Shown: positions 1 through 64,000 of the stretch, piece by piece
Position numbering within the stretch: position 1 is the stretch's first letter
Layout: every line of letters starts with the position of its first letter
Assembly (NCBI GenBank): GCA_017397925.1
Contig: JAFQHO010000072.1
Span: 1-64,000 of the forward strand
DNA from: Ruminococcus sp.
GTDB lineage: Bacteria > Bacillota > Clostridia > Oscillospirales > Ruminococcaceae
Direction of reading: 5' to 3'
Length of the DNA stretch: 64,000 bases
Notes under the pieces: generated by a model
Seen by the model: only the letters and a program-made list of their open reading frames with translations
Databases searched by the model: none
Told to the model about the DNA's origin: nothing
Translations under genes and position numbers: made by a program

Positions 1-12
1 ATTAATGACAAT

Positions 13-39
13 GCCGCTCCTTCGGGAGCGGCTATTTTA
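13..39 (+). terminator. Intrinsic terminator of a gene upstream of the window
   Basis: An 8-bp perfect stem (GCCGCTCC / GGAGCGGC) with a TTCG tetraloop is followed by TATTTTA. It ends a gene that lies left of the window and separates it from the amidoligase gene. Confidence 0.7.
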
Positions 40-61
40 CGTTATTTTGGAGGAAATCAAA

Positions 62-1156
62 ATGGAAGAAAAATTAATTTGCTCACACTGTGGAAATGAA
101 ATCACAGATGACGACTACTCAATGGTCAACGGACAAGTTGTTTGTTCTGACTGCGTAGAACGCTATTGCTGTACTTGTGACAGATGCGGAGCGACCATAT
201 TCGACTCTGACGCTTACGGTGACGAATATACGAATCTTTGCCGTTACTGCTACGATAATTATTACACACGCTGCGAAACTTGTGATGCACTCGTACACGT
301 TGATGACGCATATCACTACAATAATTCAGATTACTGCTCTGAATGTTATCACGATATAGCAAACGAAAACAGCGCAATTAAGGAATATGGTTACAAGCCT
401 GAACCAGTATTTTATGGCGATAATTCAAGATATTTCGGCGTTGAACTTGAAATTGACGGAGCAGGCAAGGACAGCGATAATGCAAGAGAAATCCTCGATA
501 TTGGCAATGAGGATAATGAGCATATATACATAAAATCAGACGGTTCACTTGATGACGGAATGGAGATTGTCAGCCACCCTATGACACTGGATTATCACAA
601 GAATTATTGCTGGGCTGAGATCATGAAAAAGGCTGTATCTTTGGGTTATCGCTCACACCAGACAAGTACCTGTGGACTGCATATTCATGTAAACAGAATT
701 TGCTTCGGTGAATCAAGAGAGGAACAGGATGAAGTAATAAGCCGTGTTCTCTACTTTGTAGAACATCACTGGAATGAGTTGCTTAAATTCAGCCGTCGTT
801 CTGAATATACCATAAATCGTTGGGCTGCACGTTATGGATATGAGAATTCACCCAAAGCCATTATGGACAAAGCCAAGAAAGGCAACTTCGGTAGATATGC
901 CGCTGTCAATCTCTGCAACTACAACACAATAGAGTTTCGCCTGTTCCGTGGAACTCTTAAACTGAATACATTTATAGCCACATTGCAACTCGTCAATGAG
1001 ATTTGCAATGTGGCTGTTTCCATGTCTGATGAAGGATTGCAGAAACTGTCTTGGTCGGAATTTGTGTCAAACATTACAGATACTGAACTTATCCAGTATC
1101 TTAAAGAAAGAAATCTTTACATCAACGAAAGTGTTGAAGAAACGGAGGAATTTTGA
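62..1156 (+). CDS. Zinc-ribbon amidoligase family protein
   Basis: Residues 1-110 hold repeated CxxC pairs that form three or four small zinc ribbons. Residues 135-360 carry the amidoligase (glutamine-synthetase-like, Amidoligase_2) pattern: FGVELEIDG, then SDGSLDDGMEIVSHP, STCGLHIHVNR and NTIEFRLFRGTL. The family is predicted to join an amine to a carboxylate using ATP. The ATG at 62 was chosen because GGAGG sits 8 bases upstream; the longer reading frame from base 5 has no such site. It is followed by a small ORF and a class II glutamine amidotransferase, the usual partner of these amidoligases in mobile elements. The substrate cannot be told from the sequence. The integrase behind the cluster suggests element cargo. 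Confidence 0.85.
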   Translation: MEEKLICSHCGNEITDDDYSMVNGQVVCSDCVERYCCTCDRCGATIFDSDAYGDEYTNLCRYCYDNYYTRCETCDALVHVDDAYHYNNSDYCSECYHDIANENSAIKEYGYKPEPVFYGDNSRYFGVELEIDGAGKDSDNAREILDIGNEDNEHIYIKSDGSLDDGMEIVSHPMTLDYHKNYCWAEIMKKAVSLGYRSHQTSTCGLHIHVNRICFGESREEQDEVISRVLYFVEHHWNELLKFSRRSEYTINRWAARYGYENSPKAIMDKAKKGNFGRYAAVNLCNYNTIEFRLFRGTLKLNTFIATLQLVNEICNVAVSMSDEGLQKLSWSEFVSNITDTELIQYLKERNLYINESVEETEEF

Positions 1157-1347
1157 TGAACAAATTTAATCTCATGGCAATGGCTGAAAAGATGCCTGCC
1201 AACACATTAACGCAGGAGCTTATCAAGCTTGCCGCTATTATAGCGGCTACTTGTCTTGCGGCAAAAATTGAGAGCATCATTCACGAATTATCAAAAGATA
1301 ATCCACCTGACATAACAGGCGAAATAAGATACGAGGAGGGAAAGTAA
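1156..1347 (+). CDS. Small protein between amidoligase and amidotransferase
   Basis: This 63-residue protein begins with an ATG that overlaps the amidoligase stop codon by one base (TGATG), with GGAGG 7 bases upstream. Its middle (about residues 15-35) is an Ala/Ile/Leu-rich helix with one cysteine. The last third is acidic and ends in EGK. I do not recognise a family. Its position inside the amidoligase-amidotransferase operon makes it a candidate accessory protein, or even a substrate, but nothing in the sequence proves this. Confidence 0.75.
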   Translation: MNKFNLMAMAEKMPANTLTQELIKLAAIIAATCLAAKIESIIHELSKDNPPDITGEIRYEEGK

Positions 1348-1348
1348 T

Positions 1349-2320
1349 ATGTGTGCATTATTTGGCTGGCTTGATTACAAGGGAATTATCCCCCACAAGA
1401 TTTTGAAGAAACTTACACAGGCATTAGCTAACGCTGCCGAGGAACGTGGAACAGATGCTGCCGGTATTTCATACATTAAGGACGGCAAGGTTACTGTTTA
1501 TAAGCGTCCAAGGGCAGCGCATCTTATCAGATTCAATGCTCCCGATAATACAAAGGTGATTATGGGACATACACGAATGGCGACACAAGGTGACAAGAAA
1601 CACAACTACAATAATCATCCGTTCTCCTGCGTGGCAGGAGATACGACATTTGCTTTCGCACATAATGGTGTATTATGGAACGATAAGGATTTACGCAAGA
1701 AAGGTTTAGTGCCTGAAAGTCACATTGAAACTGATAGTTATGTAGCATGTCAGCTGATTGAACAGCAGGGAAAGCTTGATTTCAACAGCTTAAAGTATAT
1801 GGCAGAGACCGTTGAAGGCAATTTCACATTCACCGCTATCGATCAGCACAACAGCTTATACATTATAAAAGGTAGCAATCCTATGTGCCTGCTCCACTTT
1901 GAAGCTTTAGGAATTTACATTTATGCCTCAACGGAATCTATTATGAAGAACGCCTTAACGAAAATCGGCTTCCATAAGTTTGATGCTGAAAAGGTTGAAG
2001 TCGTTGAGGGTGATATTCTTAAAATCGACGAAAACGGAATTGTGTCAAGAGCAGAGTTTGAATACCTCTCAGCTACAAGCCATTTTGGTTGGTACAATTC
2101 CGCTGACTATTATCCGATACATGAAGAATTGCTCCTTGCATATTGTGGTTGCTATGGCATAGATAGTGCTGATGTTGAATTACTTTTGGACTACGGCTAT
2201 TCAGCAATGGAAATTGAGGATATGCTTGTCGATACAAACCTGCTCCATGAAACACTCAGGGCTATCAGATTTGATGAATGCGAAAGTGTCTATGATGCGT
2301 GCTGCGGAGGTGCTTGGTAG
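1349..2320 (+). CDS. Class II glutamine amidotransferase (Ntn hydrolase)
   Basis: The protein starts Met-Cys-Ala-Leu-Phe-Gly. Cys2 becomes the N-terminal nucleophile once Met is removed, as in GlmS/PurF-type glutaminase domains. Further family motifs are RGTDAAGI, MGHTRMATQG with nearby NNHPF, and FAHNG. The domain fills about residues 1-225; the remaining 95 are acidic and unassigned. No synthetase domain is fused, so the ammonia released from glutamine is presumably passed to a partner, most simply the amidoligase two genes upstream. A strong ribosome site (GAGGAGGG) precedes the start. This pairing is known for predicted amidoligase systems; the product is not known. Confidence 0.87.
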   Translation: MCALFGWLDYKGIIPHKILKKLTQALANAAEERGTDAAGISYIKDGKVTVYKRPRAAHLIRFNAPDNTKVIMGHTRMATQGDKKHNYNNHPFSCVAGDTTFAFAHNGVLWNDKDLRKKGLVPESHIETDSYVACQLIEQQGKLDFNSLKYMAETVEGNFTFTAIDQHNSLYIIKGSNPMCLLHFEALGIYIYASTESIMKNALTKIGFHKFDAEKVEVVEGDILKIDENGIVSRAEFEYLSATSHFGWYNSADYYPIHEELLLAYCGCYGIDSADVELLLDYGYSAMEIEDMLVDTNLLHETLRAIRFDECESVYDACCGGAW

Positions 2321-3498
2321 TGAGTAAAAAAGGCAATAGCGAAGGCAGTATCTATAAAGATAAAAATGGTCGTTGGAGAGGTGCTGTTACACTATACTGC
2401 GAAAACGGCGTTCCAAAACGCAAATACGTATCCGGAAAAACCAAACGTGACGTTACTGAAAAAGTCAATAAACTTTTAAATGACGTGAAATACAACGACT
2501 ATACTGAACCATCAAAAATCACGCTTTATGAATGGCTCAGCACATGGTTTGATATGTACTGTCGTGGCGAACTCAAACCAACAACTTTAGTCAACTACGA
2601 AACATTCATAGAAAGGCATATAAAACCCACTATCGGAAACGTCAAGCTATGCGACTTGAATCCATTAATGTTGCAGAAATTTTATCAGGAGAAATATAGA
2701 AACGGCAAGCTTGACGGATCAGGTGGTTTAAGTCCTAAAACAATGCATAATCTCCACACGATGATACATACAGGTCTTGATAAAGCCTATAAAATGGGAT
2801 ACGTGAACCGAAATGTTTCTGACCTTGTAACCCCACCAAAAATGGTAAAGAAGGAACGAAAATTCTTTACTGTTGAGGAACAAACCGAATTGCAGAAACA
2901 TCTCCCATACGAGCGTATTGGTATGGCTGTATTGCTTGATCTTTATACAGGATTGCGTGTAGGAGAATTACTTGGACTCCCCTGGAAAAATGTTAATCTC
3001 AATCTTAACGGTGACAGCTATATCAAAATAACGCAAACAATTTCACGTATACAGAATCCTGATAGAAACAGCACTAAAAAAACAATACTTACTTTCGGAA
3101 CACCTAAAACAACTTATTCAGTCAGAACTATACCGCTGCTACCTGAGATTGCTGAAAAACTTTCCTTACATCGTGAAGAACAGGAACGCCTAATAACAGA
3201 GAATGGCTGGACTGATACAGGTCTTGTATTTATATCCAGCAACGGTAAACCTGTTGATCCAAAAAACTTTCAGAATTCATTTAAGGCTATGCTCAAGAGA
3301 TATAATATCCGAGTTATAAATGTACACGGAATCAGGCATACTTTTGCAACCCGCAGTCTTGAAAGCGGTATGGATATAAAAACACTCAGCCGTATACTTG
3401 GTCACAGTTCAATTCAGATAAGTCTTGACCTATACGCACACGTTACTGATCAGCTGCAAGCTGAACATATGGCTAATTTACGCAATTTCTTGATATAA
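2320..3498 (+). CDS. Tyrosine recombinase / integrase (Tn916-type)
   Basis: It has an N-terminal AP2-like arm-binding region (GSIYKDKNGRWRG), a SAM-like core-binding domain (about 60-165) and a C-terminal catalytic domain. Catalytic residues visible are Arg in TGLRVGELLGL, His-x-x-Arg in HGIRHTFATRS, His in LGHSSIQ and the Tyr in DLYAHV. GTG at 2,320 is taken as the start because GGAGG lies 9 bases upstream; it overlaps the amidotransferase stop by one base. The integrase would excise and insert the element whose other genes lie left of the window. It points toward the element's right end, as is common. Confidence 0.93.
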   Translation: MSKKGNSEGSIYKDKNGRWRGAVTLYCENGVPKRKYVSGKTKRDVTEKVNKLLNDVKYNDYTEPSKITLYEWLSTWFDMYCRGELKPTTLVNYETFIERHIKPTIGNVKLCDLNPLMLQKFYQEKYRNGKLDGSGGLSPKTMHNLHTMIHTGLDKAYKMGYVNRNVSDLVTPPKMVKKERKFFTVEEQTELQKHLPYERIGMAVLLDLYTGLRVGELLGLPWKNVNLNLNGDSYIKITQTISRIQNPDRNSTKKTILTFGTPKTTYSVRTIPLLPEIAEKLSLHREEQERLITENGWTDTGLVFISSNGKPVDPKNFQNSFKAMLKRYNIRVINVHGIRHTFATRSLESGMDIKTLSRILGHSSIQISLDLYAHVTDQLQAEHMANLRNFLI

Positions 3499-3506
3499 TT
3501 GAATAC

Positions 3507-3540
3507 AGCTCGCCCATTTATTGGACGAGCTGATTTTTTT
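3507..3540 (+). terminator. Terminator after the first integrase
   Basis: A 7-bp stem CAGCTCG / CGAGCTG is followed by ATTTTTTT. It closes the amidoligase-integrase transcript. Confidence 0.85.
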
Positions 3541-3560
3541 ATTTATTACGAGAAATTTAT

Positions 3561-3574
3561 GGACACTTGGACAC
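3561..3574. repeat. 14-bp repeat GGACACTTGGACAC, copy 1
   Basis: The 14-mer GGACACTTGGACAC recurs exactly at 18,297-18,310, and AGAAATT lies just upstream of both copies. Each is itself a doubled GGACAC. This copy sits 62 bases after the integrase stop. It may be an arm-type recombinase site or an element end; neither is proved. Confidence 0.5.
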
Positions 3575-3664
3575 CTAAAACTTAATAGCCATTAAAATTT
3601 CCAAAACATTAATAATCTGATACCAAGCTGCGTAATGGGAATTGCATTTAAATCGACAAGAAGA

Positions 3665-4630
3665 TTATTTAATTGCTGATCCTAAAAAAGCTTTTATCTC
3701 ATCCGCTATTTTTATATGCTCTTCATTGTGTACATAATGGGGACAGTCAAGCTGTATATACTTGCCATTTTTAAGATTTTCAGCGTAGTTTAACGATGTT
3801 TTTATCCAGCTTTCCTTATCGTAATTTATACCTTCAGCATTTGAAATAAACATAAGAACAGGAACATTCGGCATACCTTTTTCAGTAATTATTTCTGCAT
3901 TCTCAATACAGGATTTTGCCTCGTTTACAACAGCTTCCGAAACGCATCTTCTGCTGTAAAGTGCTTTTATAATACTCAGTTCATTTTCCGTAAGCTCTGA
4001 GTTTTTATACATAATATTTACACTTTCGGAAATCAGTCTCACCAAACCCATTTCGCAAAGAACCTGATTCAACTTTAGAATGGCGGTGTTGATTTTTAAA
4101 TCTGTATAGTATTCAGGTGCTGCCATATCAAGTCCGATAATTGCAGAAACCTCGTCAGGATATTTCTGTGCCCAATATACAGCTTCAAGCCCGGATAGCG
4201 AGTGAGGGCAGAGAACATACGGTGCCTGAACATCTGCTTTTGAAAGTGCGGTTCTTGTGTCTTCAAGCATATTATCAATATCTCTGCTCCTGTTGCTGTC
4301 ATCGCTGAAACCGTAACCGAATTTTTCAACAACTGCAATTTTATATTCATCTGAAAGCTGTGTATAAAGAGCTTTAAAATCGAGTATTGGTGATGGAGTT
4401 CCTCCGCCAGACATAAATACAATTGTTATGTCTCCTTCACCCTCAGTATAAACACACATATTTTCACCATCAACCTCTACAAGCTGACCGATAGGTTCAA
4501 GTAGTGATTTATCACTTTTCAATTTAATTCTGTGATTGATAAATGCAGCCAGCAAAAGAAAACACAGCACAATTATAAATCCAATTATGATTTTAAGTAT
4601 CATCTTAGATTTCCTTTTCTGTTCAGCCAT
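3665..4630 (-). CDS. Membrane-anchored alpha/beta hydrolase
   Basis: A single N-terminal membrane helix (about residues 10-30) is followed by an alpha/beta hydrolase fold. The oxyanion segment is FMSGGGTPSP, the nucleophile elbow is PHSLSGLEA with Ser in the expected place, and a late His is in CPHYVHNEEH. The first glycine of the usual GxSxG elbow is replaced by Pro. The start overlaps the end of the regulator/TPR gene by 8 bases, so the two were probably one operon before the regulator was cut by an insertion. The substrate is unknown. Confidence 0.8.
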   Translation of the reverse strand: MAEQKRKSKMILKIIIGFIIVLCFLLLAAFINHRIKLKSDKSLLEPIGQLVEVDGENMCVYTEGEGDITIVFMSGGGTPSPILDFKALYTQLSDEYKIAVVEKFGYGFSDDSNRSRDIDNMLEDTRTALSKADVQAPYVLCPHSLSGLEAVYWAQKYPDEVSAIIGLDMAAPEYYTDLKINTAILKLNQVLCEMGLVRLISESVNIMYKNSELTENELSIIKALYSRRCVSEAVVNEAKSCIENAEIITEKGMPNVPVLMFISNAEGINYDKESWIKTSLNYAENLKNGKYIQLDCPHYVHNEEHIKIADEIKAFLGSAIK

Positions 4631-5592
4631 TTTTTAGATCCTCAAATCTCTTTTTCAAAAAATCTAATGATTCAGACTGCTCGGCATTTCCGAAAACAAA
4701 TTCTTCTATTGCGTCTATAGCAGTTTCACCAAGACTGTCTAATGAAATACCTACTGTGTCATCACCTATTAAAAATTTAAAGCCCTGTGTAGTATAAATT
4801 GGTGCGGAGTCAAATTTAACAGCGAGATTATAAGCATCGGTTATGAATTCTTCTGCTTCATTATAATCACCGAACATTGCTTTCATTACTGCAATTTCAG
4901 CAGAAAGAATAGCTTTTATTTTGTCGATAAAAATAATGCTATTCTTATCGCTTTTTATGCTATCCAAAAAATTATAAAGCCATAAAGCAGCATCTATGCA
5001 AAGCGGATTCTTTTGCTGAGAAAACATAAATACCATTCCACCCATTGTGAGTAGTATATTGTTAATAATATTCATATATGAATGATTGAGATATGTTCTG
5101 GCATTTTCTGGTTGTTTCAGTAATGTATATGTAAAACCGATACGAGCACTATTTATATCACAGATGTTGTTCTGTTTTAATATTTCGAGTCCCTTTTCTG
5201 CTTGTCCTGCATTGAGATAGTTAAGACCGATTAAATTGAGAATGGTTGTTTCATTTACGCTGCTGTCTTTATTCTGGTATAGAAGTGTAATTGCACTACG
5301 GTAAAGCTCGTTTGATTTTAATAATAATTTTTCATCTTTAGCATCAAAATACCACAGCATATATACCTTTGCAGCTGTGTAGACAACATCAAAGTTATTC
5401 GGATATTTCTTTAGTGTCTTTTCAGCTTCAAGCACTGCTTCAACAAAATCTTTTTCTAATAAAAATCGTTTTATCCGTTCAATCCTGTTTTCAATATTTT
5501 CACTCTGTCTGTCATAACCTAAAAGAGTATCAACGGATATTTCAAATAAATCCGCAAGCTCCATTATGAGTTTTACTTCAGGTAAAGATTGA
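4623..5592 (-). pseudogene. 3' part of a split XRE-TPR regulator gene
   Basis: The frame reads GQSLPEVKLIMELADLFEIS and LLGYD, the well-known continuation of a Cro/C1-type HTH that normally follows 'KWE(S/N/A)G'. About 280 residues of TPR-like helices follow. The first 40 codons, with the DNA-binding helices, are missing here; they are found intact at 17,821-17,955 on the same strand. Rejoining at the shared GG dinucleotide restores the frame (KWESG-QSLPEV). A 12.2-kb element therefore interrupted the gene. An internal ATG at 5,564 could still give an isolated TPR protein without its HTH. Confidence 0.92.
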
Positions 5593-5594
5593 CC

Positions 5595-5621
5595 CGTTTT
5601 CCGTAGTTAAAGATATTGATT
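5595..5621 (+). repeat. Left terminal inverted repeat of the 12.2-kb element
   Basis: Read inward, bases 10-21 are TAGTTAAAGATA, identical to the other end and at the same distance from the border. The flanking bases also match in part (GTTT at positions 2-5 in both). Confidence 0.8.
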
Positions 5622-5669
5622 ATGTATGAGTGCCAATGCCATCGTGCAAAGGCACTCATATTCAGTTGT

Positions 5670-6050
5670 TTACTCGATTTTGCCGATAAAGCGGTAGTAG
5701 ATGTCAATATTCTGCTCTCGCACACCGCACTCATTGGTAGCTTCGTGAATAACGATCTTTTCAATCAGCGTATTCAAAAGCTCCGCTGTCAGTTCGGTGG
5801 GATTGGCGTACTGCTTGATAAGGGAAATCCAAGTCTCCGCATCGACAGTTGTTTGCTTTTCAGATTCAAGCTCAGCAGACAGCCTTTCGATCTTCTCGGT
5901 AAGCTCCTGCTGCTCTGTCTGATATTTCTGAGACATCATATTGAAGTTGTATTCCGTGATACGACCGTCCGACCAGTCCTCATACAGCTTCGCAAACTTG
6001 CGGTCAACCTCTGTTCTGCGCTTCTCGGCTCTTGTAAGCTCTTCGTTCTG
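5670..6050 (-). pseudogene. C-terminal remnant of a large serine recombinase
   Basis: The open frame reads QNEELTRAEKRRTEVDR, then LYEDWSDGRITE, MSQKYQTEQQELTEKIERL, and ends with IEKIVIHEATN and IDIYYRFIGKIE. This is the coiled-coil and C-terminal tail typical of TndX/TnpX-like recombinases. The resolvase catalytic domain, the recombinase domain and the zinc ribbon (over 350 residues) are absent. Upstream of about 6,050 the sequence becomes relaxase gene, so a deletion fused the two genes. The stop lies about 75 bp from the element end, where such genes normally sit. An ATG at 5,939 could yield only an 89-residue fragment. Confidence 0.85.
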
Positions 6051-6984
6051 CCTTACGGATGTCCAAATATTTCATCAGCACTTTCGGCAGCATATTCGCT
6101 TCAAGCTCGGCTTGCTCTGCAATCATTTCCTTGCGGCACTCGTTAAGCTCAACGAGCCAGTCACGGAGATTTCGGATCATCTGCTTGATGGACTGCATGA
6201 TGCTGTTGGTCTTTCGGATTTCTCTGTTAAGATTTCCGATGTCTGTTTGGATGCCTCGGCGTTCCATTGCTGTGACGGCAGGACCCATGTGAACAGTTGG
6301 GATCAGGTCAATGCCCTGTGCTTCGTAGGAGCGCAGATCAACACGCTCCGGGCGATTGTCGGCTTCCAGATATTTATTCTGAAAGTCCTGCCAGCCCATA
6401 CGCCATATCATTCCATACTTGCGTTCGTTCCAGTCCACGGTGTTTTCCTTATGGCTTTTCCAGTTGCCGGAGGGGAGACGAATACGCTCGCCGTTCTCGT
6501 CAAGGTCATAAACCTTGCGAGCCTTTGGAAGCCATTTCCCCTTTTCATCCATAGCTCGCATTGTCACCAGAACATGAGCATGGGGATTGTGACCGGGTGG
6601 ATGCGGATCGTGAATCGCAATATCGGCAATCATCCCTTTGGAAACGAAAAATTCATTGCAGTATTCTCGGACGAGCTGCACATATTGTTCTTCTGGGATT
6701 TCTCTCGGAAGGGGAAGATGGAATCTTCGGGCAAGCTGTGAGTTCCATTGATTTTCGATTTCCTCAACGGCGTTCCAGAGAGTATTGCGGTCGGCATACT
6801 CACGGGGGGCGTTGGGTGGCAGCATGATTTCTGTGTGCGTAATACCTTCCTTGGCATCGTAGCTTTTTGTTTCCTTGTCGTATTGGCTGTATAGCTTCTC
6901 GCCGCTTTGGTATGCGGCGGCAGCAACAGCAGATTGTCCTTCGCTTCGTTGGATAACTGCAATATCAAAATGCGGACAAGGCAT
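6004..6984 (-). CDS. MobA/MobL (MobQ-type) relaxase, C-terminally truncated
   Basis: The N-terminal 200 residues match the MobA/MobL relaxase domain: HFDIAVIQRSEGQSAVAAAAY, the histidine cluster PPGHNPHAHVLVTMRAM and LPREIPEEQ. Relaxases of this type nick oriT and lead the strand during transfer. The second ATG (6,984) is preferred, as GGAGG lies 8 bases upstream of it and only 2 upstream of the first. The protein ends soon after LMKYLDIRKAER, where full-length relatives continue for 100 or more residues. From there the DNA belongs to a serine recombinase tail read in another frame. The catalytic domain seems intact; whether the shortened protein works is unknown. Confidence 0.88.
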   Translation of the reverse strand: MPCPHFDIAVIQRSEGQSAVAAAAYQSGEKLYSQYDKETKSYDAKEGITHTEIMLPPNAPREYADRNTLWNAVEEIENQWNSQLARRFHLPLPREIPEEQYVQLVREYCNEFFVSKGMIADIAIHDPHPPGHNPHAHVLVTMRAMDEKGKWLPKARKVYDLDENGERIRLPSGNWKSHKENTVDWNERKYGMIWRMGWQDFQNKYLEADNRPERVDLRSYEAQGIDLIPTVHMGPAVTAMERRGIQTDIGNLNREIRKTNSIMQSIKQMIRNLRDWLVELNECRKEMIAEQAELEANMLPKVLMKYLDIRKAERRAYKSREAQNRG

Positions 6985-7039
6985 AGGCATGACCTCCTTT
7001 CTTGGTCGGGATAGTGGGAGTTGGACAAAACAAAACTTG

Positions 7040-7242
7040 CTGTCTGTGAATGATTGCTCTGCAATCGTTCATAGGCGGCAAGTCCACAAAGGGGTAGCTG
7101 ATAAAGTCAGCGCAGGGGAAGTGTAGCTTCCCCTGTAATGATTTGGAGTTAGCAGTAGCAACGGAAAATTATCTGCACTCCGCATAGGAGCCTTCGGAGA
7201 ACGCAACGCACCGTCATAGGCGGTGTATAGTTGCGCCCTTAC
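7040..7242. other. Probable origin of transfer (oriT), IncQ/RSF1010-like nic region
   Basis: The gap between relaxase and mobilization gene holds several inverted repeats: AATGATTGC / GCAATCGTT-type at about 7,050-7,072, GGGGAAG / CTTCCCC at about 7,113-7,131, and CACCG (7,209-7,213) / CGGTG (7,221-7,225). The last repeat is followed directly by TAGTTGCGCCCTTA (7,228-7,241). IncQ-type nic regions have an inverted repeat followed by TAAGTGCG^CCCT, so nicking is predicted between G and CCC near 7,235. The match to the relaxase type encoded next door supports the call. Confidence 0.65.
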
Positions 7243-7553
7243 TCCGTAAGGGTCTTTCTCGCTTCGCTCTCCGCTGCCAGTTTTTCCAAAACAGACTTCA
7301 TTGCAGGCTGATGAAAAGCAATCTTTATGACTGTCATCACTTCATCATCCGTCAGCAGTTCGGGGTTCGGCAGAAAGCTCTCCAACATACCGGCTCGCGT
7401 GCAAAGTCGGTGAGTTCTGGCGTTTCGTGTCAGCTTGGAGATTTGGTTCTGCAAAATCTTTTCCTTTTGCTTGGCTTTTCTCAATTCGTTTTCGGTTTCT
7501 TCCTTGGCGGCGTAAAGCTCCGACAAGGTTTGTGGCTTCTTTTTTCTGCTCAT
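7239..7553 (-). CDS. Small mobilization accessory protein (DUF3847-like)
   Basis: The 104-residue protein has a coiled coil (about 15-45, rich in E/K/Q/L), a basic patch (KLTRNARTHRLCTRAGMLE) and a C-terminal helical part. This is the usual small partner encoded just upstream of MobA/MobL relaxases in Clostridia; it is thought to help the relaxosome. The start has a GGAGGA site upstream. Its stop codon overlaps the predicted nic region of oriT. Function is inferred from position and resemblance. Confidence 0.75.
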   Translation of the reverse strand: MSRKKKPQTLSELYAAKEETENELRKAKQKEKILQNQISKLTRNARTHRLCTRAGMLESFLPNPELLTDDEVMTVIKIAFHQPAMKSVLEKLAAESEARKTLTE

Positions 7554-7629
7554 TGGCGATTCCTCCTTCTAATAAAAATACCGACTGCCAGGACGGGCAA
7601 CGGTATGTAATGAATTATTGGAAACGGGC

Positions 7630-7664
7630 AAAACAAAAGCGACCAACTATTTACGGTTGATCGC
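7630..7664 (-). terminator. Terminator of the RiPP operon
   Basis: On the minus strand, GCGATCAAC-(8 nt)-GTTGGTCGC forms a 9-bp stem with one mismatch, followed by TTTTGTTTT. It lies 23 bases beyond the last gene of the operon. Confidence 0.85.
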
Positions 7665-7686
7665 CTTTGGCTTGGTCATTTTCATT

Positions 7687-8058
7687 TTAATAGAATGCTC
7701 GCATCAAAATTAAAGTTCTACCGTCATCGGTATAAACATCAACTTTATCACCCTTATGAGATTCTATGGTTGCAAGCAGCTGAGATGAAATCTTTTTCTT
7801 CCCGGCTAAACTTAGAACATCATCATAAACATCAAAAGTTTTACAGCAGTTAATATCATAAATAAAAACCTTCACTTCCAATACGGTACCAAGATATTCT
7901 CCACCAGTAACATATGTTCCATTTCCTCCGGGATAATTATCATATTTATATTGGTCATAGCCCTTTATCCTTTGTTTTATGTAGGTTGCTCGACTTTGAT
8001 ATTTTTCGATTTCAACAATTCGTCCTTTCATAGTTTTCATGTAGTACATCCCTAACAA
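7687..8058 (-). CDS. Unknown protein, last gene of the RiPP operon
   Basis: A 123-residue protein (or about 116 from an internal ATG) with a Gly/Tyr-rich segment near residues 35-55 and a beta-rich pattern after it. It overlaps the preceding zinc-ribbon gene by a few bases and ends just before the operon terminator. It has no membrane segment, signal peptide or family motif that I recognise. The pattern of small beta strands (YLGTVLEVKVFIYDI, DKVDVYTDDGRTLILM) suggests a compact beta-barrel, but this is only an impression. Confidence 0.7.
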   Translation of the reverse strand: MLGMYYMKTMKGRIVEIEKYQSRATYIKQRIKGYDQYKYDNYPGGNGTYVTGGEYLGTVLEVKVFIYDINCCKTFDVYDDVLSLAGKKKISSQLLATIESHKGDKVDVYTDDGRTLILMRAFY

Positions 8059-8270
8059 TTATCTATATCGGAGTGGTAGCGACCTGTACCGTTACACCTC
8101 CTACAACTCGAATATCGGCGTTCGTAATCATTATCTGATAAATAGTGATTATCGTTGATTCTGTAACCTTTTCCGCCACACTCCGGACAAACATCTCTAT
8201 CATCTTTGTCTGTTTGCACTTTCACATCTTTTTTTGCTTTCTTCTTTTTCAGCCATCCCAATAGTTTCAT
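8052..8270 (-). CDS. Small zinc-ribbon protein
   Basis: This 72-residue protein has a basic N-terminus (LLGWLKKKKAKKD) and two CxxC knuckles: CPECGGKGY, and after about 20 residues CRRCNGTG. CxxCxGxG is the DnaJ-type zinc-finger pattern. The ATG at 8,270 was chosen because AAGGAG lies 10 bases upstream; the longer frame overlaps the radical SAM gene. DnaJ-type fingers bind unfolded peptide, so a chaperone-like role for the precursor peptide is conceivable but unproved. Confidence 0.7.
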   Translation of the reverse strand: MKLLGWLKKKKAKKDVKVQTDKDDRDVCPECGGKGYRINDNHYLSDNDYERRYSSCRRCNGTGRYHSDIDNC

Positions 8271-8289
8271 TTTCCGCTGTCTCCTTTTC

Positions 8290-9528
8290 TTAAAACGGTG
8301 TGCCATAAAGTCTGATTTTTTGCTCAATGGCTGTTCGATGAGCTTTGTAATACTCCGATAAGAAAGTATCCTTTATCTTTTTTATGTCTTCTAACTTGAA
8401 TCTATTTAGTCCATTTTCAAAACAAGCAAATACATGGTCTTTTACTTTTTGTTCATCATCAAGAGACTCATAAAGAGTAGACCCTATCATATAATCAAGA
8501 TTTTTTATATTGACTTGGTCAAACTCACAATTTCTGATAAGGTAAAATGTTTCGTTGATTGTTTCCTCGGTTTCCATTGGAGCACCTATAATAAAATTAC
8601 CCACGGTAAATATGCCGATAGAATTAGCATATTGAATAATGCTCGGCACTTTCTTTATATTGATGTTTTTTCTGTAAAATTGCAGTATTTCACTGTTTCC
8701 GCTTTCAATGCCGAAACTGATAATTCGTATATTACATTTCTTCGCTAAGTCCAAAAATTCTTCATCAATGTTTGCCCAACTACTAATAAAGAATCGGAGG
8801 TCTTCATGCAAATTTGCCTGCATGATTTTGCTTAGTAATTTCTTCGCCCTGGAAAGATTAAACGTAAAATTTTCATCTGTAATCCATACATTTCTGTACC
8901 CGTTTTCCTTAATGGTCTTCAACTCGTCCAGTACATATTCGTCTGAATGGGTAACATAACAATGTTGCCAACCTTTTCTTTGGCAGAATATACAAGTGTT
9001 TTCACACCCCTTAGAAGTCTGCAAAAGAGTGTTCCTTTCGTTGTCCTTATAGTATGGAATGGGCAAGAGCATACTTCTGTCGATATACGGAAGTTCATCA
9101 TATGCCTCTACATGAGGAATGGTACTGTTTTTCTCATACTGATTGACGAAATCAATGATGTTGTTAATTTCGTTATCGGTTACTGTTTGCTTTGCATTGC
9201 CAAAATCTTTCTTGGTGATATAGCAATAGTTTCCGTAAGCGATTGTGTGAGTATATTGATTTAACATATCAATGATTTCTGCGGCGTGTAAAATGTTTTG
9301 GGAACGCTTCAATGCATAAGAGTCGCATTCAACAAGAGCAATATCAACATCTTCTCTACGCACATATTCTATAAGTTCATGCTCATCAAAAGTCTCACAT
9401 GAATAATCTTTAATACCTACTTGATGGTATTTAGACAAGATCGTAGCGATCAAAAGCATTTCATAAGAAAAACCAAATCTTGGTTTCTTAGCTTTATCTG
9501 GCTTCGGATAAATTACAAGAACATTCAT
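8290..9528 (-). CDS. Cobalamin-type (B12-binding) radical SAM enzyme
   Basis: The N-terminal 160 residues resemble a B12-binding domain (LVIYPKPDKAKKPRFG, VDIALVECDS). The radical SAM domain begins at about 165 with TSKGCENTCIFCQRKG, a CxxxCxxC cluster for [4Fe-4S]/SAM; GIESGNSEILQFYRK and GNFIIGAPMETEET follow as in B12-radical SAM enzymes. Such enzymes often methylate unreactive carbons or rearrange C-C bonds. The gene is 3 bases downstream of the toroid gene and clearly part of the operon. The target may be the Cys/Asn-rich peptide or a small molecule; the sequence does not decide. Confidence 0.85.
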   Translation of the reverse strand: MNVLVIYPKPDKAKKPRFGFSYEMLLIATILSKYHQVGIKDYSCETFDEHELIEYVRREDVDIALVECDSYALKRSQNILHAAEIIDMLNQYTHTIAYGNYCYITKKDFGNAKQTVTDNEINNIIDFVNQYEKNSTIPHVEAYDELPYIDRSMLLPIPYYKDNERNTLLQTSKGCENTCIFCQRKGWQHCYVTHSDEYVLDELKTIKENGYRNVWITDENFTFNLSRAKKLLSKIMQANLHEDLRFFISSWANIDEEFLDLAKKCNIRIISFGIESGNSEILQFYRKNINIKKVPSIIQYANSIGIFTVGNFIIGAPMETEETINETFYLIRNCEFDQVNIKNLDYMIGSTLYESLDDEQKVKDHVFACFENGLNRFKLEDIKKIKDTFLSEYYKAHRTAIEQKIRLYGTPF

Positions 9529-9531
9529 AGC

Positions 9532-10329
9532 CTATACCTCCAAGTATTTTTCGGCTTGAGTCAATGCAAATAATCCCCATGAAGCACCATCCTCAATTTC
9601 GTGATATGCCCATATTCCGCTTTTCAATTGCGTTCTGCACAGATATTCATATCCTCGCTTAATGGTTTCTCTGTAAGCATCATCTTGCATACTGATTAAA
9701 GCGACCAACGCAACGGCTGTACAATAAACATTTTCCCCAACAGGATGATTGAGCCATGGAGCAAACCCTCCACTTACTTCCTGCTGCTTGCATAACCATG
9801 TAACCGTCTCATGAATAAGTTTATCATTTGTCGTAGGTTTATAATTATTTTGGTTAAATGCTAAAATCGAATATGCCGCTTTATAGGTCAAAGAATTTAA
9901 CTCCGAACTCCATGTCTTCTCCAGCCATTCCAAGTTTTTCTCCGTTGCAATCTCCGGCAATAAATATAGTGCAAGACCTGTTACGGGGATTCGGTGCATA
10001 TCTCGCTTGCTTCTCCCAAATCCTTCTTCATCACCATTACCTGACACGAGCCACTTTATTGCTCTCTTGCGTTCCGTCTCATATTGAGGATAGAACTCCA
10101 AGAATTTAATGTTCCATAAGGTATCTGTATTACCAATAAATCCACCGTCGTCTTTTTGAGACGCAAGGCATTTATCGATAATTTTTGAGGGAATATCGTG
10201 TGAAGAAAGACCCGACATAAGAAGTAAAGCACAGGTTTTTGTGATGCGGCGAATTTCGATATTCTTTCTGAACATCTCATTACACATATTCAATAGCGAC
10301 ATTGTCGCTCTATTTTCGTATTTTGACAT
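9532..10329 (-). CDS. Prenyltransferase/terpene-cyclase-like alpha/alpha-toroid protein
   Basis: The 265-residue protein has repeats of the squalene-cyclase/prenyltransferase beta-subunit type: CLASQKDDGGFIGN, WLVSGNGDEEGFGRS, WLCKQQEVSGGFAPW and CRTQLKSGIWAY, each with the Q/G-rich turn and aromatic residue. These form an alpha/alpha toroid. No DxDD cyclase motif is visible and the protein is shorter than squalene-hopene cyclases, so it may instead be a binding or prenyltransferase-like subunit. It is 3 bases downstream of the AsnRS-like gene and 3 bases upstream of the B12 radical SAM gene. Confidence 0.8.
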   Translation of the reverse strand: MSKYENRATMSLLNMCNEMFRKNIEIRRITKTCALLLMSGLSSHDIPSKIIDKCLASQKDDGGFIGNTDTLWNIKFLEFYPQYETERKRAIKWLVSGNGDEEGFGRSKRDMHRIPVTGLALYLLPEIATEKNLEWLEKTWSSELNSLTYKAAYSILAFNQNNYKPTTNDKLIHETVTWLCKQQEVSGGFAPWLNHPVGENVYCTAVALVALISMQDDAYRETIKRGYEYLCRTQLKSGIWAYHEIEDGASWGLFALTQAEKYLEV

Positions 10330-10332
10330 TAT

Positions 10333-11256
10333 TTAGTCCTCCGATTTTACTCTTGGAAAAAAGCGTGTATCACGAATTTGGTCTGCGCCAATAATCCATC
10401 GCACAAGTCTATCAATTCCTAATCCGAAGCCACATCGATCTGTCTTGATTTTTTTTACAGAATCAACATACCATTGAATTGGCTCCACCTTTGCAAGGCG
10501 TATTTTATTTTGAAGCAGTTCAACATCATTGGTTCGTTCGCAACCTTCACATAGTTCTCCATATGTTTCCGGCAGTAAAATATTCATTGCGATGCTTTTT
10601 CCGTTTCCTATATTTTTAGAAGTCCATGTAGCAAACCTGGTAGGGTAATCGACGATTATTACAATCTCCTTTAGTTGCTTCGACACTAAATAATCTACAT
10701 CACTAATATCTGTGCGTTCATCGTAATCATCCCCGGATAGGTTCGATACAAAGTCATCGTATGTCATAATGTGAGGAGTAAGTTCATCTTTTAACTTCAT
10801 TATCCTTGCGGTCAGCTCGGACAATGATTTTATGGAGGAAGATTCCGACAGTTGATCCAAAACAAATTCCAAATAGGATTGAATCAGTTGTATCATATCA
10901 TCCATGGTGCAATTCAACATCTCCACCTCCAGGATGTCAAATTCCACCAAATGATTCAAGGTGTCACATTCGTCACGGAAGCATTTCGATATAGTAAATA
11001 CCTTGTTAAATTCAGAGGCATACATACCCATAAACAATGCATTGCTGGACGATAATGAATACTTTCCATTATACAGAGGAATATAAATCTCCGATTTCTT
11101 GTTTGCGATTGCCTCATGGAGAACAGGTGGTTCAACAAAAATAAAATCTCTATCGAAAAAGAATTTACATGTCAACCTTTCTATCTCGCTCCTCACAAGA
11201 ACAGCTTGCCTTTTTGTTTCTGTTATCGACCAGTAATATGCATTGTCTGTATTCAC
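10333..11256 (-). CDS. AsnRS-like class II synthetase core without anticodon-binding domain
   Basis: The protein is a class II aminoacyl-tRNA synthetase catalytic core closest to AsnRS/AspRS. Motif 2 is FTISKCFRDE with HLVEFDILEVEM after it, and motif 3 is GFGLGIDRLVRWIIG followed by IRDTRFFPR, as in AsnRS. The OB-fold anticodon-binding domain of AsnRS (about 100 N-terminal residues) is missing; the protein starts directly before motif 1. Stand-alone cores of this kind include archaeal asparagine-synthetase-related proteins that make amides through an acyl-adenylate. In this operon it may activate a carboxylate on the peptide or on an attached acid. A role in ordinary translation is unlikely. 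Confidence 0.85.
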   Translation of the reverse strand: MNTDNAYYWSITETKRQAVLVRSEIERLTCKFFFDRDFIFVEPPVLHEAIANKKSEIYIPLYNGKYSLSSSNALFMGMYASEFNKVFTISKCFRDECDTLNHLVEFDILEVEMLNCTMDDMIQLIQSYLEFVLDQLSESSSIKSLSELTARIMKLKDELTPHIMTYDDFVSNLSGDDYDERTDISDVDYLVSKQLKEIVIIVDYPTRFATWTSKNIGNGKSIAMNILLPETYGELCEGCERTNDVELLQNKIRLAKVEPIQWYVDSVKKIKTDRCGFGLGIDRLVRWIIGADQIRDTRFFPRVKSED

Positions 11257-11258
11257 AT

Positions 11259-12449
11259 CTATTCTCCGTTTCTCACCCAGTTAATTATTCTGGGAGCATC
11301 TGGGTTTTCAGCTACATAGCCGTTTTTACTTAACATATTTATCATTTTATGATTAGATGCATTTGTTTTCGCCATATTTTTATGAAAAGCACGATGATAA
11401 TGACTTATCAATTTAGTGGCTACACCTTTGCCACGATATTCCGGAAGAACAAGTATTTCTTCCAATAAAGAATAACCTTCCGGACGTCCACTTTCACGCA
11501 AAAATCCGACAACTCTATTCTCATACACAGCAACATAACAATGCCTTTCACTTCTGATAATTTGTCTAATCAGTGACGCTTTATTGCCATAGGCTAAGAA
11601 TTTTTGGTCTTCGCTACTTATCGAATTAAACATATCCATGACAGAATCAACATCTGCCTTTTTTGCTCGGCGAACATAGACATCGTTTTTCACCTCCAGC
11701 AATCTTTCTATATTTTCGTGAAAGATTAGCTCACTCTGCTCACGGCTTAAGTTTTGCTTGAGGGCATTGAGTTCATCGGTATATCTATATTTTTCGCCCA
11801 AACAATTTTTACCAAATGGATAATCTGAAGCGTAAATCACTCTGTCATATCCAAGAATCTCACATACATTGATTATCGACGGCAAATCACCGACAGTAGA
11901 TAAGTCCATATACACATTAGGATATTTCTTAAGTGCTAATGCATTATCAATCGTTTGCTCACCGGTATATAGGTGTCCTCTACCCATATGAGCCAGAATA
12001 ATATTGAGGTTAGGTGCGTATTTTAATATTTGTTCGACCTGCTTAACCTTATTTGCAAATTTCGCATGAAGAATAAGAGGGATGTTAGCATCTTCTATTT
12101 GTTGAAGTTCCTTCTTAATATTTTTTATATCTACTTCCTCATAAAGAAGATGTAATTTTACCCCTCGGAAGCCTTTCTCGATATTTTCTTCCAAATGTTC
12201 ATCTATTCTGCAAAAGGGGATTAGTCTATCTGAATGTTTTTGATAGGCTTCAAAAACATAGCTGTTTGCTTTTACAGTATTGAAGTCCTTGTGTGGAATG
12301 GGCAAAATTATAGCCATATCAACATCACTGGCATCCATCAGTTCGATGATCTCGTCGTATGTGGAACAGAGGTCGTACTGAAACTCGCTATTTTCGTTGT
12401 CGCAAAAGGACTGTAAACCTATATGCATATGTGCATCAATAATTCTCAT
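11259..12449 (-). CDS. Amidohydrolase-2 / GNAT acetyltransferase fusion
   Basis: Residues 1-255 are an amidohydrolase TIM barrel: metal ligands HMHIG at the start, LHAKF, ILAHMGRGHLY and YASDYPFG. Residues 265-395 form a GNAT domain with VRRAKKADVDSV, LLEEILVLPEYRGKGVATKL (acetyl-CoA-binding RGKGVA loop) and ending NGE. A two-domain fusion of a decarboxylase/hydrolase and an acetyltransferase is unusual. The ATG at 12,449 was chosen because GGAGGAGG lies 7 bases upstream; the 7 extra codons upstream in the frame are not needed. The gene is the first after the precursor peptide and its stem-loop, so it may tailor the peptide or make a building block. Confidence 0.85.
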   Translation of the reverse strand: MRIIDAHMHIGLQSFCDNENSEFQYDLCSTYDEIIELMDASDVDMAIILPIPHKDFNTVKANSYVFEAYQKHSDRLIPFCRIDEHLEENIEKGFRGVKLHLLYEEVDIKNIKKELQQIEDANIPLILHAKFANKVKQVEQILKYAPNLNIILAHMGRGHLYTGEQTIDNALALKKYPNVYMDLSTVGDLPSIINVCEILGYDRVIYASDYPFGKNCLGEKYRYTDELNALKQNLSREQSELIFHENIERLLEVKNDVYVRRAKKADVDSVMDMFNSISSEDQKFLAYGNKASLIRQIIRSERHCYVAVYENRVVGFLRESGRPEGYSLLEEILVLPEYRGKGVATKLISHYHRAFHKNMAKTNASNHKMINMLSKNGYVAENPDAPRIINWVRNGE

Positions 12450-12471
12450 TTCTTTGCCTCCTCCATGCACA

Positions 12472-12507
12472 AGAAGGGGGACTCTTTATGCAAGAGTGCC
12501 CCCTTCT
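12472..12507 (-). promoter_or_regulatory. Strong stem-loop between precursor and tailoring genes
   Basis: On the minus strand AGAAGGGGGCACTCTT and AAGAGTCCCCCTTCT form a 15-bp stem with one bulged base around a GCAT loop, 9 bases after the precursor stop codon. No U-run follows, so it is more likely an mRNA-stabilising or partial processing signal than a full terminator. Such structures are typical behind RiPP precursor genes, where they raise precursor over enzyme levels. Confidence 0.7.
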
Positions 12508-12516
12508 CATTACGGT

Positions 12517-12639
12517 TTAGTTGCAATTGCAATTTGTGCAACCGAAGCACCAATTACCTTCACTAAAGTTTTCCCAAACATCCTTAGTGAAAAGCATTTC
12601 GTCTTCTTCCAGAATGATAGGTGCAGAATACTCTTTCAT
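12517..12639 (-). CDS. RiPP precursor peptide, 40 residues, Cys/Asn-rich core
   Basis: This small gene is absent from usual length-filtered ORF lists. An ATG at 12,639 has AAGGAGG 7 bases upstream and starts 2 bases after the PqqD gene stop. Residues 1-28 form an acidic, leader-like segment (EEDE at 11-14, then a Trp/Phe-containing stretch) ending in SEGN. The C-terminal core is WCFGCTNCNCN, with four cysteines at 31, 34, 37 and 39. Placement directly behind a radical SAM/SPASM and a PqqD-like gene is the classic arrangement for a RiPP precursor. Thioether cross-links from Cys are the expected change, but only chemistry can show this. It is not the six-cysteine SCIFF type. Confidence 0.85.
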   Translation of the reverse strand: MKEYSAPIILEEDEMLFTKDVWENFSEGNWCFGCTNCNCN

Positions 12640-12641
12640 GG

Positions 12642-12917
12642 TCAAACCTCCTTCAAAATGTTTTTATCGACAGCAGTCTGAATCATCAAAGAACAGTCTG
12701 CAATCAATCGTTCCTTATCAACCGCATACTCTTTTTTTACAATCGCAATCATTTCCTCGACCGTAGATGCATCTCTAAACGAGTCCAAAATAAGATAAGA
12801 AACTTCGTTTAGACGATACTGATTACCGTTCTCAACATTTAGTGCCCAGCACTTGCTGTCAATTTTTCTTAATACAATTTCTTCTTTGAGCTGAAACTTT
12901 TTCGTTAAATCCAACAT
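12642..12917 (-). CDS. PqqD-like RiPP recognition protein
   Basis: The 91-residue protein has the PqqD fold pattern: VLRKIDSKCWALNVENGNQYRLNEVSYLILDSF followed by helices, in short strands and a winged-helix layout (the N-G-x-x-Y-x-L-N turn is diagnostic). PqqD-like domains bind the leader of the precursor and present it to the radical SAM enzyme. The start overlaps the end of the radical SAM gene by 13 bases and the stop is 2 bases before the precursor ATG, so the three are translationally coupled. Confidence 0.88.
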   Translation of the reverse strand: MLDLTKKFQLKEEIVLRKIDSKCWALNVENGNQYRLNEVSYLILDSFRDASTVEEMIAIVKKEYAVDKERLIADCSLMIQTAVDKNILKEV

Positions 12918-13930
12918 TGAATGTCCTCCCCCATATAATCACCTGTAGTTGCATAAGCAATCGCTCTGCATCCACCGCAGCGCTCAACATTAACGCACCC
13001 GTGGCATTTTCCCTTCAAATTGTTTTTGTCTCTTATTTGCCACAGAATATCGCTGTCATACCAAATTTTAAATAGTCCATCTTCGAGAATGTTTCCAATA
13101 GGAATTTCCAGGCGTCTACACGGTAATACAGTTCCATCCCAAAGGATAGCTAATGAAGTCAGTCCGACTGGACAAAAACCTCCTATCTTTTCATTGCCGG
13201 TGCAGTCCAGATGTGCTGTGTTGATCCACAAAGGACGCAAGCGTCTTACAGTGAGTTTGGAGTTTATTTCATTCGCACGCACTGTAATTCCTTCGTAAAT
13301 GGACTTGATTTCTTCCTTGCTTAGAATGTCGTCCAAACTACTGTGTCCACAAGGAGTGACTCTCTCGACTGTTACCGCATTTACATTGCACTGCTCTGCA
13401 AAATCAATAATCTGCAAAGCATATTCCTTGTTCTGACGCATCAAGGTAAACATAAAGGAAACCTCGATATTATTAGCTTGCAGTTTCTTAATTGTTTCCA
13501 AAACCTTTCGGAATGTTCCTTTTCCTCTAACTCCGTCATGAATTTCTTCAATCGGACCATCCAGCGAGATTTGAATCTGATGTAGTTTTTTGGACTGAAC
13601 CAGAGCTGCAATATGTTCGTCTGTTATGCAGGTTCCGTTTGTTAGAATATCAAACTGTTTAATTTCGTCTGATTTTTCCAAAAAGTCAACCAATGTAAGT
13701 ATATGTGGGCTTAAAAAAGGCTCTCCTCCTGTCAGAGATATTCTGCCCAACATATTCCATTTTCTTAAAGCAGTTGTGATTTGGTTCCCAATTTGTAATA
13801 ATTTATCCAATGGTAAGTCTTCGTAATGATAGCCTTCTTGATAGCAATGAGCACATCTCAAGTTACAGCTATTCATAAAATGCCATTGAAAATAGAATTC
13901 TTCTTTCTTCATATTTTCTACTTGCTCCAT
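12905..13930 (-). CDS. Radical SAM/SPASM peptide-modifying enzyme
   Basis: The radical SAM cluster motif is at residues 19-26 (SCNLRCAHCYQEG, CxxxCxxC), followed by SLTGGEPFLSPH. The C-terminal SPASM region holds GFCPVGLTSLAILWDGTVLPCRR, GNILEDG, then CHGCVNVERCGGCRA and a last Cys near the end, enough for auxiliary Fe-S clusters. SPASM enzymes install thioether or carbon-carbon links in peptides (AlbA, PqqE, MftC types). The ATG at 13,930 overlaps the HTH gene; an internal ATG at 13,912 is possible, and neither has a good ribosome site. The enzyme, PqqD-like partner and precursor form the pathway core. Confidence 0.9.
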   Translation of the reverse strand: MEQVENMKKEEFYFQWHFMNSCNLRCAHCYQEGYHYEDLPLDKLLQIGNQITTALRKWNMLGRISLTGGEPFLSPHILTLVDFLEKSDEIKQFDILTNGTCITDEHIAALVQSKKLHQIQISLDGPIEEIHDGVRGKGTFRKVLETIKKLQANNIEVSFMFTLMRQNKEYALQIIDFAEQCNVNAVTVERVTPCGHSSLDDILSKEEIKSIYEGITVRANEINSKLTVRRLRPLWINTAHLDCTGNEKIGGFCPVGLTSLAILWDGTVLPCRRLEIPIGNILEDGLFKIWYDSDILWQIRDKNNLKGKCHGCVNVERCGGCRAIAYATTGDYMGEDIQCWI

Positions 13931-14229
13931 TCGTGTATTTTGATTACGACACTTTCAGAAAAACCTATGTTTTTAACAAAAGTATTGTTATACAATCCGC
14001 TTTGAAGAAGTATCTCTGCCGTCTTTTCCCTTAAAGAGAAGAAGGATACCATTGAAATTATGATAGACCTTGTAAGTTTTTTCTCTTTATGTTCCATGTT
14101 TATAACCGATTGTCGAGAGACACCTATTATTTTGGAAAAATCTTCTTGCGTTAGGTTTAATGCATTTCTTAATTGAGGGAGAGTGTCACACATCAAATCT
14201 ATGCACTCCATAATTCCATCGTTATCCAT
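13918..14229 (-). CDS. XRE-family regulator of the RiPP operon
   Basis: A 103-residue Cro/C1-type protein. The HTH is at about 16-55 (LPQLRNALNLTQEDFSKIIGVSRQSVINMEHKEKKL); the remainder is a short helical tail that may form dimers. GGAGGTAGAGT precedes the ATG at 14,229. The promoter directly upstream contains a 33-bp inverted repeat centred between -35 and -10, so autoregulation of the whole operon is likely. Confidence 0.88.
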   Translation of the reverse strand: MDNDGIMECIDLMCDTLPQLRNALNLTQEDFSKIIGVSRQSVINMEHKEKKLTRSIIISMVSFFSLREKTAEILLQSGLYNNTFVKNIGFSESVVIKIHEWSK

Positions 14230-14251
14230 ACTCTACCTCCAATCTAATATT

Positions 14252-14293
14252 AGTATAACACACGAAATGTAAAAAGTAAATACATTTCATGTG
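14252..14293 (-). promoter_or_regulatory. RiPP operon promoter with operator palindrome
   Basis: On the minus strand a -35 TTTACT (14,275-14,280) and -10 TATACT (14,252-14,257) are 17 bp apart. Overlapping them is the inverted repeat CACGAAATGTA (14,261-14,271) / TACATTTCATGTG (14,281-14,293) with a 9-bp spacer. It covers the -35 box and spacer, as expected for a repressor site of the adjacent HTH protein. Confidence 0.75.
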
Positions 14294-14415
14294 ATTTGAT
14301 GCTGACGATTTGTAAATATTCTGTGAATTTGCACTTAAACCCATCTGAGACTGTTGATTTTATCCTCATAATTCCTCTGCAATAATTGAATGTATTTTGT
14401 GTCCTTTGTAAGTTC

Positions 14416-14455
14416 ACGGTCAAAGCAACGGGGTTAAACCCGTTGCTTTGACCGT
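14416..14455. repeat. Perfect 17-bp inverted repeat at the cargo boundary
   Basis: ACGGTCAAAGCAACGGG and CCCGTTGCTTTGACCGT flank a 6-base loop. It lies 12 bases after the stop of the minus-strand gene at 14,468 and about 120 bases upstream of the RiPP promoter. No U-run follows on either strand, so it may be a processed hairpin or a poor terminator that insulates the RiPP operon from the element backbone. Confidence 0.6.
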
Positions 14456-14467
14456 AGCCTTTGTCTA

Positions 14468-14767
14468 TCAGCTTTCCGGCTTACTCTGGAAGCCGTTCTT
14501 TTTGGCGTACTCACTGGCATTCTTTCTGCGTTCCTCGGTGTAGGGGACAGTCAGACGGATGGATAAACGCCACTTGTCAATCTCAAAGGACATGCAACCG
14601 ATGTCAGCATCATCCTCGGTCATACGGCAGAGGTCGGGGTATTTCTCCGAAAAGGCAGTCAAGCGGTTCTTTAGGTCGGTGTTGTGGGTGCGGATATAAA
14701 CAATCTTTCTTCTTTTGTCAAAGGAAATATCCGTGGTCTTTTGCTCCTTTGGCACTTCTGTTCGCAT
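14468..14767 (-). CDS. Conserved conjugative-element protein of unknown function
   Basis: A 99-residue protein, charged, with alternating beta strands (RRKIVYIRTHN, IDKWRLSIRLTVPYTEE) and a basic end. Similar small proteins are common in Clostridial conjugative elements, but I cannot give a function. It has no membrane segment. The ribosome site is weak. It is separated from the next backbone gene by about 170 bases without a clear gene. Confidence 0.65.
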   Translation of the reverse strand: MRTEVPKEQKTTDISFDKRRKIVYIRTHNTDLKNRLTAFSEKYPDLCRMTEDDADIGCMSFEIDKWRLSIRLTVPYTEERRKNASEYAKKNGFQSKPES

Positions 14768-14939
14768 AAGGGCTCTTTTCTGCTCAAGTGTAACGAATTA
14801 GGGCGTTTTTGGGGTCTTTTTTCGGCTCATGAGCTGCGAAAACAGCGATTTTCAAATAGAAATTGCTCCGGCGATACATTCTTCGTCCGGAGCACTTCTA
14901 TCGGCTTTTTTCGTTTTTTTACAACTCTTGCCCGTGTTT

Positions 14940-15140
14940 TCACTCCTTGCTGTTCGTATGCCGTTTCAGCCATGCGATCAGCTCGCTTTTCATCACCATT
15001 TTGCGCCCACCGATACGCAGGGTTGGGAAATCCAGGGCGTTCAAAAGGTTGTACGCACCCGCTTTGGAAATCTGCAAGGCTTTTGCAAGCTGCTTGGCAT
15101 CCATCACATTGGGCATAGTTTCAAAAGGCTCTCTGTTCAT
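14940..15140 (-). CDS. Excisionase-type helix-turn-helix protein
   Basis: A 66-residue protein with the MerR/excisionase-like winged HTH pattern MDAKQLAKALQISKAGAYNLL followed by TLRIGGRKMVMKSELIAWLKRH. Such proteins direct excision by recombinases or act as small regulators. The ATG at 15,140 is preferred because AAGGAGG lies 7 bases upstream; the longer frame has no such site. The matching recombinase in this element is broken (see 5,670-6,050). Confidence 0.82.
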   Translation of the reverse strand: MNREPFETMPNVMDAKQLAKALQISKAGAYNLLNALDFPTLRIGGRKMVMKSELIAWLKRHTNSKE

Positions 15141-15189
15141 AAAATCCTCCTTTCGGGCATCAAAAAAGCAGCCACGGTTATCGTGACTG

Positions 15190-15672
15190 CTATAATCTGC
15201 GAACAACATACTTAAGATTACTCTGGCTTAAGTATGTGTAATAATATCTCTCATAGTTTTCTCTAAGTTTTCGGTCATACTTAGCTTCCCCATGATTTGC
15301 TCCTGTCTGAAAGTGCGTAATTTCATCGAGAAGTACATCTGCTAAAAAATCCGATTCTTGTTTGACCGTATTCGGCAGTACAGATTTCTTCAACAAACTT
15401 GTGCTTTTGGGTTGTGCCATTTGTATTGCCTTTGTTGAAATCCAAATCTCATGCGTATCTGGGACAAAAAAACCATAATCTCTACCTCTTGTACCAACTA
15501 AAACCGAACTCGCTATTTTGCTTGAGTAGAAACTCTCTGCATCAAAAATCACCCAAGAAATCTGTGAATCATCAAAACAAATTTTTCGGCATACCTCAGT
15601 AATTTTCTCTTGAAGCACCATTTCGTATATGGCGATATGTGCCGATTGATTATTATATCTTATTTTGCTCAT
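15190..15672 (-). CDS. Unknown element protein, 160 residues
   Basis: The start at 15,672 (MSKIRYNNQSAH) has AGGTGG 6 bases upstream; the longer frame runs into the sigma-like gene in a different reading frame. The protein has an alternating strand/helix pattern (ISWVIFDAESFYSS, GRDYGFFVPDTHEIWIST) and a His-containing stretch DVLLDEITHFQTGANHGEAKYDRKLRENY. That last part looks a little like a metal-binding helix, but no family can be named. It follows the sigma-like gene by 13 bases. Confidence 0.65.
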   Translation of the reverse strand: MSKIRYNNQSAHIAIYEMVLQEKITEVCRKICFDDSQISWVIFDAESFYSSKIASSVLVGTRGRDYGFFVPDTHEIWISTKAIQMAQPKSTSLLKKSVLPNTVKQESDFLADVLLDEITHFQTGANHGEAKYDRKLRENYERYYYTYLSQSNLKYVVRRL

Positions 15673-15685
15673 AGTCCACCTTTTT

Positions 15686-16627
15686 TTACTTTGTGTGCTT
15701 ATCCAAAAAGCTGCCGTACTCACCGGACACGTACTCCTCATACGCACCGGCGATCTTCTCGATATGCTTGCTGACGGCGCTCGGTGTCTTGAATCCCACA
15801 GCGGCGGCAATGTCCTTGAGTGAACTGCCGTCCATTCGCATCCGCAGGATTTGCTTGTCCTGCTCCGTCAGTCTTCGCTCGAACTGTTCAATGCCGATCT
15901 TTTGCAGCACCTTTGTTTCAAACTCCGCTTCGGGGTTTGGAATGTCGAACAGCATTTCGCCGTCGATCATAGCGCCGGTTTCTGCGATTTCTTCGATAGA
16001 GAGGTGCTTGTGATTTCTGTTATGATACCACGAACGGTTAAAGTCCCGCTTGTGGACGCTGGAGCCACTGTAATCATCGGGATTGCGGTTTTTCCAGAAC
16101 TCATCGATCATTGGCTGCCAGTTTTCCTCGGCAACGATCATGTCCGTGAGATTGCCGATCAAATTACTGAACTGCTGATAAGTGAGCCAGGGATGCTCGC
16201 CATCTCTGTCCATCAGAAACAGCCGTTGGAAGCTCCAATCCATTTCCGTCTCAAACTTCTTGCGGAAATGCTTGATGATTTCATAGGACAGCCGCCAGAG
16301 AGGAAAGTCACCGGAGTAATTCTTCCAATCACCGGGAACATCCTTGTATGTGCCGTTCTTGCTCGGCACTTGGAAGAATTGCCACGCAGACCACGCAAAG
16401 CAGTCCCATACGAGCAGCAGGAACATATCATTTTCAATAATTTTCATGCTGTCGGGATCGTCAAGCAATTCATAGATGTTTCTCGGCAAGGACAGCGCAG
16501 GGGGATACTTCTCGACAAGCTCTCTCGGCAGCGCATAGAACAGCGTCAGCCATGAAAGATTGCTCTCTTGGGGTATTTCGATAATGCCATCGGGCACGAC
16601 GGCGAAGAAGCTGTAGCGTAGGCTCAT
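15686..16627 (-). CDS. Sigma-70 region 4-like element regulator
   Basis: A 313-residue protein starting MSLRYSFFAVVPDGIIE. Its C-terminal part (about 245-300) has a sigma region 4-like HTH: FERRLTEQDKQILRMRMDGSSLKDIAAAVGFKTPSAVSKHIEKI. The N-terminal 240 residues are rich in Trp and Phe and have no known domain. Proteins of this form are widespread in conjugative elements of gut Clostridia and are thought to control element genes. ATG 16,627 was chosen from the spacing (10 bases) to GGGAG. Just upstream lie four 49-bp palindromic units. Confidence 0.75.
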   Translation of the reverse strand: MSLRYSFFAVVPDGIIEIPQESNLSWLTLFYALPRELVEKYPPALSLPRNIYELLDDPDSMKIIENDMFLLLVWDCFAWSAWQFFQVPSKNGTYKDVPGDWKNYSGDFPLWRLSYEIIKHFRKKFETEMDWSFQRLFLMDRDGEHPWLTYQQFSNLIGNLTDMIVAEENWQPMIDEFWKNRNPDDYSGSSVHKRDFNRSWYHNRNHKHLSIEEIAETGAMIDGEMLFDIPNPEAEFETKVLQKIGIEQFERRLTEQDKQILRMRMDGSSLKDIAAAVGFKTPSAVSKHIEKIAGAYEEYVSGEYGSFLDKHTK

Positions 16628-16660
16628 GTGGTTCATCTCCCTTCGATTGTCATTTGCTGT

Positions 16661-16917
16661 GTTACGGATAGTGTAAGTTACCAACTTGGGAACTTGGCTC
16701 ATCCGTAACAATTTTGCTGAAAGTGAAAAGTCTCATTTTCGGACTGTTCGTTACGGTTAGGCGAGTGGGCAAAATGTCCACTTACGGTAACTGTAACAAC
16801 AGTACCGCTGCTGTTTTGGCGGTGGTCATTTTGACCACTACCATTAGCCGTAACATTTTACGATTTCCGTTACGCTTATTCCAAGTTGTCAACTTGACAA
16901 CTTGCCTTATCCGTAAC
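16661..16917. repeat. Four 48-49-bp palindromic units with constant outer arms
   Basis: Unit A (16,661-16,709) has outer arms GTTACGGAT / ATCCGTAAC and an inner palindrome at 16,675-16,695. Unit D (16,869-16,917) has outer GTTAC / GTAAC and inner CAAGTTGTCAA-C-TTGACAACTTG at 16,882-16,904. In both, inner and outer palindromes share one centre. Unit B (16,750-16,797) has inner AGTGGGCA / TGTCCACT. Unit C (about 16,806-16,854) has inner GTGGTCA / TGACCAC and a decayed left arm. Inner arms differ between the A/D and B/C types while pairing is kept. Unit D overlaps the end of a zinc-ribbon frame. Confidence 0.8.
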
Positions 16918-17112
16918 GCTTCCGCGGTATGCTTTCTGTCGGCAGGCATTGCAGCAGTATTTGGCATCTGACCGCTTCGGCGTAAAAGGCTTGCCGCAGG
17001 TCTGACAGATGCGGTCTTTTCTTGCATGCTTTCGCCGCCACTTTAATTCCTTTTGATAACCTCGATTGCCGCACAGGGAGTACAGACAATATTTCTTGGT
17101 TTCGATCTGCGT
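16876..17112 (-). pseudogene. Zinc-ribbon frame without a start codon
   Basis: This open frame of 78 codons clearly encodes a zinc finger: DRICQTCGKPFTPKRSDAKY then CCNACRQKAYRG. No ATG, GTG or TTG precedes the finger. The frame begins inside the upstream zinc-ribbon gene. A minus-one shift near its end (at ATC AAA AGG) would join the two into one protein with two zinc ribbons. Either a one-base frameshift broke an originally longer gene, or recoding is used. A third frame across the same DNA is low-complexity and not credible. Confidence 0.6.
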
Positions 17113-17246
17113 TTAAACACCCTGCCGCAGCCTTTGCAGTAAATCTTTCTGACGGCAAGATCAGGACATTCGCCGGAAACTTTTTTCTCGTATAGGCTTT
17201 TAAGGTAGTCTTGATTGTAATATTCCCATTCGCCGTTCCAAATCAT
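17043..17246 (-). CDS. Small zinc-ribbon protein of the element
   Basis: A 67-residue protein starting MIWNGEWEYY (TTGGAGG lies 8 bases upstream of the ATG). Its C-terminal half is a zinc ribbon: IYCKGCGRVFKRRSKPRNIVCTPC, two CxxC pairs 17 residues apart. It overlaps the start-less zinc-ribbon frame at 16,876-17,112 by about 70 bases. It may bind DNA as a small regulator; the exact role is unknown. Confidence 0.7.
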   Translation of the reverse strand: MIWNGEWEYYNQDYLKSLYEKKVSGECPDLAVRKIYCKGCGRVFKRRSKPRNIVCTPCAAIEVIKRN

Positions 17247-17454
17247 TCGTACATCCTCCAAAGCAAATATTAAGAGATATTTCCATCCCCCTCTATAACA
17301 GAGGGTACGAGAAGGCTCATTTTTTTCCAACTTCTCAAAAATTTTTTGAAATTTCTTAGATTTTTACGATTGACATCGGAATCGAAGCGAAAGAAACGAT
17401 TTTATCATTATTATACAGGAAAAATGTGAATAAATCTATTATTTCTAATAAGGG

Positions 17455-17501
17455 CAAAAAATTAAGTGGTATCCGAACCACCAAAGGCTCGGATACCACT
17501 T
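17455..17501 (-). terminator. Terminator after the 81-residue element protein
   Basis: AAGTGGTATCCGA / TCGGATACCACTT is a perfect 13-bp stem. On the minus strand it is followed by AATTTTTT. It ends transcription of the gene at 17,510-17,755. Confidence 0.88.
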
Positions 17502-17509
17502 CGGTCAGG

Positions 17510-17755
17510 TCAGTCAAGAGGCTTGTATTCGGTTACTGCTTTGAGATAAGCTTCGGGATCACCGTTCAGCACAAGGTCAGCATATTCAAGCGGTGCGTTG
17601 TAGATCAGATAGTCAAGCTCTGACCGCTGATACATATTGTCGGCAACTTCATTCTCCACGGCGATAGTATCAATGGCAATCATGCTACCGTCGCTGAATT
17701 TAAGCTCCACACAGCAGTTATCCATATTGTAGGCACAAGATACAAGGTGTTTCAT
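17510..17755 (-). CDS. Small conserved element protein (DUF6061-like)
   Basis: An 81-residue protein of the type often found near one end of conjugative elements in Clostridia. The pattern is MDNCCVELKFSDGSMIAIDT followed by an acidic helical part with SELDYLIYNAPLEYADLVL. GGAGGTAAAACCCT precedes the ATG. It is the outermost element gene, about 60 bases from the right terminal repeat. It has its own terminator, so it is a separate transcription unit. Function unknown. Confidence 0.72.
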   Translation of the reverse strand: MKHLVSCAYNMDNCCVELKFSDGSMIAIDTIAVENEVADNMYQRSELDYLIYNAPLEYADLVLNGDPEAYLKAVTEYKPLD

Positions 17756-17809
17756 AGGGTTTTACCTCCAAAATTTGATTATTGGAAGTATCGTAAGCGT
17801 GGGTTTTGA

Positions 17810-17836
17810 AAGCGGTATCTTTAACTATGTGAAACC
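17810..17836 (-). repeat. Right terminal inverted repeat of the 12.2-kb element
   Basis: Read inward from the border, TAGTTAAAGATA occupies bases 10-21, exactly as at the left end. The flanking GG (17,837-17,838) matches the GG beside the left border. Confidence 0.8.
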
Positions 17837-17955
17837 CCGGACTCCCATTTATACACTGCACCGACTGTAACACCAAGCGCTTCAGCAAGTTGCTCTTGTG
17901 TAAAAGAATGCTGCTTTCGGAGCATCTTTATATTTTCTGCAATTTTAATTTTCAT
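17821..17955 (-). pseudogene. 5' part of the split XRE-TPR regulator gene
   Basis: It encodes [20 protein letters not shown], then [20 protein letters not shown], a complete Cro/C1 HTH, and then four residues of element-derived sequence and a stop. AAGGGAG precedes the ATG and a promoter lies upstream. The natural continuation (QSLPEVKLIMELADLF) lies at 5,592 and below. A 44-residue HTH peptide could still be made from this fragment. Confidence 0.92.
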
Positions 17956-17985
17956 CTGCCTACTCCCTTTCGTTAGTATGGTTAT

Positions 17986-18014
17986 ATTTTAACACAGATT
18001 CCTGATTTTTTCAA
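17986..18014 (-). promoter_or_regulatory. Promoter of the split XRE regulator gene
   Basis: On the minus strand TTGAAA (18,009-18,014) and TAAAAT (17,986-17,991) are 17 bp apart, about 30 bases before the ATG. Confidence 0.6.
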
Positions 18015-18331
18015 CCTACTTCCTATATAATTTTCATGGTATTTTTTATACTACTGGTATGGGTTGAAGTTATCCATAAAGTAAGTGAAAAATAAAATCG
18101 ATCCTATAAAAAGCTTAAGCCCCGCCGATACTGGCGAGGCTTATTGAATAATAAGTATTAAAAGGAAGGAAAAAAGTTACGGCATGACGTTGGAACAATA
18201 GTGTCAGATATTACTCCGCATCCAGCACGTTTATCTGAGCAGTTGATATTACCCTTGCCATCTCTGTAAAAAATTTTGTTTTTATAAAGAAATTGCGGAC
18301 ACTTGGACACAAGAAAAATTTATAATCATTT
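18015..18331. other. Intergenic junction between two elements
   Basis: No gene is seen. The stretch holds a hairpin AAGCCTCGCC / GGCGGGGCTT (18,117-18,142), followed on the minus strand by AAGCTTTTTAT and so probably a terminator, and the second copy of GGACACTTGGACAC at 18,297-18,310. It probably contains the left border of the second mobilizable element. Confidence 0.5.
18297..18310. repeat. 14-bp repeat GGACACTTGGACAC, copy 2
   Basis: Exact match to 3,561-3,574. It lies 22 bases beyond the stop of the 523-residue minus-strand gene and may mark an element end or an arm-type integrase site. Confidence 0.5.
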
Positions 18332-19903
18332 TTATCGCAATCGAATTATAATAGCATATACTTCATTAACAAGCTCATCGATAAGCTCATTTATCTTTTT
18401 TATATTTACTTCAATCAATTCATAAGGAGTGTTTTTATAATTCCCACTATCGATCAATTTATATTCATTTTCCACATCAAGCTGAACATACCTAATCTCT
18501 TCTTTAAAATTGTTTATTGCTTCATTTATTATTTCATATAAAAATTGATCATCCTGATAATTTGAAAGGGCATACCTATCAAAAAACTTTTTTTCAAAAA
18601 AAGACAAATGCATATCAAATTCTATATCACAAATAATTACTTTTTCAATTCTTCTTCTATGTTCAATTAAATTCTTTAAGCTATACTCTTTATCATTCTC
18701 TAAACCATTTACTTGTAATTCATACAATAATTCAGCGTAAGACGTAAACTCTTTTTCAAATTCTGCTATACGTTCATCATCTTTTTCATCATAAGTATAA
18801 TCTTTATATTCAGCTGGGACCTTACCACAAGATTCATCATAATATTTAGTAAGTATTTTTTTTATATTATCTTGTATTTCTGATATTTTATCTTCCTCAA
18901 GTTCAAATTCATTTTGCCCTTTATACAATCTTCTTATTGTTTTTAGTTCTTCATCGCTGAATTCTTCTAAATTGATAGGTTTCAAACCTTCACTATATCT
19001 AAGCAATACTTTGTCATTTTTATCTTCCATGTAATAAACATCGTCTAATTGTGCATGTTTATACAAAAGTTTTTCTTCATAATTCTTGTTTCTCCACGAT
19101 AAACCGATATGTTCAGTTTGAGATTTATAAAATTCATTACATAAGCTTTTAAAATTCAATTGCGATTTAGGTAGATAAAGTTTTCTATAGCAAACGTTAT
19201 CTTCATCAAAATAATAAATATCTCTAATAATTCTTTTTATAGCTTTAATAACAGCCTGCTTTAAATCTATTTGTGTATTATACGTCGAGGGCACCACTCT
19301 AGTCAAATCATTACTCGCTTGCAAAATAGTACCTATTTTTATGTCATCTTCCCCATAGGTTCTTCCAATAATCATTTTCGTAATTTGATCAATTTTACTT
19401 AGAATGCTATTCGACAATCCCCACATGAAATTATCATAATTCTTTGCATACGAAATAGCCAGACGTTTTAATGACTTTTTAGTTTGGTTCAAGATATCGT
19501 TTATTGTATTTACATGCTCTGGATCACAATATTGAACTATTAACTTATATTCGTATTCGTTGAGCTGATCCATTGCTTCACCTATTAATGGTGCGAGCAT
19601 TTTTTTAATGTTTAAACTTGATACACCATTCTTTTGGGCTCTTCCATCAATTGGTTCATCTATTTCAAGTTTTAATAATAGAAGCAATAATCCTTTGATT
19701 TCGAATCTAAACATAAAATCAGATTTTTTCTTAGAACTTATAGCATGATATATTCTTTTTCCTTCAAAATACTTCTCCTCAATCAAATTTATACATTTTC
19801 TGATTTTTACCTCTCCGCAATTCAAGTAATTACTTATTTGCTTGTCAGCCATTATTTCTTTAAATGTATAATCGATTGTTCTAATTGTTTTAATTTTTTC
19901 CAT
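18332..19903 (-). CDS. Unknown 523-residue protein, AT-rich accessory gene
   Basis: A long, mainly helical, Lys/Ile/Asn-rich protein with no membrane segment and no motif that I recognise. The N-terminal 60 residues look like a winged-helix or HTH (EIMADKQISNYLNCGEVKIRK). A stretch of leucines (GLLLLLLKLEID) lies at about 72-83. The middle is charged coiled-coil-like. Base composition is more AT-rich than its neighbours, which suggests recent transfer. It is transcribed away from the excisionase-integrase genes in the position where mobile elements often carry defence or regulatory cargo. That role is not shown by the sequence. Confidence 0.7.
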   Translation of the reverse strand: MEKIKTIRTIDYTFKEIMADKQISNYLNCGEVKIRKCINLIEEKYFEGKRIYHAISSKKKSDFMFRFEIKGLLLLLLKLEIDEPIDGRAQKNGVSSLNIKKMLAPLIGEAMDQLNEYEYKLIVQYCDPEHVNTINDILNQTKKSLKRLAISYAKNYDNFMWGLSNSILSKIDQITKMIIGRTYGEDDIKIGTILQASNDLTRVVPSTYNTQIDLKQAVIKAIKRIIRDIYYFDEDNVCYRKLYLPKSQLNFKSLCNEFYKSQTEHIGLSWRNKNYEEKLLYKHAQLDDVYYMEDKNDKVLLRYSEGLKPINLEEFSDEELKTIRRLYKGQNEFELEEDKISEIQDNIKKILTKYYDESCGKVPAEYKDYTYDEKDDERIAEFEKEFTSYAELLYELQVNGLENDKEYSLKNLIEHRRRIEKVIICDIEFDMHLSFFEKKFFDRYALSNYQDDQFLYEIINEAINNFKEEIRYVQLDVENEYKLIDSGNYKNTPYELIEVNIKKINELIDELVNEVYAIIIRLR

Positions 19904-20063
19904 TTTTCCTCCATTTAAATTCTATTAATTATCGAAATTAACAAACGAATTGCTTGATGCAACTATTCATTTTTCGGTGTATAATATTATTGTAATCTTG
20001 AACAGCGCTGAAAATGCATTACAAAATAGAAATTTGAAAATTTAATGCGAAAGGACGAGTCAC

Positions 20064-20270
20064 ATGGAAAAGAAAAAGCTGTGCCTTACCGCAGTTGAGC
20101 TTTCTGAAATGACAGGATTGTCCTTGTCTATGGTTAGAAAGTTAACACGCTGCGGTGAGGTACCGCACATAAGAATTGGTCAACGAATCCTGTATCCACT
20201 CACAGGAATTGAAGACTGGATTAGTAAAACCACTATCACGGAAAGAAAGGAGAGAGATAAAAATGTCTAA
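20064..20270 (+). CDS. Excisionase (HTH, MerR-like)
   Basis: A 68-residue protein with the excisionase pattern CLTAVELSEMTGLSLSMVRK, then GEVPHIRIGQRILYPLTGIEDWI. AAAGGA precedes the start and a TATAAT box lies at 19,980. The stop overlaps the integrase start by 8 bases, a typical xis-int coupling. It would favour excision of the second element. Confidence 0.88.
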   Translation: MEKKKLCLTAVELSEMTGLSLSMVRKLTRCGEVPHIRIGQRILYPLTGIEDWISKTTITERKERDKNV

Positions 20271-21456
20271 AGCTGCAAACGGCGAGGGAACGAAATATAA
20301 GCTTGCTGACGGAAAATGGAGTGCTGCAATTCACGTTCCTTTGCCTGACGGCACGAAGCACCGTACATACCATAAATTCCGCACTCGTAAGGAGGCAGAT
20401 GAGTGGTTGTCGAAAATGAAAACAGAGATAAGGGCGGGCAAACCCGTCCTGTGCTCGAATCAGACCTTTGGCGACTATGTGGAGCAGTGGTATTATAAAT
20501 ACGGCTCCATATCCATCCGTGACAGCACAAAAATGAATTACCTCGGCTACCTACGCCACATTCAGCGGCACAGGGTAAGAAATGTCAAATTGAAAAATCT
20601 GACAACAGATCACCTGCAAGAATTTATAGTTTTTCTGCAAAATGCTGGACGGTTGGACACTGGACAATCTCTCAGTCCTAAAACCATGCATAACATAATC
20701 AATATGATTCACAAGTCTCTTGAACACGCAGTCGGACGTCAGCTTATATATCACAACCCAGCAGATTACGTTGAACTCCCCCGTGTCGTTACGCCTGGTA
20801 TCAGAGTACTGACAGAAACTGAAATAGGCGAATTTGTAACAGCTATGGAGGGTGACAGCCTCCAGGTAGCATTGATCATGATGCTGTTCTGTGCTCTTAG
20901 ACTCGGTGAGTGCTGTGCACTTACACATGATGATGTACGCTACGAGAATGGAATATACTCTCTCAATGTTGCGAAATCGTTGAACAGAGTTACCAACTTC
21001 GAAGCTCAGGACGGAGAGCCTAAGACAGTGCTTAGAGTTCAAGAGACCAAGACATCTAAGGGCAATCGACAAGTACCGCTGCTTCCAGAGGTCGCTGAAA
21101 AAGTCTTGGCACACATTCAGTGGCAGAAGGAGCAGGCTCAAAAGTCCTACGGTATGTACGAGACTAACCCATATCTCGTATCAAACGAGCTGGGACACTT
21201 TCTCGATCCTGGAACGGTACGCAAGAAGCTCAAAGCTGTTGCCGAATCTATCGGCATTACGAACTTTCACCCGCATTGTCTGCGTCATACCTATGCATCG
21301 CAGGCTATAAAGGCTGGAGTTCCACTCCTATACCTGAGCGATATACTGGGACACGAGAACACTGCGTTCACGGCAAAAGTATATGTATCGATTGATCTCG
21401 AAGGTCGGGCAAAGGCTCAGTCAGCAATGTCTGAACTTGTAAAAAAATCATTATAA
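20263..21456 (+). CDS. Tyrosine recombinase / integrase of the second element
   Basis: An N-terminal AP2-like domain (GEGTKYKLADGKWSAAIHVP), a SAM-like core-binding domain and a catalytic domain are present. Catalytic residues are Arg in FCALRLGECCAL, HxxR in HCLRHTYASQ, His in LGHENTAFT and Tyr in KVYVSID. The ATG at 20,263 has GGAGAG upstream and overlaps the excisionase stop. It is related to, but clearly different from, the integrase at 2,320 (both share LSPKTMHN). Confidence 0.93.
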   Translation: MSKAANGEGTKYKLADGKWSAAIHVPLPDGTKHRTYHKFRTRKEADEWLSKMKTEIRAGKPVLCSNQTFGDYVEQWYYKYGSISIRDSTKMNYLGYLRHIQRHRVRNVKLKNLTTDHLQEFIVFLQNAGRLDTGQSLSPKTMHNIINMIHKSLEHAVGRQLIYHNPADYVELPRVVTPGIRVLTETEIGEFVTAMEGDSLQVALIMMLFCALRLGECCALTHDDVRYENGIYSLNVAKSLNRVTNFEAQDGEPKTVLRVQETKTSKGNRQVPLLPEVAEKVLAHIQWQKEQAQKSYGMYETNPYLVSNELGHFLDPGTVRKKLKAVAESIGITNFHPHCLRHTYASQAIKAGVPLLYLSDILGHENTAFTAKVYVSIDLEGRAKAQSAMSELVKKSL

Positions 21457-21500
21457 AACAATCTATGGGCGGGTGTAATGCCCGCCAGAAAGGAACTTTT

Positions 21501-22874
21501 ATGACTTCAATTGCATTTGTAATTACAGCAGTCCTTGTCGGGATTACGCTCATTCGCATTACTGAAAAGGACGTCGCTACACAGCTCACTCGCGATATCA
21601 CTCGTCTCGGCATACTTAAATTTGACAGTGAGACGGCATATATCAACGTCAAGACACACTGGCAAAAAATCAGTCGTGTAGATCTGCTTAAGGTAATTCG
21701 TAATCTTATCGTTCCCGAAGACAGATACGAAGTTAGCAGTAGAGTGATCGCTGAGGTTGCAAAACGTCTCGCTGAAGATATTTCTCTTCAATTCAGCATT
21801 GAGGCGGCAAATACGGTACAGGAATACCTAATAAATTTCAAAAACGGAGTTTACAACATCCTTACCAGTGAATTCACCACGGATCGCAGTAAATGGGTTT
21901 TTGATTATGTTCTCAACGTTAACTACACAGAACATTGTACCGAAAAGGACTGTCCAGTGTTCATAAAGTTTATCCGTACATCAGCTGGACTTGAGAATCT
22001 TCAGTGCATACTTATATCATTGGGTTTCGGCATTTCCTCACTCAATGGTGTCAAGAAGGCGGTATTCTTATTCGGCGAAACTGATGGTGGAAAATCCACT
22101 CTTCTGGACTTTCTTGGCACCGCCGTGGCTCCTGAGCTTGTCTCCAACGTAAATTTTCAGCAGTTGTCGAACGGATACTTTGTAATACAGCTTCTTGGTA
22201 AAAAGCTAAATATATCATACGATAATAGTTCCAAGGCAATGGATAATGAGCAGATGTTCAAGTCAATTGTTGCTTGCGAACGCATCAGTGCAAGAGCGCT
22301 CAGGGAGAACCCGGTTCAGTTTGTTCCTACAGCAAAACTGTTCTTTGCATCCAATAAACCATATACATATAAGAACCCGGATCTGGCGTTATATCGCCGT
22401 ATGGTGTTCATCCCGTTCGAGTACAGTGTTCGTCCAGAAGATCAGGATAAAGAGCTCCTCCAGAAACTTGAGCAGGAACGCGATTTTGTTTTTTCCTTAG
22501 CAGCCAGAACATTGAAAGGCTTCGTTGAGTCTGGCTACAATTTCAAAATGTCGCCGAAGGCACAGGCATACCTCGAAAGCCGTATTGCAGCACTTCACTC
22601 CGTAGACGGTTTCTTAGAGGACCGTACCGTCGTTGATGAGAAAGGCTCGGTATCTAATGCATCTCTATACGAAACATACAAGCTCTGGTGTAACGAGAAT
22701 GCTTTAGACGCTGTTGACAAGGCAGAATTCAAGGAAAGCGTACTTGCTTTTAACCCCAATATCGACTATAAAAAAATCGGTCCGCGCAACAAGAGAGTCT
22801 GGGGCTTCAAAGGCATCCGTCTCAAGACCTCAGATGAACTTATTGATCCAGATGATAAGAACGAGGTAAAGTAA
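21501..22874 (+). CDS. D5/P4-type replication helicase (primase C-terminal)
   Basis: The helicase domain has a Walker A motif at FLFGETDGGKSTLLDFLG and the SF3-type segment KLFFASNKPY, then DLALYRRMVFIPFE. A D5_N-like region precedes it (VQEYLINFKNGVYNI). The N-terminal primase domain found in full-length P4 alpha-type proteins is absent; instead there is a short hydrophobic start. Such proteins replicate integrative mobilizable elements. The ATG at 21,501 was chosen for its AAAGGA site. It follows the integrase by 44 bases. Confidence 0.85.
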   Translation: MTSIAFVITAVLVGITLIRITEKDVATQLTRDITRLGILKFDSETAYINVKTHWQKISRVDLLKVIRNLIVPEDRYEVSSRVIAEVAKRLAEDISLQFSIEAANTVQEYLINFKNGVYNILTSEFTTDRSKWVFDYVLNVNYTEHCTEKDCPVFIKFIRTSAGLENLQCILISLGFGISSLNGVKKAVFLFGETDGGKSTLLDFLGTAVAPELVSNVNFQQLSNGYFVIQLLGKKLNISYDNSSKAMDNEQMFKSIVACERISARALRENPVQFVPTAKLFFASNKPYTYKNPDLALYRRMVFIPFEYSVRPEDQDKELLQKLEQERDFVFSLAARTLKGFVESGYNFKMSPKAQAYLESRIAALHSVDGFLEDRTVVDEKGSVSNASLYETYKLWCNENALDAVDKAEFKESVLAFNPNIDYKKIGPRNKRVWGFKGIRLKTSDELIDPDDKNEVK

Positions 22875-22919
22875 AATGAATTATAATAATATTGGCTATA
22901 GACCCAGGGATGACTGGAT

Positions 22920-22935
22920 TTACGTAAGTACGTAA
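22920..22935. repeat. Palindrome TTACGTA-AG-TACGTAA upstream of the mob genes
   Basis: A perfect 7-bp inverted repeat with a 2-bp centre lies in the 140-bp gap between the helicase and mobilization genes. It is a candidate part of oriT or a regulator site for the second element. Confidence 0.5.
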
Positions 22936-23014
22936 TGACGATAATAGCAAGATTCCGTGCTGTAATGACAGTACTGATACACCATTAAAACTATATATAA
23001 AGGAGATCATAAAT

Positions 23015-23347
23015 ATGGCAGATTTTAAAACGTTTCAGATGAAAATGTACGGCAATGAAGATGAGAAACTTTCTCGTCTTGCGAAAATCGCCCATACTGA
23101 TAAGACCACTTATGCCAAACATCGTATTTTTTCTGATGAAAAAATGATAATCCTCGACAAATCTAATTACATCTCTCGTATGCTTATAGAAATAAGTGAC
23201 CAGTTGAGAGGTGCCGAGCGTGATAAGAAGCTTTCCAACGAACTTATCACAAAAACTTACTTAAAGCTTTGTGATATCGAAAGTGCATTTATCTCCATCA
23301 GCAAGGAATTAACAGACTTCAAATCGCAGCAGGAAGGCGGTGAATAA
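23015..23347 (+). CDS. Relaxosome accessory protein (MobC-like)
   Basis: A 110-residue protein with an N-terminal ribbon-helix-helix-like part (FKTFQMKMYGNEDEKLSRLAKIAHTDKTTYAK) and a long C-terminal helix, as in MobC/RHH accessory proteins. It is encoded 2 bases upstream of the relaxase gene with a strong AAGGAG site. It presumably binds oriT to help the relaxase nick the DNA. Confidence 0.75.
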   Translation: MADFKTFQMKMYGNEDEKLSRLAKIAHTDKTTYAKHRIFSDEKMIILDKSNYISRMLIEISDQLRGAERDKKLSNELITKTYLKLCDIESAFISISKELTDFKSQQEGGE

Positions 23348-23349
23348 TA

Positions 23350-24429
23350 ATGTCGATTGTTAAAGATGTTAATGTCAACGGAACGACATCGAACGATACG
23401 AAAAGTCTTTTGGAATATCTGACCGATAAGTTAAAGACTGACGGAGGTAAGTATGTCGCTGGTCTAGGTTTTATAACCAATAACTACTTTGATGAATTTC
23501 AAGCTGTCAAAATGGCAAACCAAAAGACTTCTGGTCGCCAATTCAGACAAATTACAATATCTCCTTCTCCTGCTGGAAACGAGCTTACTCATCAGGATTA
23601 CCTGAATATGGGAATTAAAATTGCACGTCATTACTATGGACAAGGCTTTCAGGTTTTAGTAACTGTGCATCTTGATACCAAAACTGTACATCTTCACATG
23701 GCAGTAAATAGTGTAAATTTCCGTACAGGAAAGATGTTTTCACAGAGCAAAAGTGAACTTAACCGTTTTAAACTACACTGTGACCACGTTTTTACAGATT
23801 ACGGCCTTGACCCAATCGGGAAGCCTGCAGAAACAATAATCGATCCCGTTGTACATGAAATGAGCGAAGGATTTGACTGTCTTGAACTCTATGACGAAAT
23901 ATTGGCGGATAAAGCGAGAATTTTCGACGATCTTTATGACGAACAGAATTCAACAACCATTGAAGATGACACGTCATCTGATTATATCGCATACAAAGCG
24001 GCTTCATTACCGATTACCACAGGATATTACAACTATAACAAAGAGCAGGAAATTGCTCACGAGGAGGAAAATAATATGGAATACACAGAAGAAAATAATA
24101 CTCTCCCTACACTCAATAATTCACAATTGCCAGATCAATCAGTACATACATCAGGGCTTATAATTGACTGCAGCAGAAATGTGAATTTAAAAGTACCCAG
24201 TAACTACAATAACAGTCAGATTTCTGACCTTATCAACAGCGTCGAACCTGTATCAGAACAGGACAGAGCCTATAACGCAAAAATCGGAATCGGTTCGTTA
24301 GCAGAACTTAGAAATCGTGGCTGTGATGTACCTGTATATGTTAACAATTCAACAAATATAAACGTCGTTTTCGACGACGTAATGAACTCAAGTTCGGATA
24401 TATTTGATGCTTCATTCACAATAGACTAA
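23350..24429 (+). CDS. MobP-family relaxase
   Basis: The relaxase/mobilization nuclease pattern is clear: RQFRQITISPSP, then GFQVLVTVHLDTKTVHLHMAVNSVNF, where HxHxxxN gives the metal-binding histidines, and then LNRFKLHCDHVFTDYGL. About 200 C-terminal residues are acidic and Asn-rich with no known domain; they may be a coupling or regulatory region. The protein is shorter than many relaxases. The element would depend on a helper conjugative system. The catalytic Tyr cannot be assigned with confidence. Confidence 0.85.
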   Translation: MSIVKDVNVNGTTSNDTKSLLEYLTDKLKTDGGKYVAGLGFITNNYFDEFQAVKMANQKTSGRQFRQITISPSPAGNELTHQDYLNMGIKIARHYYGQGFQVLVTVHLDTKTVHLHMAVNSVNFRTGKMFSQSKSELNRFKLHCDHVFTDYGLDPIGKPAETIIDPVVHEMSEGFDCLELYDEILADKARIFDDLYDEQNSTTIEDDTSSDYIAYKAASLPITTGYYNYNKEQEIAHEEENNMEYTEENNTLPTLNNSQLPDQSVHTSGLIIDCSRNVNLKVPSNYNNSQISDLINSVEPVSEQDRAYNAKIGIGSLAELRNRGCDVPVYVNNSTNINVVFDDVMNSSSDIFDASFTID

Positions 24430-24436
24430 ACCATTA

Positions 24437-24462
24437 AGCACCCCTCGTGGGTGCTTTCGCTT
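24437..24462 (+). terminator. Terminator of the mobilization operon
   Basis: AGCACCC / GGGTGCT stem followed by TTCGCTTTA, 8 bases after the relaxase stop. Confidence 0.75.
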
Positions 24463-24609
24463 TATTACCTATTTATATTATATACCATCAATTCCGCTAT
24501 GTCAAGTGTTGCAATGCGAACTCATTTTTACGATATATTCTCAATACACTTCCACAAACTTCTATAACTCTCTGTGCTCTTAAATGATACTATCAAAAAA
24601 TTTTTTTGC

Positions 24610-24629
24610 GTTGCTGCCCGGTTGCTGCC
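24610..24629. repeat. Tandem GTTGCTGCC repeat near the right end of the second element
   Basis: GTTGCTGCC occurs at 24,610-24,618 and 24,621-24,629 (11-bp period, one helical turn). Direct repeats of this sort at an element end may be arm-type integrase or excisionase sites. The element border should lie between here and the tRNA terminator. Confidence 0.5.
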
Positions 24630-24645
24630 AGAAGGAATTTTAGAG

Positions 24646-24683
24646 CAAAAAAATAGCCACTCTCGATTTCTCGAAAATGGCTA
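24646..24683 (-). terminator. Terminator of the initiator tRNA gene
   Basis: On the minus strand TAGCCA / TGGCTA enclose a second stem (TCGA-AA-TCGA type) and are followed by TTTTTTT, 9 bases beyond the tRNA 3' end. Confidence 0.8.
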
Positions 24684-24691
24684 TATTACGT

Positions 24692-24768
<77 letters not shown>

Positions 24769-25114
24769 ATATTTAATTGTTTCTGTCCCTTACGACTATA
24801 TTATTATACCACGTATTTTTTTAAAAGTCAAGGGAATATGATATTTTTTTTATATTTAACTTATATTCATCAAATATAATCATTATACAAAACAATTAAA
24901 ATATCATTTTATTAAATTTAACGGTAATTTTCAAAATATTGAAACCATATAGCCTATTCTGAAATATTTATTTAGATTCTCCATAACTCAAATTTAGAAT
25001 CCTACATTATATTTTAAGAATTACAAATCGTTATATCCAATATTACCAAATTTTTTTCAAGCTCTGGCTGTCAGCAAGCTGCTTTACAGTCATACCCATT
25101 TTAGTTCTCTTATA
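24769..25114. other. AT-rich intergenic region
   Basis: No convincing gene or RNA is seen. The stretch is strongly AT-rich. It includes the tRNA promoter region (minus strand). Confidence 0.5.
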
Positions 25115-25747
25115 CTATTCCAAACCATATTTCTTTTTTATGTGAGGATTATTATGCAAGTATTTAGAAATTTCCCAAGAAACCGCTGTGAAAAATCCAA
25201 GCATATATCTATTAGTAATTTTTGGAATGTGGTCACGAATATTATTGTAAGCGTCTACATATGCGATTGCTAATACTCTGCCATCATCAAGATAAAGGAT
25301 ATCATGATTATAAGAATAATTTTCAATTTCTTCTTTAGTTATAATAGCACCATCGTTTGGACTTTCAAAACCATAGTCAATATTTAATTCTTCTTCTCTG
25401 ACGGGAATATTACAAATAGTTTTGAAAAATCCCTCTCTCCATCCACCATTATTATTGAAAAGTATTGTCATAATATCACTTTCGTCCATATCTTCAGGTA
25501 TAATAATTTCAGTTGTAGGAGTTTTGTAAAGGTAAATAAGTATCGGTTCAGCACATTGACCATATTGAGCTTTTACATCTATAACTTTCCCATAAAAATA
25601 AAGGTTATGGTCTTTTATCTTAACTACAAAAACATCACCGTTGCGGATTTTCTTTCTGCTTTTTTCTAAGAATTCCATATGATAACGTTTAATATTTTCC
25701 ATCTCAGCCACCACTTTATGTTTTATATTCGATACGCCATTAAGCAT
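25115..25747 (-). CDS. Imm26-like immunity family protein
   Basis: A 210-residue soluble protein. The segment RNGDVFVVKIKDHNLYFYGKVI fits the Imm26 family of polymorphic-toxin immunity proteins, in which a beta-rich N-terminal domain starts 'GD-f-v-v-x-l'. The ATG at 25,747 follows GTGGGGATAAAT; a GTG at 25,759 is possible. No toxin gene is seen nearby, so it would be an orphan immunity gene. Other members of this fold are general housekeeping proteins, so the immunity role is only a family guess. Confidence 0.6.
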   Translation of the reverse strand: MLNGVSNIKHKVVAEMENIKRYHMEFLEKSRKKIRNGDVFVVKIKDHNLYFYGKVIDVKAQYGQCAEPILIYLYKTPTTEIIIPEDMDESDIMTILFNNNGGWREGFFKTICNIPVREEELNIDYGFESPNDGAIITKEEIENYSYNHDILYLDDGRVLAIAYVDAYNNIRDHIPKITNRYMLGFFTAVSWEISKYLHNNPHIKKKYGLE

Positions 25748-26021
25748 ATTTATCCCCACTTATATTGTGGAATATTTTCACCCTCTTGTCAATATGTTTT
25801 CCGAAATTTGTATACTTGAACAACTAAGAGCTATATAATTTATGCATTATAACATCTGTAATTTGCGAGAACATTTATCCATCAACGTCTCATATGAAAG
25901 ACTTCAGCATTTTCGAAATAATCTTTAAAAGACCCACCGAATCTTATTTTATAAAAGATATTAATCGAAATGTTGGTAGATTTTTTTTTTTGTAAAAAAC
26001 GTAAAAATTCGCAAAAAAATA

Positions 26022-26050
26022 TTGACTTACAGCTATTTTTGCTTTATAAT
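26022..26050 (+). promoter_or_regulatory. purC promoter
   Basis: TTGACT (26,022-26,027) and TATAAT (26,045-26,050) are separated by 17 bp, 40 bases before the purC ATG. No purine riboswitch is recognised in the short leader. Confidence 0.8.
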
Positions 26051-26090
26051 AATATTGGATAAAATTTCATAAATCAAGGAGATTTTTACT

Positions 26091-26774
26091 ATGGAAAAGC
26101 TTTACACAGGAAAAACAAAGGACGTATTCAAGCTCGAAAACGGCAACGTTATGCTCAAGTTCAAGGACGACTGTACAGGTAAAGACGGCGTTTTTGATCC
26201 CGGCGAGAATTCAGTTGGTCTTACAATCGATGGTATCGGCAAGGCTAACCTCCAGACATCCGTTTACTACTTCGAACTTCTTAAGAAGGCTGGTATCAAG
26301 ACTCACTATGTAAGCGCTGATATCGACAATGCTACTATGGAAGTTCTCCCTGCAACTGTATTTGGAAAAGGTCTTGAAGTAATCTGCCGTCTTGTTGCTA
26401 CAGGAAGCTTCATCCGCAGATACGGCGAGTATATTGCTGACGGAACTGTTCTTGAGGGCGGTTATGTTGAGTGCACATTCAAGAACGATGCAAAGGGTGA
26501 TCCCCTTGTAACAAGCGAAGGTCTTGCTGCTCTCGGCGTTATGACTCCCGAAATGTTTGCAAGTATGAAGGAACAGACACTCAAAATCACAAAGATTGTT
26601 GCTGACGACCTCAAAACCCTCGGCCTCGATCTCTGGGATATTAAGTTCGAGTTTGGTTACAACAACGATGAAGTAATCCTTATTGATGAAATCGCTTCCG
26701 GTAACATGCGTGTATACAAGGGCGATACAATTGTTGATCCTGTTGAGCTTACAAAGATTATCAACAACAGATAA
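26091..26774 (+). CDS. purC: Phosphoribosylaminoimidazole-succinocarboxamide synthase
   Basis: This enzyme joins aspartate to CAIR in purine synthesis, using ATP, in the cytosol. The protein (227 residues, normal length is about 235) shows [10 protein letters not shown] at the start, [14 protein letters not shown], and [10 protein letters not shown] with [13 protein letters not shown] at the end, which binds ATP and Mg. AAGGAG lies 8 bases before the ATG. It stands alone between promoter and terminator, not in a pur operon. Confidence 0.96.
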
Positions 26775-26804
26775 TTAATTATTTGTACCTACAGTAAGAA
26801 TTAT

Positions 26805-26842
26805 AAAACCCGTGCAGATCATTTTCTGCACGGGTTTTTGTT
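26805..26842. terminator. Bidirectional terminator between purC and sigG
   Basis: AAACCCGTGCAGA and TCTGCACGGGTTT form a 13-bp stem with a TCATTT loop and a U-run on either strand. It can end both convergent genes. Confidence 0.88.
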
Positions 26843-26853
26843 ATAAACGAATA

Positions 26854-27627
26854 TCAGATACTATCCTTTATTCGTGATATAACGTTTTTTTCAAGCCTTG
26901 ATACCTGCGCCTGGGATATACCGATTTCATTAGCAACCTCCACCTGAGTTTTACCCTGCAAAAACCGCAGATAAAGTATATTCCGCTCACGGTCGCCAAG
27001 GGATTTTATAGCGTCGCGGATAGCAATTGAACCCATCCAGCTGTCAACATCGTTTTTGTCGCCTATCTGATCCATAATATACATATTATCATCGGAATCG
27101 GAATAAACAGGCTCATACAGGGAAATGGGGTCGCTAATGCTTTCAAGGGCAATCACCACATCCGCTCTTTTTTCGCCTATTTCCTTGGCTATTTCCTCAA
27201 TATTCGGCTCACGCTGATTTTTCAAAATAAGTCGTTCTTTAGCCTGTATCGCCTTATATGCAAGGTCGCGAAGAGAACGGCTGACTTTTATTTGGCTGTA
27301 GTCGCGTAAATGTCTTCTAAGTTCTCCCATAATCATAGGTACGCAATATGTCGAAAAACGCACTTCCTTTGTTAAATCAAAATTATTGATAGCCTTAATA
27401 AGTCCCACAACACCAATCTGAAAGAGATCGTCAATATCCTCTCCCCTGCCAGTAAATCGCTGTATAACGCTGAGAACAAGTCGCAGATTGCCGTTTATAA
27501 GAGCATCCTTTGCCGCTTTACTGCCCGTTTCTTTATACTCCCTCAGAAGCCGCATTTTTTCTTCTTCCTTTAAGACTTTAAGCTCCGAGGTGTTAATTCC
27601 CGAAATAACAACTTTATTATACGCCAT
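26854..27627 (-). CDS. sigG: Forespore sigma factor SigG
   Basis: Length (257) and order of regions fit SigG. An N-terminal segment NKVVISGINTSELKVL is typical of SigG. Region 2 is NGNLRLVLSVIQRFTGRGEDIDDLFQIG and VRFSTYCVPMIMGELRRHLRD, region 3 is KVSRSLRDLAYKAIQ, and region 4 is RERNILYLRFLQGKTQVEVANEIGISQAQVSRLEK. It directs late forespore genes in endospore formation. It implies a sporulating lineage, or one that recently lost sporulation. AAAGGAGAT lies before the ATG. Confidence 0.95.
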   Translation of the reverse strand: MAYNKVVISGINTSELKVLKEEEKMRLLREYKETGSKAAKDALINGNLRLVLSVIQRFTGRGEDIDDLFQIGVVGLIKAINNFDLTKEVRFSTYCVPMIMGELRRHLRDYSQIKVSRSLRDLAYKAIQAKERLILKNQREPNIEEIAKEIGEKRADVVIALESISDPISLYEPVYSDSDDNMYIMDQIGDKNDVDSWMGSIAIRDAIKSLGDRERNILYLRFLQGKTQVEVANEIGISQAQVSRLEKNVISRIKDSI

Positions 27628-27703
27628 AATAATATCTCCTTTAAAATCAGGTTGATATTATTATTGACAGTATTTCCCGTTGTAATCATAGGGAGAATTT
27701 TCC

Positions 27704-27731
27704 AAAAAATACGCTCCGTGGTGGAGCGTAT
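27704..27731 (-). terminator. Terminator after the pyridoxamine kinase/unknown pair
   Basis: On the minus strand ATACGCTCC-ACC-GGAGCGTAT (9 bp) is followed by TTTTTT. Confidence 0.87.
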
Positions 27732-27775
27732 CGATGGAAATATGAATTTTGTTCTGGAATTTATGTTTTCGAGTC

Positions 27776-28399
27776 TTATTTTTTGAGATATTTCTTCATA
27801 ATTTGAATTTTTTCATTTAAAGATTCAGTATCACTAATCATTTCTTTAGTCAAACCATATTGTTCAAGTTCTTCATATTCCTGATTTATAAGTTTATTTC
27901 CAATTTCTATCATTTCATCGTGATACAGATAATCTAAATCGGCAATACATAGTTTCATAAGCAAAGGATCACACAAAAACTCATTTTTGACTTTTTCTGC
28001 AGCCTCCTTGAACATATATTCAGATGAATATTTTACATCGCCATAACGCACAGCAAAAAACTCATCATATTTTTTTAGCTTAAAAATAAATTTACCCGAT
28101 AATTTGTTTTTATCCCATTCGCCGTCACAATCAAAAATATTATAGCATCTGATATATTGATTGTCGCATACGGAGTGAAATTGTTTTTTATCAGAAAAAT
28201 AATAAAGGTCAGTTTCAAATGATGAATTAACATCATTAAAAACATATAAATCTCCGAAATCATCACACAAGATACTGAATTCATCACCGTATTCTGTTTT
28301 AATTTTTATTGTGTGAGATGAGAAAAACAAGGAAATCAACACAAGCGGAATTAAAATTACTGATGTAACTACTATAGCGATAATATAATTCTTCTTCAT
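27776..28399 (-). CDS. Membrane-anchored unknown protein
   Basis: A 207-residue protein with one N-terminal membrane helix (IIAIVVTSVILIPLVLISLFF, about residues 5-26), then a soluble region outside the cell: beta-rich to about 120, helical after that. No conserved motif or family is evident. It lies 5 bases downstream of the pyridoxamine kinase gene and shares its terminator, which suggests co-transcription rather than shared function. AT-rich codon use suggests a fast-evolving or acquired gene. Confidence 0.7.
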   Translation of the reverse strand: MKKNYIIAIVVTSVILIPLVLISLFFSSHTIKIKTEYGDEFSILCDDFGDLYVFNDVNSSFETDLYYFSDKKQFHSVCDNQYIRCYNIFDCDGEWDKNKLSGKFIFKLKKYDEFFAVRYGDVKYSSEYMFKEAAEKVKNEFLCDPLLMKLCIADLDYLYHDEMIEIGNKLINQEYEELEQYGLTKEMISDTESLNEKIQIMKKYLKK

Positions 28400-28404
28400 T
28401 AATT

Positions 28405-29247
28405 CTACTCCTTTGTATAACCAATCAGCTTATCAAGACAAAGCTCAAAACAGCTGCCGTACCACACCTCGTCGGCACATGGCAGAGTTACCTCGATACA
28501 ATCAGCAATATACTTAACCGCAATATCAAGAGCCTGCTGTATCGATTTACCAAGAGTTACCGCACCCGTGAATACACTTGCAAAGATATCCCCTGTGCCG
28601 TGAAGCTGACGGTCAACGTGCCTGCCGAATGAGAAGAAATACTCCCCTGTTTCGGCATCATATGCCGCAGCACCCTCATTTTCACCGAATCGCACACCTG
28701 TAAGGACAGGCACACGGCAGCCAAGACCTGACAGCTTTTTCAGCACGTCCTTTACAAAAGCCTCGTCACTTGCTTCTGTATACGGAATATCAAGGAGATA
28801 ACTTGCTTCCGTCATATTAGGCATTATATAATCAGCTTTTCCGCAGAGACGACGCATCTGCACCACAAATTCATCGTTGAAGCCTGCATAAAGCTTGCCG
28901 TGATCACCGAGAACAGGGTCAACGACAATAAAATTGTCATCGCTGCCGAAGCTGTCAAAAAAATCCGAAACTATCTGCACTTGCGAAGCCGAGCCGAGAT
29001 ATCCTGTGTATATAGCCTCAAACCGCAGTCCCAAGGATTTCCAGTGTGCAGAGATATCGGAAATATCCTCGGATAAATCGTGAAATGTATACCCTTCAAA
29101 TCCCCCTGTATGTGTTGATAATACAGCAGTGGGAATTACCGCCGTTTCAATACCCATAGCCGAAATTATAGGCAATGCAACAGTAAGAGAACATTTTCCG
29201 AAACAGGAAATATCCTGTATGGTTACAACTTTTTTCATAAATATCAT
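28405..29247 (-). CDS. Pyridoxamine/pyridoxal kinase (PdxK/PdxY-like)
   Basis: A ribokinase-fold enzyme that phosphorylates vitamin B6 forms. Evidence: TIQDISCFGKCSLTVALPI with STHTGGF (substrate loop), VVDPVLGDHGKLY (conserved D/G), TEASYLL and the catalytic GTGD in DRQLHGTGDIFASVF (Asp as base). Its 280 residues match PdxY/PdxK lengths. ATG 29,247 lies 5 bases after AAGGA; ATG 29,238 is also possible. It is monocistronic with the unknown membrane gene behind it. Confidence 0.9.
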   Translation of the reverse strand: MIFMKKVVTIQDISCFGKCSLTVALPIISAMGIETAVIPTAVLSTHTGGFEGYTFHDLSEDISDISAHWKSLGLRFEAIYTGYLGSASQVQIVSDFFDSFGSDDNFIVVDPVLGDHGKLYAGFNDEFVVQMRRLCGKADYIMPNMTEASYLLDIPYTEASDEAFVKDVLKKLSGLGCRVPVLTGVRFGENEGAAAYDAETGEYFFSFGRHVDRQLHGTGDIFASVFTGAVTLGKSIQQALDIAVKYIADCIEVTLPCADEVWYGSCFELCLDKLIGYTKE

Positions 29248-29324
29248 TCTTTCCTTGAAATCTCATCATTATTACTATTTTACTCTATTTTCAGGTGTTT
29301 GTCAACGGATTTGAAAAATAAGTC

Positions 29325-29353
29325 TTGACAAATGAATATAAATGTGGTATGAT
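29325..29353 (+). promoter_or_regulatory. Promoter of the AbrB-glycosyltransferase pair
   Basis: TTGACA (29,325-29,330), 17-bp spacer, TATGAT (29,348-29,353). Confidence 0.82.
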
Positions 29354-29388
29354 AAGTATAACAAATCATACTTTTAGGAGCTGATATT

Positions 29389-29604
29389 ATGGAAATACCA
29401 AAAGGATATTATGCGTGGACTGCCACAGTGGGAGAAAAGGGCCAGATTGTTATCCCAAAACAAGCAAGAGATGTTTTCAACATAAAACCGGGAGATACAT
29501 TACTTATTCTCGGTGATGAAAACAGAGGTCTTGCAATACCGCCCCAACGCTCTATGGCTGAGTTTTTCGCCAGTATATTTGAAGATAAGGAAAATGAAAA
29601 ATGA
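29389..29604 (+). CDS. AbrB/SpoVT-type transcription regulator
   Basis: A 71-residue swapped-hairpin DNA-binding protein: WTATVGEKGQIVIPKQARDVF followed by GDTLLILGDENRGLAI, the standard AbrB/MazE pattern. GGAG lies 8 bases before the ATG. It overlaps the glycosyltransferase gene by 4 bases (ATGA), so it probably controls that gene. AbrB-like proteins paired with membrane or export genes are common in Clostridia. Confidence 0.88.
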   Translation: MEIPKGYYAWTATVGEKGQIVIPKQARDVFNIKPGDTLLILGDENRGLAIPPQRSMAEFFASIFEDKENEK

Positions 29605-30992
29605 AAAAGATAGCTGTATTTTCAATCCCTGCCCACGGTCATACAAACCCTATGCTGCCTGTTGTTTCAGAACTTGTAAAGCGAGGCAATAAGGTACGTT
29701 TTTACTCGTTCAACCAATTCGAAGCAAAAATAAAGGCAAGCGGCGCGGTTTTTATCTCCTGTGATGAATTTCTCGGACAGCTTACAGAAAAAGAAGAAAA
29801 CAACTTGAAAAAAGTTTCAACAACTGAAATGTCAATACAGGATTTACGTATAACCGTAAATATGAACGCTTTTCTTGAAAAAGAGTTCAAGGAATTTCTT
29901 CCTGATGTAGTATACACGGATTCCGTATGCTTCTGGGGCAAGCTTAACGCTATGAAGCATAAGGTACCAATGGTAGTTTCCACAAGTACATTTGCATTTA
30001 ATCAGCTTTCATCCCAGTATATGAAACACAGTTTTGCAGAATTTGTGGATATGATTTTCGGACTGCCGAAAGTTTCAAAGGAACTGAAAAAGCTTGAACC
30101 ATATGGTTATAAAGTTAAAGGTGTACTGTCACTGGTTCAAAGCGACAACAATACTGATTCTGTTGTATATGCCACCAAAAGATTCCAGCCCTATTCCGAG
30201 GTTTATTCAGAGCATTATAATTTTGTAGGCCCTTCTGTATACACAAATAAGCTTCCTGAAAAGAAAAAGGAACGTCCCCTTGTGTATATCTCAATGGGAA
30301 CTGTTATAAATGACCGTCCCGATTTTTACAGAAACTGTATTGCTGCATTGAAAGATATGCAAGCAGATGTTATAATCTCATGCGGAAATGCCATAAATAC
30401 GGAAAGTCTTGGTGATATTCCGAAAAATATCAGCGTCCAGCCATATGTAAATCAGCTTGATGTACTTGCAAAGGCTGACGTTTTCATAACCCACTGTGGA
30501 ATGAACAGCGTATCAGAAAGCTTGTATATGGCGACCCCGATGGTACTGTATCCCCAGACGGGAGAGCAGTTTGCCGTAGCAAGGAGAGCCTCAGAACTTA
30601 ATGCCGGTATTATGCTGAAAGATGATTCCGCCGATGGTATCAGTAAAGCTGTATCAGAAATCCTAAATAACAATAAATATTCCCAGGGAGCCTCTGAATG
30701 CAGCGAGGATTTTCGCAAAGCATCGGGAGCAATCGGAGCAGCTGATTTCATCGAAACAGCCCCTCACAAAGCTTCAAGCAGAGATATTATTGCAGAAATG
30801 AACAAGGAAAACGGCAAATTTCAGCTGATTTACTGGCTTGTTGTAATTGCAATAATCGTTCTTTTCTGTATATTTATCACCCCGAAATATTCCTGGATTG
30901 TCGGTATGATCGCAGGAATTATTTCAACACCCATAGGGAAGATTATGCAGAATAAGACGTATTACAGGCTCACTGGTAAAAAATTGCAGTAA
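29601..30992 (+). CDS. MGT-type UDP-glycosyltransferase with membrane tail
   Basis: The N-terminal acceptor domain starts with IPAHGHTNPMLPVVSELVKRGNKV. The nucleotide-sugar domain has RPLVYISMGTVI and THCGMNSVSESLYMATPMVL with PQTGEQFAVARR, the usual HCGxNS and Q/E signature. Family members move sugars onto macrolides, flavonoids or lipids. After residue 400 come two hydrophobic segments (about 412-428 and 435-450), unusual for soluble MGT enzymes and suggesting membrane attachment and a lipid acceptor. The acceptor is not known. Confidence 0.87.
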   Translation: MKKIAVFSIPAHGHTNPMLPVVSELVKRGNKVRFYSFNQFEAKIKASGAVFISCDEFLGQLTEKEENNLKKVSTTEMSIQDLRITVNMNAFLEKEFKEFLPDVVYTDSVCFWGKLNAMKHKVPMVVSTSTFAFNQLSSQYMKHSFAEFVDMIFGLPKVSKELKKLEPYGYKVKGVLSLVQSDNNTDSVVYATKRFQPYSEVYSEHYNFVGPSVYTNKLPEKKKERPLVYISMGTVINDRPDFYRNCIAALKDMQADVIISCGNAINTESLGDIPKNISVQPYVNQLDVLAKADVFITHCGMNSVSESLYMATPMVLYPQTGEQFAVARRASELNAGIMLKDDSADGISKAVSEILNNNKYSQGASECSEDFRKASGAIGAADFIETAPHKASSRDIIAEMNKENGKFQLIYWLVVIAIIVLFCIFITPKYSWIVGMIAGIISTPIGKIMQNKTYYRLTGKKLQ

Positions 30993-31029
30993 AAGCAACA
31001 AATTTCAGCCAATTATCACTTTTCTCCAC

Positions 31030-31058
31030 TTGACATACAAGCCAAAATAGGGTATAAT
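31030..31058 (+). promoter_or_regulatory. Promoter of the Thr/Pro-rich membrane protein
   Basis: TTGACA (31,030-31,035), 17 bp, TATAAT (31,053-31,058): a consensus-like promoter. Confidence 0.85.
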
Positions 31059-31096
31059 AAATAAGTATGAAATTCACTTGCAAGAAAGGTGATTAT

Positions 31097-31765
31097 ATGA
31101 GCAGCAAATCAGGATTCATATCAAATCTGAATAAATCCACCAAAATCACGATGGCATCGTGTATCGGATTTGTTCTGCTTACAGGTATTATTCTTGTTAT
31201 ATTTATATTATTCCCCATAACCCCATCTGAAAAGGTTATGGCGAGCATAGGACGCGAAAACATCAGCAATAAAGGCTCCGACGGTTCACCGCAGAGCGTC
31301 ACACCGGTTGTAGTTACAACCTCTGCTGATGATGCGGACGAAGAAATAGTAACAACTACGACACGTGCAGGCACAACAACTACACGAACAGTAAATATAC
31401 GTATTACCACAGGATCCGGTTTTCTGTGGAACGGACGTATTCCGACAGGCGTAATGGGCGGTGGTTCATCTACTACAGTTGTAGAAGACCCTGAAATACC
31501 AACTCCGGACCCCGGAGTTACAGGCACAGGAATCCCACAGGGAACTACTCCACCTGAAAATCCAGGCAGCGGAACTGATACACCTCAGGCTACAACACCA
31601 AATCCCGACCCAAATGGCGGAACGGTAACACCACCTGCTGATGAACCAGTCACACCGCCTGATACACCAGTAACTCCTCCCGTGGAGAATCCAGACCCAC
31701 CACCAGCTGAAACTCCTGAACCACCTCCTGCTGAGGGCGAAGGAACAGCTGAAGGCACTTGGTAA
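31097..31765 (+). CDS. Membrane-anchored Thr/Pro-rich surface protein
   Basis: A 222-residue protein with one membrane helix (about 20-42, IGFVLLTGIILVIFILFPI) and then a low-complexity outer part: Thr-rich (TTTTRAGTTTTRT) and Pro-rich (TPPADEP, TPPDTPVTPP, PPPAETPEPPPA). Such tails act as stalks or wall-spanning linkers and may be glycosylated. The ATG at 31,097 follows AAAGGTG. No sorting motif is seen. The preceding gene encodes a glycosyltransferase, but each has its own promoter. Confidence 0.8.
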   Translation: MSSKSGFISNLNKSTKITMASCIGFVLLTGIILVIFILFPITPSEKVMASIGRENISNKGSDGSPQSVTPVVVTTSADDADEEIVTTTTRAGTTTTRTVNIRITTGSGFLWNGRIPTGVMGGGSSTTVVEDPEIPTPDPGVTGTGIPQGTTPPENPGSGTDTPQATTPNPDPNGGTVTPPADEPVTPPDTPVTPPVENPDPPPAETPEPPPAEGEGTAEGTW

Positions 31766-31779
31766 ATAAGCAAAAAATC

Positions 31780-31807
31780 GCCGCCTCTGTCAAAGAGACG
31801 GCTTTTT
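31780..31807 (+). terminator. Terminator of the Thr/Pro-rich gene
   Basis: GCCGCCTCT / AGAGACGGC with one mismatch, followed by TTTTTA. Confidence 0.8.
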
Positions 31808-32582
31808 ATAACATATACTGTCTAAAAATATAATAAAGTTTTCTCTGCAGAGATTTCTTCCACTGAGAATATTCAGAAATATCCTCAATATCAGGAATTT
31901 CCCCACAATTAAGCGCATCGTAAACCCTAATACCGGCATCACAATCAGAAATGTGTATATTCTCATTATTTACATCATCGCAAATATCGCCTATATTAAC
32001 CTCAACCGAAGTAATCGGCTGATTACCGTCACAATCGGTTATACAACGCTGTTCATCAGTCAGCTTTATATCACGGATATCAAGTGTCACAAAAGGCGGC
32101 AAAAGGATTTCCGCTTCCTCGGGTTTAGCATAAAAATCAAGAATCTCAGCCACATTTATAACATGACTTCCCTCCGACAGATCAAACTTCATTAAGGCGA
32201 TACCACGGCGGTCACGGTATGCATCAAGAAAACCGGCTGTTGACGTAGAGGTAAGCGAAACAGTCCTGCCAAGACTGCGGCATATTTCAAAATCTGCCAT
32301 TCGTTCAACACGGTAAGCAGTGCAGGATTGTTTCAATAAGGACTTTCCAAAAACAGAAAATATACTGTTGAAGAAGTCAAGAAGCCGCGGAACTTCGGCA
32401 ATTATAGCAGGGTTGAGATATTTTCCCTCCGCTGCCCTCATTTTCTCCGAATGAATATCGGGGAAAAAGAGGGAATTCAGCACAACATATGCCTTCCCGT
32501 CACCATAAAAGGGATGATTTCCCTCCACATCTCCAATATAAAATTTTAAAGCATTAATTTCTTTTTCAGACAGATTATTCAC
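31806..32582 (-). CDS. ADP-ribosyltransferase-like protein (R-S-ExE type)
   Basis: The 258-residue protein shows the three landmarks of arginine-type mono-ADP-ribosyltransferases in the right order: Arg91 in TAYRVER, Ser-Thr-Ser at 112-114 in SLTSTSTAGF, and Glu156-x-Glu158 in KPEEAEILLPPFVTL. This is the R...STS...ExE signature (ART/exoenzyme fold). No signal peptide is visible, so it probably acts inside the cell or is released by another route. The start is uncertain: GTG 32,582 lies 5 bases behind GAGGTGA, while the longest frame begins at GTG 32,606 within a terminator stem. The target is unknown. The C-terminal 70 residues are unassigned. Confidence 0.7.
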   Translation of the reverse strand: MNNLSEKEINALKFYIGDVEGNHPFYGDGKAYVVLNSLFFPDIHSEKMRAAEGKYLNPAIIAEVPRLLDFFNSIFSVFGKSLLKQSCTAYRVERMADFEICRSLGRTVSLTSTSTAGFLDAYRDRRGIALMKFDLSEGSHVINVAEILDFYAKPEEAEILLPPFVTLDIRDIKLTDEQRCITDCDGNQPITSVEVNIGDICDDVNNENIHISDCDAGIRVYDALNCGEIPDIEDISEYSQWKKSLQRKLYYIFRQYML

Positions 32583-32596
32583 ACATTTCACCTCAT

Positions 32597-32628
32597 AAAA
32601 ACGCACGGAAGCTATTCCGTGCGTTTTA
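32597..32628 (-). terminator. Terminator of the GGDEF/EAL gene
   Basis: On the minus strand AACGCACGGAA-TAGC-TTCCGTGCGTT (11 bp) is followed by TTTATG. It overlaps the last bases of the GGDEF/EAL gene and the region upstream of the ADP-ribosyltransferase-like gene. Confidence 0.8.
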
Positions 32629-34929
32629 TTTCATTCTGAATCGCTTGTTGAGATACAGTGTCTCAAAATCCTCAACAGGCATAGGCTTTGCGAAGTAGAA
32701 TCCCTGATAAATATCGCAGCCGAACCGCGACAGGAACTCAACCTGTTCAAGCTTTTCAACGCCCTCAGTAATAACCTGCATATTCAGGGATTTCGCAAGG
32801 GCAATAATCATTTTCAGTATAGTTGTACTTTTCTCGGGATTTGTAGTTTTCTGCAGGAATCCCATATCAATTTTCAGTACATCTGCATCGAGGTCTTTCA
32901 ACATATTCAGCGATGAATAACCGCTGCCAAAATCGTCTATTTCAACGATAAATCCACGCTTACGCAGCCTTGCAATAAGCTGAAGATGATTTGTTGGGTC
33001 ATCCATAATAGCACTTTCCGTAACTTCAAGATGAAGCCTTGCAGGGTCAATGTTATACTTATATATAAGACCTGTGATAACATTGTAAACATCAAGAAGA
33101 TAGAAGTCCTTCTGAGAAATATTAATTGAAAGATAGCTCTTTTTCAATCCCATTTCGTCCCATTTTTTAAGCTGAATGCAGGCAAGCTCCCACATATGCC
33201 TGTCAAGACGGCTGATAAGACCTGTCTGCTCCAGAATTTTAATAAACTGGTCAGGACGAATCATACCGTCAGTGGGATGAAACCAGCGTACAAGAACCTC
33301 CCCTCCCCTGATACAACCATTCGAAGCAATCTGCGGCTGTACATAAGGGCGGAAATGACCGTTATTTATTGCTGACTCAAATTCACTTATTATACGGTGG
33401 TCGCCAATAAAGCTTTCACGAAGCTCTGTTTTATAGTATGCAACACGATTTCTGAAACTATCCTTGATAGTACGTATAGCAAGCATAGCGTGGTCGCACA
33501 TGACTGAAACCTTCATATCACGGTCAGTTACGCGATACACACCAATGTGAATATGTGTCTTGAATGACGTGTTTTCCACAAAAGAGTCTGCCATAGAATA
33601 ACAGGCAAGGAGTGCTTCCTCGGAGTAGCGTCTCCGCGGCATACAGATAGCAAATCTGTCACCTGTAAGACGAGCATACACGCAATAGCTTCCACCGAAT
33701 TTTCTCGTAATATCGGCAATTTTTTTCAGCAACTCGTCACCCTCAGGGACACCGAAAACATCATTAACAATCTTGAAATTCTTGACGTCAGTAACGATGA
33801 TATTATAATCCTCGTCCTTATTTTCTTTGAGCATAGCTTCAACTACGTCATAGAAATATTCCTTGTTGTAAAGTCCGGTAAGTTTATCGTGAGTTGCACG
33901 ATATTTCTCAGTTTCATATTTTATGAATTCCTCTGTCTTATCGTGAATGAGGAAGAAATAACCGAGACTTTTCATCAAACTGTCGTATATACGACGATAT
34001 TCAATTGTATAATAGTGCCTTTCCTCGCCTATTTTTCTTGTCATTTCCCAGATATGTATGGAATTACCGTCTTTTATCTCATCGCGTCTCCATATTTTCA
34101 GCTGTTCATCAAGAGTATTAACACTACTGTCCGCTGCACAGAATTCAACGGCAGCAGTATTGGCGTGTACGATATTTCCGTCAATATCCACACAAACAAT
34201 ACCGTCCTTCATACTTGCAACAGTGAAGAACATAAGCCTGTCCATAAGTCCCCTTGGTATATATATAAGGGAGAAATAGAATATCAGGAAGCCCTCCAGA
34301 GAATAAAGACCAATAGAGTAGTCAAACTTGAAATCCATATACAGATGCAGGAAACTAAGCACCGCAAGACAGCATATAGAGAAGAACAGTGAACTGTACT
34401 TTATCCCGTAGGCTCTTGGTGAAATGAGCATTTTGTGAACAAGCAGTCCCATAACCACCAAAGCCATAAACATAACAAGAATAGTATGATACGTGTAAAT
34501 CATACTATAATCGTAGGTACGGTGGAATACGTTTCCGAATTCATCAGCAAGCCTTTCCACTTTAAAAGCTATACACTTAAAGGGATTTATCAGAAGAATA
34601 ACAGCGTCAATACCGGCCGCAATGAATATGGGCATACGCATAAAACCCAGACCGTCAGATTTTCCGATATAATGCCGCGTAAATGAAAGCAAGGACATAA
34701 CAGTCATAGTTTCAAATATGTTGTAAATCGCAAACAATATAAGGGACAATTTCTCGTTAGGTATAAGCATAGCTGAAACGTTAAACAGGGTAACGCCCAT
34801 AGCACAGGACAGCAAACGCCTTACATACGTTTCAAGAGGATTGTTTTTAAGCTTAACAATGCAGTAGACAACGCATACAGTCAGAATAACTGTACCTGTC
34901 AACAGCAAGCTTATCATAAACCAAATCAT
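32626..34929 (-). CDS. Seven-helix membrane protein with degenerate GGDEF and intact EAL domain
   Basis: Residues 1-225 form about seven membrane helices; then come a PAS-like part (about 235-340), a GGDEF domain (about 345-500) and an EAL domain (about 510-755). The GGDEF active-site motif reads RLTGDRF, so cyclase activity is doubtful. The EAL domain retains GGEVLVRW (EVL for EAL), SINISQKDF, LEVTES, DDFGSGYSSL, LKID and EGVE, the residues needed for metal binding and catalysis. It is therefore predicted to break down cyclic di-GMP, with the degenerate GGDEF perhaps sensing GTP. Membrane signals are probably the input. Confidence 0.9.
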   Translation of the reverse strand: MIWFMISLLLTGTVILTVCVVYCIVKLKNNPLETYVRRLLSCAMGVTLFNVSAMLIPNEKLSLILFAIYNIFETMTVMSLLSFTRHYIGKSDGLGFMRMPIFIAAGIDAVILLINPFKCIAFKVERLADEFGNVFHRTYDYSMIYTYHTILVMFMALVVMGLLVHKMLISPRAYGIKYSSLFFSICCLAVLSFLHLYMDFKFDYSIGLYSLEGFLIFYFSLIYIPRGLMDRLMFFTVASMKDGIVCVDIDGNIVHANTAAVEFCAADSSVNTLDEQLKIWRRDEIKDGNSIHIWEMTRKIGEERHYYTIEYRRIYDSLMKSLGYFFLIHDKTEEFIKYETEKYRATHDKLTGLYNKEYFYDVVEAMLKENKDEDYNIIVTDVKNFKIVNDVFGVPEGDELLKKIADITRKFGGSYCVYARLTGDRFAICMPRRRYSEEALLACYSMADSFVENTSFKTHIHIGVYRVTDRDMKVSVMCDHAMLAIRTIKDSFRNRVAYYKTELRESFIGDHRIISEFESAINNGHFRPYVQPQIASNGCIRGGEVLVRWFHPTDGMIRPDQFIKILEQTGLISRLDRHMWELACIQLKKWDEMGLKKSYLSINISQKDFYLLDVYNVITGLIYKYNIDPARLHLEVTESAIMDDPTNHLQLIARLRKRGFIVEIDDFGSGYSSLNMLKDLDADVLKIDMGFLQKTTNPEKSTTILKMIIALAKSLNMQVITEGVEKLEQVEFLSRFGCDIYQGFYFAKPMPVEDFETLYLNKRFRMK

Positions 34930-35098
34930 TAAACATCATCCCAATCCAGGACGGAAAAAAGATTACCGCCTGAGGTCTTTTAGTAAGCAGCCTGCCGAAT
35001 CAGACTGCGATAACACACTTATATAATTTCCTTAAACTAATTGTACCATATTTTCACAGATTTGTCAATAACCCAACACAAAATTTAAGAGAAAACCT

Positions 35099-35623
35099 TT
35101 AATTTATTAATAGTGTTAATATTGTATCATTTAGCTTATCATAATAAAATATAAACACAATAGTCAGAAACGTCGAGAAAGCAACACGGAGCAAGCTGTT
35201 AAAAATACGGAATTCGCGCTGTTTTTTCGACGAATCCGCCAGAATTTCGAGTATCGTACCGCCGTCAAGAAATTTATAAGGCAGCAGATTAAGCAAACCC
35301 TCCATAAGAGAAAAAACCGCAAAATATCCGCCTTTTCCCCCTGCAATAAGAATCAGGAATGCAAGAATATTTGCAAGGGGACCGCATAACTGAATAAAAG
35401 CCGCAGTTTTAAGGGAATTTAACGGTGCAGCCGTTATTTTTATCCCCATCCAGCTGAATTCAATGCAGTTTACAGAGCCGCCTGTAAGATAGACAGCAAG
35501 AATATGCCCTGCTTCGTGTATGATACAAGCCGCGTAAAAGCCCAGTATAAGGGCATTTTCTCTAAAAATAAATATAAGGGCATTAAACAGCAAAAAAGAA
35601 AACTTAACTCTTATTTTCGGCAT
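35099..35623 (-). CDS. SpoIVFB-like M50 site-2 protease
   Basis: A 174-residue membrane protease with HEAGH (residues 36-40; zinc ligands and Glu base) in the first helical part and NLLPYKFLDGG (third zinc ligand Asp) in the second. Four to five membrane helices surround them. Both motifs and size match SpoIVFB-type intramembrane proteases, which activate pro-sigma-K during sporulation in Bacillus. Its start overlaps the upstream membrane-protein gene by 13 bases. No CBS domain is present at the C-terminus, unlike Bacillus SpoIVFB. Confidence 0.82.
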   Translation of the reverse strand: MPKIRVKFSFLLFNALIFIFRENALILGFYAACIIHEAGHILAVYLTGGSVNCIEFSWMGIKITAAPLNSLKTAAFIQLCGPLANILAFLILIAGGKGGYFAVFSLMEGLLNLLPYKFLDGGTILEILADSSKKQREFRIFNSLLRVAFSTFLTIVFIFYYDKLNDTILTLLIN

Positions 35624-35898
35624 AATTCCTCTAACAATTCTATAGGATTTTCAAAAAGTTCATTTTCAGAAGATGAAAAATCCTTTACCATTAAAAACAG
35701 TTCTTCAGCCATATCGGGAAATCGAATATTCATCAAAATAAGCCCCACAGCTAAAAGCAAGCACAATATCCCCTGCATTGCAGGAATATCCTCAAGAAGT
35801 CCCTCACGCCTGCGTCGTTTTTCCTCAGTTTCAAGATATTCTGTCGTATCTTTGTCAGGCATAGTTGCCTGTATTTCTTCATTTTCTTCTGTAACCAT
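35611..35898 (-). CDS. Single-helix membrane protein, possible SpoIVFA-like partner
   Basis: A 95-residue protein: acidic N-terminus, basic patch EKRRRREGL, one membrane helix (about 42-60, QGILCLLLAVGLILMNI), then an acidic tail. It overlaps the M50 protease gene. In Bacillus, the SpoIVFB protease is preceded by its anchor SpoIVFA, which also has one membrane helix but carries a peptidase-like domain outside. That domain is missing here, so equivalence is only suggested by position. Confidence 0.65.
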   Translation of the reverse strand: MVTEENEEIQATMPDKDTTEYLETEEKRRRREGLLEDIPAMQGILCLLLAVGLILMNIRFPDMAEELFLMVKDFSSSENELFENPIELLEELCRK

Positions 35899-35996
35899 AA
35901 TATTTCACGCTCCTCTTGTGAAATATATGTGAAAACAGCGGAATATAGAACAAAAAATCTAATTATCCCCATAATTTTTACTTGCATTTCGCTGTA

Positions 35997-36026
35997 TTGA
36001 CACCATATATAAATATGTTGTATAAT
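35997..36026 (+). promoter_or_regulatory. Promoter of the lipoprotein-radA operon
   Basis: TTGACA (35,997-36,002), 18-bp spacer, TATAAT (36,021-36,026). Confidence 0.78.
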
Positions 36027-36060
36027 ATATAATGACAGATTATATATTGGAGGGTTTAAA

Positions 36061-37119
36061 TTGAAAAAATACTACAGTTTATTCTTATTGACAGCTGCTG
36101 CCACAATACTGACAGGATGCAATGACAAGGGCGGCGATACTTCTGCAAGTACACCCGCGGAGAAAACTGACCCTGAAAGCATTTCTTTCAGCTGGCAGGC
36201 TCCTTATGAGGAAAAAATCAATGAATTCAAAGGCTCTGATAGCTACACAGAGACTTCTGCATTTGATATAATTGATGTTTCAGGTGACAAAACTCCTGAG
36301 CTTATCATTTCACCCGGTAATGAAGCTACTGCTAAATGTCGTATTTATACATATAAGGACGATGCTGTTTCTGAGCTTGGAGAAATTGGCAACTTTGGCA
36401 CATTTTCCTACTGTCCCGAAACAAATGTAATCAAGGATGAATTTGTGGGAAATGGCTTTATATTAGGAAAAATCTACTCACTTAAAACATTCCCCCTAAA
36501 TACACTTCTCTCTTACAGCGACAACTCGGATTCTGCGTCAATGGGCGGCGAAATATATCACGAAATCAACGGCGTTCACGTATCTCTCGCTGAATACGAG
36601 GAGGCAATAGCCCCCTATTCCGCCCTCAACACAATTGAAGTAGGCAGACGCTTTACAATGGGTGATAATGCGATAAATTACGGTTTACGCTATTCCGAAA
36701 GCTGGAGCGCTGTACTGGATAAAGACCAGAAGAAGCTCTGCAAGGAAAAGTTGGAAGCTGAGCTTGCATTGGCACAGGAGGAAGGCAGAAACGGTGCATT
36801 CGATTTCTGCGACCTTAACGGTGATAAAACCCCTGAGCTTATAATCTCCGCCGGTAATGTGCCTGAGGCAGTCTGCACCGTCTACTATTTCTCAAGCGGA
36901 CAGCTTGTACAAATGGAAGGAACATACGGTGTTAACGGCGCTCTCAGCTTTGATACGGAGCAATATATTTTCTTTAATGATAACGGTGCCGAAAGCAAAT
37001 ACTGGAGCATTGCCAATTCTGCATTCTCAGCCAATGAGTATAAAAAATCCGACAGCATAACCTCCACCGGCAGAAAATACCCCTTGAACGAAAGCGGAAT
37101 TTCCGCTGTATTTGGTTGA
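36061..37119 (+). CDS. Lipoprotein with two VCBS/FG-GAP-like repeats
   Basis: The start codon is TTG at 36,061, 6 bases after GGAGGG. Residues 1-20 form a lipoprotein signal with lipobox LTGC. The mature protein contains two copies of a calcium-binding-like turn: DVSGDKTPELIISPGNE (about 78) and DLNGDKTPELIISAGNV (about 254), each followed by similar beta strands. The two halves look duplicated. Such repeats occur in surface lipoproteins of Ruminococcus and may bind calcium. No enzyme motif is seen. It ends 1 base before the radA start. Confidence 0.82.
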   Translation: MKKYYSLFLLTAAATILTGCNDKGGDTSASTPAEKTDPESISFSWQAPYEEKINEFKGSDSYTETSAFDIIDVSGDKTPELIISPGNEATAKCRIYTYKDDAVSELGEIGNFGTFSYCPETNVIKDEFVGNGFILGKIYSLKTFPLNTLLSYSDNSDSASMGGEIYHEINGVHVSLAEYEEAIAPYSALNTIEVGRRFTMGDNAINYGLRYSESWSAVLDKDQKKLCKEKLEAELALAQEEGRNGAFDFCDLNGDKTPELIISAGNVPEAVCTVYYFSSGQLVQMEGTYGVNGALSFDTEQYIFFNDNGAESKYWSIANSAFSANEYKKSDSITSTGRKYPLNESGISAVFG

Positions 37120-37120
37120 T

Positions 37121-38479
37121 ATGGCTAAGTCACGCTATGTATATATATGCAGCAAGTGCGGCAGCGAAAGTCCAAAATGGAACGGACGCTGCTCCTCCTG
37201 CGGCTCCTGGAATACACTTGAAGAAGAACTTATAGAAAACGGAACAGGCAATTCTTCATATACTATTCCCAATCTTTCCGATGAAATCCTCGAACTTGCT
37301 GATATAGGCGATGATACCGATGTACGCTATAATACGGGAATCGGCGAGCTTGACCGCGTTCTTGGCGGCGGACTTGTAAAAGGCTCTCTTGTGCTTTTAG
37401 GCGGTGAGCCCGGTATCGGAAAAAGTACCCTGCTATTGCAGATATGCCAGTTTTTAGGAGAAAATCACTCGGTACTCTATGTATCGGGAGAGGAATCTGC
37501 AAGACAGTTGAAACTCCGTGCAGCAAGACTTGGAGTAGACTCTGAAAATCTGTACATACTTACAGCAACCGAAGCAGAGGCAGTTGCTGAAACAATCGCT
37601 TCAAGCGCCCCTGATATTGCTATAATCGACTCCGTACAGACAATGAGCATAAGCCGTATTTCGTCAAGTCCCGGAAGTCTTACACAGGTGAGAGAATGTT
37701 CAAATCTGTTTATGCATACCGCGAAAAAGCAGGAAATCCCCATAATTATAGTAGGCCACGTCAACAAGGACGGCGCAATTGCAGGCCCTAAGGTTATGGA
37801 GCATATAGTTGACGCTGTACTCTATTTTGAGGGTGAACGTCATCAGAGCTACCGCCTGCTCCGTGCGGTGAAAAACCGTTTCGGCTCTACAAATGAAATA
37901 GGTGTATTTGAAATGCTCGACAAAGGGCTTGCAGAGGTTGAAAATCCCTCTCAGATGCTTCTTTCGGGCAGACCTCTCAATGTATCGGGTACCTGCGTAG
38001 CCTGCGTTATGGAGGGCAGCCGTCCCATTCTTGCGGAGGTTCAGGCTCTTGCAGCTAAAACAAGCTATTCCGCACCGAGAAGAATGACTACAGGATTTGA
38101 TTTCAACCGTCTGAGCATTCTCATAGCCGTTCTTGAAAAACGACTGGGCATTTTTATGGGCAGCCTTGATATATATCTTAATATAGTTGGCGGTTTCCGT
38201 CTTGATGAGCCTGCTGCCGACCTTCCTGTAGCTATGGCGCTTTATTCGGGTATTATGGACAAGCCCATTGATGAAACAATTATTTCATTCGGAGAAATCG
38301 GACTTGGCGGTGAACTTCGTTCCGTTTCCCACGCTGCGCAGAGAATACGCGAGGCTGAACGTATGGGCTTTACTAAGGTGATTATCCCGAAGCATAACGC
38401 TTCACAGATAAATCCAAAGGATTACAATATTGATATTATCCCTGCAGCTACGGTAAAACAGGCATTCGGGGCTATATAA
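37121..38479 (+). CDS. radA: DNA repair protein RadA
   Basis: RadA helps branch migration in recombinational repair. The N-terminal zinc finger is CSKCGSESPKWNGRCSSC. The RecA-like ATPase has Walker A GGEPGIGKST, the RadA-specific KNRFGST motif at about residue 250, and a Lon-protease-like C-terminal domain (FMGSLDIYLNIVGG, DLPVAMAL). Length 452 is normal. ATG 37,121 begins 1 base after the lipoprotein stop, with no strong ribosome site, which suggests coupling. Confidence 0.96.
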   Translation: MAKSRYVYICSKCGSESPKWNGRCSSCGSWNTLEEELIENGTGNSSYTIPNLSDEILELADIGDDTDVRYNTGIGELDRVLGGGLVKGSLVLLGGEPGIGKSTLLLQICQFLGENHSVLYVSGEESARQLKLRAARLGVDSENLYILTATEAEAVAETIASSAPDIAIIDSVQTMSISRISSSPGSLTQVRECSNLFMHTAKKQEIPIIIVGHVNKDGAIAGPKVMEHIVDAVLYFEGERHQSYRLLRAVKNRFGSTNEIGVFEMLDKGLAEVENPSQMLLSGRPLNVSGTCVACVMEGSRPILAEVQALAAKTSYSAPRRMTTGFDFNRLSILIAVLEKRLGIFMGSLDIYLNIVGGFRLDEPAADLPVAMALYSGIMDKPIDETIISFGEIGLGGELRSVSHAAQRIREAERMGFTKVIIPKHNASQINPKDYNIDIIPAATVKQAFGAI

Positions 38480-38488
38480 GGAGAAAAA

Positions 38489-39124
38489 ATGAACAGATAT
38501 ATCAAATCAATCGCAGCGGCATCAGCTGTTTCTTTATTGCTGTGCGGCTGTTCCACAGAGGCAGATAACGGAAGCATTCCGGATAGTACACCATCTGTTT
38601 CTGATACTGAACTTCTTGATGAAGCTGTACAGCCATTCAAGGATTATTTCAGCGGATTTCTTGCAAAAGACGGCGAAAAAGTGCTGTTTTCTACAACTCC
38701 GCAGACTTATATTGATGAAATGAAGGCCACAGGTAAATACGAGGAATTGCTGTCACAGACTGTTGACAGCCTTATACCCGTTACTTTAGGTTCCTGGGAG
38801 GAACAATACGGTGATAATGTATCCGTGGAATTCATTGAAATAACCGACAGTTCCCGCCTTTCCGCAGAACAGCTTGATTTGGCTGAGCTTTGTTACAAAT
38901 ACGGCTACTATGATATTAACGCCGAAGCTGAAGTAGCAGAGGGTTTTGAGGTTAAATTCCGCTACAGCATAAGCGGTTCTGAAAGTTCCGTAGAAAATGA
39001 GCTTACAAATTGCTTTGTGAGAATTGATAACGACGGCTGGAAAATGCTTTCCATCACTGCTGCCGACCTTGAACAATTCCGCGGAGCTGACAGCATAAAA
39101 TCAGAAGAAAATCCTGAAACATAA
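38489..39124 (+). CDS. Unknown lipoprotein
   Basis: A 211-residue protein with a lipoprotein signal (lipobox LLLCGC, Cys22) and a negatively charged mature part. Residues 40-200 form an alpha+beta region with the look of a DUF-type ligand domain (NTF2-like length) but no motif I can name. AAGGAG lies 6 bases before the ATG. It is 9 bases after radA and 15 before the ABC ATPase gene, so the four genes may be co-transcribed. Confidence 0.8.
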   Translation: MNRYIKSIAAASAVSLLLCGCSTEADNGSIPDSTPSVSDTELLDEAVQPFKDYFSGFLAKDGEKVLFSTTPQTYIDEMKATGKYEELLSQTVDSLIPVTLGSWEEQYGDNVSVEFIEITDSSRLSAEQLDLAELCYKYGYYDINAEAEVAEGFEVKFRYSISGSESSVENELTNCFVRIDNDGWKMLSITAADLEQFRGADSIKSEENPET

Positions 39125-39139
39125 CTGAAAGGGGCTTAT

Positions 39140-39844
39140 ATGGCGGCTTTTGTTGAATTCAAAGATGTAAAAAAGACGTATAAAACAGGCGAAACGGAAA
39201 TCAACGCTCTCAACGGGGCTGATTTTGAGATAAACAAGGGTGAATTCTGCGTTATTGTAGGTGCTTCAGGTGCCGGTAAGACTACAATCCTCAATATTCT
39301 CGGCGGTATGGATACTCTTACAAGCGGAAGTGTCATACTTGACGGTACGGATATATCCAAAATGTCCAAAAAACAGCTTACCGCCTACAGAAGATACGAT
39401 ATAGGCTTTGTATTCCAATTCTATAATCTGGTACAAAATCTTACTGCCCTTGAAAATGTGGAGCTTGCGGCACAGATATGCCGTGAACCCCTTGATGCCG
39501 CAGAGGTACTTAAACAGGTTGGACTTGAGGAACGTATGAAGAATTTCCCTGCACAGCTTTCAGGCGGCGAACAGCAGAGAGTTGCCATTGCAAGAGCTTT
39601 GGCGAAAAATCCTAAGCTGCTCCTTTGCGATGAGCCTACCGGCGCACTGGACTACAATACAGGAAAGGCTGTATTGAAGCTTTTACAGGATACCTGCCGT
39701 AAAACAGGTATGACTGTTGTTGTCATCACACACAATTCCGCTATTTCTGCTATGGCTGACAGAATTATAAAAGTCAAGAACGGTAAAGTGTCAAATATGC
39801 GGCTCAACGATAATATCGTTGATGTTGCTGATATTGAATGGTGA
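39140..39844 (+). CDS. ABC transporter ATPase, MacB/LolD type
   Basis: Walker A is GASGAGKTT, signature [15 protein letters not shown], Walker [13 protein letters not shown], and the switch His is in VVITHN. These place it among MacB/LolD (3.A.1.122/125-type) ATPases, which power FtsX-fold permeases that move lipids, peptides or lipoproteins. It overlaps the permease gene by 7 bases. Confidence 0.95.
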
Positions 39845-42636
39845 CGGCTATGGCGCGTTCTATGAGAAAAACTACGCTCCGCGAAATAAAGAATACTCTG
39901 GGAAGATATATGGCTATTCTGGCTATTATCGCCCTTGGTGTGGGATTTTTCGCAGGAGTGCGTGATACTACCCCTGCAATGGTGAATATGATGAACATAT
40001 TCCTCAGGGAGAATAATTTTTACGATTACAGAATTATTTCAACATCGGGCTGGAACGATGACAGCGTAAACGAATTTTCACAGCAGCCATATGTACAGTA
40101 CGCTGAGGGAAGTATCTCCCTTGACGCTCTGTATTGCGTTCCTCGCCGCTCAATTGATGAAACTGTACTGAAAACCCATATGCTGCCCGAAAATATAAAC
40201 GGTATTCGTGTGGTAGAAGGTACTCTCCCTGCAAAGGCGGACGAATGTGCAATTGAGCATAACAAGGGTTATAAAATCGGCGATAAAATCAGGGTTACTG
40301 ACACTAACGAGACTGAAACCCTTGAAATATTGGGAAATTCAGAGTATACTGTCACTGCTCTTGTTATGTCCTCCTGCTATATCAACCACGAAAAGGGTAC
40401 AACTCCTCTTGGAAACGGTACTTTAGACAGCTTTGTGTATCTCCACAAGGATGCCTTTGATACTGAATACTATACCGAGATTTATGTCCGCTTTGATAAT
40501 GACTATACTATGTATTCCGAGGAATACGACGAATTTATGGAAAATCGCTCTGATGAATGGGAAACTATATCAGAGGATATTGCTCTGAAACATCACAACT
40601 CCCTTATGGACGATGCAAAGGCTGAAATCGCTGACGCTAAGGCAGAACTTGAGGATAAGCGCGCTGAGGGACAGGGGGAGCTTGATAAATCCGCAAAGGA
40701 TATTGCTGACGGCAAGAAACAGCTTGCTGATACTAAAGCTGAGCTTGACAGTGCAAAGGCTGACCTTGATATGCTGAAAGCTTTTATGGGCGACAGTTCC
40801 CCTCAGTATACGGAAGGTATGGCTCAGTATGAGCAGGGACTTGCGGAATATGAAAAGGCTGTGGCTGACCTTGAAAAGGGTGAAAAGGAATATAACGACG
40901 GTCTTGCGGAATTCAATGAGAAAATTGCTGAGGGCGAAAAGGAAATTGCCGACGCTGAAAAGAAAATAAACGACACAAAATCTCCCTCTGTATATCTTCT
41001 TGACCGTAATACTAATATCGGTTATGCTCTGTTTGAAAACGATTCTGAAATTGTGGAGCAGGTTGCAAAGGTTTTCCCCATATTCTTCATACTTGTGGCG
41101 GCTCTCGTGTGTATGACTACTATGAGCCGTATGGTTGAGGAACAGCGTACACAAATAGGCATTCTAAAGGCTATCGGTTACTCTGAGGCTTCGATTATGG
41201 GAAAGTTTATGTTCTACTCCTGCTCGGCTGCTATTATCGGCTGTGTACTGGGCTTCTTTGTGGGTACAAGACTTTTCCCCGAAATTATTTGGATGACATA
41301 CAAGCTTATGTATATCCCTCTGGAAATGCCCTACTACTTCGACAGGGAGCTTGCAACTGCTGCTCTTGCAGTATCTTTGCTATGTTCCGCAGGTACAACC
41401 TGGATTTCCTGCCGCGTGGAGCTGAAAGAAACTGCCGCTTCTCTTATGCGTCCGAAGGCTCCTAAAGCCGGCAAACGAGTGCTTCCCGAATATATACCGT
41501 TCCTCTGGAACAGACTGAAATTCCTACATAAGGTATCAATACGCAATATTTTCCGCTATAAAGGCCGTTTCTTTATGATGGTTATCGGAATAGGCGGATG
41601 TATGGCTCTTCTGCTGACAGGCTTCGGTATCAAGGACTCCATTGCAGGCTTTGCAGATACGCAGTTTAATGAAATTCAGACCGCTGACGGTGCTGTTTCC
41701 TTTGAAACGGATAAAGCTGATTCCATACGTGACGCTCTTTCCGAAAAAACAAACGGATTTGTTATGATGCGGCACGGCTCCTGGGATTTGCTCTACGACA
41801 ACAGGGTTAAAAGCATTGAGCTTGATGCTGTTGAGAATTACGATGATATATCGCAGTTTATGGTTTTCCGCAATATGGAGAAGAATCCTATTGCCCCGCC
41901 TGAGCTGAATGAGGCTCTTGTAAGCCACAGTATATCTGAAAGATACGGCGTTGAAATCGGAGAAGAAATTACCCTCCGCGACGCTGATATGCGTGAATTA
42001 CACCTTAAAGTAACGGGAGTTTTTGAAAATCACGCTTATAATCTCATATATATAAGCGGCGATACCTACGAAAATCAGCTTGGAAAATCCCTAACTCCCA
42101 ACAAGGCGTTCATAAATTTCAATGACAGTGAGAATATAAACAGTCAGAGTTCCGCAATAAACAGCATTGACGGTGTTATTTCCGTTGAGAAGTTTGCTGA
42201 TACCCGCGACCGTATGGCTGATATGATGAGCAGCCTTGACTATATTGTGCTTCTTGTTATTGTCTGTGCGGCGGCTCTTGCTTTTATCGTCATATACAAT
42301 CTGACCAATATCAATATTACGGAGCGAATACGTGAAATCGCCACTATTAAGGTGCTTGGATTCTTCCGACGTGAGACTTCCGCTTATGTTCTCCGCGAGA
42401 ATATTGCCCTTACTTTTTTTGGTATCCTTGCAGGTGTTGCTATCGGCATTCCTCTCCACAGCTTCGTTATGTCGCAGATTAAAGTCGATATCGTTGATTT
42501 CAGCACTGTTATCTTTCCGCAGAGCTTTCTCTACAGCGCCGTTCTGACTTTGCTTTTCAACTTCATTGTAAATCTCTTTATGGAAGTAAAGCTTGAAAAA
42601 ATTAATATGGCTGAATCGCTTAAGTCGGTTGACTAA
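39838..42636 (+). CDS. FtsX-fold ABC permease with long coiled-coil insert
   Basis: A 932-residue permease. A membrane helix near residue 30 (AILAIIALGVGFFAGV) is followed by an extracytoplasmic domain with a coiled coil at about 255-385, rich in A/E/K/D (KAEIADAKAELEDKRAEG). Two FtsX-type membrane blocks follow: about 425-560 (FPIFFILVAALVCMTTMSR, QIGILKAIGYSEASI) and 810-925 (DYIVLLVIVCAAALAFIVIYN, EIATIKVLGF). Layout fits the large permeases seen in Firmicutes with a MacB-type ATPase. The coiled coil may span the wall. Substrate unknown; a resistance or lipid role is common in relatives. Confidence 0.9.
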   Translation: MVTAMARSMRKTTLREIKNTLGRYMAILAIIALGVGFFAGVRDTTPAMVNMMNIFLRENNFYDYRIISTSGWNDDSVNEFSQQPYVQYAEGSISLDALYCVPRRSIDETVLKTHMLPENINGIRVVEGTLPAKADECAIEHNKGYKIGDKIRVTDTNETETLEILGNSEYTVTALVMSSCYINHEKGTTPLGNGTLDSFVYLHKDAFDTEYYTEIYVRFDNDYTMYSEEYDEFMENRSDEWETISEDIALKHHNSLMDDAKAEIADAKAELEDKRAEGQGELDKSAKDIADGKKQLADTKAELDSAKADLDMLKAFMGDSSPQYTEGMAQYEQGLAEYEKAVADLEKGEKEYNDGLAEFNEKIAEGEKEIADAEKKINDTKSPSVYLLDRNTNIGYALFENDSEIVEQVAKVFPIFFILVAALVCMTTMSRMVEEQRTQIGILKAIGYSEASIMGKFMFYSCSAAIIGCVLGFFVGTRLFPEIIWMTYKLMYIPLEMPYYFDRELATAALAVSLLCSAGTTWISCRVELKETAASLMRPKAPKAGKRVLPEYIPFLWNRLKFLHKVSIRNIFRYKGRFFMMVIGIGGCMALLLTGFGIKDSIAGFADTQFNEIQTADGAVSFETDKADSIRDALSEKTNGFVMMRHGSWDLLYDNRVKSIELDAVENYDDISQFMVFRNMEKNPIAPPELNEALVSHSISERYGVEIGEEITLRDADMRELHLKVTGVFENHAYNLIYISGDTYENQLGKSLTPNKAFINFNDSENINSQSSAINSIDGVISVEKFADTRDRMADMMSSLDYIVLLVIVCAAALAFIVIYNLTNINITERIREIATIKVLGFFRRETSAYVLRENIALTFFGILAGVAIGIPLHSFVMSQIKVDIVDFSTVIFPQSFLYSAVLTLLFNFIVNLFMEVKLEKINMAESLKSVD

Positions 42637-42808
42637 GGCAACACCGCACAGAGCTTGTGCGAAAGATGCGCAGACAGATTTTTCGTCAGATTGTATAGAA
42701 AGCTCGCAGGCATACTGTCGTATGTCAAGAGATTTCTGTGCAAGATGGCGGAAAATATGCAAGCAGATTTCGTGCAAAGCCGTCAGGCATGCTTTGTGCG
42801 GTTTTGCC
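42637..42808. repeat. MITE-like element with terminal inverted repeats
   Basis: It starts directly after the permease stop codon with GGCAACACCGCACAGAGC and ends with GCTTTGTGCGGTTTTGCC, the complement with two mismatches. The 172-bp interior has no reading frame of note. The ends would fold the whole sequence into a hairpin, so it may also act as a terminator. Confidence 0.75.
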
Positions 42809-43006
42809 TTTATTTTTGTATTCATTGAACATACCCCCTCACTATAGGGCAAAAATCGGCCTTTTTTCAACCAAAAATGGTTGATTATTGAAAAATATTT
42901 TTTATTTTCTACTTTTTTACTATTTTTCAACAGGTTAAATTGTGAGAGTTACACAAAATTTGCTGTTATATGTTTTTGCTATTTCTGTTATATTTTATTA
43001 TCTTAC

Positions 43007-43155
43007 TGTAGGGGCGGATATTATCCGCCCGAACTGTATAACAGTATATAACAGTTGATGAAAAATGTAATTTTGTAGTGGCGGCGCCTTGACGCCCCGC
43101 GTTATTTAATTGAATTTCGTTCCGAAATTGCGGGCGGATGATATCCGCCCCTACA
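43007..43155. repeat. REP/MITE-like repeat with double palindromic ends
   Basis: The left end TGTAGGGGCGGAT / ATTATCCGCCCG and the right end CGGGCGGATG / ATATCCGCCCCTACA are inverted copies of each other and each is also a palindrome (GGGCGGAT..ATCCGCCC). A third small palindrome GGCGCCTTGACGCC lies inside. It is a 149-bp non-coding repeat of the GTAGGGGCG type. Confidence 0.75.
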
Positions 43156-43278
43156 CAAAAATATGGTATCGGTTTATTCCGATACCATATTTTTTATTAT
43201 ATACCATTTATATGACCGATTATCTTTTATTATTTCTGATAAAAGCACAATATATCAGTTAATCAGTATTATTTATCA

Positions 43279-43307
43279 TTGAAAACACCTCAAATCTGCG
43301 GTATAAT
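43279..43307 (+). promoter_or_regulatory. Pectate lyase gene promoter
   Basis: TTGAAA (43,279-43,284), 17 bp, TATAAT (43,302-43,307), followed by a 130-base leader before the start codon. Confidence 0.75.
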
Positions 43308-43439
43308 ATGGTTGTAAGGTTGAAACGGCCATTCAACAAAGGAAACGAAATCAGTCATTTCCAGTATATCATTATTAACCAACTTTATCGCTGCCTGTAT
43401 AGGCACAGGCGCACAATCATTATGGAGGGAAAATTAATT

Positions 43440-46400
43440 ATGAGAAATTCAATGATGAAGAAAAGAATTATGGCAATCGCTGCTTCCGCAGTTGTAAGCG
43501 TTTCTGCTGTAAGCGGTACTCTCAACAGCTTTATTGCTCCTATGACAAACAATCTCTCAACTGCTTATGCAGCTGAGGCAAGCGTTAAAATTAATGCTGC
43601 TGTAGGCTACGCTGAGGGTATGTACGCTACATGGGGCGCTGTTTCAGGTGCTTCCGGCTACAACGTTTATGTTGACGGTACTCAGATTGACTCAGAACTT
43701 ATCAGACAGTACAGCGGCTATATGAGAGCTGACGCTGTTGGTCTTAAGGCAGGCAGCCACACAATCAAGGTTGTTCCAATTATCGGCGGCTCACCTGACA
43801 CATCAAAGGCTGCTGAGGCTACTGCAAGCGTTTATGCTCACGACAGAAGCGGTTTCGCTTTCAGCAACGGCAAGGCAATGGGTGCTTACAACGGTGACGG
43901 TACTCTTAAATCAGGTGCTGTTGTGGTTTATGTGACAAATGCAACAAAGGATTCAGTTTCCGCTAACATTGGCGGCACAACTGCTAAAGGTTTCCAGAAT
44001 ATTCTCAATGCCGCACAGGACAGCTCAACACCTGTATGTATCAGAGTTATCGGTAACATAACAGATCCCTCAACTCTTGATAAGGGCGATCTCCTCATTG
44101 ATAAGGCAAAGTGCGGTATTACAATTCAGGGTATCGGCTCAGATGCAACTCTCAACGGCTTCGGAATCAGAGTTAAAGGCTCATCTGATGTTGAAATCTG
44201 CAACCTCGGTCTTATGAACTGTGACAGCTCAGAAGGCGATGCAGTCGGACTCCAGCAGGATAATGACCACGTATGGGTTCACAACAACGATTTCTTCTAT
44301 GGTGATCCCGGTTCTGATGCCGACCAGGTTAAGGGCGACGGTGCTCTTGATACTAAAAAATCCCAGTATGTAACACATTCCTACAATCACTTCTGGGACT
44401 GCGGAAAAACTCACCTTAACGGAAACGGTGACACAACCCTCAACTATATTACATACCACCACAACTGGTATGACCATTCAGATTCCCGTCATCCCCTTGT
44501 ACGTGTATCATCTGCGGTACATTGCTACAACAACTACTATGACGGCGTTGCAAAATACGGTATGATTGCAAGACTTGGCAGCTCCGTATTTGCTGAATCC
44601 AACTACTTCAAGGACACAAATAACCCTATACTTATCTCTCAGCAGGGTACAGATATTGCTGACGGTGAGCCGATTGCATCAGATGCAGGCGGTATGATTA
44701 AATCCTACGGCAATATCTATGACAATACTGAAAAGCCCATTACTCATGCAGATTCTGCTACAGATTTCGACTGCTACGAGGCTTCAGCAGCATCAGAGGC
44801 TGTTCCCTCATCATATAAGACAAAGAATGGCGGCACAAGCTACTCTAACTTCGATACAAGCAGCTCAATGTACAGCTATACTGCTGATTCCGCTGCTGAT
44901 GTTCCCTCTATTGTAATGGCAAAGGCAGGCCGTGTTGACGGCGGTGACTTTGACTGGGATTTCAGCGATCCCTCAGAGGACAGAAATTATGATGTAATCT
45001 CAGGACTTAATTCTGCACTTGACTCCTATAAAGATTCTATCGTTGCTATCGGTTCAGGATTCAAGGATGATGTTTCTAATCCTCCTACAACTACTCCTGC
45101 TGCTACAAATCCGCCCTCATCGCCTTCAACTACAACGAAGGCTCCCTCTCAGACCACGCCTGCACAGACAAATCCCACAACTCCTTCTGTGTCAGGCGGA
45201 CAGGTCCATGACTTTACAGCAAACGGACTTAACAGCTCATTCTTTACAATTTCAGGTAACCTTTCTACAAGCAAGGGAACAGTTACATATGACGGAAAGA
45301 CTCTTACTCAGTGTCTGAAAATAGAATCTGCTACAAGTATTTCATTCAATGCAGGTTCAAATGGAAAGCTTACGCTTGTGTTTGTTGAACCCTCCGCAAC
45401 TATCAAGGTTGACGGTACAAAATATACTGCTAATAATGGTGTGGTAACCGTTGACCTTGGTACAGGTTCTCATACAATCACAAAGGCTGACAGTGTAAAT
45501 CTGTTCTATATGGTATTCGGCGGAAGTGCAGGTACAAATACAACTCCTCAGCAGCCTGCTCAGACTACTGTAACCACAACTAAAAATAACACATCCTCTT
45601 CTACAACTGTTGTAAATCCTCCTGCATCCAGTTCATCAGGAATTGATAAAATTGTAGACGGTGCAATCTACTGCTCACCTAACGGCACAGGCTCGGGTAC
45701 AAAGGATTCCCCCACAGATGTTCTTTCAGCTATAAAGAACATCAAGGCAGGTGGTACTATATATCTTCTTGACGGTACATACAAATACGATTCCAGTATA
45801 ATTATAGATTCTTCAAATAACGGCTCTGCAAACGCTTACAAGACAATTCAGGCTTATCCCGGCAACAGCGGAAAAGTTGTATTCGACTTCTCTGCACAGG
45901 CTGTAAGCGGCTCTAACCGCGGATTTGTCCTTGACGGTGATTACTGGCAGTTTGTAAACTTTGAGATTACCAAGGCTGGAGATAATGGTATGCTCCTTTC
46001 GGGTAACTACAACAGAATTGTGGAAATGGTATTCAACGACAATCAGGACACAGGATTACAGCTTTCACGTTATGATACAAATGCTTCTACTGTTGCACAG
46101 TGGCCCTCATACAATCTGGTTCTCAATTGCACATCAAAGAATAACTGTGATGATGCTACTATGGAAAATGCCGACGGATTTGCTGCTAAGCTTACCTGTG
46201 GTGAGGGTAATGTATTTGACGGCTGCATGGCTTATAACAACTCTGATGACGGATGGGATTTATATGCTAAAACAGAAACAGGCCCTATCGGTGTTGTAAC
46301 TATCAAAAATAGTGTTGCTTTCAGAAATGGATTTACTGAATTCGGCGAGGGCTATGGAGACTGCGACGGTAACGGCTTCAAACTTGGCGGTGCAGGCGTT

Positions 46401-47270
46401 GGTACTGCTCATATCGTTGAAAACTGCCTTGCATTTGAAAATCTCAACAGCGGTTTCACAGATAATAACAACCCAAAGCTTGGCAGTCTCAAGAATTGTA
46501 CTGCTTACAATAACGGTGTAGGCGGCAACGGAAAGGCTAACTATATGGTATATCGCTGCTCATCATCAACAAAGCTTGATAACCTTATGTCATTCAACGA
46601 CACAAGCAAGGTTTCAGACACAGGTGCAGCAGGTATAAAGATAGCCAACGATAAATTTGTGGGCGTTATGAATAATTCCGTCTACTACAATGGCAGCTAT
46701 TACTTTGCAAAGAGTAATGTTTCTATGACAAACGGTGCAAAAATTGGTGATGTGGTTACAGTTCAGGCTTCTGATTTCATCTCACTTTCAGTTCCGAAAA
46801 TGGGTACGGACTTCCACACCGCATGGAGAGCTTCTGACGGTTCAATTAAGACAGGCAACTTTGCCGAATCCACAGGTACTTACGCAGCTCTCGGATATCA
46901 CCTTGACGGAAAGGGTACTGCATCTGCTCTTACAGGACAGACAGGAGCAGCTGCACCTCAGCAGACTACATCTACTACACAGCCTGCAACTACAACAAAG
47001 CCTGTAACAACTACTACAACTCCTGCTAACCCCACAACTCCCGCAGCTGGTATTGCAGGTGACGCTAACTGTGACGGCGGTGTTACAATGGCTGACGCTG
47101 CAGCAATATTCCAGCACCTCGGCAATCCCGACAAGTATGGTCTTTCTTCACAGGGTATTGCAAATGCTGACGTATTCAACAAGGGTGACGGTGTTACAGG
47201 CAGTGACGCACTTTCAGTTCAGAAACTGGTGGCAGGTATAATCTCATCACTTCCGGAATCTGTAAAGTAA
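43440..47270 (+). CDS. Bifunctional PL1-PL9 pectate lyase with dockerin
   Basis: A 1,276-residue secreted enzyme. Order: signal peptide (1-45, ending STAYAAEA), a fibronectin-like module (50-130), a PL1 pectate lyase domain (about 140-540; DHVWVHNNDFFYGDP, NGDGALDTKKS-like segment, HHNWYDHSDSRHPLVR), a Thr/Pro linker, a beta module (about 588-690), another linker, a PL9 lyase domain (about 730-1,170; AIYCSPNGTGSGTKDSPTD, GGTIYLLDGTY, NADGFAAKL), a Thr-rich linker and a type I dockerin (about 1,205-1,276; GDANCDGGVTMADAAAIFQH, ADVFNKGDGVTGSDALSVQK). The dockerin plugs it into a cellulosome. Together the two lyases cut homogalacturonan by beta-elimination. ATG 43,440 follows GGAGG at 12 bases; a signal peptide follows it directly. 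Confidence 0.93.
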   Translation: MRNSMMKKRIMAIAASAVVSVSAVSGTLNSFIAPMTNNLSTAYAAEASVKINAAVGYAEGMYATWGAVSGASGYNVYVDGTQIDSELIRQYSGYMRADAVGLKAGSHTIKVVPIIGGSPDTSKAAEATASVYAHDRSGFAFSNGKAMGAYNGDGTLKSGAVVVYVTNATKDSVSANIGGTTAKGFQNILNAAQDSSTPVCIRVIGNITDPSTLDKGDLLIDKAKCGITIQGIGSDATLNGFGIRVKGSSDVEICNLGLMNCDSSEGDAVGLQQDNDHVWVHNNDFFYGDPGSDADQVKGDGALDTKKSQYVTHSYNHFWDCGKTHLNGNGDTTLNYITYHHNWYDHSDSRHPLVRVSSAVHCYNNYYDGVAKYGMIARLGSSVFAESNYFKDTNNPILISQQGTDIADGEPIASDAGGMIKSYGNIYDNTEKPITHADSATDFDCYEASAASEAVPSSYKTKNGGTSYSNFDTSSSMYSYTADSAADVPSIVMAKAGRVDGGDFDWDFSDPSEDRNYDVISGLNSALDSYKDSIVAIGSGFKDDVSNPPTTTPAATNPPSSPSTTTKAPSQTTPAQTNPTTPSVSGGQVHDFTANGLNSSFFTISGNLSTSKGTVTYDGKTLTQCLKIESATSISFNAGSNGKLTLVFVEPSATIKVDGTKYTANNGVVTVDLGTGSHTITKADSVNLFYMVFGGSAGTNTTPQQPAQTTVTTTKNNTSSSTTVVNPPASSSSGIDKIVDGAIYCSPNGTGSGTKDSPTDVLSAIKNIKAGGTIYLLDGTYKYDSSIIIDSSNNGSANAYKTIQAYPGNSGKVVFDFSAQAVSGSNRGFVLDGDYWQFVNFEITKAGDNGMLLSGNYNRIVEMVFNDNQDTGLQLSRYDTNASTVAQWPSYNLVLNCTSKNNCDDATMENADGFAAKLTCGEGNVFDGCMAYNNSDDGWDLYAKTETGPIGVVTIKNSVAFRNGFTEFGEGYGDCDGNGFKLGGAGVGTAHIVENCLAFENLNSGFTDNNNPKLGSLKNCTAYNNGVGGNGKANYMVYRCSSSTKLDNLMSFNDTSKVSDTGAAGIKIANDKFVGVMNNSVYYNGSYYFAKSNVSMTNGAKIGDVVTVQASDFISLSVPKMGTDFHTAWRASDGSIKTGNFAESTGTYAALGYHLDGKGTASALTGQTGAAAPQQTTSTTQPATTTKPVTTTTTPANPTTPAAGIAGDANCDGGVTMADAAAIFQHLGNPDKYGLSSQGIANADVFNKGDGVTGSDALSVQKLVAGIISSLPESVK

Positions 47271-47309
47271 TTTAAATATGCCCGTTCCTTAAATATAATG
47301 ATATACGGA

Positions 47310-47338
47310 AAAGAGAGTTCCTTCGGGAGCTCTTTTTT
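47310..47338 (+). terminator. Terminator of the pectate lyase gene
   Basis: AGAGAGTTCC-TTC-GGGAGCTCT with U-run TTTTTT. Confidence 0.8.
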
Positions 47339-47408
47339 CTGTGCATAAAAATACCTTATTGCACTTTTGGAACAATAAGGTTGGTCTGTAAAAAATATAT
47401 TTATAAAA

Positions 47409-47537
47409 GACAAGCAATGCTCGTCCCAGCGTGTAGAAAAAGGCTTATTTTTATCGGACACGGCACGCCGTGACCACAATTTCAGAATGAAATTCAGTTT
47501 TTTCAACAATCTGAGGCGAGCAATGCTCGCCCCTACA
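47409..47537. repeat. Second, decayed GTAGGGGCG-type repeat
   Basis: The right end GGCGAGCAATGCTCGCCCCTACA is a palindrome plus the CCCTACA border seen in the element at 43,007. The left end (GACAAGCAATGCTCGTCCCAGCG) is a mutated inverted counterpart. A GGCACGCC-type palindrome lies inside, as in the other copy. Together the copies flank the pectate lyase gene. Confidence 0.65.
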
Positions 47538-47606
47538 ATTGGCTATTTTACATTGTTATGTGAAGCAGCGGCCAATGATCACCCACATTACAGTTATACA
47601 ACATAT

Positions 47607-49184
47607 TTAAAACAACGGCGCAACAAATTTCAGAATCTGCCCCGAAATTTTATAGAAAACCTTTTCTTTTTTGATAGTTTCAAGTGTCACTTCACGGCAT
47701 TTTTCCAAAGTCTGCAAAAAATCTGCTTCAATATCTGTAATACAGCTTGTCTTATACATATATGCCGCACATTCAAAGTGATGATACAGACTGCGGTAAT
47801 CGAGATTTATCGTTCCTACAACAGCTTTCTCATCGTCACAGACAAATATTTTTGAATGAACAAATCCGGGTGTATACTCATAAAGCTTTACACCTGCCTT
47901 TGTAAGCTCCTTATAGTGGGTTTTGGCAAGGGCGAACGCCATTTTTTTATCGGGGACACCGGGAAGAATTATTTTTACGTCAATACCCCTCTGTGCTGCA
48001 TATTTTATAGCATTTTCAAGTTCTCCGTCAAGTATCAGATACGGCGTCATAATATGGACATAGCTTGTGGCACGATTCAGGATATCAATATACACATTCT
48101 CCCCTACCCTATCGTCGTCAAGAGGACAATCAGCGTAAGGCATTACAAAGCCACTGCATTTTTCCGTGTCAACAGGGGCAAGCCATTTGTCCCACTCAGG
48201 CTCTTTTTCTGAGATATTCCACATCTGCAGAAACATCAGAGTAAAACTGCGGACTGCCTCTCCTTTCAGCATAACTGCGGAATCCTTCCAATAGCCAAAG
48301 CGTTCACGGCGGTTTATATACTCATCGGCAAAATTAATTCCGCCCGTAAATGCCGTTTTACCGTCTATAACAAGGATTTTTCTATGGTCGCGGTAGTTGT
48401 AGTAGGTCGAAAGAAAAGGTGTAACAGGTGCAAATGCTTTGCATTTTATTCCCAAATTTGCCATACGTTTTGGATAATCGTGGGTTAAAGTTGACATTTC
48501 GCACATTCCGTCGTACATCACGCGGATTTCAACTCCCTGTGAAGCTTTCTCTCTGAGCTTTTCAAGTATTTTTCCCCACATAAAGCCTTCATCTAATATG
48601 AAATACTCCATAAATATGAATTTCTCAGCTTTATCAAGCTCCTCCAGAACTGCTGCAAATTTTTCCTCTCCGCTTGCATAAAACTCCGTTTCAGTATTGG
48701 TGTATATAGGAAAACAACCTGTACGGTTTACATAACGGCATAAATCGTCCGTTCCGGAACAAGTAAGCTGCACATCCGCCATAACGCTTTCATCCTGCGG
48801 AATTTTAGTTTTTGTTTCTCTGATTAAAGCACCTACACGCTTTTTTATGGCAAAATGTCCGAAATCTGTCTGTGTTAACAGCAGAAGTATCGTTCCCGGT
48901 ACTGGAAAAACAAAGAATATTATCATCCATGTGAGCTTTGCAGTTGAGTTCATTTCACAATTGAACAGCCAGATAATCGACACTGCTGTAAGTATACCGA
49001 AAATCACACGAAAATATGGGCTTGATTCCTCAAAATGAATGTACATTGAAGCTATTATGAATATTTCTAATGCAAAAAGAATCAGAATTATGAAAAGTCT
49101 GCTGAAAATCAGCTTAAAAAAGCCTTTTTTCTGCTTTGGTATAAGTCTTAATATTCCATCGTCTGGTATTTTTCTTTTAAACAT
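47607..49184 (-). CDS. cls: Cardiolipin synthase (phospholipase D family)
   Basis: It joins two phosphatidylglycerols to cardiolipin in the membrane. Two N-terminal membrane helices are followed by two PLD domains with HKD motifs: DHRKILVIDG (H-x-K-x4-D) and VHSKIFVCDD, each followed by GGINFADEY and GTINLDYRS. The length of 525 is close to the usual 480-510. ATG 49,184 has GAGGGG upstream and lies just beyond the galactokinase stop. Confidence 0.93.
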   Translation of the reverse strand: MFKRKIPDDGILRLIPKQKKGFFKLIFSRLFIILILFALEIFIIASMYIHFEESSPYFRVIFGILTAVSIIWLFNCEMNSTAKLTWMIIFFVFPVPGTILLLLTQTDFGHFAIKKRVGALIRETKTKIPQDESVMADVQLTCSGTDDLCRYVNRTGCFPIYTNTETEFYASGEEKFAAVLEELDKAEKFIFMEYFILDEGFMWGKILEKLREKASQGVEIRVMYDGMCEMSTLTHDYPKRMANLGIKCKAFAPVTPFLSTYYNYRDHRKILVIDGKTAFTGGINFADEYINRRERFGYWKDSAVMLKGEAVRSFTLMFLQMWNISEKEPEWDKWLAPVDTEKCSGFVMPYADCPLDDDRVGENVYIDILNRATSYVHIMTPYLILDGELENAIKYAAQRGIDVKIILPGVPDKKMAFALAKTHYKELTKAGVKLYEYTPGFVHSKIFVCDDEKAVVGTINLDYRSLYHHFECAAYMYKTSCITDIEADFLQTLEKCREVTLETIKKEKVFYKISGQILKFVAPLF

Positions 49185-49192
49185 ATGACCCC

Positions 49193-50476
49193 TCAATCAA
49201 AAATAATACTGCCGTTTTCCTTTCTTATTCCCATTACCATAGTGCTGCCCTCACCGAAAACGCCATCAAGTTTCCTTATATAACCATTTACCATATAATT
49301 CGGAACAAAGGCTTGTATTGTTCCTGCAAATCCTCCGCCGTGAACTCTCACAGCACCGCTTCCATTGAGATATCTTCGGCTTACGGCTATCCCCACCATG
49401 AGCTCCTGTTTTTCCCGATTTTTCGGAGAATACATATTCTGCAGCATCATTGCTGAGGAATTGCCCGATTCGTTGATAAAGCCGAAGAATTCCTCAAGTC
49501 TGCCCCATTCAAGTACTTCTGCCACCGATACAGCACGCTGATTTTCCGCAAAGAAGTGTGCTGCTCTGACAATTGCTCTATCATTGCATATTCTACGAAT
49601 TTCTGTGAGATTTTCGTAAAACTGTTCTTCGTTGGCTTCGCCAAGATAATTAACTCCCATAGCTTTTGCTACGGATTTCATATCACTAACGATTTCATCA
49701 TAATCATCGTTGAGATTGTCGTGACTTCCCTTTGTATCAACAATACAAAGGCTATAACCCGACTGTAAAAAATCGAAGTCGATTTTATGTATATCAGGCT
49801 CGTTCTGATTTCTCAGGTCAATTCTGATTATTCCACCTGTGGCACAGGTCAACTGGTCCATAAGTCCGCATTTTTTTCCAAGAAATTCATTTTCAGCATA
49901 CTGACCGATTTTCGCTATATCAATTACCGATAGATTTCCATTACCGCTGTTATTGATAATATTGCAAATAAGTATTTCATATGCTGAGGATGAGGAAAGT
50001 CCGCTTCCTACCGGAATATCTGACGTTATGTAAGCATCAAAGCCGCCGCATATAATTTCACGCTTAGCAAATTCTGATATAATTCCTGCTGTCAATGCAC
50101 CAAATTTGCTGTATTTTTCAGCAATATCTGATAGGTCATTTATATCAATTTCCACTGGCTCAAAGCCTTCGGACTTAATCCGCACAACCGCTTCATCGTG
50201 ATAAGCCACAAATCCCAATATATCAAGGGTTACGGCTGCTGCAAGAACACTCCCGCATTGGTGGTCTGTATGATTTCCGCATATCTCAGTACGCGCCGGA
50301 ACAGAAAAAACGTGTATATTCTCCCTCTGCGGATAAAGCTTTGAAAAATTTTCTGCTCCGCTCAGATATCTCGCCCTCTGACGAAGCTTTTCAATGTCGC
50401 TGTTACGGTATATCTTTGAAAATAACTCGTCCATACCGCCATTTGAAATTTTATTCGATAGTTCATAAATAGTCAT
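49193..50476 (-). CDS. galK: Galactokinase-family GHMP kinase
   Basis: It phosphorylates galactose with ATP in the Leloir pathway. GHMP motifs in order: ARTEICGNHTDHQ (galactokinase signature form), IPVGSGLSSSSAYE (phosphate loop) and VRVHGGGFAGTIQAF. The length of 427 is somewhat longer than typical GalK (about 390) and fits Clostridial members. ATG 50,476 is preferred for GGTGGGTGA upstream. The neighbouring galT/galE genes are not present. Confidence 0.88.
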   Translation of the reverse strand: MTIYELSNKISNGGMDELFSKIYRNSDIEKLRQRARYLSGAENFSKLYPQRENIHVFSVPARTEICGNHTDHQCGSVLAAAVTLDILGFVAYHDEAVVRIKSEGFEPVEIDINDLSDIAEKYSKFGALTAGIISEFAKREIICGGFDAYITSDIPVGSGLSSSSAYEILICNIINNSGNGNLSVIDIAKIGQYAENEFLGKKCGLMDQLTCATGGIIRIDLRNQNEPDIHKIDFDFLQSGYSLCIVDTKGSHDNLNDDYDEIVSDMKSVAKAMGVNYLGEANEEQFYENLTEIRRICNDRAIVRAAHFFAENQRAVSVAEVLEWGRLEEFFGFINESGNSSAMMLQNMYSPKNREKQELMVGIAVSRRYLNGSGAVRVHGGGFAGTIQAFVPNYMVNGYIRKLDGVFGEGSTMVMGIRKENGSIIFD

Positions 50477-50638
50477 ATAATCACCCACCTTAAATAATAT
50501 TATATACCTTTCTAAAAGAAAAATCCATAGTTTTCATTAAATTTTCATTTCATCAATGATTTTTTGTTAATTAAGCATATCGAATACTGTTTATATTTGT
50601 TGAATATAGATATTTTTGAAAAGCTTTCACCTTATCTC

Positions 50639-50667
50639 TTGACATTGGTAATAAAATATAGTATACT
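50639..50667 (+). promoter_or_regulatory. Promoter of the GH130 gene
   Basis: TTGACA (50,639-50,644), 17 bp, TATACT (50,662-50,667), 60 bases before the ATG in the divergent galK-GH130 gap. Confidence 0.82.
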
Positions 50668-50730
50668 TAAATTATAATAAAACGAGTTATAGTTAATCAG
50701 AAATTTAATTAATCAAGGAGGCAAAATATT

Positions 50731-51750
50731 ATGGCTGATATAAAAATTATTGCTCCCCCACTGCCGGATATGCCCTGGTGTGAAAAACCTGAAGGATGTG
50801 CAGTTCCAATGTGGCGACACCCCGATAATCCCATTATAAAGAGAAATCCCCTCCCCGACGTCGCCCGTATCTTCAACAGTGCCGTTATACCATATGAAAA
50901 CGGCTATGTGGGAGTATTTCGTGGTGAACAGCGCGACGGTATGCCTCATGTTTATTTCGGAACAAGCTCCGATGCACTTAACTGGAGTTTTCAAGAGGAA
51001 AAAATTAAGTTTATTGATGAAGAAGGAAATCCATTTCAGCCTATATATGCATACGATCCAAGATTAATTAAAGTTGAGGATACATATTACGCTATATGGT
51101 GTCAGGATATGTACGGCGCGGCTATTGGTATGGCAAAAACTACAGATTTCAAAACATTTACACGTCTTGAAAATCCTTTTCTCCCCTACAACAGAAACGC
51201 TGTGCTTTTCCCGCGAAAAATCAACGGAAATTTCATAATGTTATCACGTCCTTGTGATAACGGTCATACAGCCTTCGGTGATATATTTATCAGCGAAAGC
51301 CCCGATATGGTTTATTGGGGTAAACACCGTCACGTTATGGGCAAATCGGATAACTGGTGGGAAAGCCTTAAAATCGGCGGTGGAGCAGCACCCATTGAAA
51401 CAGATAAGGGCTGGCTTATTTTCTATCACGGTGTTGTAAATACCTGTAATGGCTACGTTTACAGTATAGGTGCAGCAATTCTCGATATCAACGAGCCTTC
51501 AAAGGTTCTACACCGCTGTTCACGCTATGTCCTTGCTCCCGAAGAATGGTACGAGGAACGCGGATTTGTTCCAAACGTTTGCTTCCCCTGCTGTACTCTG
51601 CACGACAGCGAAACAGGACGTATCGCTCTTTATTATGGCTGTGCTGACAGCTATGTCGGAGTTGCTTATACAACTGCGGAGGAAATATATGACTATATAT
51701 TAAAGTATGACCTCCTTCAGAACGATGATTCCTCAATCGGAAGAAGATAA
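50731..51750 (+). CDS. GH130 mannoside phosphorylase
   Basis: A five-bladed beta-propeller enzyme that cleaves beta-1,4-mannosides with phosphate to give mannose 1-phosphate. Conserved parts: NPIIKRNPLPD near the start, RIFNSAVIPY, FRGEQRDG, AYDPRLIKVEDTYY (catalytic Asp), NRNAVLFPRKINGNF, SRPCDNGHTAFGDIF, GGGAAPIETDKGWL and YHGV. Its 339 residues are nearer to the mannooligosaccharide phosphorylase RaMP2 type of R. albus than to the longer RaMP1, but substrate choice cannot be settled from the sequence. AAGGAGG precedes the ATG. No mannan transporter is next door. Confidence 0.92.
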   Translation: MADIKIIAPPLPDMPWCEKPEGCAVPMWRHPDNPIIKRNPLPDVARIFNSAVIPYENGYVGVFRGEQRDGMPHVYFGTSSDALNWSFQEEKIKFIDEEGNPFQPIYAYDPRLIKVEDTYYAIWCQDMYGAAIGMAKTTDFKTFTRLENPFLPYNRNAVLFPRKINGNFIMLSRPCDNGHTAFGDIFISESPDMVYWGKHRHVMGKSDNWWESLKIGGGAAPIETDKGWLIFYHGVVNTCNGYVYSIGAAILDINEPSKVLHRCSRYVLAPEEWYEERGFVPNVCFPCCTLHDSETGRIALYYGCADSYVGVAYTTAEEIYDYILKYDLLQNDDSSIGRR

Positions 51751-51789
51751 GAAATCATTACAATTTGCCATTTTCTACCTATCCTCTCG

Positions 51790-51819
51790 TCCCTGTCGGA
51801 AAATCCGACAGGGATTTTT
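51790..51819 (+). terminator. Terminator of the GH130 gene
   Basis: TCCCTGTCGGA-AAA-TCCGACAGGGA (11-bp perfect stem) followed by TTTTTC. The remaining 250 bases to the ddl gene hold no gene; a possible promoter TTGCAG-17-TAAAAT lies near 51,904-51,932. Confidence 0.88.
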
Positions 51820-52070
51820 CGTCATTTTGCACAATATATGTTGTTTGTAATTGTTCAATAATAACTTGATTTGCCGTTTTTTTAGATTTTTCACAAAAAA
51901 GGCTTGCAGTTTTTTGTGAAATGTGATAAAATAAGTATGATAATTATTATCTAAAGTTATGCTTTGATAATGCAATATGAACATAAGTCGCAAATCCAAC
52001 GATAAATGTTTTATTTTATTGCTCCGCCTGAAAATCTGAGCGGCGCAGCAATCTGAATAAGGAGTTTACT

Positions 52071-53144
52071 ATGGCAAAAATCAAGACCGCCGTCATTTTT
52101 GGCGGTACGTCGCAGGAACACGAATTATCTCTCGCAACTGCTGCCGAGGTTATACGAAATATCCCCACAGATACCTATGAAGTCATCGCTGTGGGTATCA
52201 CACGCAAAGGGCGTTGGCTCTACTTCCCCGGAGATGCAGATGAAATAGCTGACGGAACGTGGGAAACAAATCCCGACTGCACCTCTGCTATACTTTCCCC
52301 TGATCCTCTCCACAGAGGCATTATAATAATGGAAAACGGTGAGGCTTCAATAAGAAGAATTGACGTTGTTCTTCCTTTGTTGCAAGGCAAAAAAGGTGCT
52401 GACGGCACAATCCAGGGACTTCTCAATATGGCAGGTATTCCCTATGCCGGCTGTTCTCTGTTGTCCTCTGCTTCCTGTATGGATAAATCCCATACCCATA
52501 TGATTATGGACGATTACGGCATAAAAACTGCCCCTTGGAAGCTTCTTACACAAAGGGATATCAACAATATAGACGATAAGTGTCTTGAAATCTCAAAGGC
52601 TATCGGTTTCCCGATGGCAGTTAAACCTGCCAATAGCGGATGCAGTGCAGGAACAAGCACGGCAAATGATTTTGAAGAACTTGTTGCCGCTGTAAAATTC
52701 GCTTTTTCCAACGATAACAAGGTCGTTGTTGAAAAATATATAAGCGGACGCAAACTCGAAGTAGCTGTTTTCGGCTATGACCAGCCGTTTGCTTCAAATG
52801 TTGGAGAAATTATTTCCACCAACGCAAAATACGACCCCACTGAAGTCAGAAAAAGCTCTGGGGATGACCTGGTAATTCCGGCAGATTTATCTGCTGAAAC
52901 CGCTGAATATGTACGCGAAACTGCTATAAAGGCATTCAAAGCAATGAACTGCAAGGGTATAGCAAGAATTGATTTCTTCCTTGCCGATGACGGTTCACTC
53001 CTTCTTAATAAAATAGGAACTGCCCCCGGAATGCGTGAAAACAGCGTTTACCCCAAGCTTATGAAGGAATACGGAATGGAGCTTTCAGAAGTAATAGATA
53101 TGCTCCTTGAGGCAGCTGTTGAAAATGCCGATAAAAGCTATTAA
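52071..53144 (+). CDS. ddl: D-Ala-D-Ala ligase homologue with altered metal-binding motif
   Basis: ATP-grasp ligase family. Conserved parts are FGGTSQEHELSLATA, KGADGTIQGLLNMAGIPYAG, MAVKPANSGCSAGTS, VVVEKYISGRKLEVAVFG and ARIDFFLAD. The last motif, NE(I/V)NTxPG in known Ddl and Van ligases, reads NKIGTAPGM here, so the metal-ligand Glu and Asn are Lys and Gly. Activity is therefore doubtful unless the site is rearranged. Length (357) and order are otherwise normal. AAGGAG lies 9 bases before the ATG. It is followed by a DUF1934 gene and argS, a common Clostridial neighbourhood. Confidence 0.85.
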   Translation: MAKIKTAVIFGGTSQEHELSLATAAEVIRNIPTDTYEVIAVGITRKGRWLYFPGDADEIADGTWETNPDCTSAILSPDPLHRGIIIMENGEASIRRIDVVLPLLQGKKGADGTIQGLLNMAGIPYAGCSLLSSASCMDKSHTHMIMDDYGIKTAPWKLLTQRDINNIDDKCLEISKAIGFPMAVKPANSGCSAGTSTANDFEELVAAVKFAFSNDNKVVVEKYISGRKLEVAVFGYDQPFASNVGEIISTNAKYDPTEVRKSSGDDLVIPADLSAETAEYVRETAIKAFKAMNCKGIARIDFFLADDGSLLLNKIGTAPGMRENSVYPKLMKEYGMELSEVIDMLLEAAVENADKSY

Positions 53145-53156
53145 AGGGTGAATTAA

Positions 53157-53573
53157 TTGAAAAGTAATGTTACTATTTCCCTGACCAGTATTCAATGGCA
53201 GGATGGCGAAAAAACCGAAACTGAGCTTGTTACAAAGGCTCACCACTCCCGTTCAGGAGGGTGCGATATCATCTCCTACGAAGATACCGAGGCTACAGGC
53301 TTTGAAGGCTCTGTAACTACTATAAAAACCGACGGAAATACCGCCTATATCACAAGGGAAGGTACTGCAAACTCAGCTCTTGCCCTTGAAACAGGAAGAA
53401 AGAATTTCTGTCAGTATGATACTCCATACGGCAGTATGCAGTTGGGAGTATATACCCACAACGTGGATAATACAATTGCCGAAAACGGCAGACTTTATCT
53501 GAAATATTCCCTTGATTTAAACGCTTCTCCCCTTTCGGAGAATGAACTGATAATGAACATAAAATACAATTGA
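53157..53573 (+). CDS. DUF1934 beta-barrel protein
   Basis: A 138-residue calycin-like protein (YwiB/DUF1934 type), usually encoded directly before argS in Firmicutes. TTG at 53,157 is the start, AAAGGGTGA 5-6 bases upstream. Beta strands alternate throughout (ATGFEGSVTTIKTDGNTAYI). It starts 13 bases after the ligase gene and ends 14 before argS, so the three form one transcription unit. Its role is not known. Confidence 0.82.
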   Translation: MKSNVTISLTSIQWQDGEKTETELVTKAHHSRSGGCDIISYEDTEATGFEGSVTTIKTDGNTAYITREGTANSALALETGRKNFCQYDTPYGSMQLGVYTHNVDNTIAENGRLYLKYSLDLNASPLSENELIMNIKYN

Positions 53574-53586
53574 AAGGATTTTATCA

Positions 53587-55353
53587 ATGTCTGATCTTAT
53601 CAAATCTGCTTCCGAAGAACTTCGCGGACTTATACTTGAAGCTCTTGGAAAACTCGTTGCAGAGGGTGCTGCCCCTGCTGACGCTCTCCCCGATTTTGCA
53701 GTAGAAATCCCTGCTGACAAAACTCACGGCGATTTTGCAGCAAATACCGCTATGGTATGTGCAAGAGCATTTAAAATGCCGCCAAGAAAAATTGCTGAGC
53801 TTTTATGTGAAAAAATCGACCTCAGCGGCTCTGTTTTCGACCGTGCGGAAATCGCCGGCCCCGGATTTATGAACTTTTTCCTCAATAAGAAATGGTTTTC
53901 CGACGCTCTGAAAAACGTACTCGACGAAAACGATAACTACGGCAGAACAAATGCAGGCAACGGCAAAAGAGTTCTCGTTGAATTTGTTTCAGCTAACCCC
54001 ACCGGCCCTATGCACATAGGAAATGCACGAGGCGGAGCTATCGGTGACTGTCTTGCAAGCGTTCTCGACTGGGCAGGATATAAGGCTGAACGTGAATTCT
54101 ATGTCAACGATGCAGGTAATCAGATTGAAAAATTCGGCAAATCCCTTGACCTTCGATATATGCAGCTCTGCTCCGATAAAGGTGCTGCTGCAATTGAAAA
54201 ATACAGCGATACGGAGGAGCTTATAAAGTATCTCTACGATTTAAGCGGCGAGGGTATGGATTTTGAAATGCCTGAGGATGTATATCTTGGTATGGATATC
54301 ATTGAACACGCATTGAATTTCCTGAATATCAATGGAAATTCCTACGCTGAGGCTTCTGTGGAGGATCGCAGAAAGGCACTTGTCGACTACGCGCTCCCCA
54401 TTAATATAGCAGGTCTTGAACGTGACCTTAAAAAATATCGTATCATCTATGATAACTGGTTCAAGGAAAGCGTAATCCACGAGAGAAACGAGACTAAAAC
54501 AGTTGTAGACAAGCTTCTCGAAAACGGCAATGCCTACGAGCTTGACGGTGCTGTATGGTTTAAGGCTACAGAGTACGGTATGGACAAGGACTTTGTTCTC
54601 CGTCGTTCAAACGGCCTTTATACGTACATCGTTCCAGATATAGCTTATCACTACGACAAGCTTGTAACACGTAATTTTGACAAGGCAATCAATATCCTCG
54701 GTGCCGACCATCACGGATATGTACCTCGTCTGAAAGCAGCTCTTACAGCTCTTGGTGTTGATGCTTCAAAGCTTGATGTTATCCTTATGCAGATGGTACA
54801 TCTTGTAAGAAACGGCGAAACTGTCAAGCTTTCAAAGAGAAGCGGTAAGGCAATCACTCTTGTCACACTTCTTGATGAAATCCCGATTGACGCTGCAAGA
54901 TTCTATTTCAACCTCCGTGAAGCTAACTCACAGTTTGAGTTCGACCTTGACCTTGCAGTTGAAAAGTCATCTCAGAACCCCGTATTCTACGTTCAGTACG
55001 CTCACGCAAGAATATGCAGCCTTATGGCAAATCTTACAGCTGAGGGTATCACACTTCCCAAAAACGCTGACCTCACTCTCCTCAGCGATACAAGAGAAAT
55101 TGAGCTTATCCGTCACCTTGCTTCACTCCCCCGTGAGGTTGAGCTTGCGGCTAAGAATTATGACCCTTCAAAGCTTACAAAGTATGCTATTGATACAGCT
55201 ACTCTTTTCCACCGCTTCTATGACGGATGCAGCGTAAAGAACGCAGAAACGCCTGAACTTATGAATGCAAGAATTATCCTTGCACAGGCTGTAAGACAAG
55301 TTCTCAGAAACGTTCTTACAATTCTCAAAATCGAATGTCCCGAAAAAATGTAA
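53587..55353 (+). CDS. argS: Arginyl-tRNA synthetase
   Basis: Class I synthetase of 588 residues, as usual. The N-terminal Arg-tRNA recognition domain (about 5-85) is followed by EFVSANPTGPMHIGNARGGAIGD (HIGH form HIGN), the KMSKS-like VKLSKRSGKAITL and an anticodon-binding DALR domain at the end (QNPVFYVQYAHARICS). It charges tRNA-Arg. AAAGGA lies 8 bases before the ATG. Confidence 0.97.
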   Translation: MSDLIKSASEELRGLILEALGKLVAEGAAPADALPDFAVEIPADKTHGDFAANTAMVCARAFKMPPRKIAELLCEKIDLSGSVFDRAEIAGPGFMNFFLNKKWFSDALKNVLDENDNYGRTNAGNGKRVLVEFVSANPTGPMHIGNARGGAIGDCLASVLDWAGYKAEREFYVNDAGNQIEKFGKSLDLRYMQLCSDKGAAAIEKYSDTEELIKYLYDLSGEGMDFEMPEDVYLGMDIIEHALNFLNINGNSYAEASVEDRRKALVDYALPINIAGLERDLKKYRIIYDNWFKESVIHERNETKTVVDKLLENGNAYELDGAVWFKATEYGMDKDFVLRRSNGLYTYIVPDIAYHYDKLVTRNFDKAINILGADHHGYVPRLKAALTALGVDASKLDVILMQMVHLVRNGETVKLSKRSGKAITLVTLLDEIPIDAARFYFNLREANSQFEFDLDLAVEKSSQNPVFYVQYAHARICSLMANLTAEGITLPKNADLTLLSDTREIELIRHLASLPREVELAAKNYDPSKLTKYAIDTATLFHRFYDGCSVKNAETPELMNARIILAQAVRQVLRNVLTILKIECPEKM

Positions 55354-55561
55354 CAGAAATAATTTCAAAAGTTACTATTCGGTTACAAAGAAAAATCAAG
55401 CGTTGTGAATTTATCACAAAGCCAACAGTGAAAATTTGATGAAAAAACAGATTTTCACAAAAATTTAACAGTTTGTTCATAATTTATTCATAAAAATATG
55501 TTACAATTTGTAATATATTATGAATCGGATAAAATCTAATTAATGAAAGGGATCTTTACTT

Positions 55562-56647
55562 ATGTCCAACAGATTATTTCAGGGTTTAGTTCACCAGATG
55601 AGAGACACAATCGACACAACTATGGGTGTCGTTGATGAAACAGCAACCATTATTGCCTGCAGCGACCTTTCAAAGGTAGGCACAACTAATGAGTTTGTTT
55701 CTCTCGATCTCAGCGATTCACACGATATATTTATTCGCGACGGCTATACATACAAGCCTTTCGGCTCCCGTGTAAAGCCTGACTACGCTGTATTTGTAGA
55801 GGGCGTTGACGATGCAGCTGCAAAATACGCAAGCATCCTCGCTATTACTCTTTCAAATATCAAGCAGTACTATGATGAAAAGTACGACAGAAACAACTTC
55901 ATCAAGAACGTAATCCTCGACAACGTACTCCCCGGAGATATCGTTATCAAGGCACGTGAGCTTCACTTCAACGCTGAAATCAGCCGCGCTGTATTCCTTA
56001 TCAGAATTGTTTCTGCTAATGATATTTCAGCTTACGATGTTATCCAGAACCTTTTCCCTGACAAGAACAAGGACTTTGTTTTCAATATAACAGAGTCTGA
56101 TATCGTTCTTGTTAAGGAGCTTAAGTCAACAGTTGACTCTAAGGATCTCGAAAAGCTTGCTCGTTCTATTGCTGATACTCTCTCCTCTGAGTTCTATACC
56201 CGTGTAAACGTTGGTATCGGTACATCCGTTATCGGCGTGAAGGATTTAGCACGCTCCTTCAAGGAAGCTCAGATGGCTCTCGAAGTTGGTAAGGTATTCG
56301 ATACAGACAAGGTTATTGTAAGCTATGATAATCTCGGAATTGCTCGTCTTATCTACCACCTCCCCACAACTCTCTGTGAAACATTCCTTCACGAAGTATT
56401 CAAGGTTGGAAGCATTGACTCCCTTGATCACGAAACACTTTTCACAATTCAGAAGTTCTTTGAGAACAACCTGAACGTATCCGAAACATCAAGAAAACTC
56501 TTTGTACACAGAAATACTCTCGTGTACAGACTTGAAAAAATCAAGAAGCTGACAGGTCTTGACCTCCGTGAGTTCGATCACGCTATTATTTTCAAGATTG
56601 CCCTTATGGTAAAGAAGTATCTGTCCGCTAACCCTGTTAAGTTCTGA
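55562..56647 (+). CDS. cdaR: CdaR/PucR-family transcription regulator
   Basis: An N-terminal sugar-diacid-recognition-like domain (DTIDTTMGVVDETATIIACSDLSKVG), a GGDEF-like middle and a C-terminal PucR-type HTH (ENNLNVSETSRKLFVHRNTLVYRLEKIKKLTG). Despite the family name its ligand is unknown. In Clostridia this gene often lies ahead of ftsEX. AAAGGGATC precedes the ATG. A palindromic stretch in the 116-base gap to ftsE may be a regulator site or terminator. Confidence 0.82.
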   Translation: MSNRLFQGLVHQMRDTIDTTMGVVDETATIIACSDLSKVGTTNEFVSLDLSDSHDIFIRDGYTYKPFGSRVKPDYAVFVEGVDDAAAKYASILAITLSNIKQYYDEKYDRNNFIKNVILDNVLPGDIVIKARELHFNAEISRAVFLIRIVSANDISAYDVIQNLFPDKNKDFVFNITESDIVLVKELKSTVDSKDLEKLARSIADTLSSEFYTRVNVGIGTSVIGVKDLARSFKEAQMALEVGKVFDTDKVIVSYDNLGIARLIYHLPTTLCETFLHEVFKVGSIDSLDHETLFTIQKFFENNLNVSETSRKLFVHRNTLVYRLEKIKKLTGLDLREFDHAIIFKIALMVKKYLSANPVKF

Positions 56648-56763
56648 TAGGGCAATACAGCATAAAATCCCGTTCCGTCAGCTGTCGGGCTTCGATAGAA
56701 AGAAAAAACGGAAGCTGACTCCGACAGTTCACGGACATTTCAACAGAAAGGTCAGGTGACACC

Positions 56764-57609
56764 ATGGTTGAGCTTCAGAACGTATCCGTGACCTATTCAG
56801 GCGGTGTTGACGCTTTAAATAATGTCAGCCTCAAAATAAACGATGGCGATTTCGCTTTCGTTGTAGGTTCATCGGGTGCGGGAAAAAGTACCATGATTAA
56901 ACTCTTGCTTAAAGAAATCGACGCCACAAGCGGCACAGTTACCGTAAACGGCTATAATTTAGGCAAGCTAAAAAAACGTAAAATCCCCGAATTCCGCCGA
57001 ACTCTCGGCTTTGTATTCCAGGATTTCCGACTCATTCCATCTATGACGGTTTACGAGAATATAGCTTTCGTACTCCGTGTTCTCGACGCTCCATTAAAGT
57101 ACATAAGAAAGAGAGTTCCCTACGTTATAAGCCTTGTAGGACTTCACGCAAAAACAAATTCATACCCCGATGAGCTTTCGGGCGGTGAAAAACAGCGTGT
57201 TGCCATTGCAAGAGCATTGGTTAACGACCCGCAGCTTATTATCGCGGACGAGCCTACGGGTAATATCGACCCTGAACTCTCCTACGAAATCGTTGAGCTT
57301 TTAAAGGGCATCAACGACCAAGGCACAACCATTCTTATGGTAACTCACGAGCACGACCTCGTCCGTCACTTCGGCGGAAGAATAATAAATATTACCAACG
57401 GCGAAATCGTATATGATGAAATTGTAACGGGTACAAATGCAGAAGTTCTTCCCGAAGTGGAGCTTGCACAGGCAATGGAAAATGCCGCCCGTCCCCGTCC
57501 TCAGTACGCTATGCCCGAGGATATAGGCGAAAATAATGTCCCATACGTGGATGATGTTATAGCCGCCATAACAAGCACCGCCACAGAACAGGGAGGTGCT
57601 GAAAAATGA
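56764..57609 (+). CDS. ftsE: Cell-division ATPase FtsE
   Basis: ABC ATPase with Walker [25 protein letters not shown], Walker [14 protein letters not shown] and H-loop MVTHEHD. The first 225 residues match FtsE. A 55-residue Glu/Ala-rich tail is an extension seen in some Clostridia. With FtsX it works a periplasm-facing switch that turns on cell-wall hydrolases. It overlaps ftsX by 4 bases. Confidence 0.95.
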
Positions 57610-58511
57610 AAATAAGCGGTATCAAATACCTTGCAAATCAGGGTATTGAAAATATCTGGAAGAATAAAATGATGGCTTTTGCCACATTTTGCGTTCTTCT
57701 TATATCACTTCTTCTTGTAGGCTGTTCAGTTCTGTTCTATATCAATATGAACTCTATGATCCTTGGTCTTGGTAATCAGAACGAGGTTGCCGTTTACGTC
57801 GAAACAGATACTCCGCAGGAGCGCGTTGACGAAATCGGAGAACAGCTCAGAAATATGGACAATATAGGCTCTGTAACCTATATATCCAAAAAAGAAGCAT
57901 ACGAGCGTATGCAGAGTCAGATTTCACAGGGTAAGGAAATTTTCGATTACATCGACGATTACCAGTTTATGCCCGATGGTTTCAGCGTAACCGTTGTTGA
58001 TAACGAACAGCTTCGCGCAACCGTTGAAGCCATAACACGAATTGAAAATATTCAAAGTGCCGATTCATCACCGCAGGTAGCGGAATTTCTTCGTGAACTC
58101 CGCCGTGTTGTCACACTTATAGCAGGAGCGGCAATTATCGCCCTTGCAGCAGTTTCAATGATTATGATTTCCAACACCACAAAAGCAAGTGTATTCTCAA
58201 GACGTGAGGAAATCCAGATTATGAAATATGTCGGTGCTACAAATGCATTTATCAGAACTCCCTTCTTTGTCGAGGGACTTGTTACGGGATTTTTCTCTGG
58301 GGCAGGCGCTTTCTTTATCACTTGGGCAATTTACCGCTCAGTGTACAACATACTTATGGCACAGGGTATGCTCATCAACGCATTCGGTGCCGGAAGTATT
58401 GTTCCTTTTGCCGATATCCGCTTATACTGCGGTCTTGCATATCTTGCAGTCGGCTCTCTTGTAGGAGCATTCGGAAGCGTTATAAGTACACGCAAACATC
58501 TTGACGTCTAA
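57606..58511 (+). CDS. ftsX: Cell-division protein FtsX
   Basis: Four membrane helices (about 25-48, 175-198, 225-248, 275-295) and an extracytoplasmic loop at 50-170 with NEVAVYVETDTPQERVDEI and YISKKEAYERMQ, as in FtsX. The loop binds M23-family activators such as the product of the next gene. The length of 301 is typical. Confidence 0.95.
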   Translation: MKISGIKYLANQGIENIWKNKMMAFATFCVLLISLLLVGCSVLFYINMNSMILGLGNQNEVAVYVETDTPQERVDEIGEQLRNMDNIGSVTYISKKEAYERMQSQISQGKEIFDYIDDYQFMPDGFSVTVVDNEQLRATVEAITRIENIQSADSSPQVAEFLRELRRVVTLIAGAAIIALAAVSMIMISNTTKASVFSRREEIQIMKYVGATNAFIRTPFFVEGLVTGFFSGAGAFFITWAIYRSVYNILMAQGMLINAFGAGSIVPFADIRLYCGLAYLAVGSLVGAFGSVISTRKHLDV

Positions 58512-58572
58512 TAAACCACTCTGACGTTTAAAGCCGTTCAGCATAATTGCTGACGAAAGGAGCATAATACCA

Positions 58573-59958
58573 ATGAACAAGTTAAAATTCATCCGAAAGG
58601 CACTTGCACTCATCACATGTACCGCCATTTCGCTGGGAATTGCAGCTTCATTCCCGAAGCTTACCAATGACGGCAGCACAGCAGAGGCTGCAAGAACTAT
58701 CGGTGAAATACAGGAGCAGAGAAAAGCTAATGCTGAAAAAATTGCTGCTCTTGAAGAAAAAATCGGCGGACTTGAAGGCGAAAAAAATTACGAAAAGCAG
58801 CAGCAGGCTTATCTTGAGGAACAGATTGACATAATACAGGAAAATATCAATCTCCTTAATGCAGAGCTTGAAGCTATAAAGGCTGACATAACTGCTACAG
58901 AAACAAATATCACAAATCTTGACGCTGATATTGTAAATCAGCAGACCGCAATTGATGAAAATATCGAGCTTTTCAAAAAGCGTCTTTGCACGATGTATAT
59001 GAGCAGCAATGATACCTCAGCTTCAATTGTACTCGGTTCATCAAGCTTTTACGATATGATGTCAAGAGTTCATATGATTAATCGTATTGCTGAATACGAT
59101 GATAAGCTTATAGACGAGCTTGTTACAAAAATTGAAAGTCTCGAACAGTCAAAGGCTGACCTTGAAAGAGAAAAACTAAATCTTTCAATGAAGCTTGACG
59201 AACAGAATAAGCGTAAAGAAGAAAAAGACGCTGAGATTGCTGTTCTCAATGAAAAAATGCAGTATACACAGACTGAAATTGACCGTCTTGCACGTGAACA
59301 GGCAGAGCTTGAACGTGACAAGGCTGACGTTGAGGCTGAACAGGCTGCGCTGGCCGCTGAGGAAGAAGCATGGTATGCTGAAATCAAGCGTCAGCAGGAA
59401 GAAGCACAGCGACTCTGGGAGGAGGAGCAGAAGCGTCTCCAGCAGCAACAGCAGCAACAACAGAATAACAACGCAGGGGGAAGCACTTCATCTGCACCCT
59501 CTGGCCCCACTTATGTTCCTGTAACTCCATCACAAAGCGGATTTGCATGGCCTGCACCGGGATTCAGCTATATTTCAAGCTATTACGGTCCCCGTTGGGG
59601 AAGAAATCACAACGGTATTGACGTTGGTGACATCGGAATTATGGGCGGTACTTGTGTTGCTTCACAGTCGGGCAAAGTTATCGGTGTTGTAAACAGTTGT
59701 ACTCACAACTTTGCAAAGAATTACAGCTGCGGATGCGGCAATGGTTATGGAAACTATGTTCTTATATCCCATGACGGTACATATTCCACAATTTACGCTC
59801 ATATGACATCTGCTTGGGTATCTGTAGGAGACTACGTTCAGCAGGGACAGGCTATCGGCTCTATCGGCTGTACAGGCCATTCAACAGGCGCACATCTTCA
59901 CTTTGAAATACGTGTAAACGGCGTTGCGCAGAATCCCCTTAACTATGTAGGTCCTTGA
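58573..59958 (+). CDS. EnvC-like coiled-coil M23 peptidoglycan hydrolase
   Basis: A secreted 461-residue protein with a signal peptide (1-35). A long coiled coil runs from 45 to 295 (Lys/Glu-rich, with Gln-rich end LQQQQQQQ) and then a Ser/Pro linker. A C-terminal M23 (LytM) domain has HNGIDVG and TGAHLHFEIRV, the zinc ligands H, D and HxH. The gene order FtsE-FtsX-EnvC/RipC-type hydrolase shows that FtsX controls it during division. An inserted Cys-rich loop (NSCTHNFAKNYSCGCG) inside the M23 domain is unusual. Confidence 0.93.
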   Translation: MNKLKFIRKALALITCTAISLGIAASFPKLTNDGSTAEAARTIGEIQEQRKANAEKIAALEEKIGGLEGEKNYEKQQQAYLEEQIDIIQENINLLNAELEAIKADITATETNITNLDADIVNQQTAIDENIELFKKRLCTMYMSSNDTSASIVLGSSSFYDMMSRVHMINRIAEYDDKLIDELVTKIESLEQSKADLEREKLNLSMKLDEQNKRKEEKDAEIAVLNEKMQYTQTEIDRLAREQAELERDKADVEAEQAALAAEEEAWYAEIKRQQEEAQRLWEEEQKRLQQQQQQQQNNNAGGSTSSAPSGPTYVPVTPSQSGFAWPAPGFSYISSYYGPRWGRNHNGIDVGDIGIMGGTCVASQSGKVIGVVNSCTHNFAKNYSCGCGNGYGNYVLISHDGTYSTIYAHMTSAWVSVGDYVQQGQAIGSIGCTGHSTGAHLHFEIRVNGVAQNPLNYVGP

Positions 59959-59971
59959 TAAAATTTCACAT

Positions 59972-60004
59972 AACACCGCACAAGTATCTGTGCGGTGTTT
60001 CCTT
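59972..60004 (+). terminator. Terminator after the M23 gene
   Basis: AACACCGCACA-AGTATC-TGTGCGGTGTT (11 bp) then TCC. U-run is short, so partial read-through into ctpA is likely. Confidence 0.7.
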
Positions 60005-60032
60005 GATATATGACTTATAAAGGAGATAATCT

Positions 60033-61202
60033 ATGAACAAAAAAATCAGCCTTGGACTGGCACTCAGTCTTATAGCTGTATCAATTGCAGTAACATTTAT
60101 TCTGACCTCCTTTTTCTCCCTCCAGAGCTTCAATACAAAGGTAATGGACGTTAACGAAAAGGCAAAGAAATACACAGCATTGCAGTCTTTGGATGCCATA
60201 GTAAGAGAATACTACTATGGTGATATCAACGAGGAAACCCTTGAAGACGGCATATTAAAAGGCTATGTACAGGGACTTGACGACAAATATTCTCGCTATC
60301 TTACAGAGGAAGAATATCTCACAGAGCTCAATGAAAATTCAGGTACTCTGGTAGGACTCGGACTCACTCTCACTGAGGATGAAAGCGGATATATCCGCAT
60401 ATCCGAGATTTTAAGCAGTTCTCCAGCCTCTGATTCGGGAATTATGCAGGATGACCTTATTATCAGCATCGACGGCGTAGACGTAAAGGAAATGGGATTT
60501 TCAGAAGCTGCCGACAATATGAAAGGTACCGAGGGTTCAACAGTAACGCTTACTATACGCCGAAACGGAAAGGACACTGAGTATACCTTCACACGCCGTT
60601 CAATAATTGTAAACAGCGTTGAAGCGGAAATGCTTGGAAATTTAATAGGATATATCAAAATAAACAGCTTTAAAGAGAACACTCCCGAGCAGTTTATCGA
60701 AGCTCTTGAACGACTTACAGTAAACGGCGCAAAATCACTTATTTTTGACGTAAGAGGCAACAGCGGCGGACTTGTATCCGCCTTGGAAGAATGTCTTGAT
60801 CCCCTGCTTCCAGAAGGAATAATAGCCACATCCGAATATAAGGACGGTCACTCTGAAACATTGATATACTCAGATTCTTCTGAGCTTATCCTGCCTATGG
60901 CAGTTATCGTTGACAAGCACACAGCAAGTGCAGCAGAGCTTTTCGCAGCATCGCTCCGCGATTTCGGAAAAGCCCCCATTATCGGTGAACAGACATACGG
61001 AAAGGGCGTTATGCAGGACATTACAGAGCTTGACGACGGCGGAGCAATTGTTCTTACTGTTGCAGAATATAAAACAGTAAATTCCGAATGTTACAACGGC
61101 ATTGGATTAACCCCCGATTATCCCGTAGAAAACAGCGATGACGGAAACGATATGCAGTATAATAAGGCTGTTGAGGTTGTACAGCTTATGACAGCGCAAT
61201 AA
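60033..61202 (+). CDS. C-terminal processing protease (S41, CtpA-like)
   Basis: An N-terminal membrane anchor or signal (8-30) is followed by a PDZ domain (about 95-180, LVGLGLTLTEDESG, DDLIISIDG) and an S41 catalytic domain. The Ser is in KHTASAAELFA and the Lys in GEQTYGKGVMQ, the Ser/Lys dyad of carboxyl-terminal proteases. It probably trims wall or sporulation proteins. Co-location with the M23 gene matches other Firmicutes. AAAGGAG precedes the ATG. Confidence 0.92.
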   Translation: MNKKISLGLALSLIAVSIAVTFILTSFFSLQSFNTKVMDVNEKAKKYTALQSLDAIVREYYYGDINEETLEDGILKGYVQGLDDKYSRYLTEEEYLTELNENSGTLVGLGLTLTEDESGYIRISEILSSSPASDSGIMQDDLIISIDGVDVKEMGFSEAADNMKGTEGSTVTLTIRRNGKDTEYTFTRRSIIVNSVEAEMLGNLIGYIKINSFKENTPEQFIEALERLTVNGAKSLIFDVRGNSGGLVSALEECLDPLLPEGIIATSEYKDGHSETLIYSDSSELILPMAVIVDKHTASAAELFAASLRDFGKAPIIGEQTYGKGVMQDITELDDGGAIVLTVAEYKTVNSECYNGIGLTPDYPVENSDDGNDMQYNKAVEVVQLMTAQ

Positions 61203-61210
61203 AAATTCTA

Positions 61211-61238
61211 AGGCGATATCTGATGATATCGCCTTTTG
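61211..61238 (+). terminator. Terminator of the protease gene
   Basis: AAGGCGATATC-TGAT-GATATCGCCTT (11-bp stem) with TTTT. Confidence 0.85.
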
Positions 61239-61396
61239 ATATATGGTGTATATAGAATTTATATATAGAAACTATTTTCAAATCTGAAAATTTGTGGTAT
61301 AATAAATAATGTATTTGTATCTAATTTTATATCAGGGATAATTGATATTATTTTGGACAATTATCAAATGCAATGTATCTTTCTGGAGGTATTATT

Positions 61397-63109
61397 ATGA
61401 ACGAAATGGAACTCTATTCACTCTGGTGTGAAAATGCCAAGGCTGACCCGGACCTTGTAACAGAGCTTGAAAGTATAAAAAATGACAACGAGGCTATAAA
61501 CGACAGATTTTATCGTGACCTTGAATTCGGTACAGGCGGTCTCCGCGGTGTTATCGGTGCAGGCACAAACCGTATGAACATTTATACAGTAAGACGTGCT
61601 ACACAGGGCTTTGCTGATTATCTCAATCAGGAGTACAATAACCCGGCTGTTGCTGTTTCCTACGACAGCCGTATCAAGAGCGACGTTTTTTCAAAAGCTG
61701 CCGCTGAGGTACTTGCAGCTAATGGTATCAAAGTACATATCTATACAGAGCTTATGCCTACTCCCTGCCTCTCATTTGCTGTACGCGCACTGAAATGTCA
61801 GGGCGGTATTATGGTAACAGCAAGCCATAACCCTGCAAAATACAACGGCTACAAGGTATATGGCGATGACGGCTGTCAGATTACTCTCCGCGGCGCTGAG
61901 ATCATTCTTGACAAGATTAATTCACTTGATATTTTCAACGACGTAAAATCCTCTGACTTCGACGAGGAAGTTGCTAAGGGTAATATCCAGTACATCGGAA
62001 ATGATGTAATTGAGGCATATTACGAAAAGGTTCTTGCTGAGGCTATCAATCCCGATCTTTGCGCATCAAGCGGTCTTAAAGTAGTTTACACTCCCCTCAA
62101 TGGAACAGGTAACAAACCTGTACGCGAAATTTTAAAGCGTATCGGCATCACAGACGTTACAATCGTTAAGGAACAGGAAAATCCCGACGGAAACTTCACA
62201 ACCTGTCCTTATCCAAACCCTGAAATCCGTGAGGCTCTTGAAGTTGGTCTCCGTTACTGCAACGAAGTTAAGCCTGACCTGCTTCTTGCTACCGATCCCG
62301 ACTGCGACAGAGTTGGTATTGCTGTTCCCGACGGCGACGGCTACGCTCTTTTCAGCGGAAACGAAGTTGGAGCAATGCTTCTTGAGTACATAGCTGACCA
62401 GAGCATCAAAAAAGGAATTATGCCTGAAAATCCAATTGCTGTAAAGACAATTGTAACTACTGATATCGTTAATTCTATCGGTAAGGAATACGGCGTTGAG
62501 ATCATTGACGTTCTCACAGGCTTCAAGTTTATCGGCGAGCAGATTGGCTTCCTTGAAGAAAAGGGCGAGGAAAACCGCTATATCTTCGGATTTGAGGAGA
62601 GCTACGGCTACCTCTCAGGTGCATATGTACGTGACAAGGACGCTGTTAACGCTTCAATGCTTATCTGCGAAATGGCTGCATACTACCGCACACAGGGAAT
62701 TTCTCTCCTCGAAGCAAGAGAAAATATGTACAAGAAGTACGGTATGTTCTACCAGACACTTTACAGCTTCACTTTTGAGGGTGAAAGCGGTATGAACAAA
62801 ATGGATGAGATTATGACAACTCTGAGAAATAATCCTCCTACAGCTATTGCAGGTGTTCCCGTTGTCAAGTTTGACGACTACAAGGCAAGCACATCAAAAG
62901 ATATTGCAAGCGGCGCTGTAACTGAGCTTACTCTGCCTAAGTCAAATGTACTTGCATTCTTCCTTGAGGGCGGTTCAAAGGTAATTGTTCGTCCATCCGG
63001 TACAGAGCCAAAAATCAAGATATACCTTACAGCTAAACAGCCTACAAGAGCTGAAGCCGAGGCGCTTGAAAAGAAGCTTCACGACGAGTTTTCAAAGAAT
63101 TTTCAGTAA
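61397..63109 (+). CDS. Phosphoglucomutase / phosphomannomutase
   Basis: An alpha-D-phosphohexomutase of 570 residues. It has the RFYRDLEFGTGGLRGVIGAG start, phosphoserine loop MVTASHNPAKYNGYK, metal loop TDPDCDRVG, sugar loop GFEESYGYL and phosphate loop VRPSGTEPKIKIY. It interconverts glucose 1- and 6-phosphate (or the mannose forms), linking GH130 and galactose products to glycolysis. The ATG at 61,397 has GGAGG 8 bases upstream; the frame begins earlier but without a ribosome site. Confidence 0.95.
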   Translation: MNEMELYSLWCENAKADPDLVTELESIKNDNEAINDRFYRDLEFGTGGLRGVIGAGTNRMNIYTVRRATQGFADYLNQEYNNPAVAVSYDSRIKSDVFSKAAAEVLAANGIKVHIYTELMPTPCLSFAVRALKCQGGIMVTASHNPAKYNGYKVYGDDGCQITLRGAEIILDKINSLDIFNDVKSSDFDEEVAKGNIQYIGNDVIEAYYEKVLAEAINPDLCASSGLKVVYTPLNGTGNKPVREILKRIGITDVTIVKEQENPDGNFTTCPYPNPEIREALEVGLRYCNEVKPDLLLATDPDCDRVGIAVPDGDGYALFSGNEVGAMLLEYIADQSIKKGIMPENPIAVKTIVTTDIVNSIGKEYGVEIIDVLTGFKFIGEQIGFLEEKGEENRYIFGFEESYGYLSGAYVRDKDAVNASMLICEMAAYYRTQGISLLEARENMYKKYGMFYQTLYSFTFEGESGMNKMDEIMTTLRNNPPTAIAGVPVVKFDDYKASTSKDIASGAVTELTLPKSNVLAFFLEGGSKVIVRPSGTEPKIKIYLTAKQPTRAEAEALEKKLHDEFSKNFQ

Positions 63110-63118
63110 AATATAATT

Positions 63119-63151
63119 TATAAGGCGGACTTCGGTTCGCCTTATGTTTTA
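63119..63151 (+). terminator. Terminator of the phosphohexomutase gene
   Basis: TAAGGCG-(gacttcggtt)-CGCCTTA stem, followed by TGTTTTA. Confidence 0.7.
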
Positions 63152-63165
63152 GGAGGGTGAACAAA

Positions 63166-63633
63166 TTGGAAATACAAGAGTTACACAAATACCTTGAAAT
63201 CGGCAAATCACCTGTTCTTATATATTGCGAGGAAAAATATAACGGAATATGGTGTATGCTGCAATTAACAAAAAACAACAAAATTTTTCTTGATTTTACT
63301 GACAATATAAATTCAAATTCTGAGGGAGATTTCAGAACAACTTTTGTGTACGATTCTTTTGAAGAATTACTAAAAGCGGTTGAAAATTTCACAGGTCGTA
63401 AAGTAAGCGAATTGTCTATAAATCCAGACGTCACCCATATCAGCGGCAGCAACCCTGCATGGCTGGATTTCCAGTGGGATTTATACAACGGAAAAGTGAA
63501 AATGCTTGAAAACTACAAAAAAATCTTTATAGGTGACTTATGGTGGAGATTCCTGTTTCAGAAGAAAGTCAAGCCTGATTGCAGTACAGAGGAATTAAAT
63601 GCATTGATAATGCAGATAGATTATGAGGATTAA
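63166..63633 (+). CDS. Unknown small protein, SMI1/immunity-like context
   Basis: A 155-residue soluble protein starting with TTG at 63,166, 9 bases after GGAGG. Its strand/helix alternation (SPVLIYCEEKYNGIWCML, KIFLDFTDNINSN) and Trp-rich end (WLDFQWDLYNGKV, LWWRFLF) are seen in many small immunity-type or phage-type proteins, but I cannot name a family. The gene after it (8 bases) is a similar small unknown protein. Confidence 0.6.
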   Translation: MEIQELHKYLEIGKSPVLIYCEEKYNGIWCMLQLTKNNKIFLDFTDNINSNSEGDFRTTFVYDSFEELLKAVENFTGRKVSELSINPDVTHISGSNPAWLDFQWDLYNGKVKMLENYKKIFIGDLWWRFLFQKKVKPDCSTEELNALIMQIDYED

Positions 63634-63641
63634 CAGAAAAA

Positions 63642-63992
63642 ATGAAAATTAGTAATGATATGACTATGGAAGAAATAATTACCGCTTTAGCTGAGAAATA
63701 CAACGGAGATTTCAACTGGAGTTTGATTCCCGAAACAAATAATTATTATATAACAGAATTAAAAAAAGAGCTTGGCGCTGACAATCCGCTGTTTCAGAAT
63801 TCAATCCGTGCTATAGCAAAATGCGAATCCAATGATGATGTTTTATATGTACTGAATGGCGATATATGGCGAATTTATCATCTCACCTATTCTGCAAACA
63901 ATTCTGAGGAATACCCTAAATACAAAGAATTTTCGAGTATAAAAGCCGCAGCTGAATATATACAGGATAGATTTCTGAAAGAATATTTTTAA
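63642..63992 (+). CDS. Unknown small protein
   Basis: A 116-residue protein with an N-terminal helix, then NWSLIPETNNYYITELKKEL and a strand-rich C-terminal half (VLYVLNGDIWRIYHLTYS). No membrane segment or known motif. It follows the previous gene by 8 bases, probably in the same transcript. It ends shortly before the window edge. The frame is complete. Confidence 0.6.
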   Translation: MKISNDMTMEEIITALAEKYNGDFNWSLIPETNNYYITELKKELGADNPLFQNSIRAIAKCESNDDVLYVLNGDIWRIYHLTYSANNSEEYPKYKEFSSIKAAAEYIQDRFLKEYF

Positions 63993-64000
63993 TTTTCAAG

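Follow-up and report, generated by a model that had tools for sequence, protein, structure and literature searches.

The window that we analysed is the whole 64,000-nt stretch of DNA at positions 1 to 64,000 of contig JAFQHO010000072.1 (GCA_017397925.1), from a Ruminococcus sp. of the Ruminococcaceae. Its minus strand carries seven core genes, from 13930 to 8290, in the order radical SAM/SPASM enzyme, PqqD-like protein, precursor, amidohydrolase-GNAT fusion, AsnRS-derived enzyme (AsnL), toroid protein and B12-like radical SAM enzyme. All of the gene families named in an earlier note on this DNA are indeed present on this strand, based on Pfam and NCBIfam profile matches. The features of the locus are:

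14252..14293, minus strand: promoter-like site (TG before the -10) with a 13-nt inverted repeat around the -35; promoter scan close to chance
13918..14229, minus strand: XRE-type HTH regulator, 103 aa (HTH_3 1.3e-7, Pfam)
12905..13930, minus strand: radical SAM/SPASM peptide maturase, 341 aa, alternative start ATG 13912 (Radical_SAM and SPASM)
12642..12917, minus strand: PqqD-like protein (leader-binding RRE), 91 aa (PF05402 1e-10)
12517..12639, minus strand: precursor peptide, 40 aa, with the leader as residues 1-29 (55% identity to the L120 precursor)
12520..12552, minus strand: core peptide WCFGCTNCNCN, residues 30-40 (identical in L120)
12469..12510, minus strand: strong hairpin in the gap between the precursor and the downstream gene, a candidate attenuator or processing element (folding z-score)
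11259..12449, minus strand: amidohydrolase-GNAT fusion, 396 aa (PF04909 and PF00583)
10333..11256, minus strand: AsnRS-derived class II synthetase core (AsnL) without OB domain, 307 aa, GTG start (tRNA-synt_2)
9532..10329, minus strand: alpha/alpha-toroid protein, 265 aa (Prenyltrans 6.1e-9)
8290..9528, minus strand: B12-type-like radical SAM enzyme, 412 aa (Radical_SAM and resemblance to B12-type NCBIfam families)
8052..8270, minus strand: DnaJ-like zinc-ribbon protein, about 72 aa, accessory (DnaJ_CXXCXGXG 3.9e-6, below its cut-off)
7687..8058, minus strand: 123-aa ORF, accessory (reading frame only)
7634..7669, minus strand: terminator-like hairpin at the end of the unit (folding energy and z-score)
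5578..17850, no strand: mobilizable element carrying the operon (comparison with G682 and L114)

A search of IMG/VR with the core motif retrieved a diverged operon (L120/L122) on the one contig returned. This operon matches the window in all seven core genes and in their order (25-55% protein identity), although its B12-like radical SAM gene is split over two frames by a frameshift or an assembly error. Thus the set of neighbouring families recurs, as does a precursor with an identical core, both of which the earlier note had proposed to look for. A precursor and a PqqD-like gene, whose consistent absence would have counted against the proposal, are present in all three copies (the window, G682 = L050/L079, and L120). 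Since the diverged operon keeps both the order of the seven genes and an identical-core precursor, the downstream enzymes are to be grouped with the precursor. A tblastn search (E 0.1) of the 7.7 kb of L120 detected none of the HTH, DnaJ-like and 123-aa genes next to the diverged operon, which places these three outside the conserved set. Pathway membership of the DnaJ-like zinc ribbon, as proposed earlier, is not supported.

Among the 420 reading frames in the window that start with ATG and encode 30-80 aa (each in-frame ATG counted separately), the precursor alone has at least four Cys in its last 10 residues. The leaders of the window and L120 precursors are identical at 11 of 29 residues, among them a conserved Y-x-A-P, while the cores are identical at 11 of 11 residues despite five synonymous codon changes; just two independent lineages were found, so that a single deep comparison stands behind the unchanged core. 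The core has the Cys spacing CxxCxxCxC, and its C-terminal residue is Asn in both lineages. Hence the locus has what is generally seen in RiPP systems, a short precursor with a variable leader and a conserved core beside modifying enzymes, and the RRE domain PF05402 is found in both the window and L120 copies.

The radical SAM/SPASM enzyme is 47% identical to its L120 copy, with the CxxxCxxC motif and the SPASM Cys residues invariant. No NCBIfam family reached its cut-off among the best 25 of 85 matches listed, and the scores fell well short of the thresholds for known maturases (148 of 350 for SbtM and 147 of 400 for ACGX). The enzyme type of sactipeptides and ranthipeptides is present, and a Cys thioether linkage is putative. 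The PqqD-like protein is 27% identical to the L120 PqqD and has weak similarity to lasso PqqD proteins (8.1e-6, 25.9 of 80 bits, NCBIfam). The fusion protein combines Amidohydro_2 (8.5e-23) and GNAT (8.4e-12) domains in one ORF (Pfam); it is 25% identical to the L120 fusion across its full length, with HxH, two further His and one Asp invariant, and both it and AsnL are just 25-29% alike between the two copies.

AsnL matches tRNA-synt_2 (5.4e-40), and Pfam found no OB domain in the window copy, but its L120 ortholog retains one (PF01336 1.5e-6). Thus, the description of AsnL as an AsnRS core without a tRNA-binding domain is accurate for the window and not for L120, and the anticodon-binding OB domain expected of a functional AsnRS is absent from the one and present in the other. 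AsnL keeps residues of class II adenylation chemistry (R94, E96, H102, E234, R241, R283), whereas N72/A73, D107, E237 and C239 are common to both AsnL orthologs and differ in the host AsnRS and two AS-A-like proteins, and the pocket Gln of AsnRS is replaced. The proposal made below for the C-terminal Asn of the peptide draws on the residue functions of AspRS and AsnRS. On its sequence, then, AsnL is a protein with its predicted adenylation residues kept and its pocket changed. Separately from AsnL, the host genome encodes an AsnRS-type protein of about 462 aa (named by sequence).

The toroid protein is 44% identical to its L120 copy, with invariant blocks GRSKRDM-x-RIPVTG, GGFAPWLNHPV and HEIEDGASWG. 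Squalene-hopene cyclase has a catalytic Asp motif; the toroid has NVYC at this position, which makes a role as a terpene cyclase unlikely. The last core protein is 29% and 44% identical to the two L120 pieces. Several B12-type NCBIfam families are among its best matches, none of them at cut-off in the best 25 of 28 matches listed, and no B12-binding Pfam domain was matched. B12 binding, as implied by the earlier assignment to B12-type radical SAM enzymes, is suggested by resemblance only.

The operon had been described as running from a single regulated promoter to a clear terminator, with genes 2-4 bases apart or overlapping. An inverted repeat (14259-14271 and 14281-14293) flanks the -35 hexamer of the promoter-like site and is likely the operator of the HTH protein. 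The promoter-like pattern is weak by itself, because the scan found 25 sites where 24.1 were expected. At the other end, the hairpin at 7634-7669 has a T-rich 3' side and a strong fold (-19.4 kcal/mol, z -5.95), but is missing from the consensus terminator scan (7 sites found versus 3.7 expected). The close spacing fails at the amidohydrolase-GNAT gene: its start is most likely ATG 12449, so the gap behind the precursor is 67 nt rather than 2-4. An 86-nt stretch here with the hairpin at 12469-12510 folds strongly (-35.6 kcal/mol, z -5.5) and gave only a sub-threshold Rfam match; the hairpin in the equivalent position behind the L122 precursor is weaker (z -2.6, with 5 of 200 shuffles folding as well).

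The diverged operon is preceded by a gene for an RtcR-type activator (PADLOC 3.7e-99), and across 20.8 kb the sigma-54 promoter pattern is matched exactly just once, upstream of this operon; with up to two mismatches, the pattern occurs 9 times versus 9.26 expected, so that support comes solely from the exact match together with where it lies. The L120 contig, possibly a fragment, bears phage genes and BREX; a search of it for RtcB found none. The window operon lies in a recombinase/MobA element that is nearly identical in a Candidatus Blautia stercorigallinarum MAG (G682). There the seven core genes are open (dN 0-0.005) and the HTH gene is 100% identical in nucleotides; the 123-aa ORF has a different end. 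A site-specific recombinase, a MobA/L relaxase, defined ends and differing host sites are those of an integrative mobilizable element; its recombinase and relaxase ORFs are long in G682 and L114 only, and are shortened by deletion in the window. Both lineages, the window element and the L120 contig, look mobile.

The operon is rare in the genomes sampled. In genome samples drawn evenly from larger groups, with the own genome included in the counts, AsnL (E 1e-44) was found in 1 of 394 genomes of the order and the B12-like enzyme (E 1e-30) in 1 of 391 of the class, in each case the own genome only. The radical SAM/SPASM enzyme (E 1e-36) was found in 9 of 391 class genomes (the others at 29-34%), the amidohydrolase-GNAT protein (E 1e-12) in 14 of 391 (the rest mainly in the amidohydrolase part) and the toroid (E 0.001) in 8 of 297 family genomes, seven of them weak (26-36%) over about 100 residues. 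None of the eight radical SAM/SPASM loci retrieved had another operon gene (tblastn, E 0.1). Among 13 amidohydrolase loci besides our own, only L027 (G662) had a SPASM match within 11-20 kb; L027 has three radical SAM/SPASM genes, a 172-aa gene, an amidohydrolase and a GNAT and so resembles a relative, but gives weak support, as its 71-aa gene is not PqqD by Pfam and its GNAT has no significant similarity to the window GNAT. Plasmids and phages gave no match, or family-level relatives at closest among the matches listed (in some cases, the best 20 records). In IMG/VR, an alignment scan with the toroid found the L120 contig only (1 of 49 stretches), and single-protein scans with five operon proteins found no relative; these scans, which depend on exact 8-residue matches, also passed over L120. 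The EFD motif pattern occurred in 4 IMG/VR and 36 genome_contigs stretches, with the operon found by tblastn in 0 of 4 and 1 of 36 (L050); one further stretch (L055) had a weak AsnRS-core match only. No whole anti-phage system was matched by PADLOC here; its hits are pVip for the SPASM protein (3.1e-19) and the candidate family PDC-M51A for the B12-like enzyme (1.3e-13), each over the radical SAM part, with weaker matches for the HTH, toroid and DnaJ-like proteins.

We consider it highly probable, judging from gene content and conservation, that the operon encodes a new RiPP pathway, with its seven genes transcribed together and borne as cargo by mobile elements. PqqD would bind the leader at Y-x-A-P and present the peptide to the radical SAM/SPASM enzyme, which would modify the Cys-rich core; thioether bonds or other radical cross-links are the likeliest outcome. 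The hairpin behind the precursor may keep the precursor in excess over the enzymes. AsnL would form an acyl-adenylate. Given that Asn is the last residue of both cores and that the AsnRS pocket Gln is replaced, our best guess for its target is the peptide's C-terminal Asn, which it would activate for amidation, ligation or cyclisation. The toroid may bind or cyclise the core, the B12-like enzyme could make one more carbon-centred modification, and the amidohydrolase-GNAT protein might trim, acylate or detoxify an intermediate. The product would be of fixed structure and probably serves stress or conflict as an intracellular effector or stress molecule, because the operon genes of the window and L120 copies include neither an exporter nor a leader peptidase and an RtcR-type activator stands at one of them. 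The fullest version, to which we give a low probability, is an RNA-damage-inducible mobile-element RiPP in which a synthetase core has turned to adenylating a peptide on its C-terminal Asn, yielding a fixed intracellular conflict effector (anti-phage or anti-element) or cofactor.

The alternative that survives best, though we think it unlikely, is a cofactor or metal-binding peptide used by the host, as with PQQ or mycofactocin. The unchanged core, the CxxCxxCxC spacing, the pairing of PqqD with radical SAM and the lack of an exporter or peptidase would all fit; however, the operon is rare in the genome samples and carried by mobile elements, the conserved set has no obvious apo-enzyme, and operon proteins do not reach the NCBIfam cut-offs for PQQ and mycofactocin. 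Improbable, too, is a Trojan-horse peptide with microcin-C-like logic, whose activated C-terminal Asn would hit AsnRS or AspRS in other cells, with the GNAT and amidohydrolase giving self-immunity. Both cores end in Asn, an AsnRS-derived enzyme stands beside a GNAT, and the GNAT domain of MccE confers immunity in microcin C (PMC12250964, excerpt), but no ThiF/MccB-type Pfam match or exporter is among the operon proteins and a C39 match was not found in G682. Even less likely is scaffold-peptide logic as in pearlins, where the AsnRS-like enzyme would provide an amino acid to lengthen the C-terminus, followed by modification and release of a small molecule. The operon has an aminoacyl-activating enzyme type and the L120 copy its OB domain; however, the window AsnL lacks that domain, so that tRNA charging is not a shared need, and no LanB-like PEARL ligase (Pfam) or protease is among the operon proteins. 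Finally, the 67-nt gap and hairpin might separate a simple radical SAM RiPP from an unrelated small-molecule pathway, which is highly improbable given that the two settings, whose regulators and flanks are unrelated, both have the seven genes together and in the same order.

If the RiPP reading is correct, this is a new class in which an AsnRS core, an amidohydrolase-GNAT, a terpene-cyclase-like toroid and two radical SAM enzymes, which are rarely combined, would work on a single peptide of 40 residues. With its 11 residues, the unchanged core is a defined substrate, and thus each step is open to in vitro testing; if AsnL activates a peptide, a translation enzyme would here have gained a new use. 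A connection between RNA damage, mobile-element conflict and peptide chemistry is suggested by the RtcR-type activator and by the mobile setting next to BREX.

As the earlier note had claimed, the gene set matches no described RiPP class among the curated families and the open-licence literature found. It has in common with the radical SAM/SPASM and PqqD RiPPs (sactipeptides and ranthipeptides; SbtM and ACGX families) the maturase, a PqqD-type RRE and a short precursor with a Cys-rich C-terminus, but differs from them in four further enzyme genes, in scores far below cut-off and in a core unchanged in both lineages. Like microcin C-type systems (MccB, MccE), it has a short Asn-ending peptide, an adenylation enzyme (here by homology) and a GNAT domain, but has an AsnRS-type class II fold instead of ThiF, as well as radical SAM enzymes and a Cys-rich core. 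AsnB-type enzymes have a fold that differs from the class II AsnRS core, and neither a lasso AsnB-type cyclase nor a transglutaminase-like protease is among the operon proteins (Pfam, NCBIfam). ATP-dependent activation of a peptide carboxylate, putative for AsnL, is nevertheless common to lasso cyclases and to the amidating or nitrile-forming AsnB-type RiPP enzymes PesC and TsrC (PMC13060819, excerpt). AsnL shares class II catalytic motifs with AsnRS and the AsnRS-derived asparagine synthetase A, but the window copy is without the OB domain, the pocket is changed in both orthologs, and the gene is extra to the host AsnRS-type gene. AcmF and SbzA, which serve the ascamycin and SB-203208 pathways and not a ribosomal peptide (PMC12945691, excerpt), are, like AsnL, synthetase relatives recruited into biosynthesis.

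The operon lies entirely on the minus strand of the window, with the HTH gene first and a 123-aa ORF last in reading order.

Features of the operon in the window (coordinates, strand, feature, basis)
14229-13918, minus, XRE-type HTH (Pfam)
13930-12905, minus, radical SAM (rSAM)/SPASM (Pfam)
12917-12642, minus, PqqD-like (Pfam)
12639-12517, minus, 40-aa precursor MKEYSAPIILEEDEMLFTKDVWENFSEGNWCFGCTNCNCN (ORF)
12469-12510, minus, hairpin between precursor and amidohydrolase-GNAT gene
12449-11259, minus, amidohydrolase-GNAT fusion (Pfam)
11256-10333, minus, AsnRS-like core (Pfam)
10329-9532, minus, alpha/alpha-toroid (Pfam)
9528-8290, minus, B12-type-like rSAM (Pfam)
about 8270-8052, minus, DnaJ-like zinc ribbon (Pfam match below cut-off)
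8058-7687, minus, 123-aa ORF (no Pfam match)

Each named family is backed by Pfam, with the DnaJ match below cut-off, and Pfam assigns the 123-aa ORF to no family. Among the NCBIfam matches listed (the best 25 of 85 families for the SPASM protein and the best 25 of 28 for the B12-like rSAM), no family's curated cut-off is attained by any of the ten operon proteins; the SPASM protein scores 148 versus 350 for SbtM and 147 versus 400 for the ACGX maturase. The window has 420 ATG-started frames of 30-80 aa (every in-frame ATG taken separately), and only that of the precursor has at least four Cys among its last ten residues. Ahead of the operon, a 13-nt inverted repeat spans the -35 of a promoter-like site, but the scan found 25 such sites with 24.1 expected and thus by itself says little. 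The unit ends in a hairpin whose 3' arm is T-rich; the consensus terminator scan does not include it.

The earlier note had looked to a conserved precursor with the same neighbours elsewhere as support for a RiPP pathway, and indeed we find such an arrangement. A search of IMG/VR with the pattern C-x-G-C-x-N-C-N-C-N-stop returned one matching stretch, L120, from a 133-kb contig, in which the seven core genes lie in the same order as in the window.

Proteins of the diverged operon in L120 (identity to the window protein)
rSAM/SPASM, 47%
PqqD, 27% (Pfam 1.5e-10)
40-aa precursor MEKYEAPVFKELGGVEFAEDIWEEFCKGKWCFGCTNCNCN, 55%
amidohydrolase-GNAT fusion, 25% over full length
AsnRS-like protein, 29%
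toroid, 44%
B12-like rSAM, 29% and 44%, spread over two frames

The two frames of the B12-like rSAM may reflect a genuine break or a fault in the assembly. The two precursors are identical at 11 of 29 leader residues and at all 11 core residues, with five of the 11 core codons differing synonymously; the chance of complete core identity at the leader's rate is ∼2e-5 as a simple product. As to PqqD, both leaders contain Y-x-A-P, and lasso leaders have a similar Y-x-x-P motif. L120 likewise has a hairpin after the precursor, but it is weaker, with z -2.6 and an equally good fold in 5 of 200 shuffles. Because the HTH, DnaJ-like and 123-aa proteins have no match in 7.7 kb of L120 (tblastn, E 0.1), the conserved unit comprises the seven genes at 13930-8290, and the DnaJ-like zinc ribbon, previously counted as an operon member, falls outside it. 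The toroid-alignment scan added no further contig (one of 49 stretches, again the L120 contig), and the independent lineages found with the operon are two.

A near-identical copy came from genome_contigs, searched with a degenerate pattern built on a single motif of the AsnRS-like gene: one of 36 stretches, L050, encodes the operon at 99.5-100% protein identity over the genes it covers, and belongs to a MAG of Candidatus Blautia stercorigallinarum (G682), where the toroid is present too. The seven core genes are open in both copies. The precursor, PqqD and HTH do not differ at all (100% identity), and for the others dN is ≤0.005. The DnaJ-like gene has two replacement changes and no silent ones, and the 123-aa ORF differs by a one-base indel and in its end. 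The copies are too similar to allow a strong test of selection.

The operon is, on the evidence of backbone, recombinase and MobA genes and insertion pattern, cargo of an integrative mobilizable element. Window positions 5578-17850 match the Blautia contig at 98.6-99.2% identity, interrupted by about 2.3 kb missing from the window. In the Blautia stretch, long ORFs encode a recombinase of 534 aa, which we take to be a large serine recombinase, and a 596-aa MobA/MobL; their window counterparts (Pfam DUF4368 and MobA_MobL) are shortened to 89 and 328 aa. The backbone is partly matched in 8 of 109 genomes of the host family, own included, with matches spanning <45 bases in two of the 8. L114, a stretch of a third genome, carries both element ends at 79-90% identity, and no gene between them matches the operon proteins (tblastn, E 0.001). 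In the window, Blautia and L114, the element breaks an HTH-type reading frame (identity read from translation) just past Lys-Trp-Glu codons, and this common protein motif seems to be the target. The interrupted HTH-type genes differ among the three genomes (window 5578-17850; G682 C44, L079/L080; L114). Elsewhere in the window, a phage-type integrase by a D5-like gene (20176-22874) and a partial MzaA-like protein (26854-27627) suggest a second mobile region. Just outside the element, a 28% GC stretch holds a 523-aa ORF (18332-19903) that matches nothing in Pfam or PADLOC under the thresholds applied.

The diverged operon is adjoined by a divergent gene for an RtcR-type sigma-54 activator (Pfam RtcR 4.8e-20; PADLOC RtcR CARF_AAA_HTH 3.7e-99). 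Between the two, TGGCACGTTTATTGCT is the sole exact match in 20.8 kb to the sigma-54 consensus as generally known, the one used in the search; allowing ≤2 mismatches, there are 9 matches versus 9.26 expected. According to PMC7790460, the CARF domain of Salmonella RtcR binds tRNA fragments that carry cyclic phosphate termini. A search of the L120 contig for RtcB gave no match. The contig encodes terminase, portal, tail sheath, tape measure, baseplate and integrases, as well as BrxC, PglX, PglZ and BrxL, the BREX genes starting about 19 kb from the operon. By this gene content, the diverged copy is phage-associated and probably mobile. These BREX genes (L126 7128-19963) comprise BrxL, PglZ and BrxC, together with two PglX-like pieces and a Fic-like protein. 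Two similar terminase/portal-like gene pairs (L124 13604-17190; L127 11866-15354) are also present, and the contig may hold two related prophages.

In the AsnRS-like enzyme, R94, E96, H102, E234, R241 and R283 are common to both orthologs, the host AsnRS and two AS-A-like proteins, while N72/A73, D107, E237 and C239 are the same in both orthologs and different in the other three. N72/A73 corresponds to Gly-Gln in the host AsnRS, whose Gln presumably binds the substrate amino group. Since this pocket Gln is changed and the cores end in Asn, our guess is that the enzyme would activate the peptide's C-terminal Asn. The host also has its own full-length AsnRS-type gene. The OB domain is absent in the window copy and still present in L120; thus, its tRNA binding is unneeded for the shared function. 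By their gene neighbours, AS-A-like relatives also belong to other biosynthetic settings; on a Streptomyces plasmid, for example, one is next to genes for methylaspartate mutase and NRPS. On a Xenorhabdus megaplasmid, close to a xye RiPP cluster, an AS-A-like gene (L041 9872-10951) is clustered with leuS and a second gene related to aminoacyl-tRNA ligases.

The rSAM/SPASM enzymes of the window and L120 have all their radical-SAM and SPASM cysteines in common. The three closest rSAM/SPASM relatives (33%; sample of the host's class) directly follow genes with Gly/Cys/Ser-rich protein tails, a placement that fits a maturase of a C-terminal Cys-rich sequence. In L092, L093 and L094, rSAM/SPASM genes come immediately after genes for Cys/Gly/Ser-repeat C-termini, e.g. 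SSCGGCGG. The amidohydrolase-GNAT copies share an invariant HxH, two further His and one Asp, which we assume to be ligands. The toroid is squalene-cyclase-like by sequence but lacks what we take to be the catalytic Asp motif; its three blocks invariant between the window and L120 likely form an active or binding site. One genome of the host's class, 1.4 Mb in size, has a row of genes (L027 2184-7808) that may be another uncatalogued cluster: three for rSAM/SPASM proteins, one for a 172-aa protein, one for an amidohydrolase and one for a GNAT.

Pfam identified neither an exporter nor a leader peptidase among the operon genes of the window and L120. The C39 peptidase family search gave one match in the own genome and none in G682, so there is no shared exporter of C39 type. 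A fixed core is commoner in cofactors or single-target molecules than in diversifying bacteriocins. We favour an intracellular stress or conflict molecule as the putative product, ranking a cofactor second, because of the operon's rarity in our samples, its mobility, the RNA-damage-type activator in one lineage and the BREX contig.

Among the literature matches listed, we recognised no paper on this gene set (RiPP, rSAM, PqqD, GNAT, amidohydrolase and AsnRS combinations), and a literature search with the core string yielded a single, unrelated paper and none recognised as being on the peptide. One paper (PMC11118758) reportedly deals with RiPPs in prokaryote-phage interactions. AsnB-type enzymes are described as amidating or nitrilating RiPP C-termini (PMC13060819), AcmF, SbzA and PEARLs are treated in PMC12945691, and microcin C and GNAT immunity in PMC12250964. 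PADLOC gave no whole-system match for the operon proteins. Its matches to pVip for the SPASM protein (3.1e-19) and to the candidate family PDC-M51A for the B12-like rSAM (1.3e-13) cover the radical SAM parts, and we read them as superfamily-level likeness.
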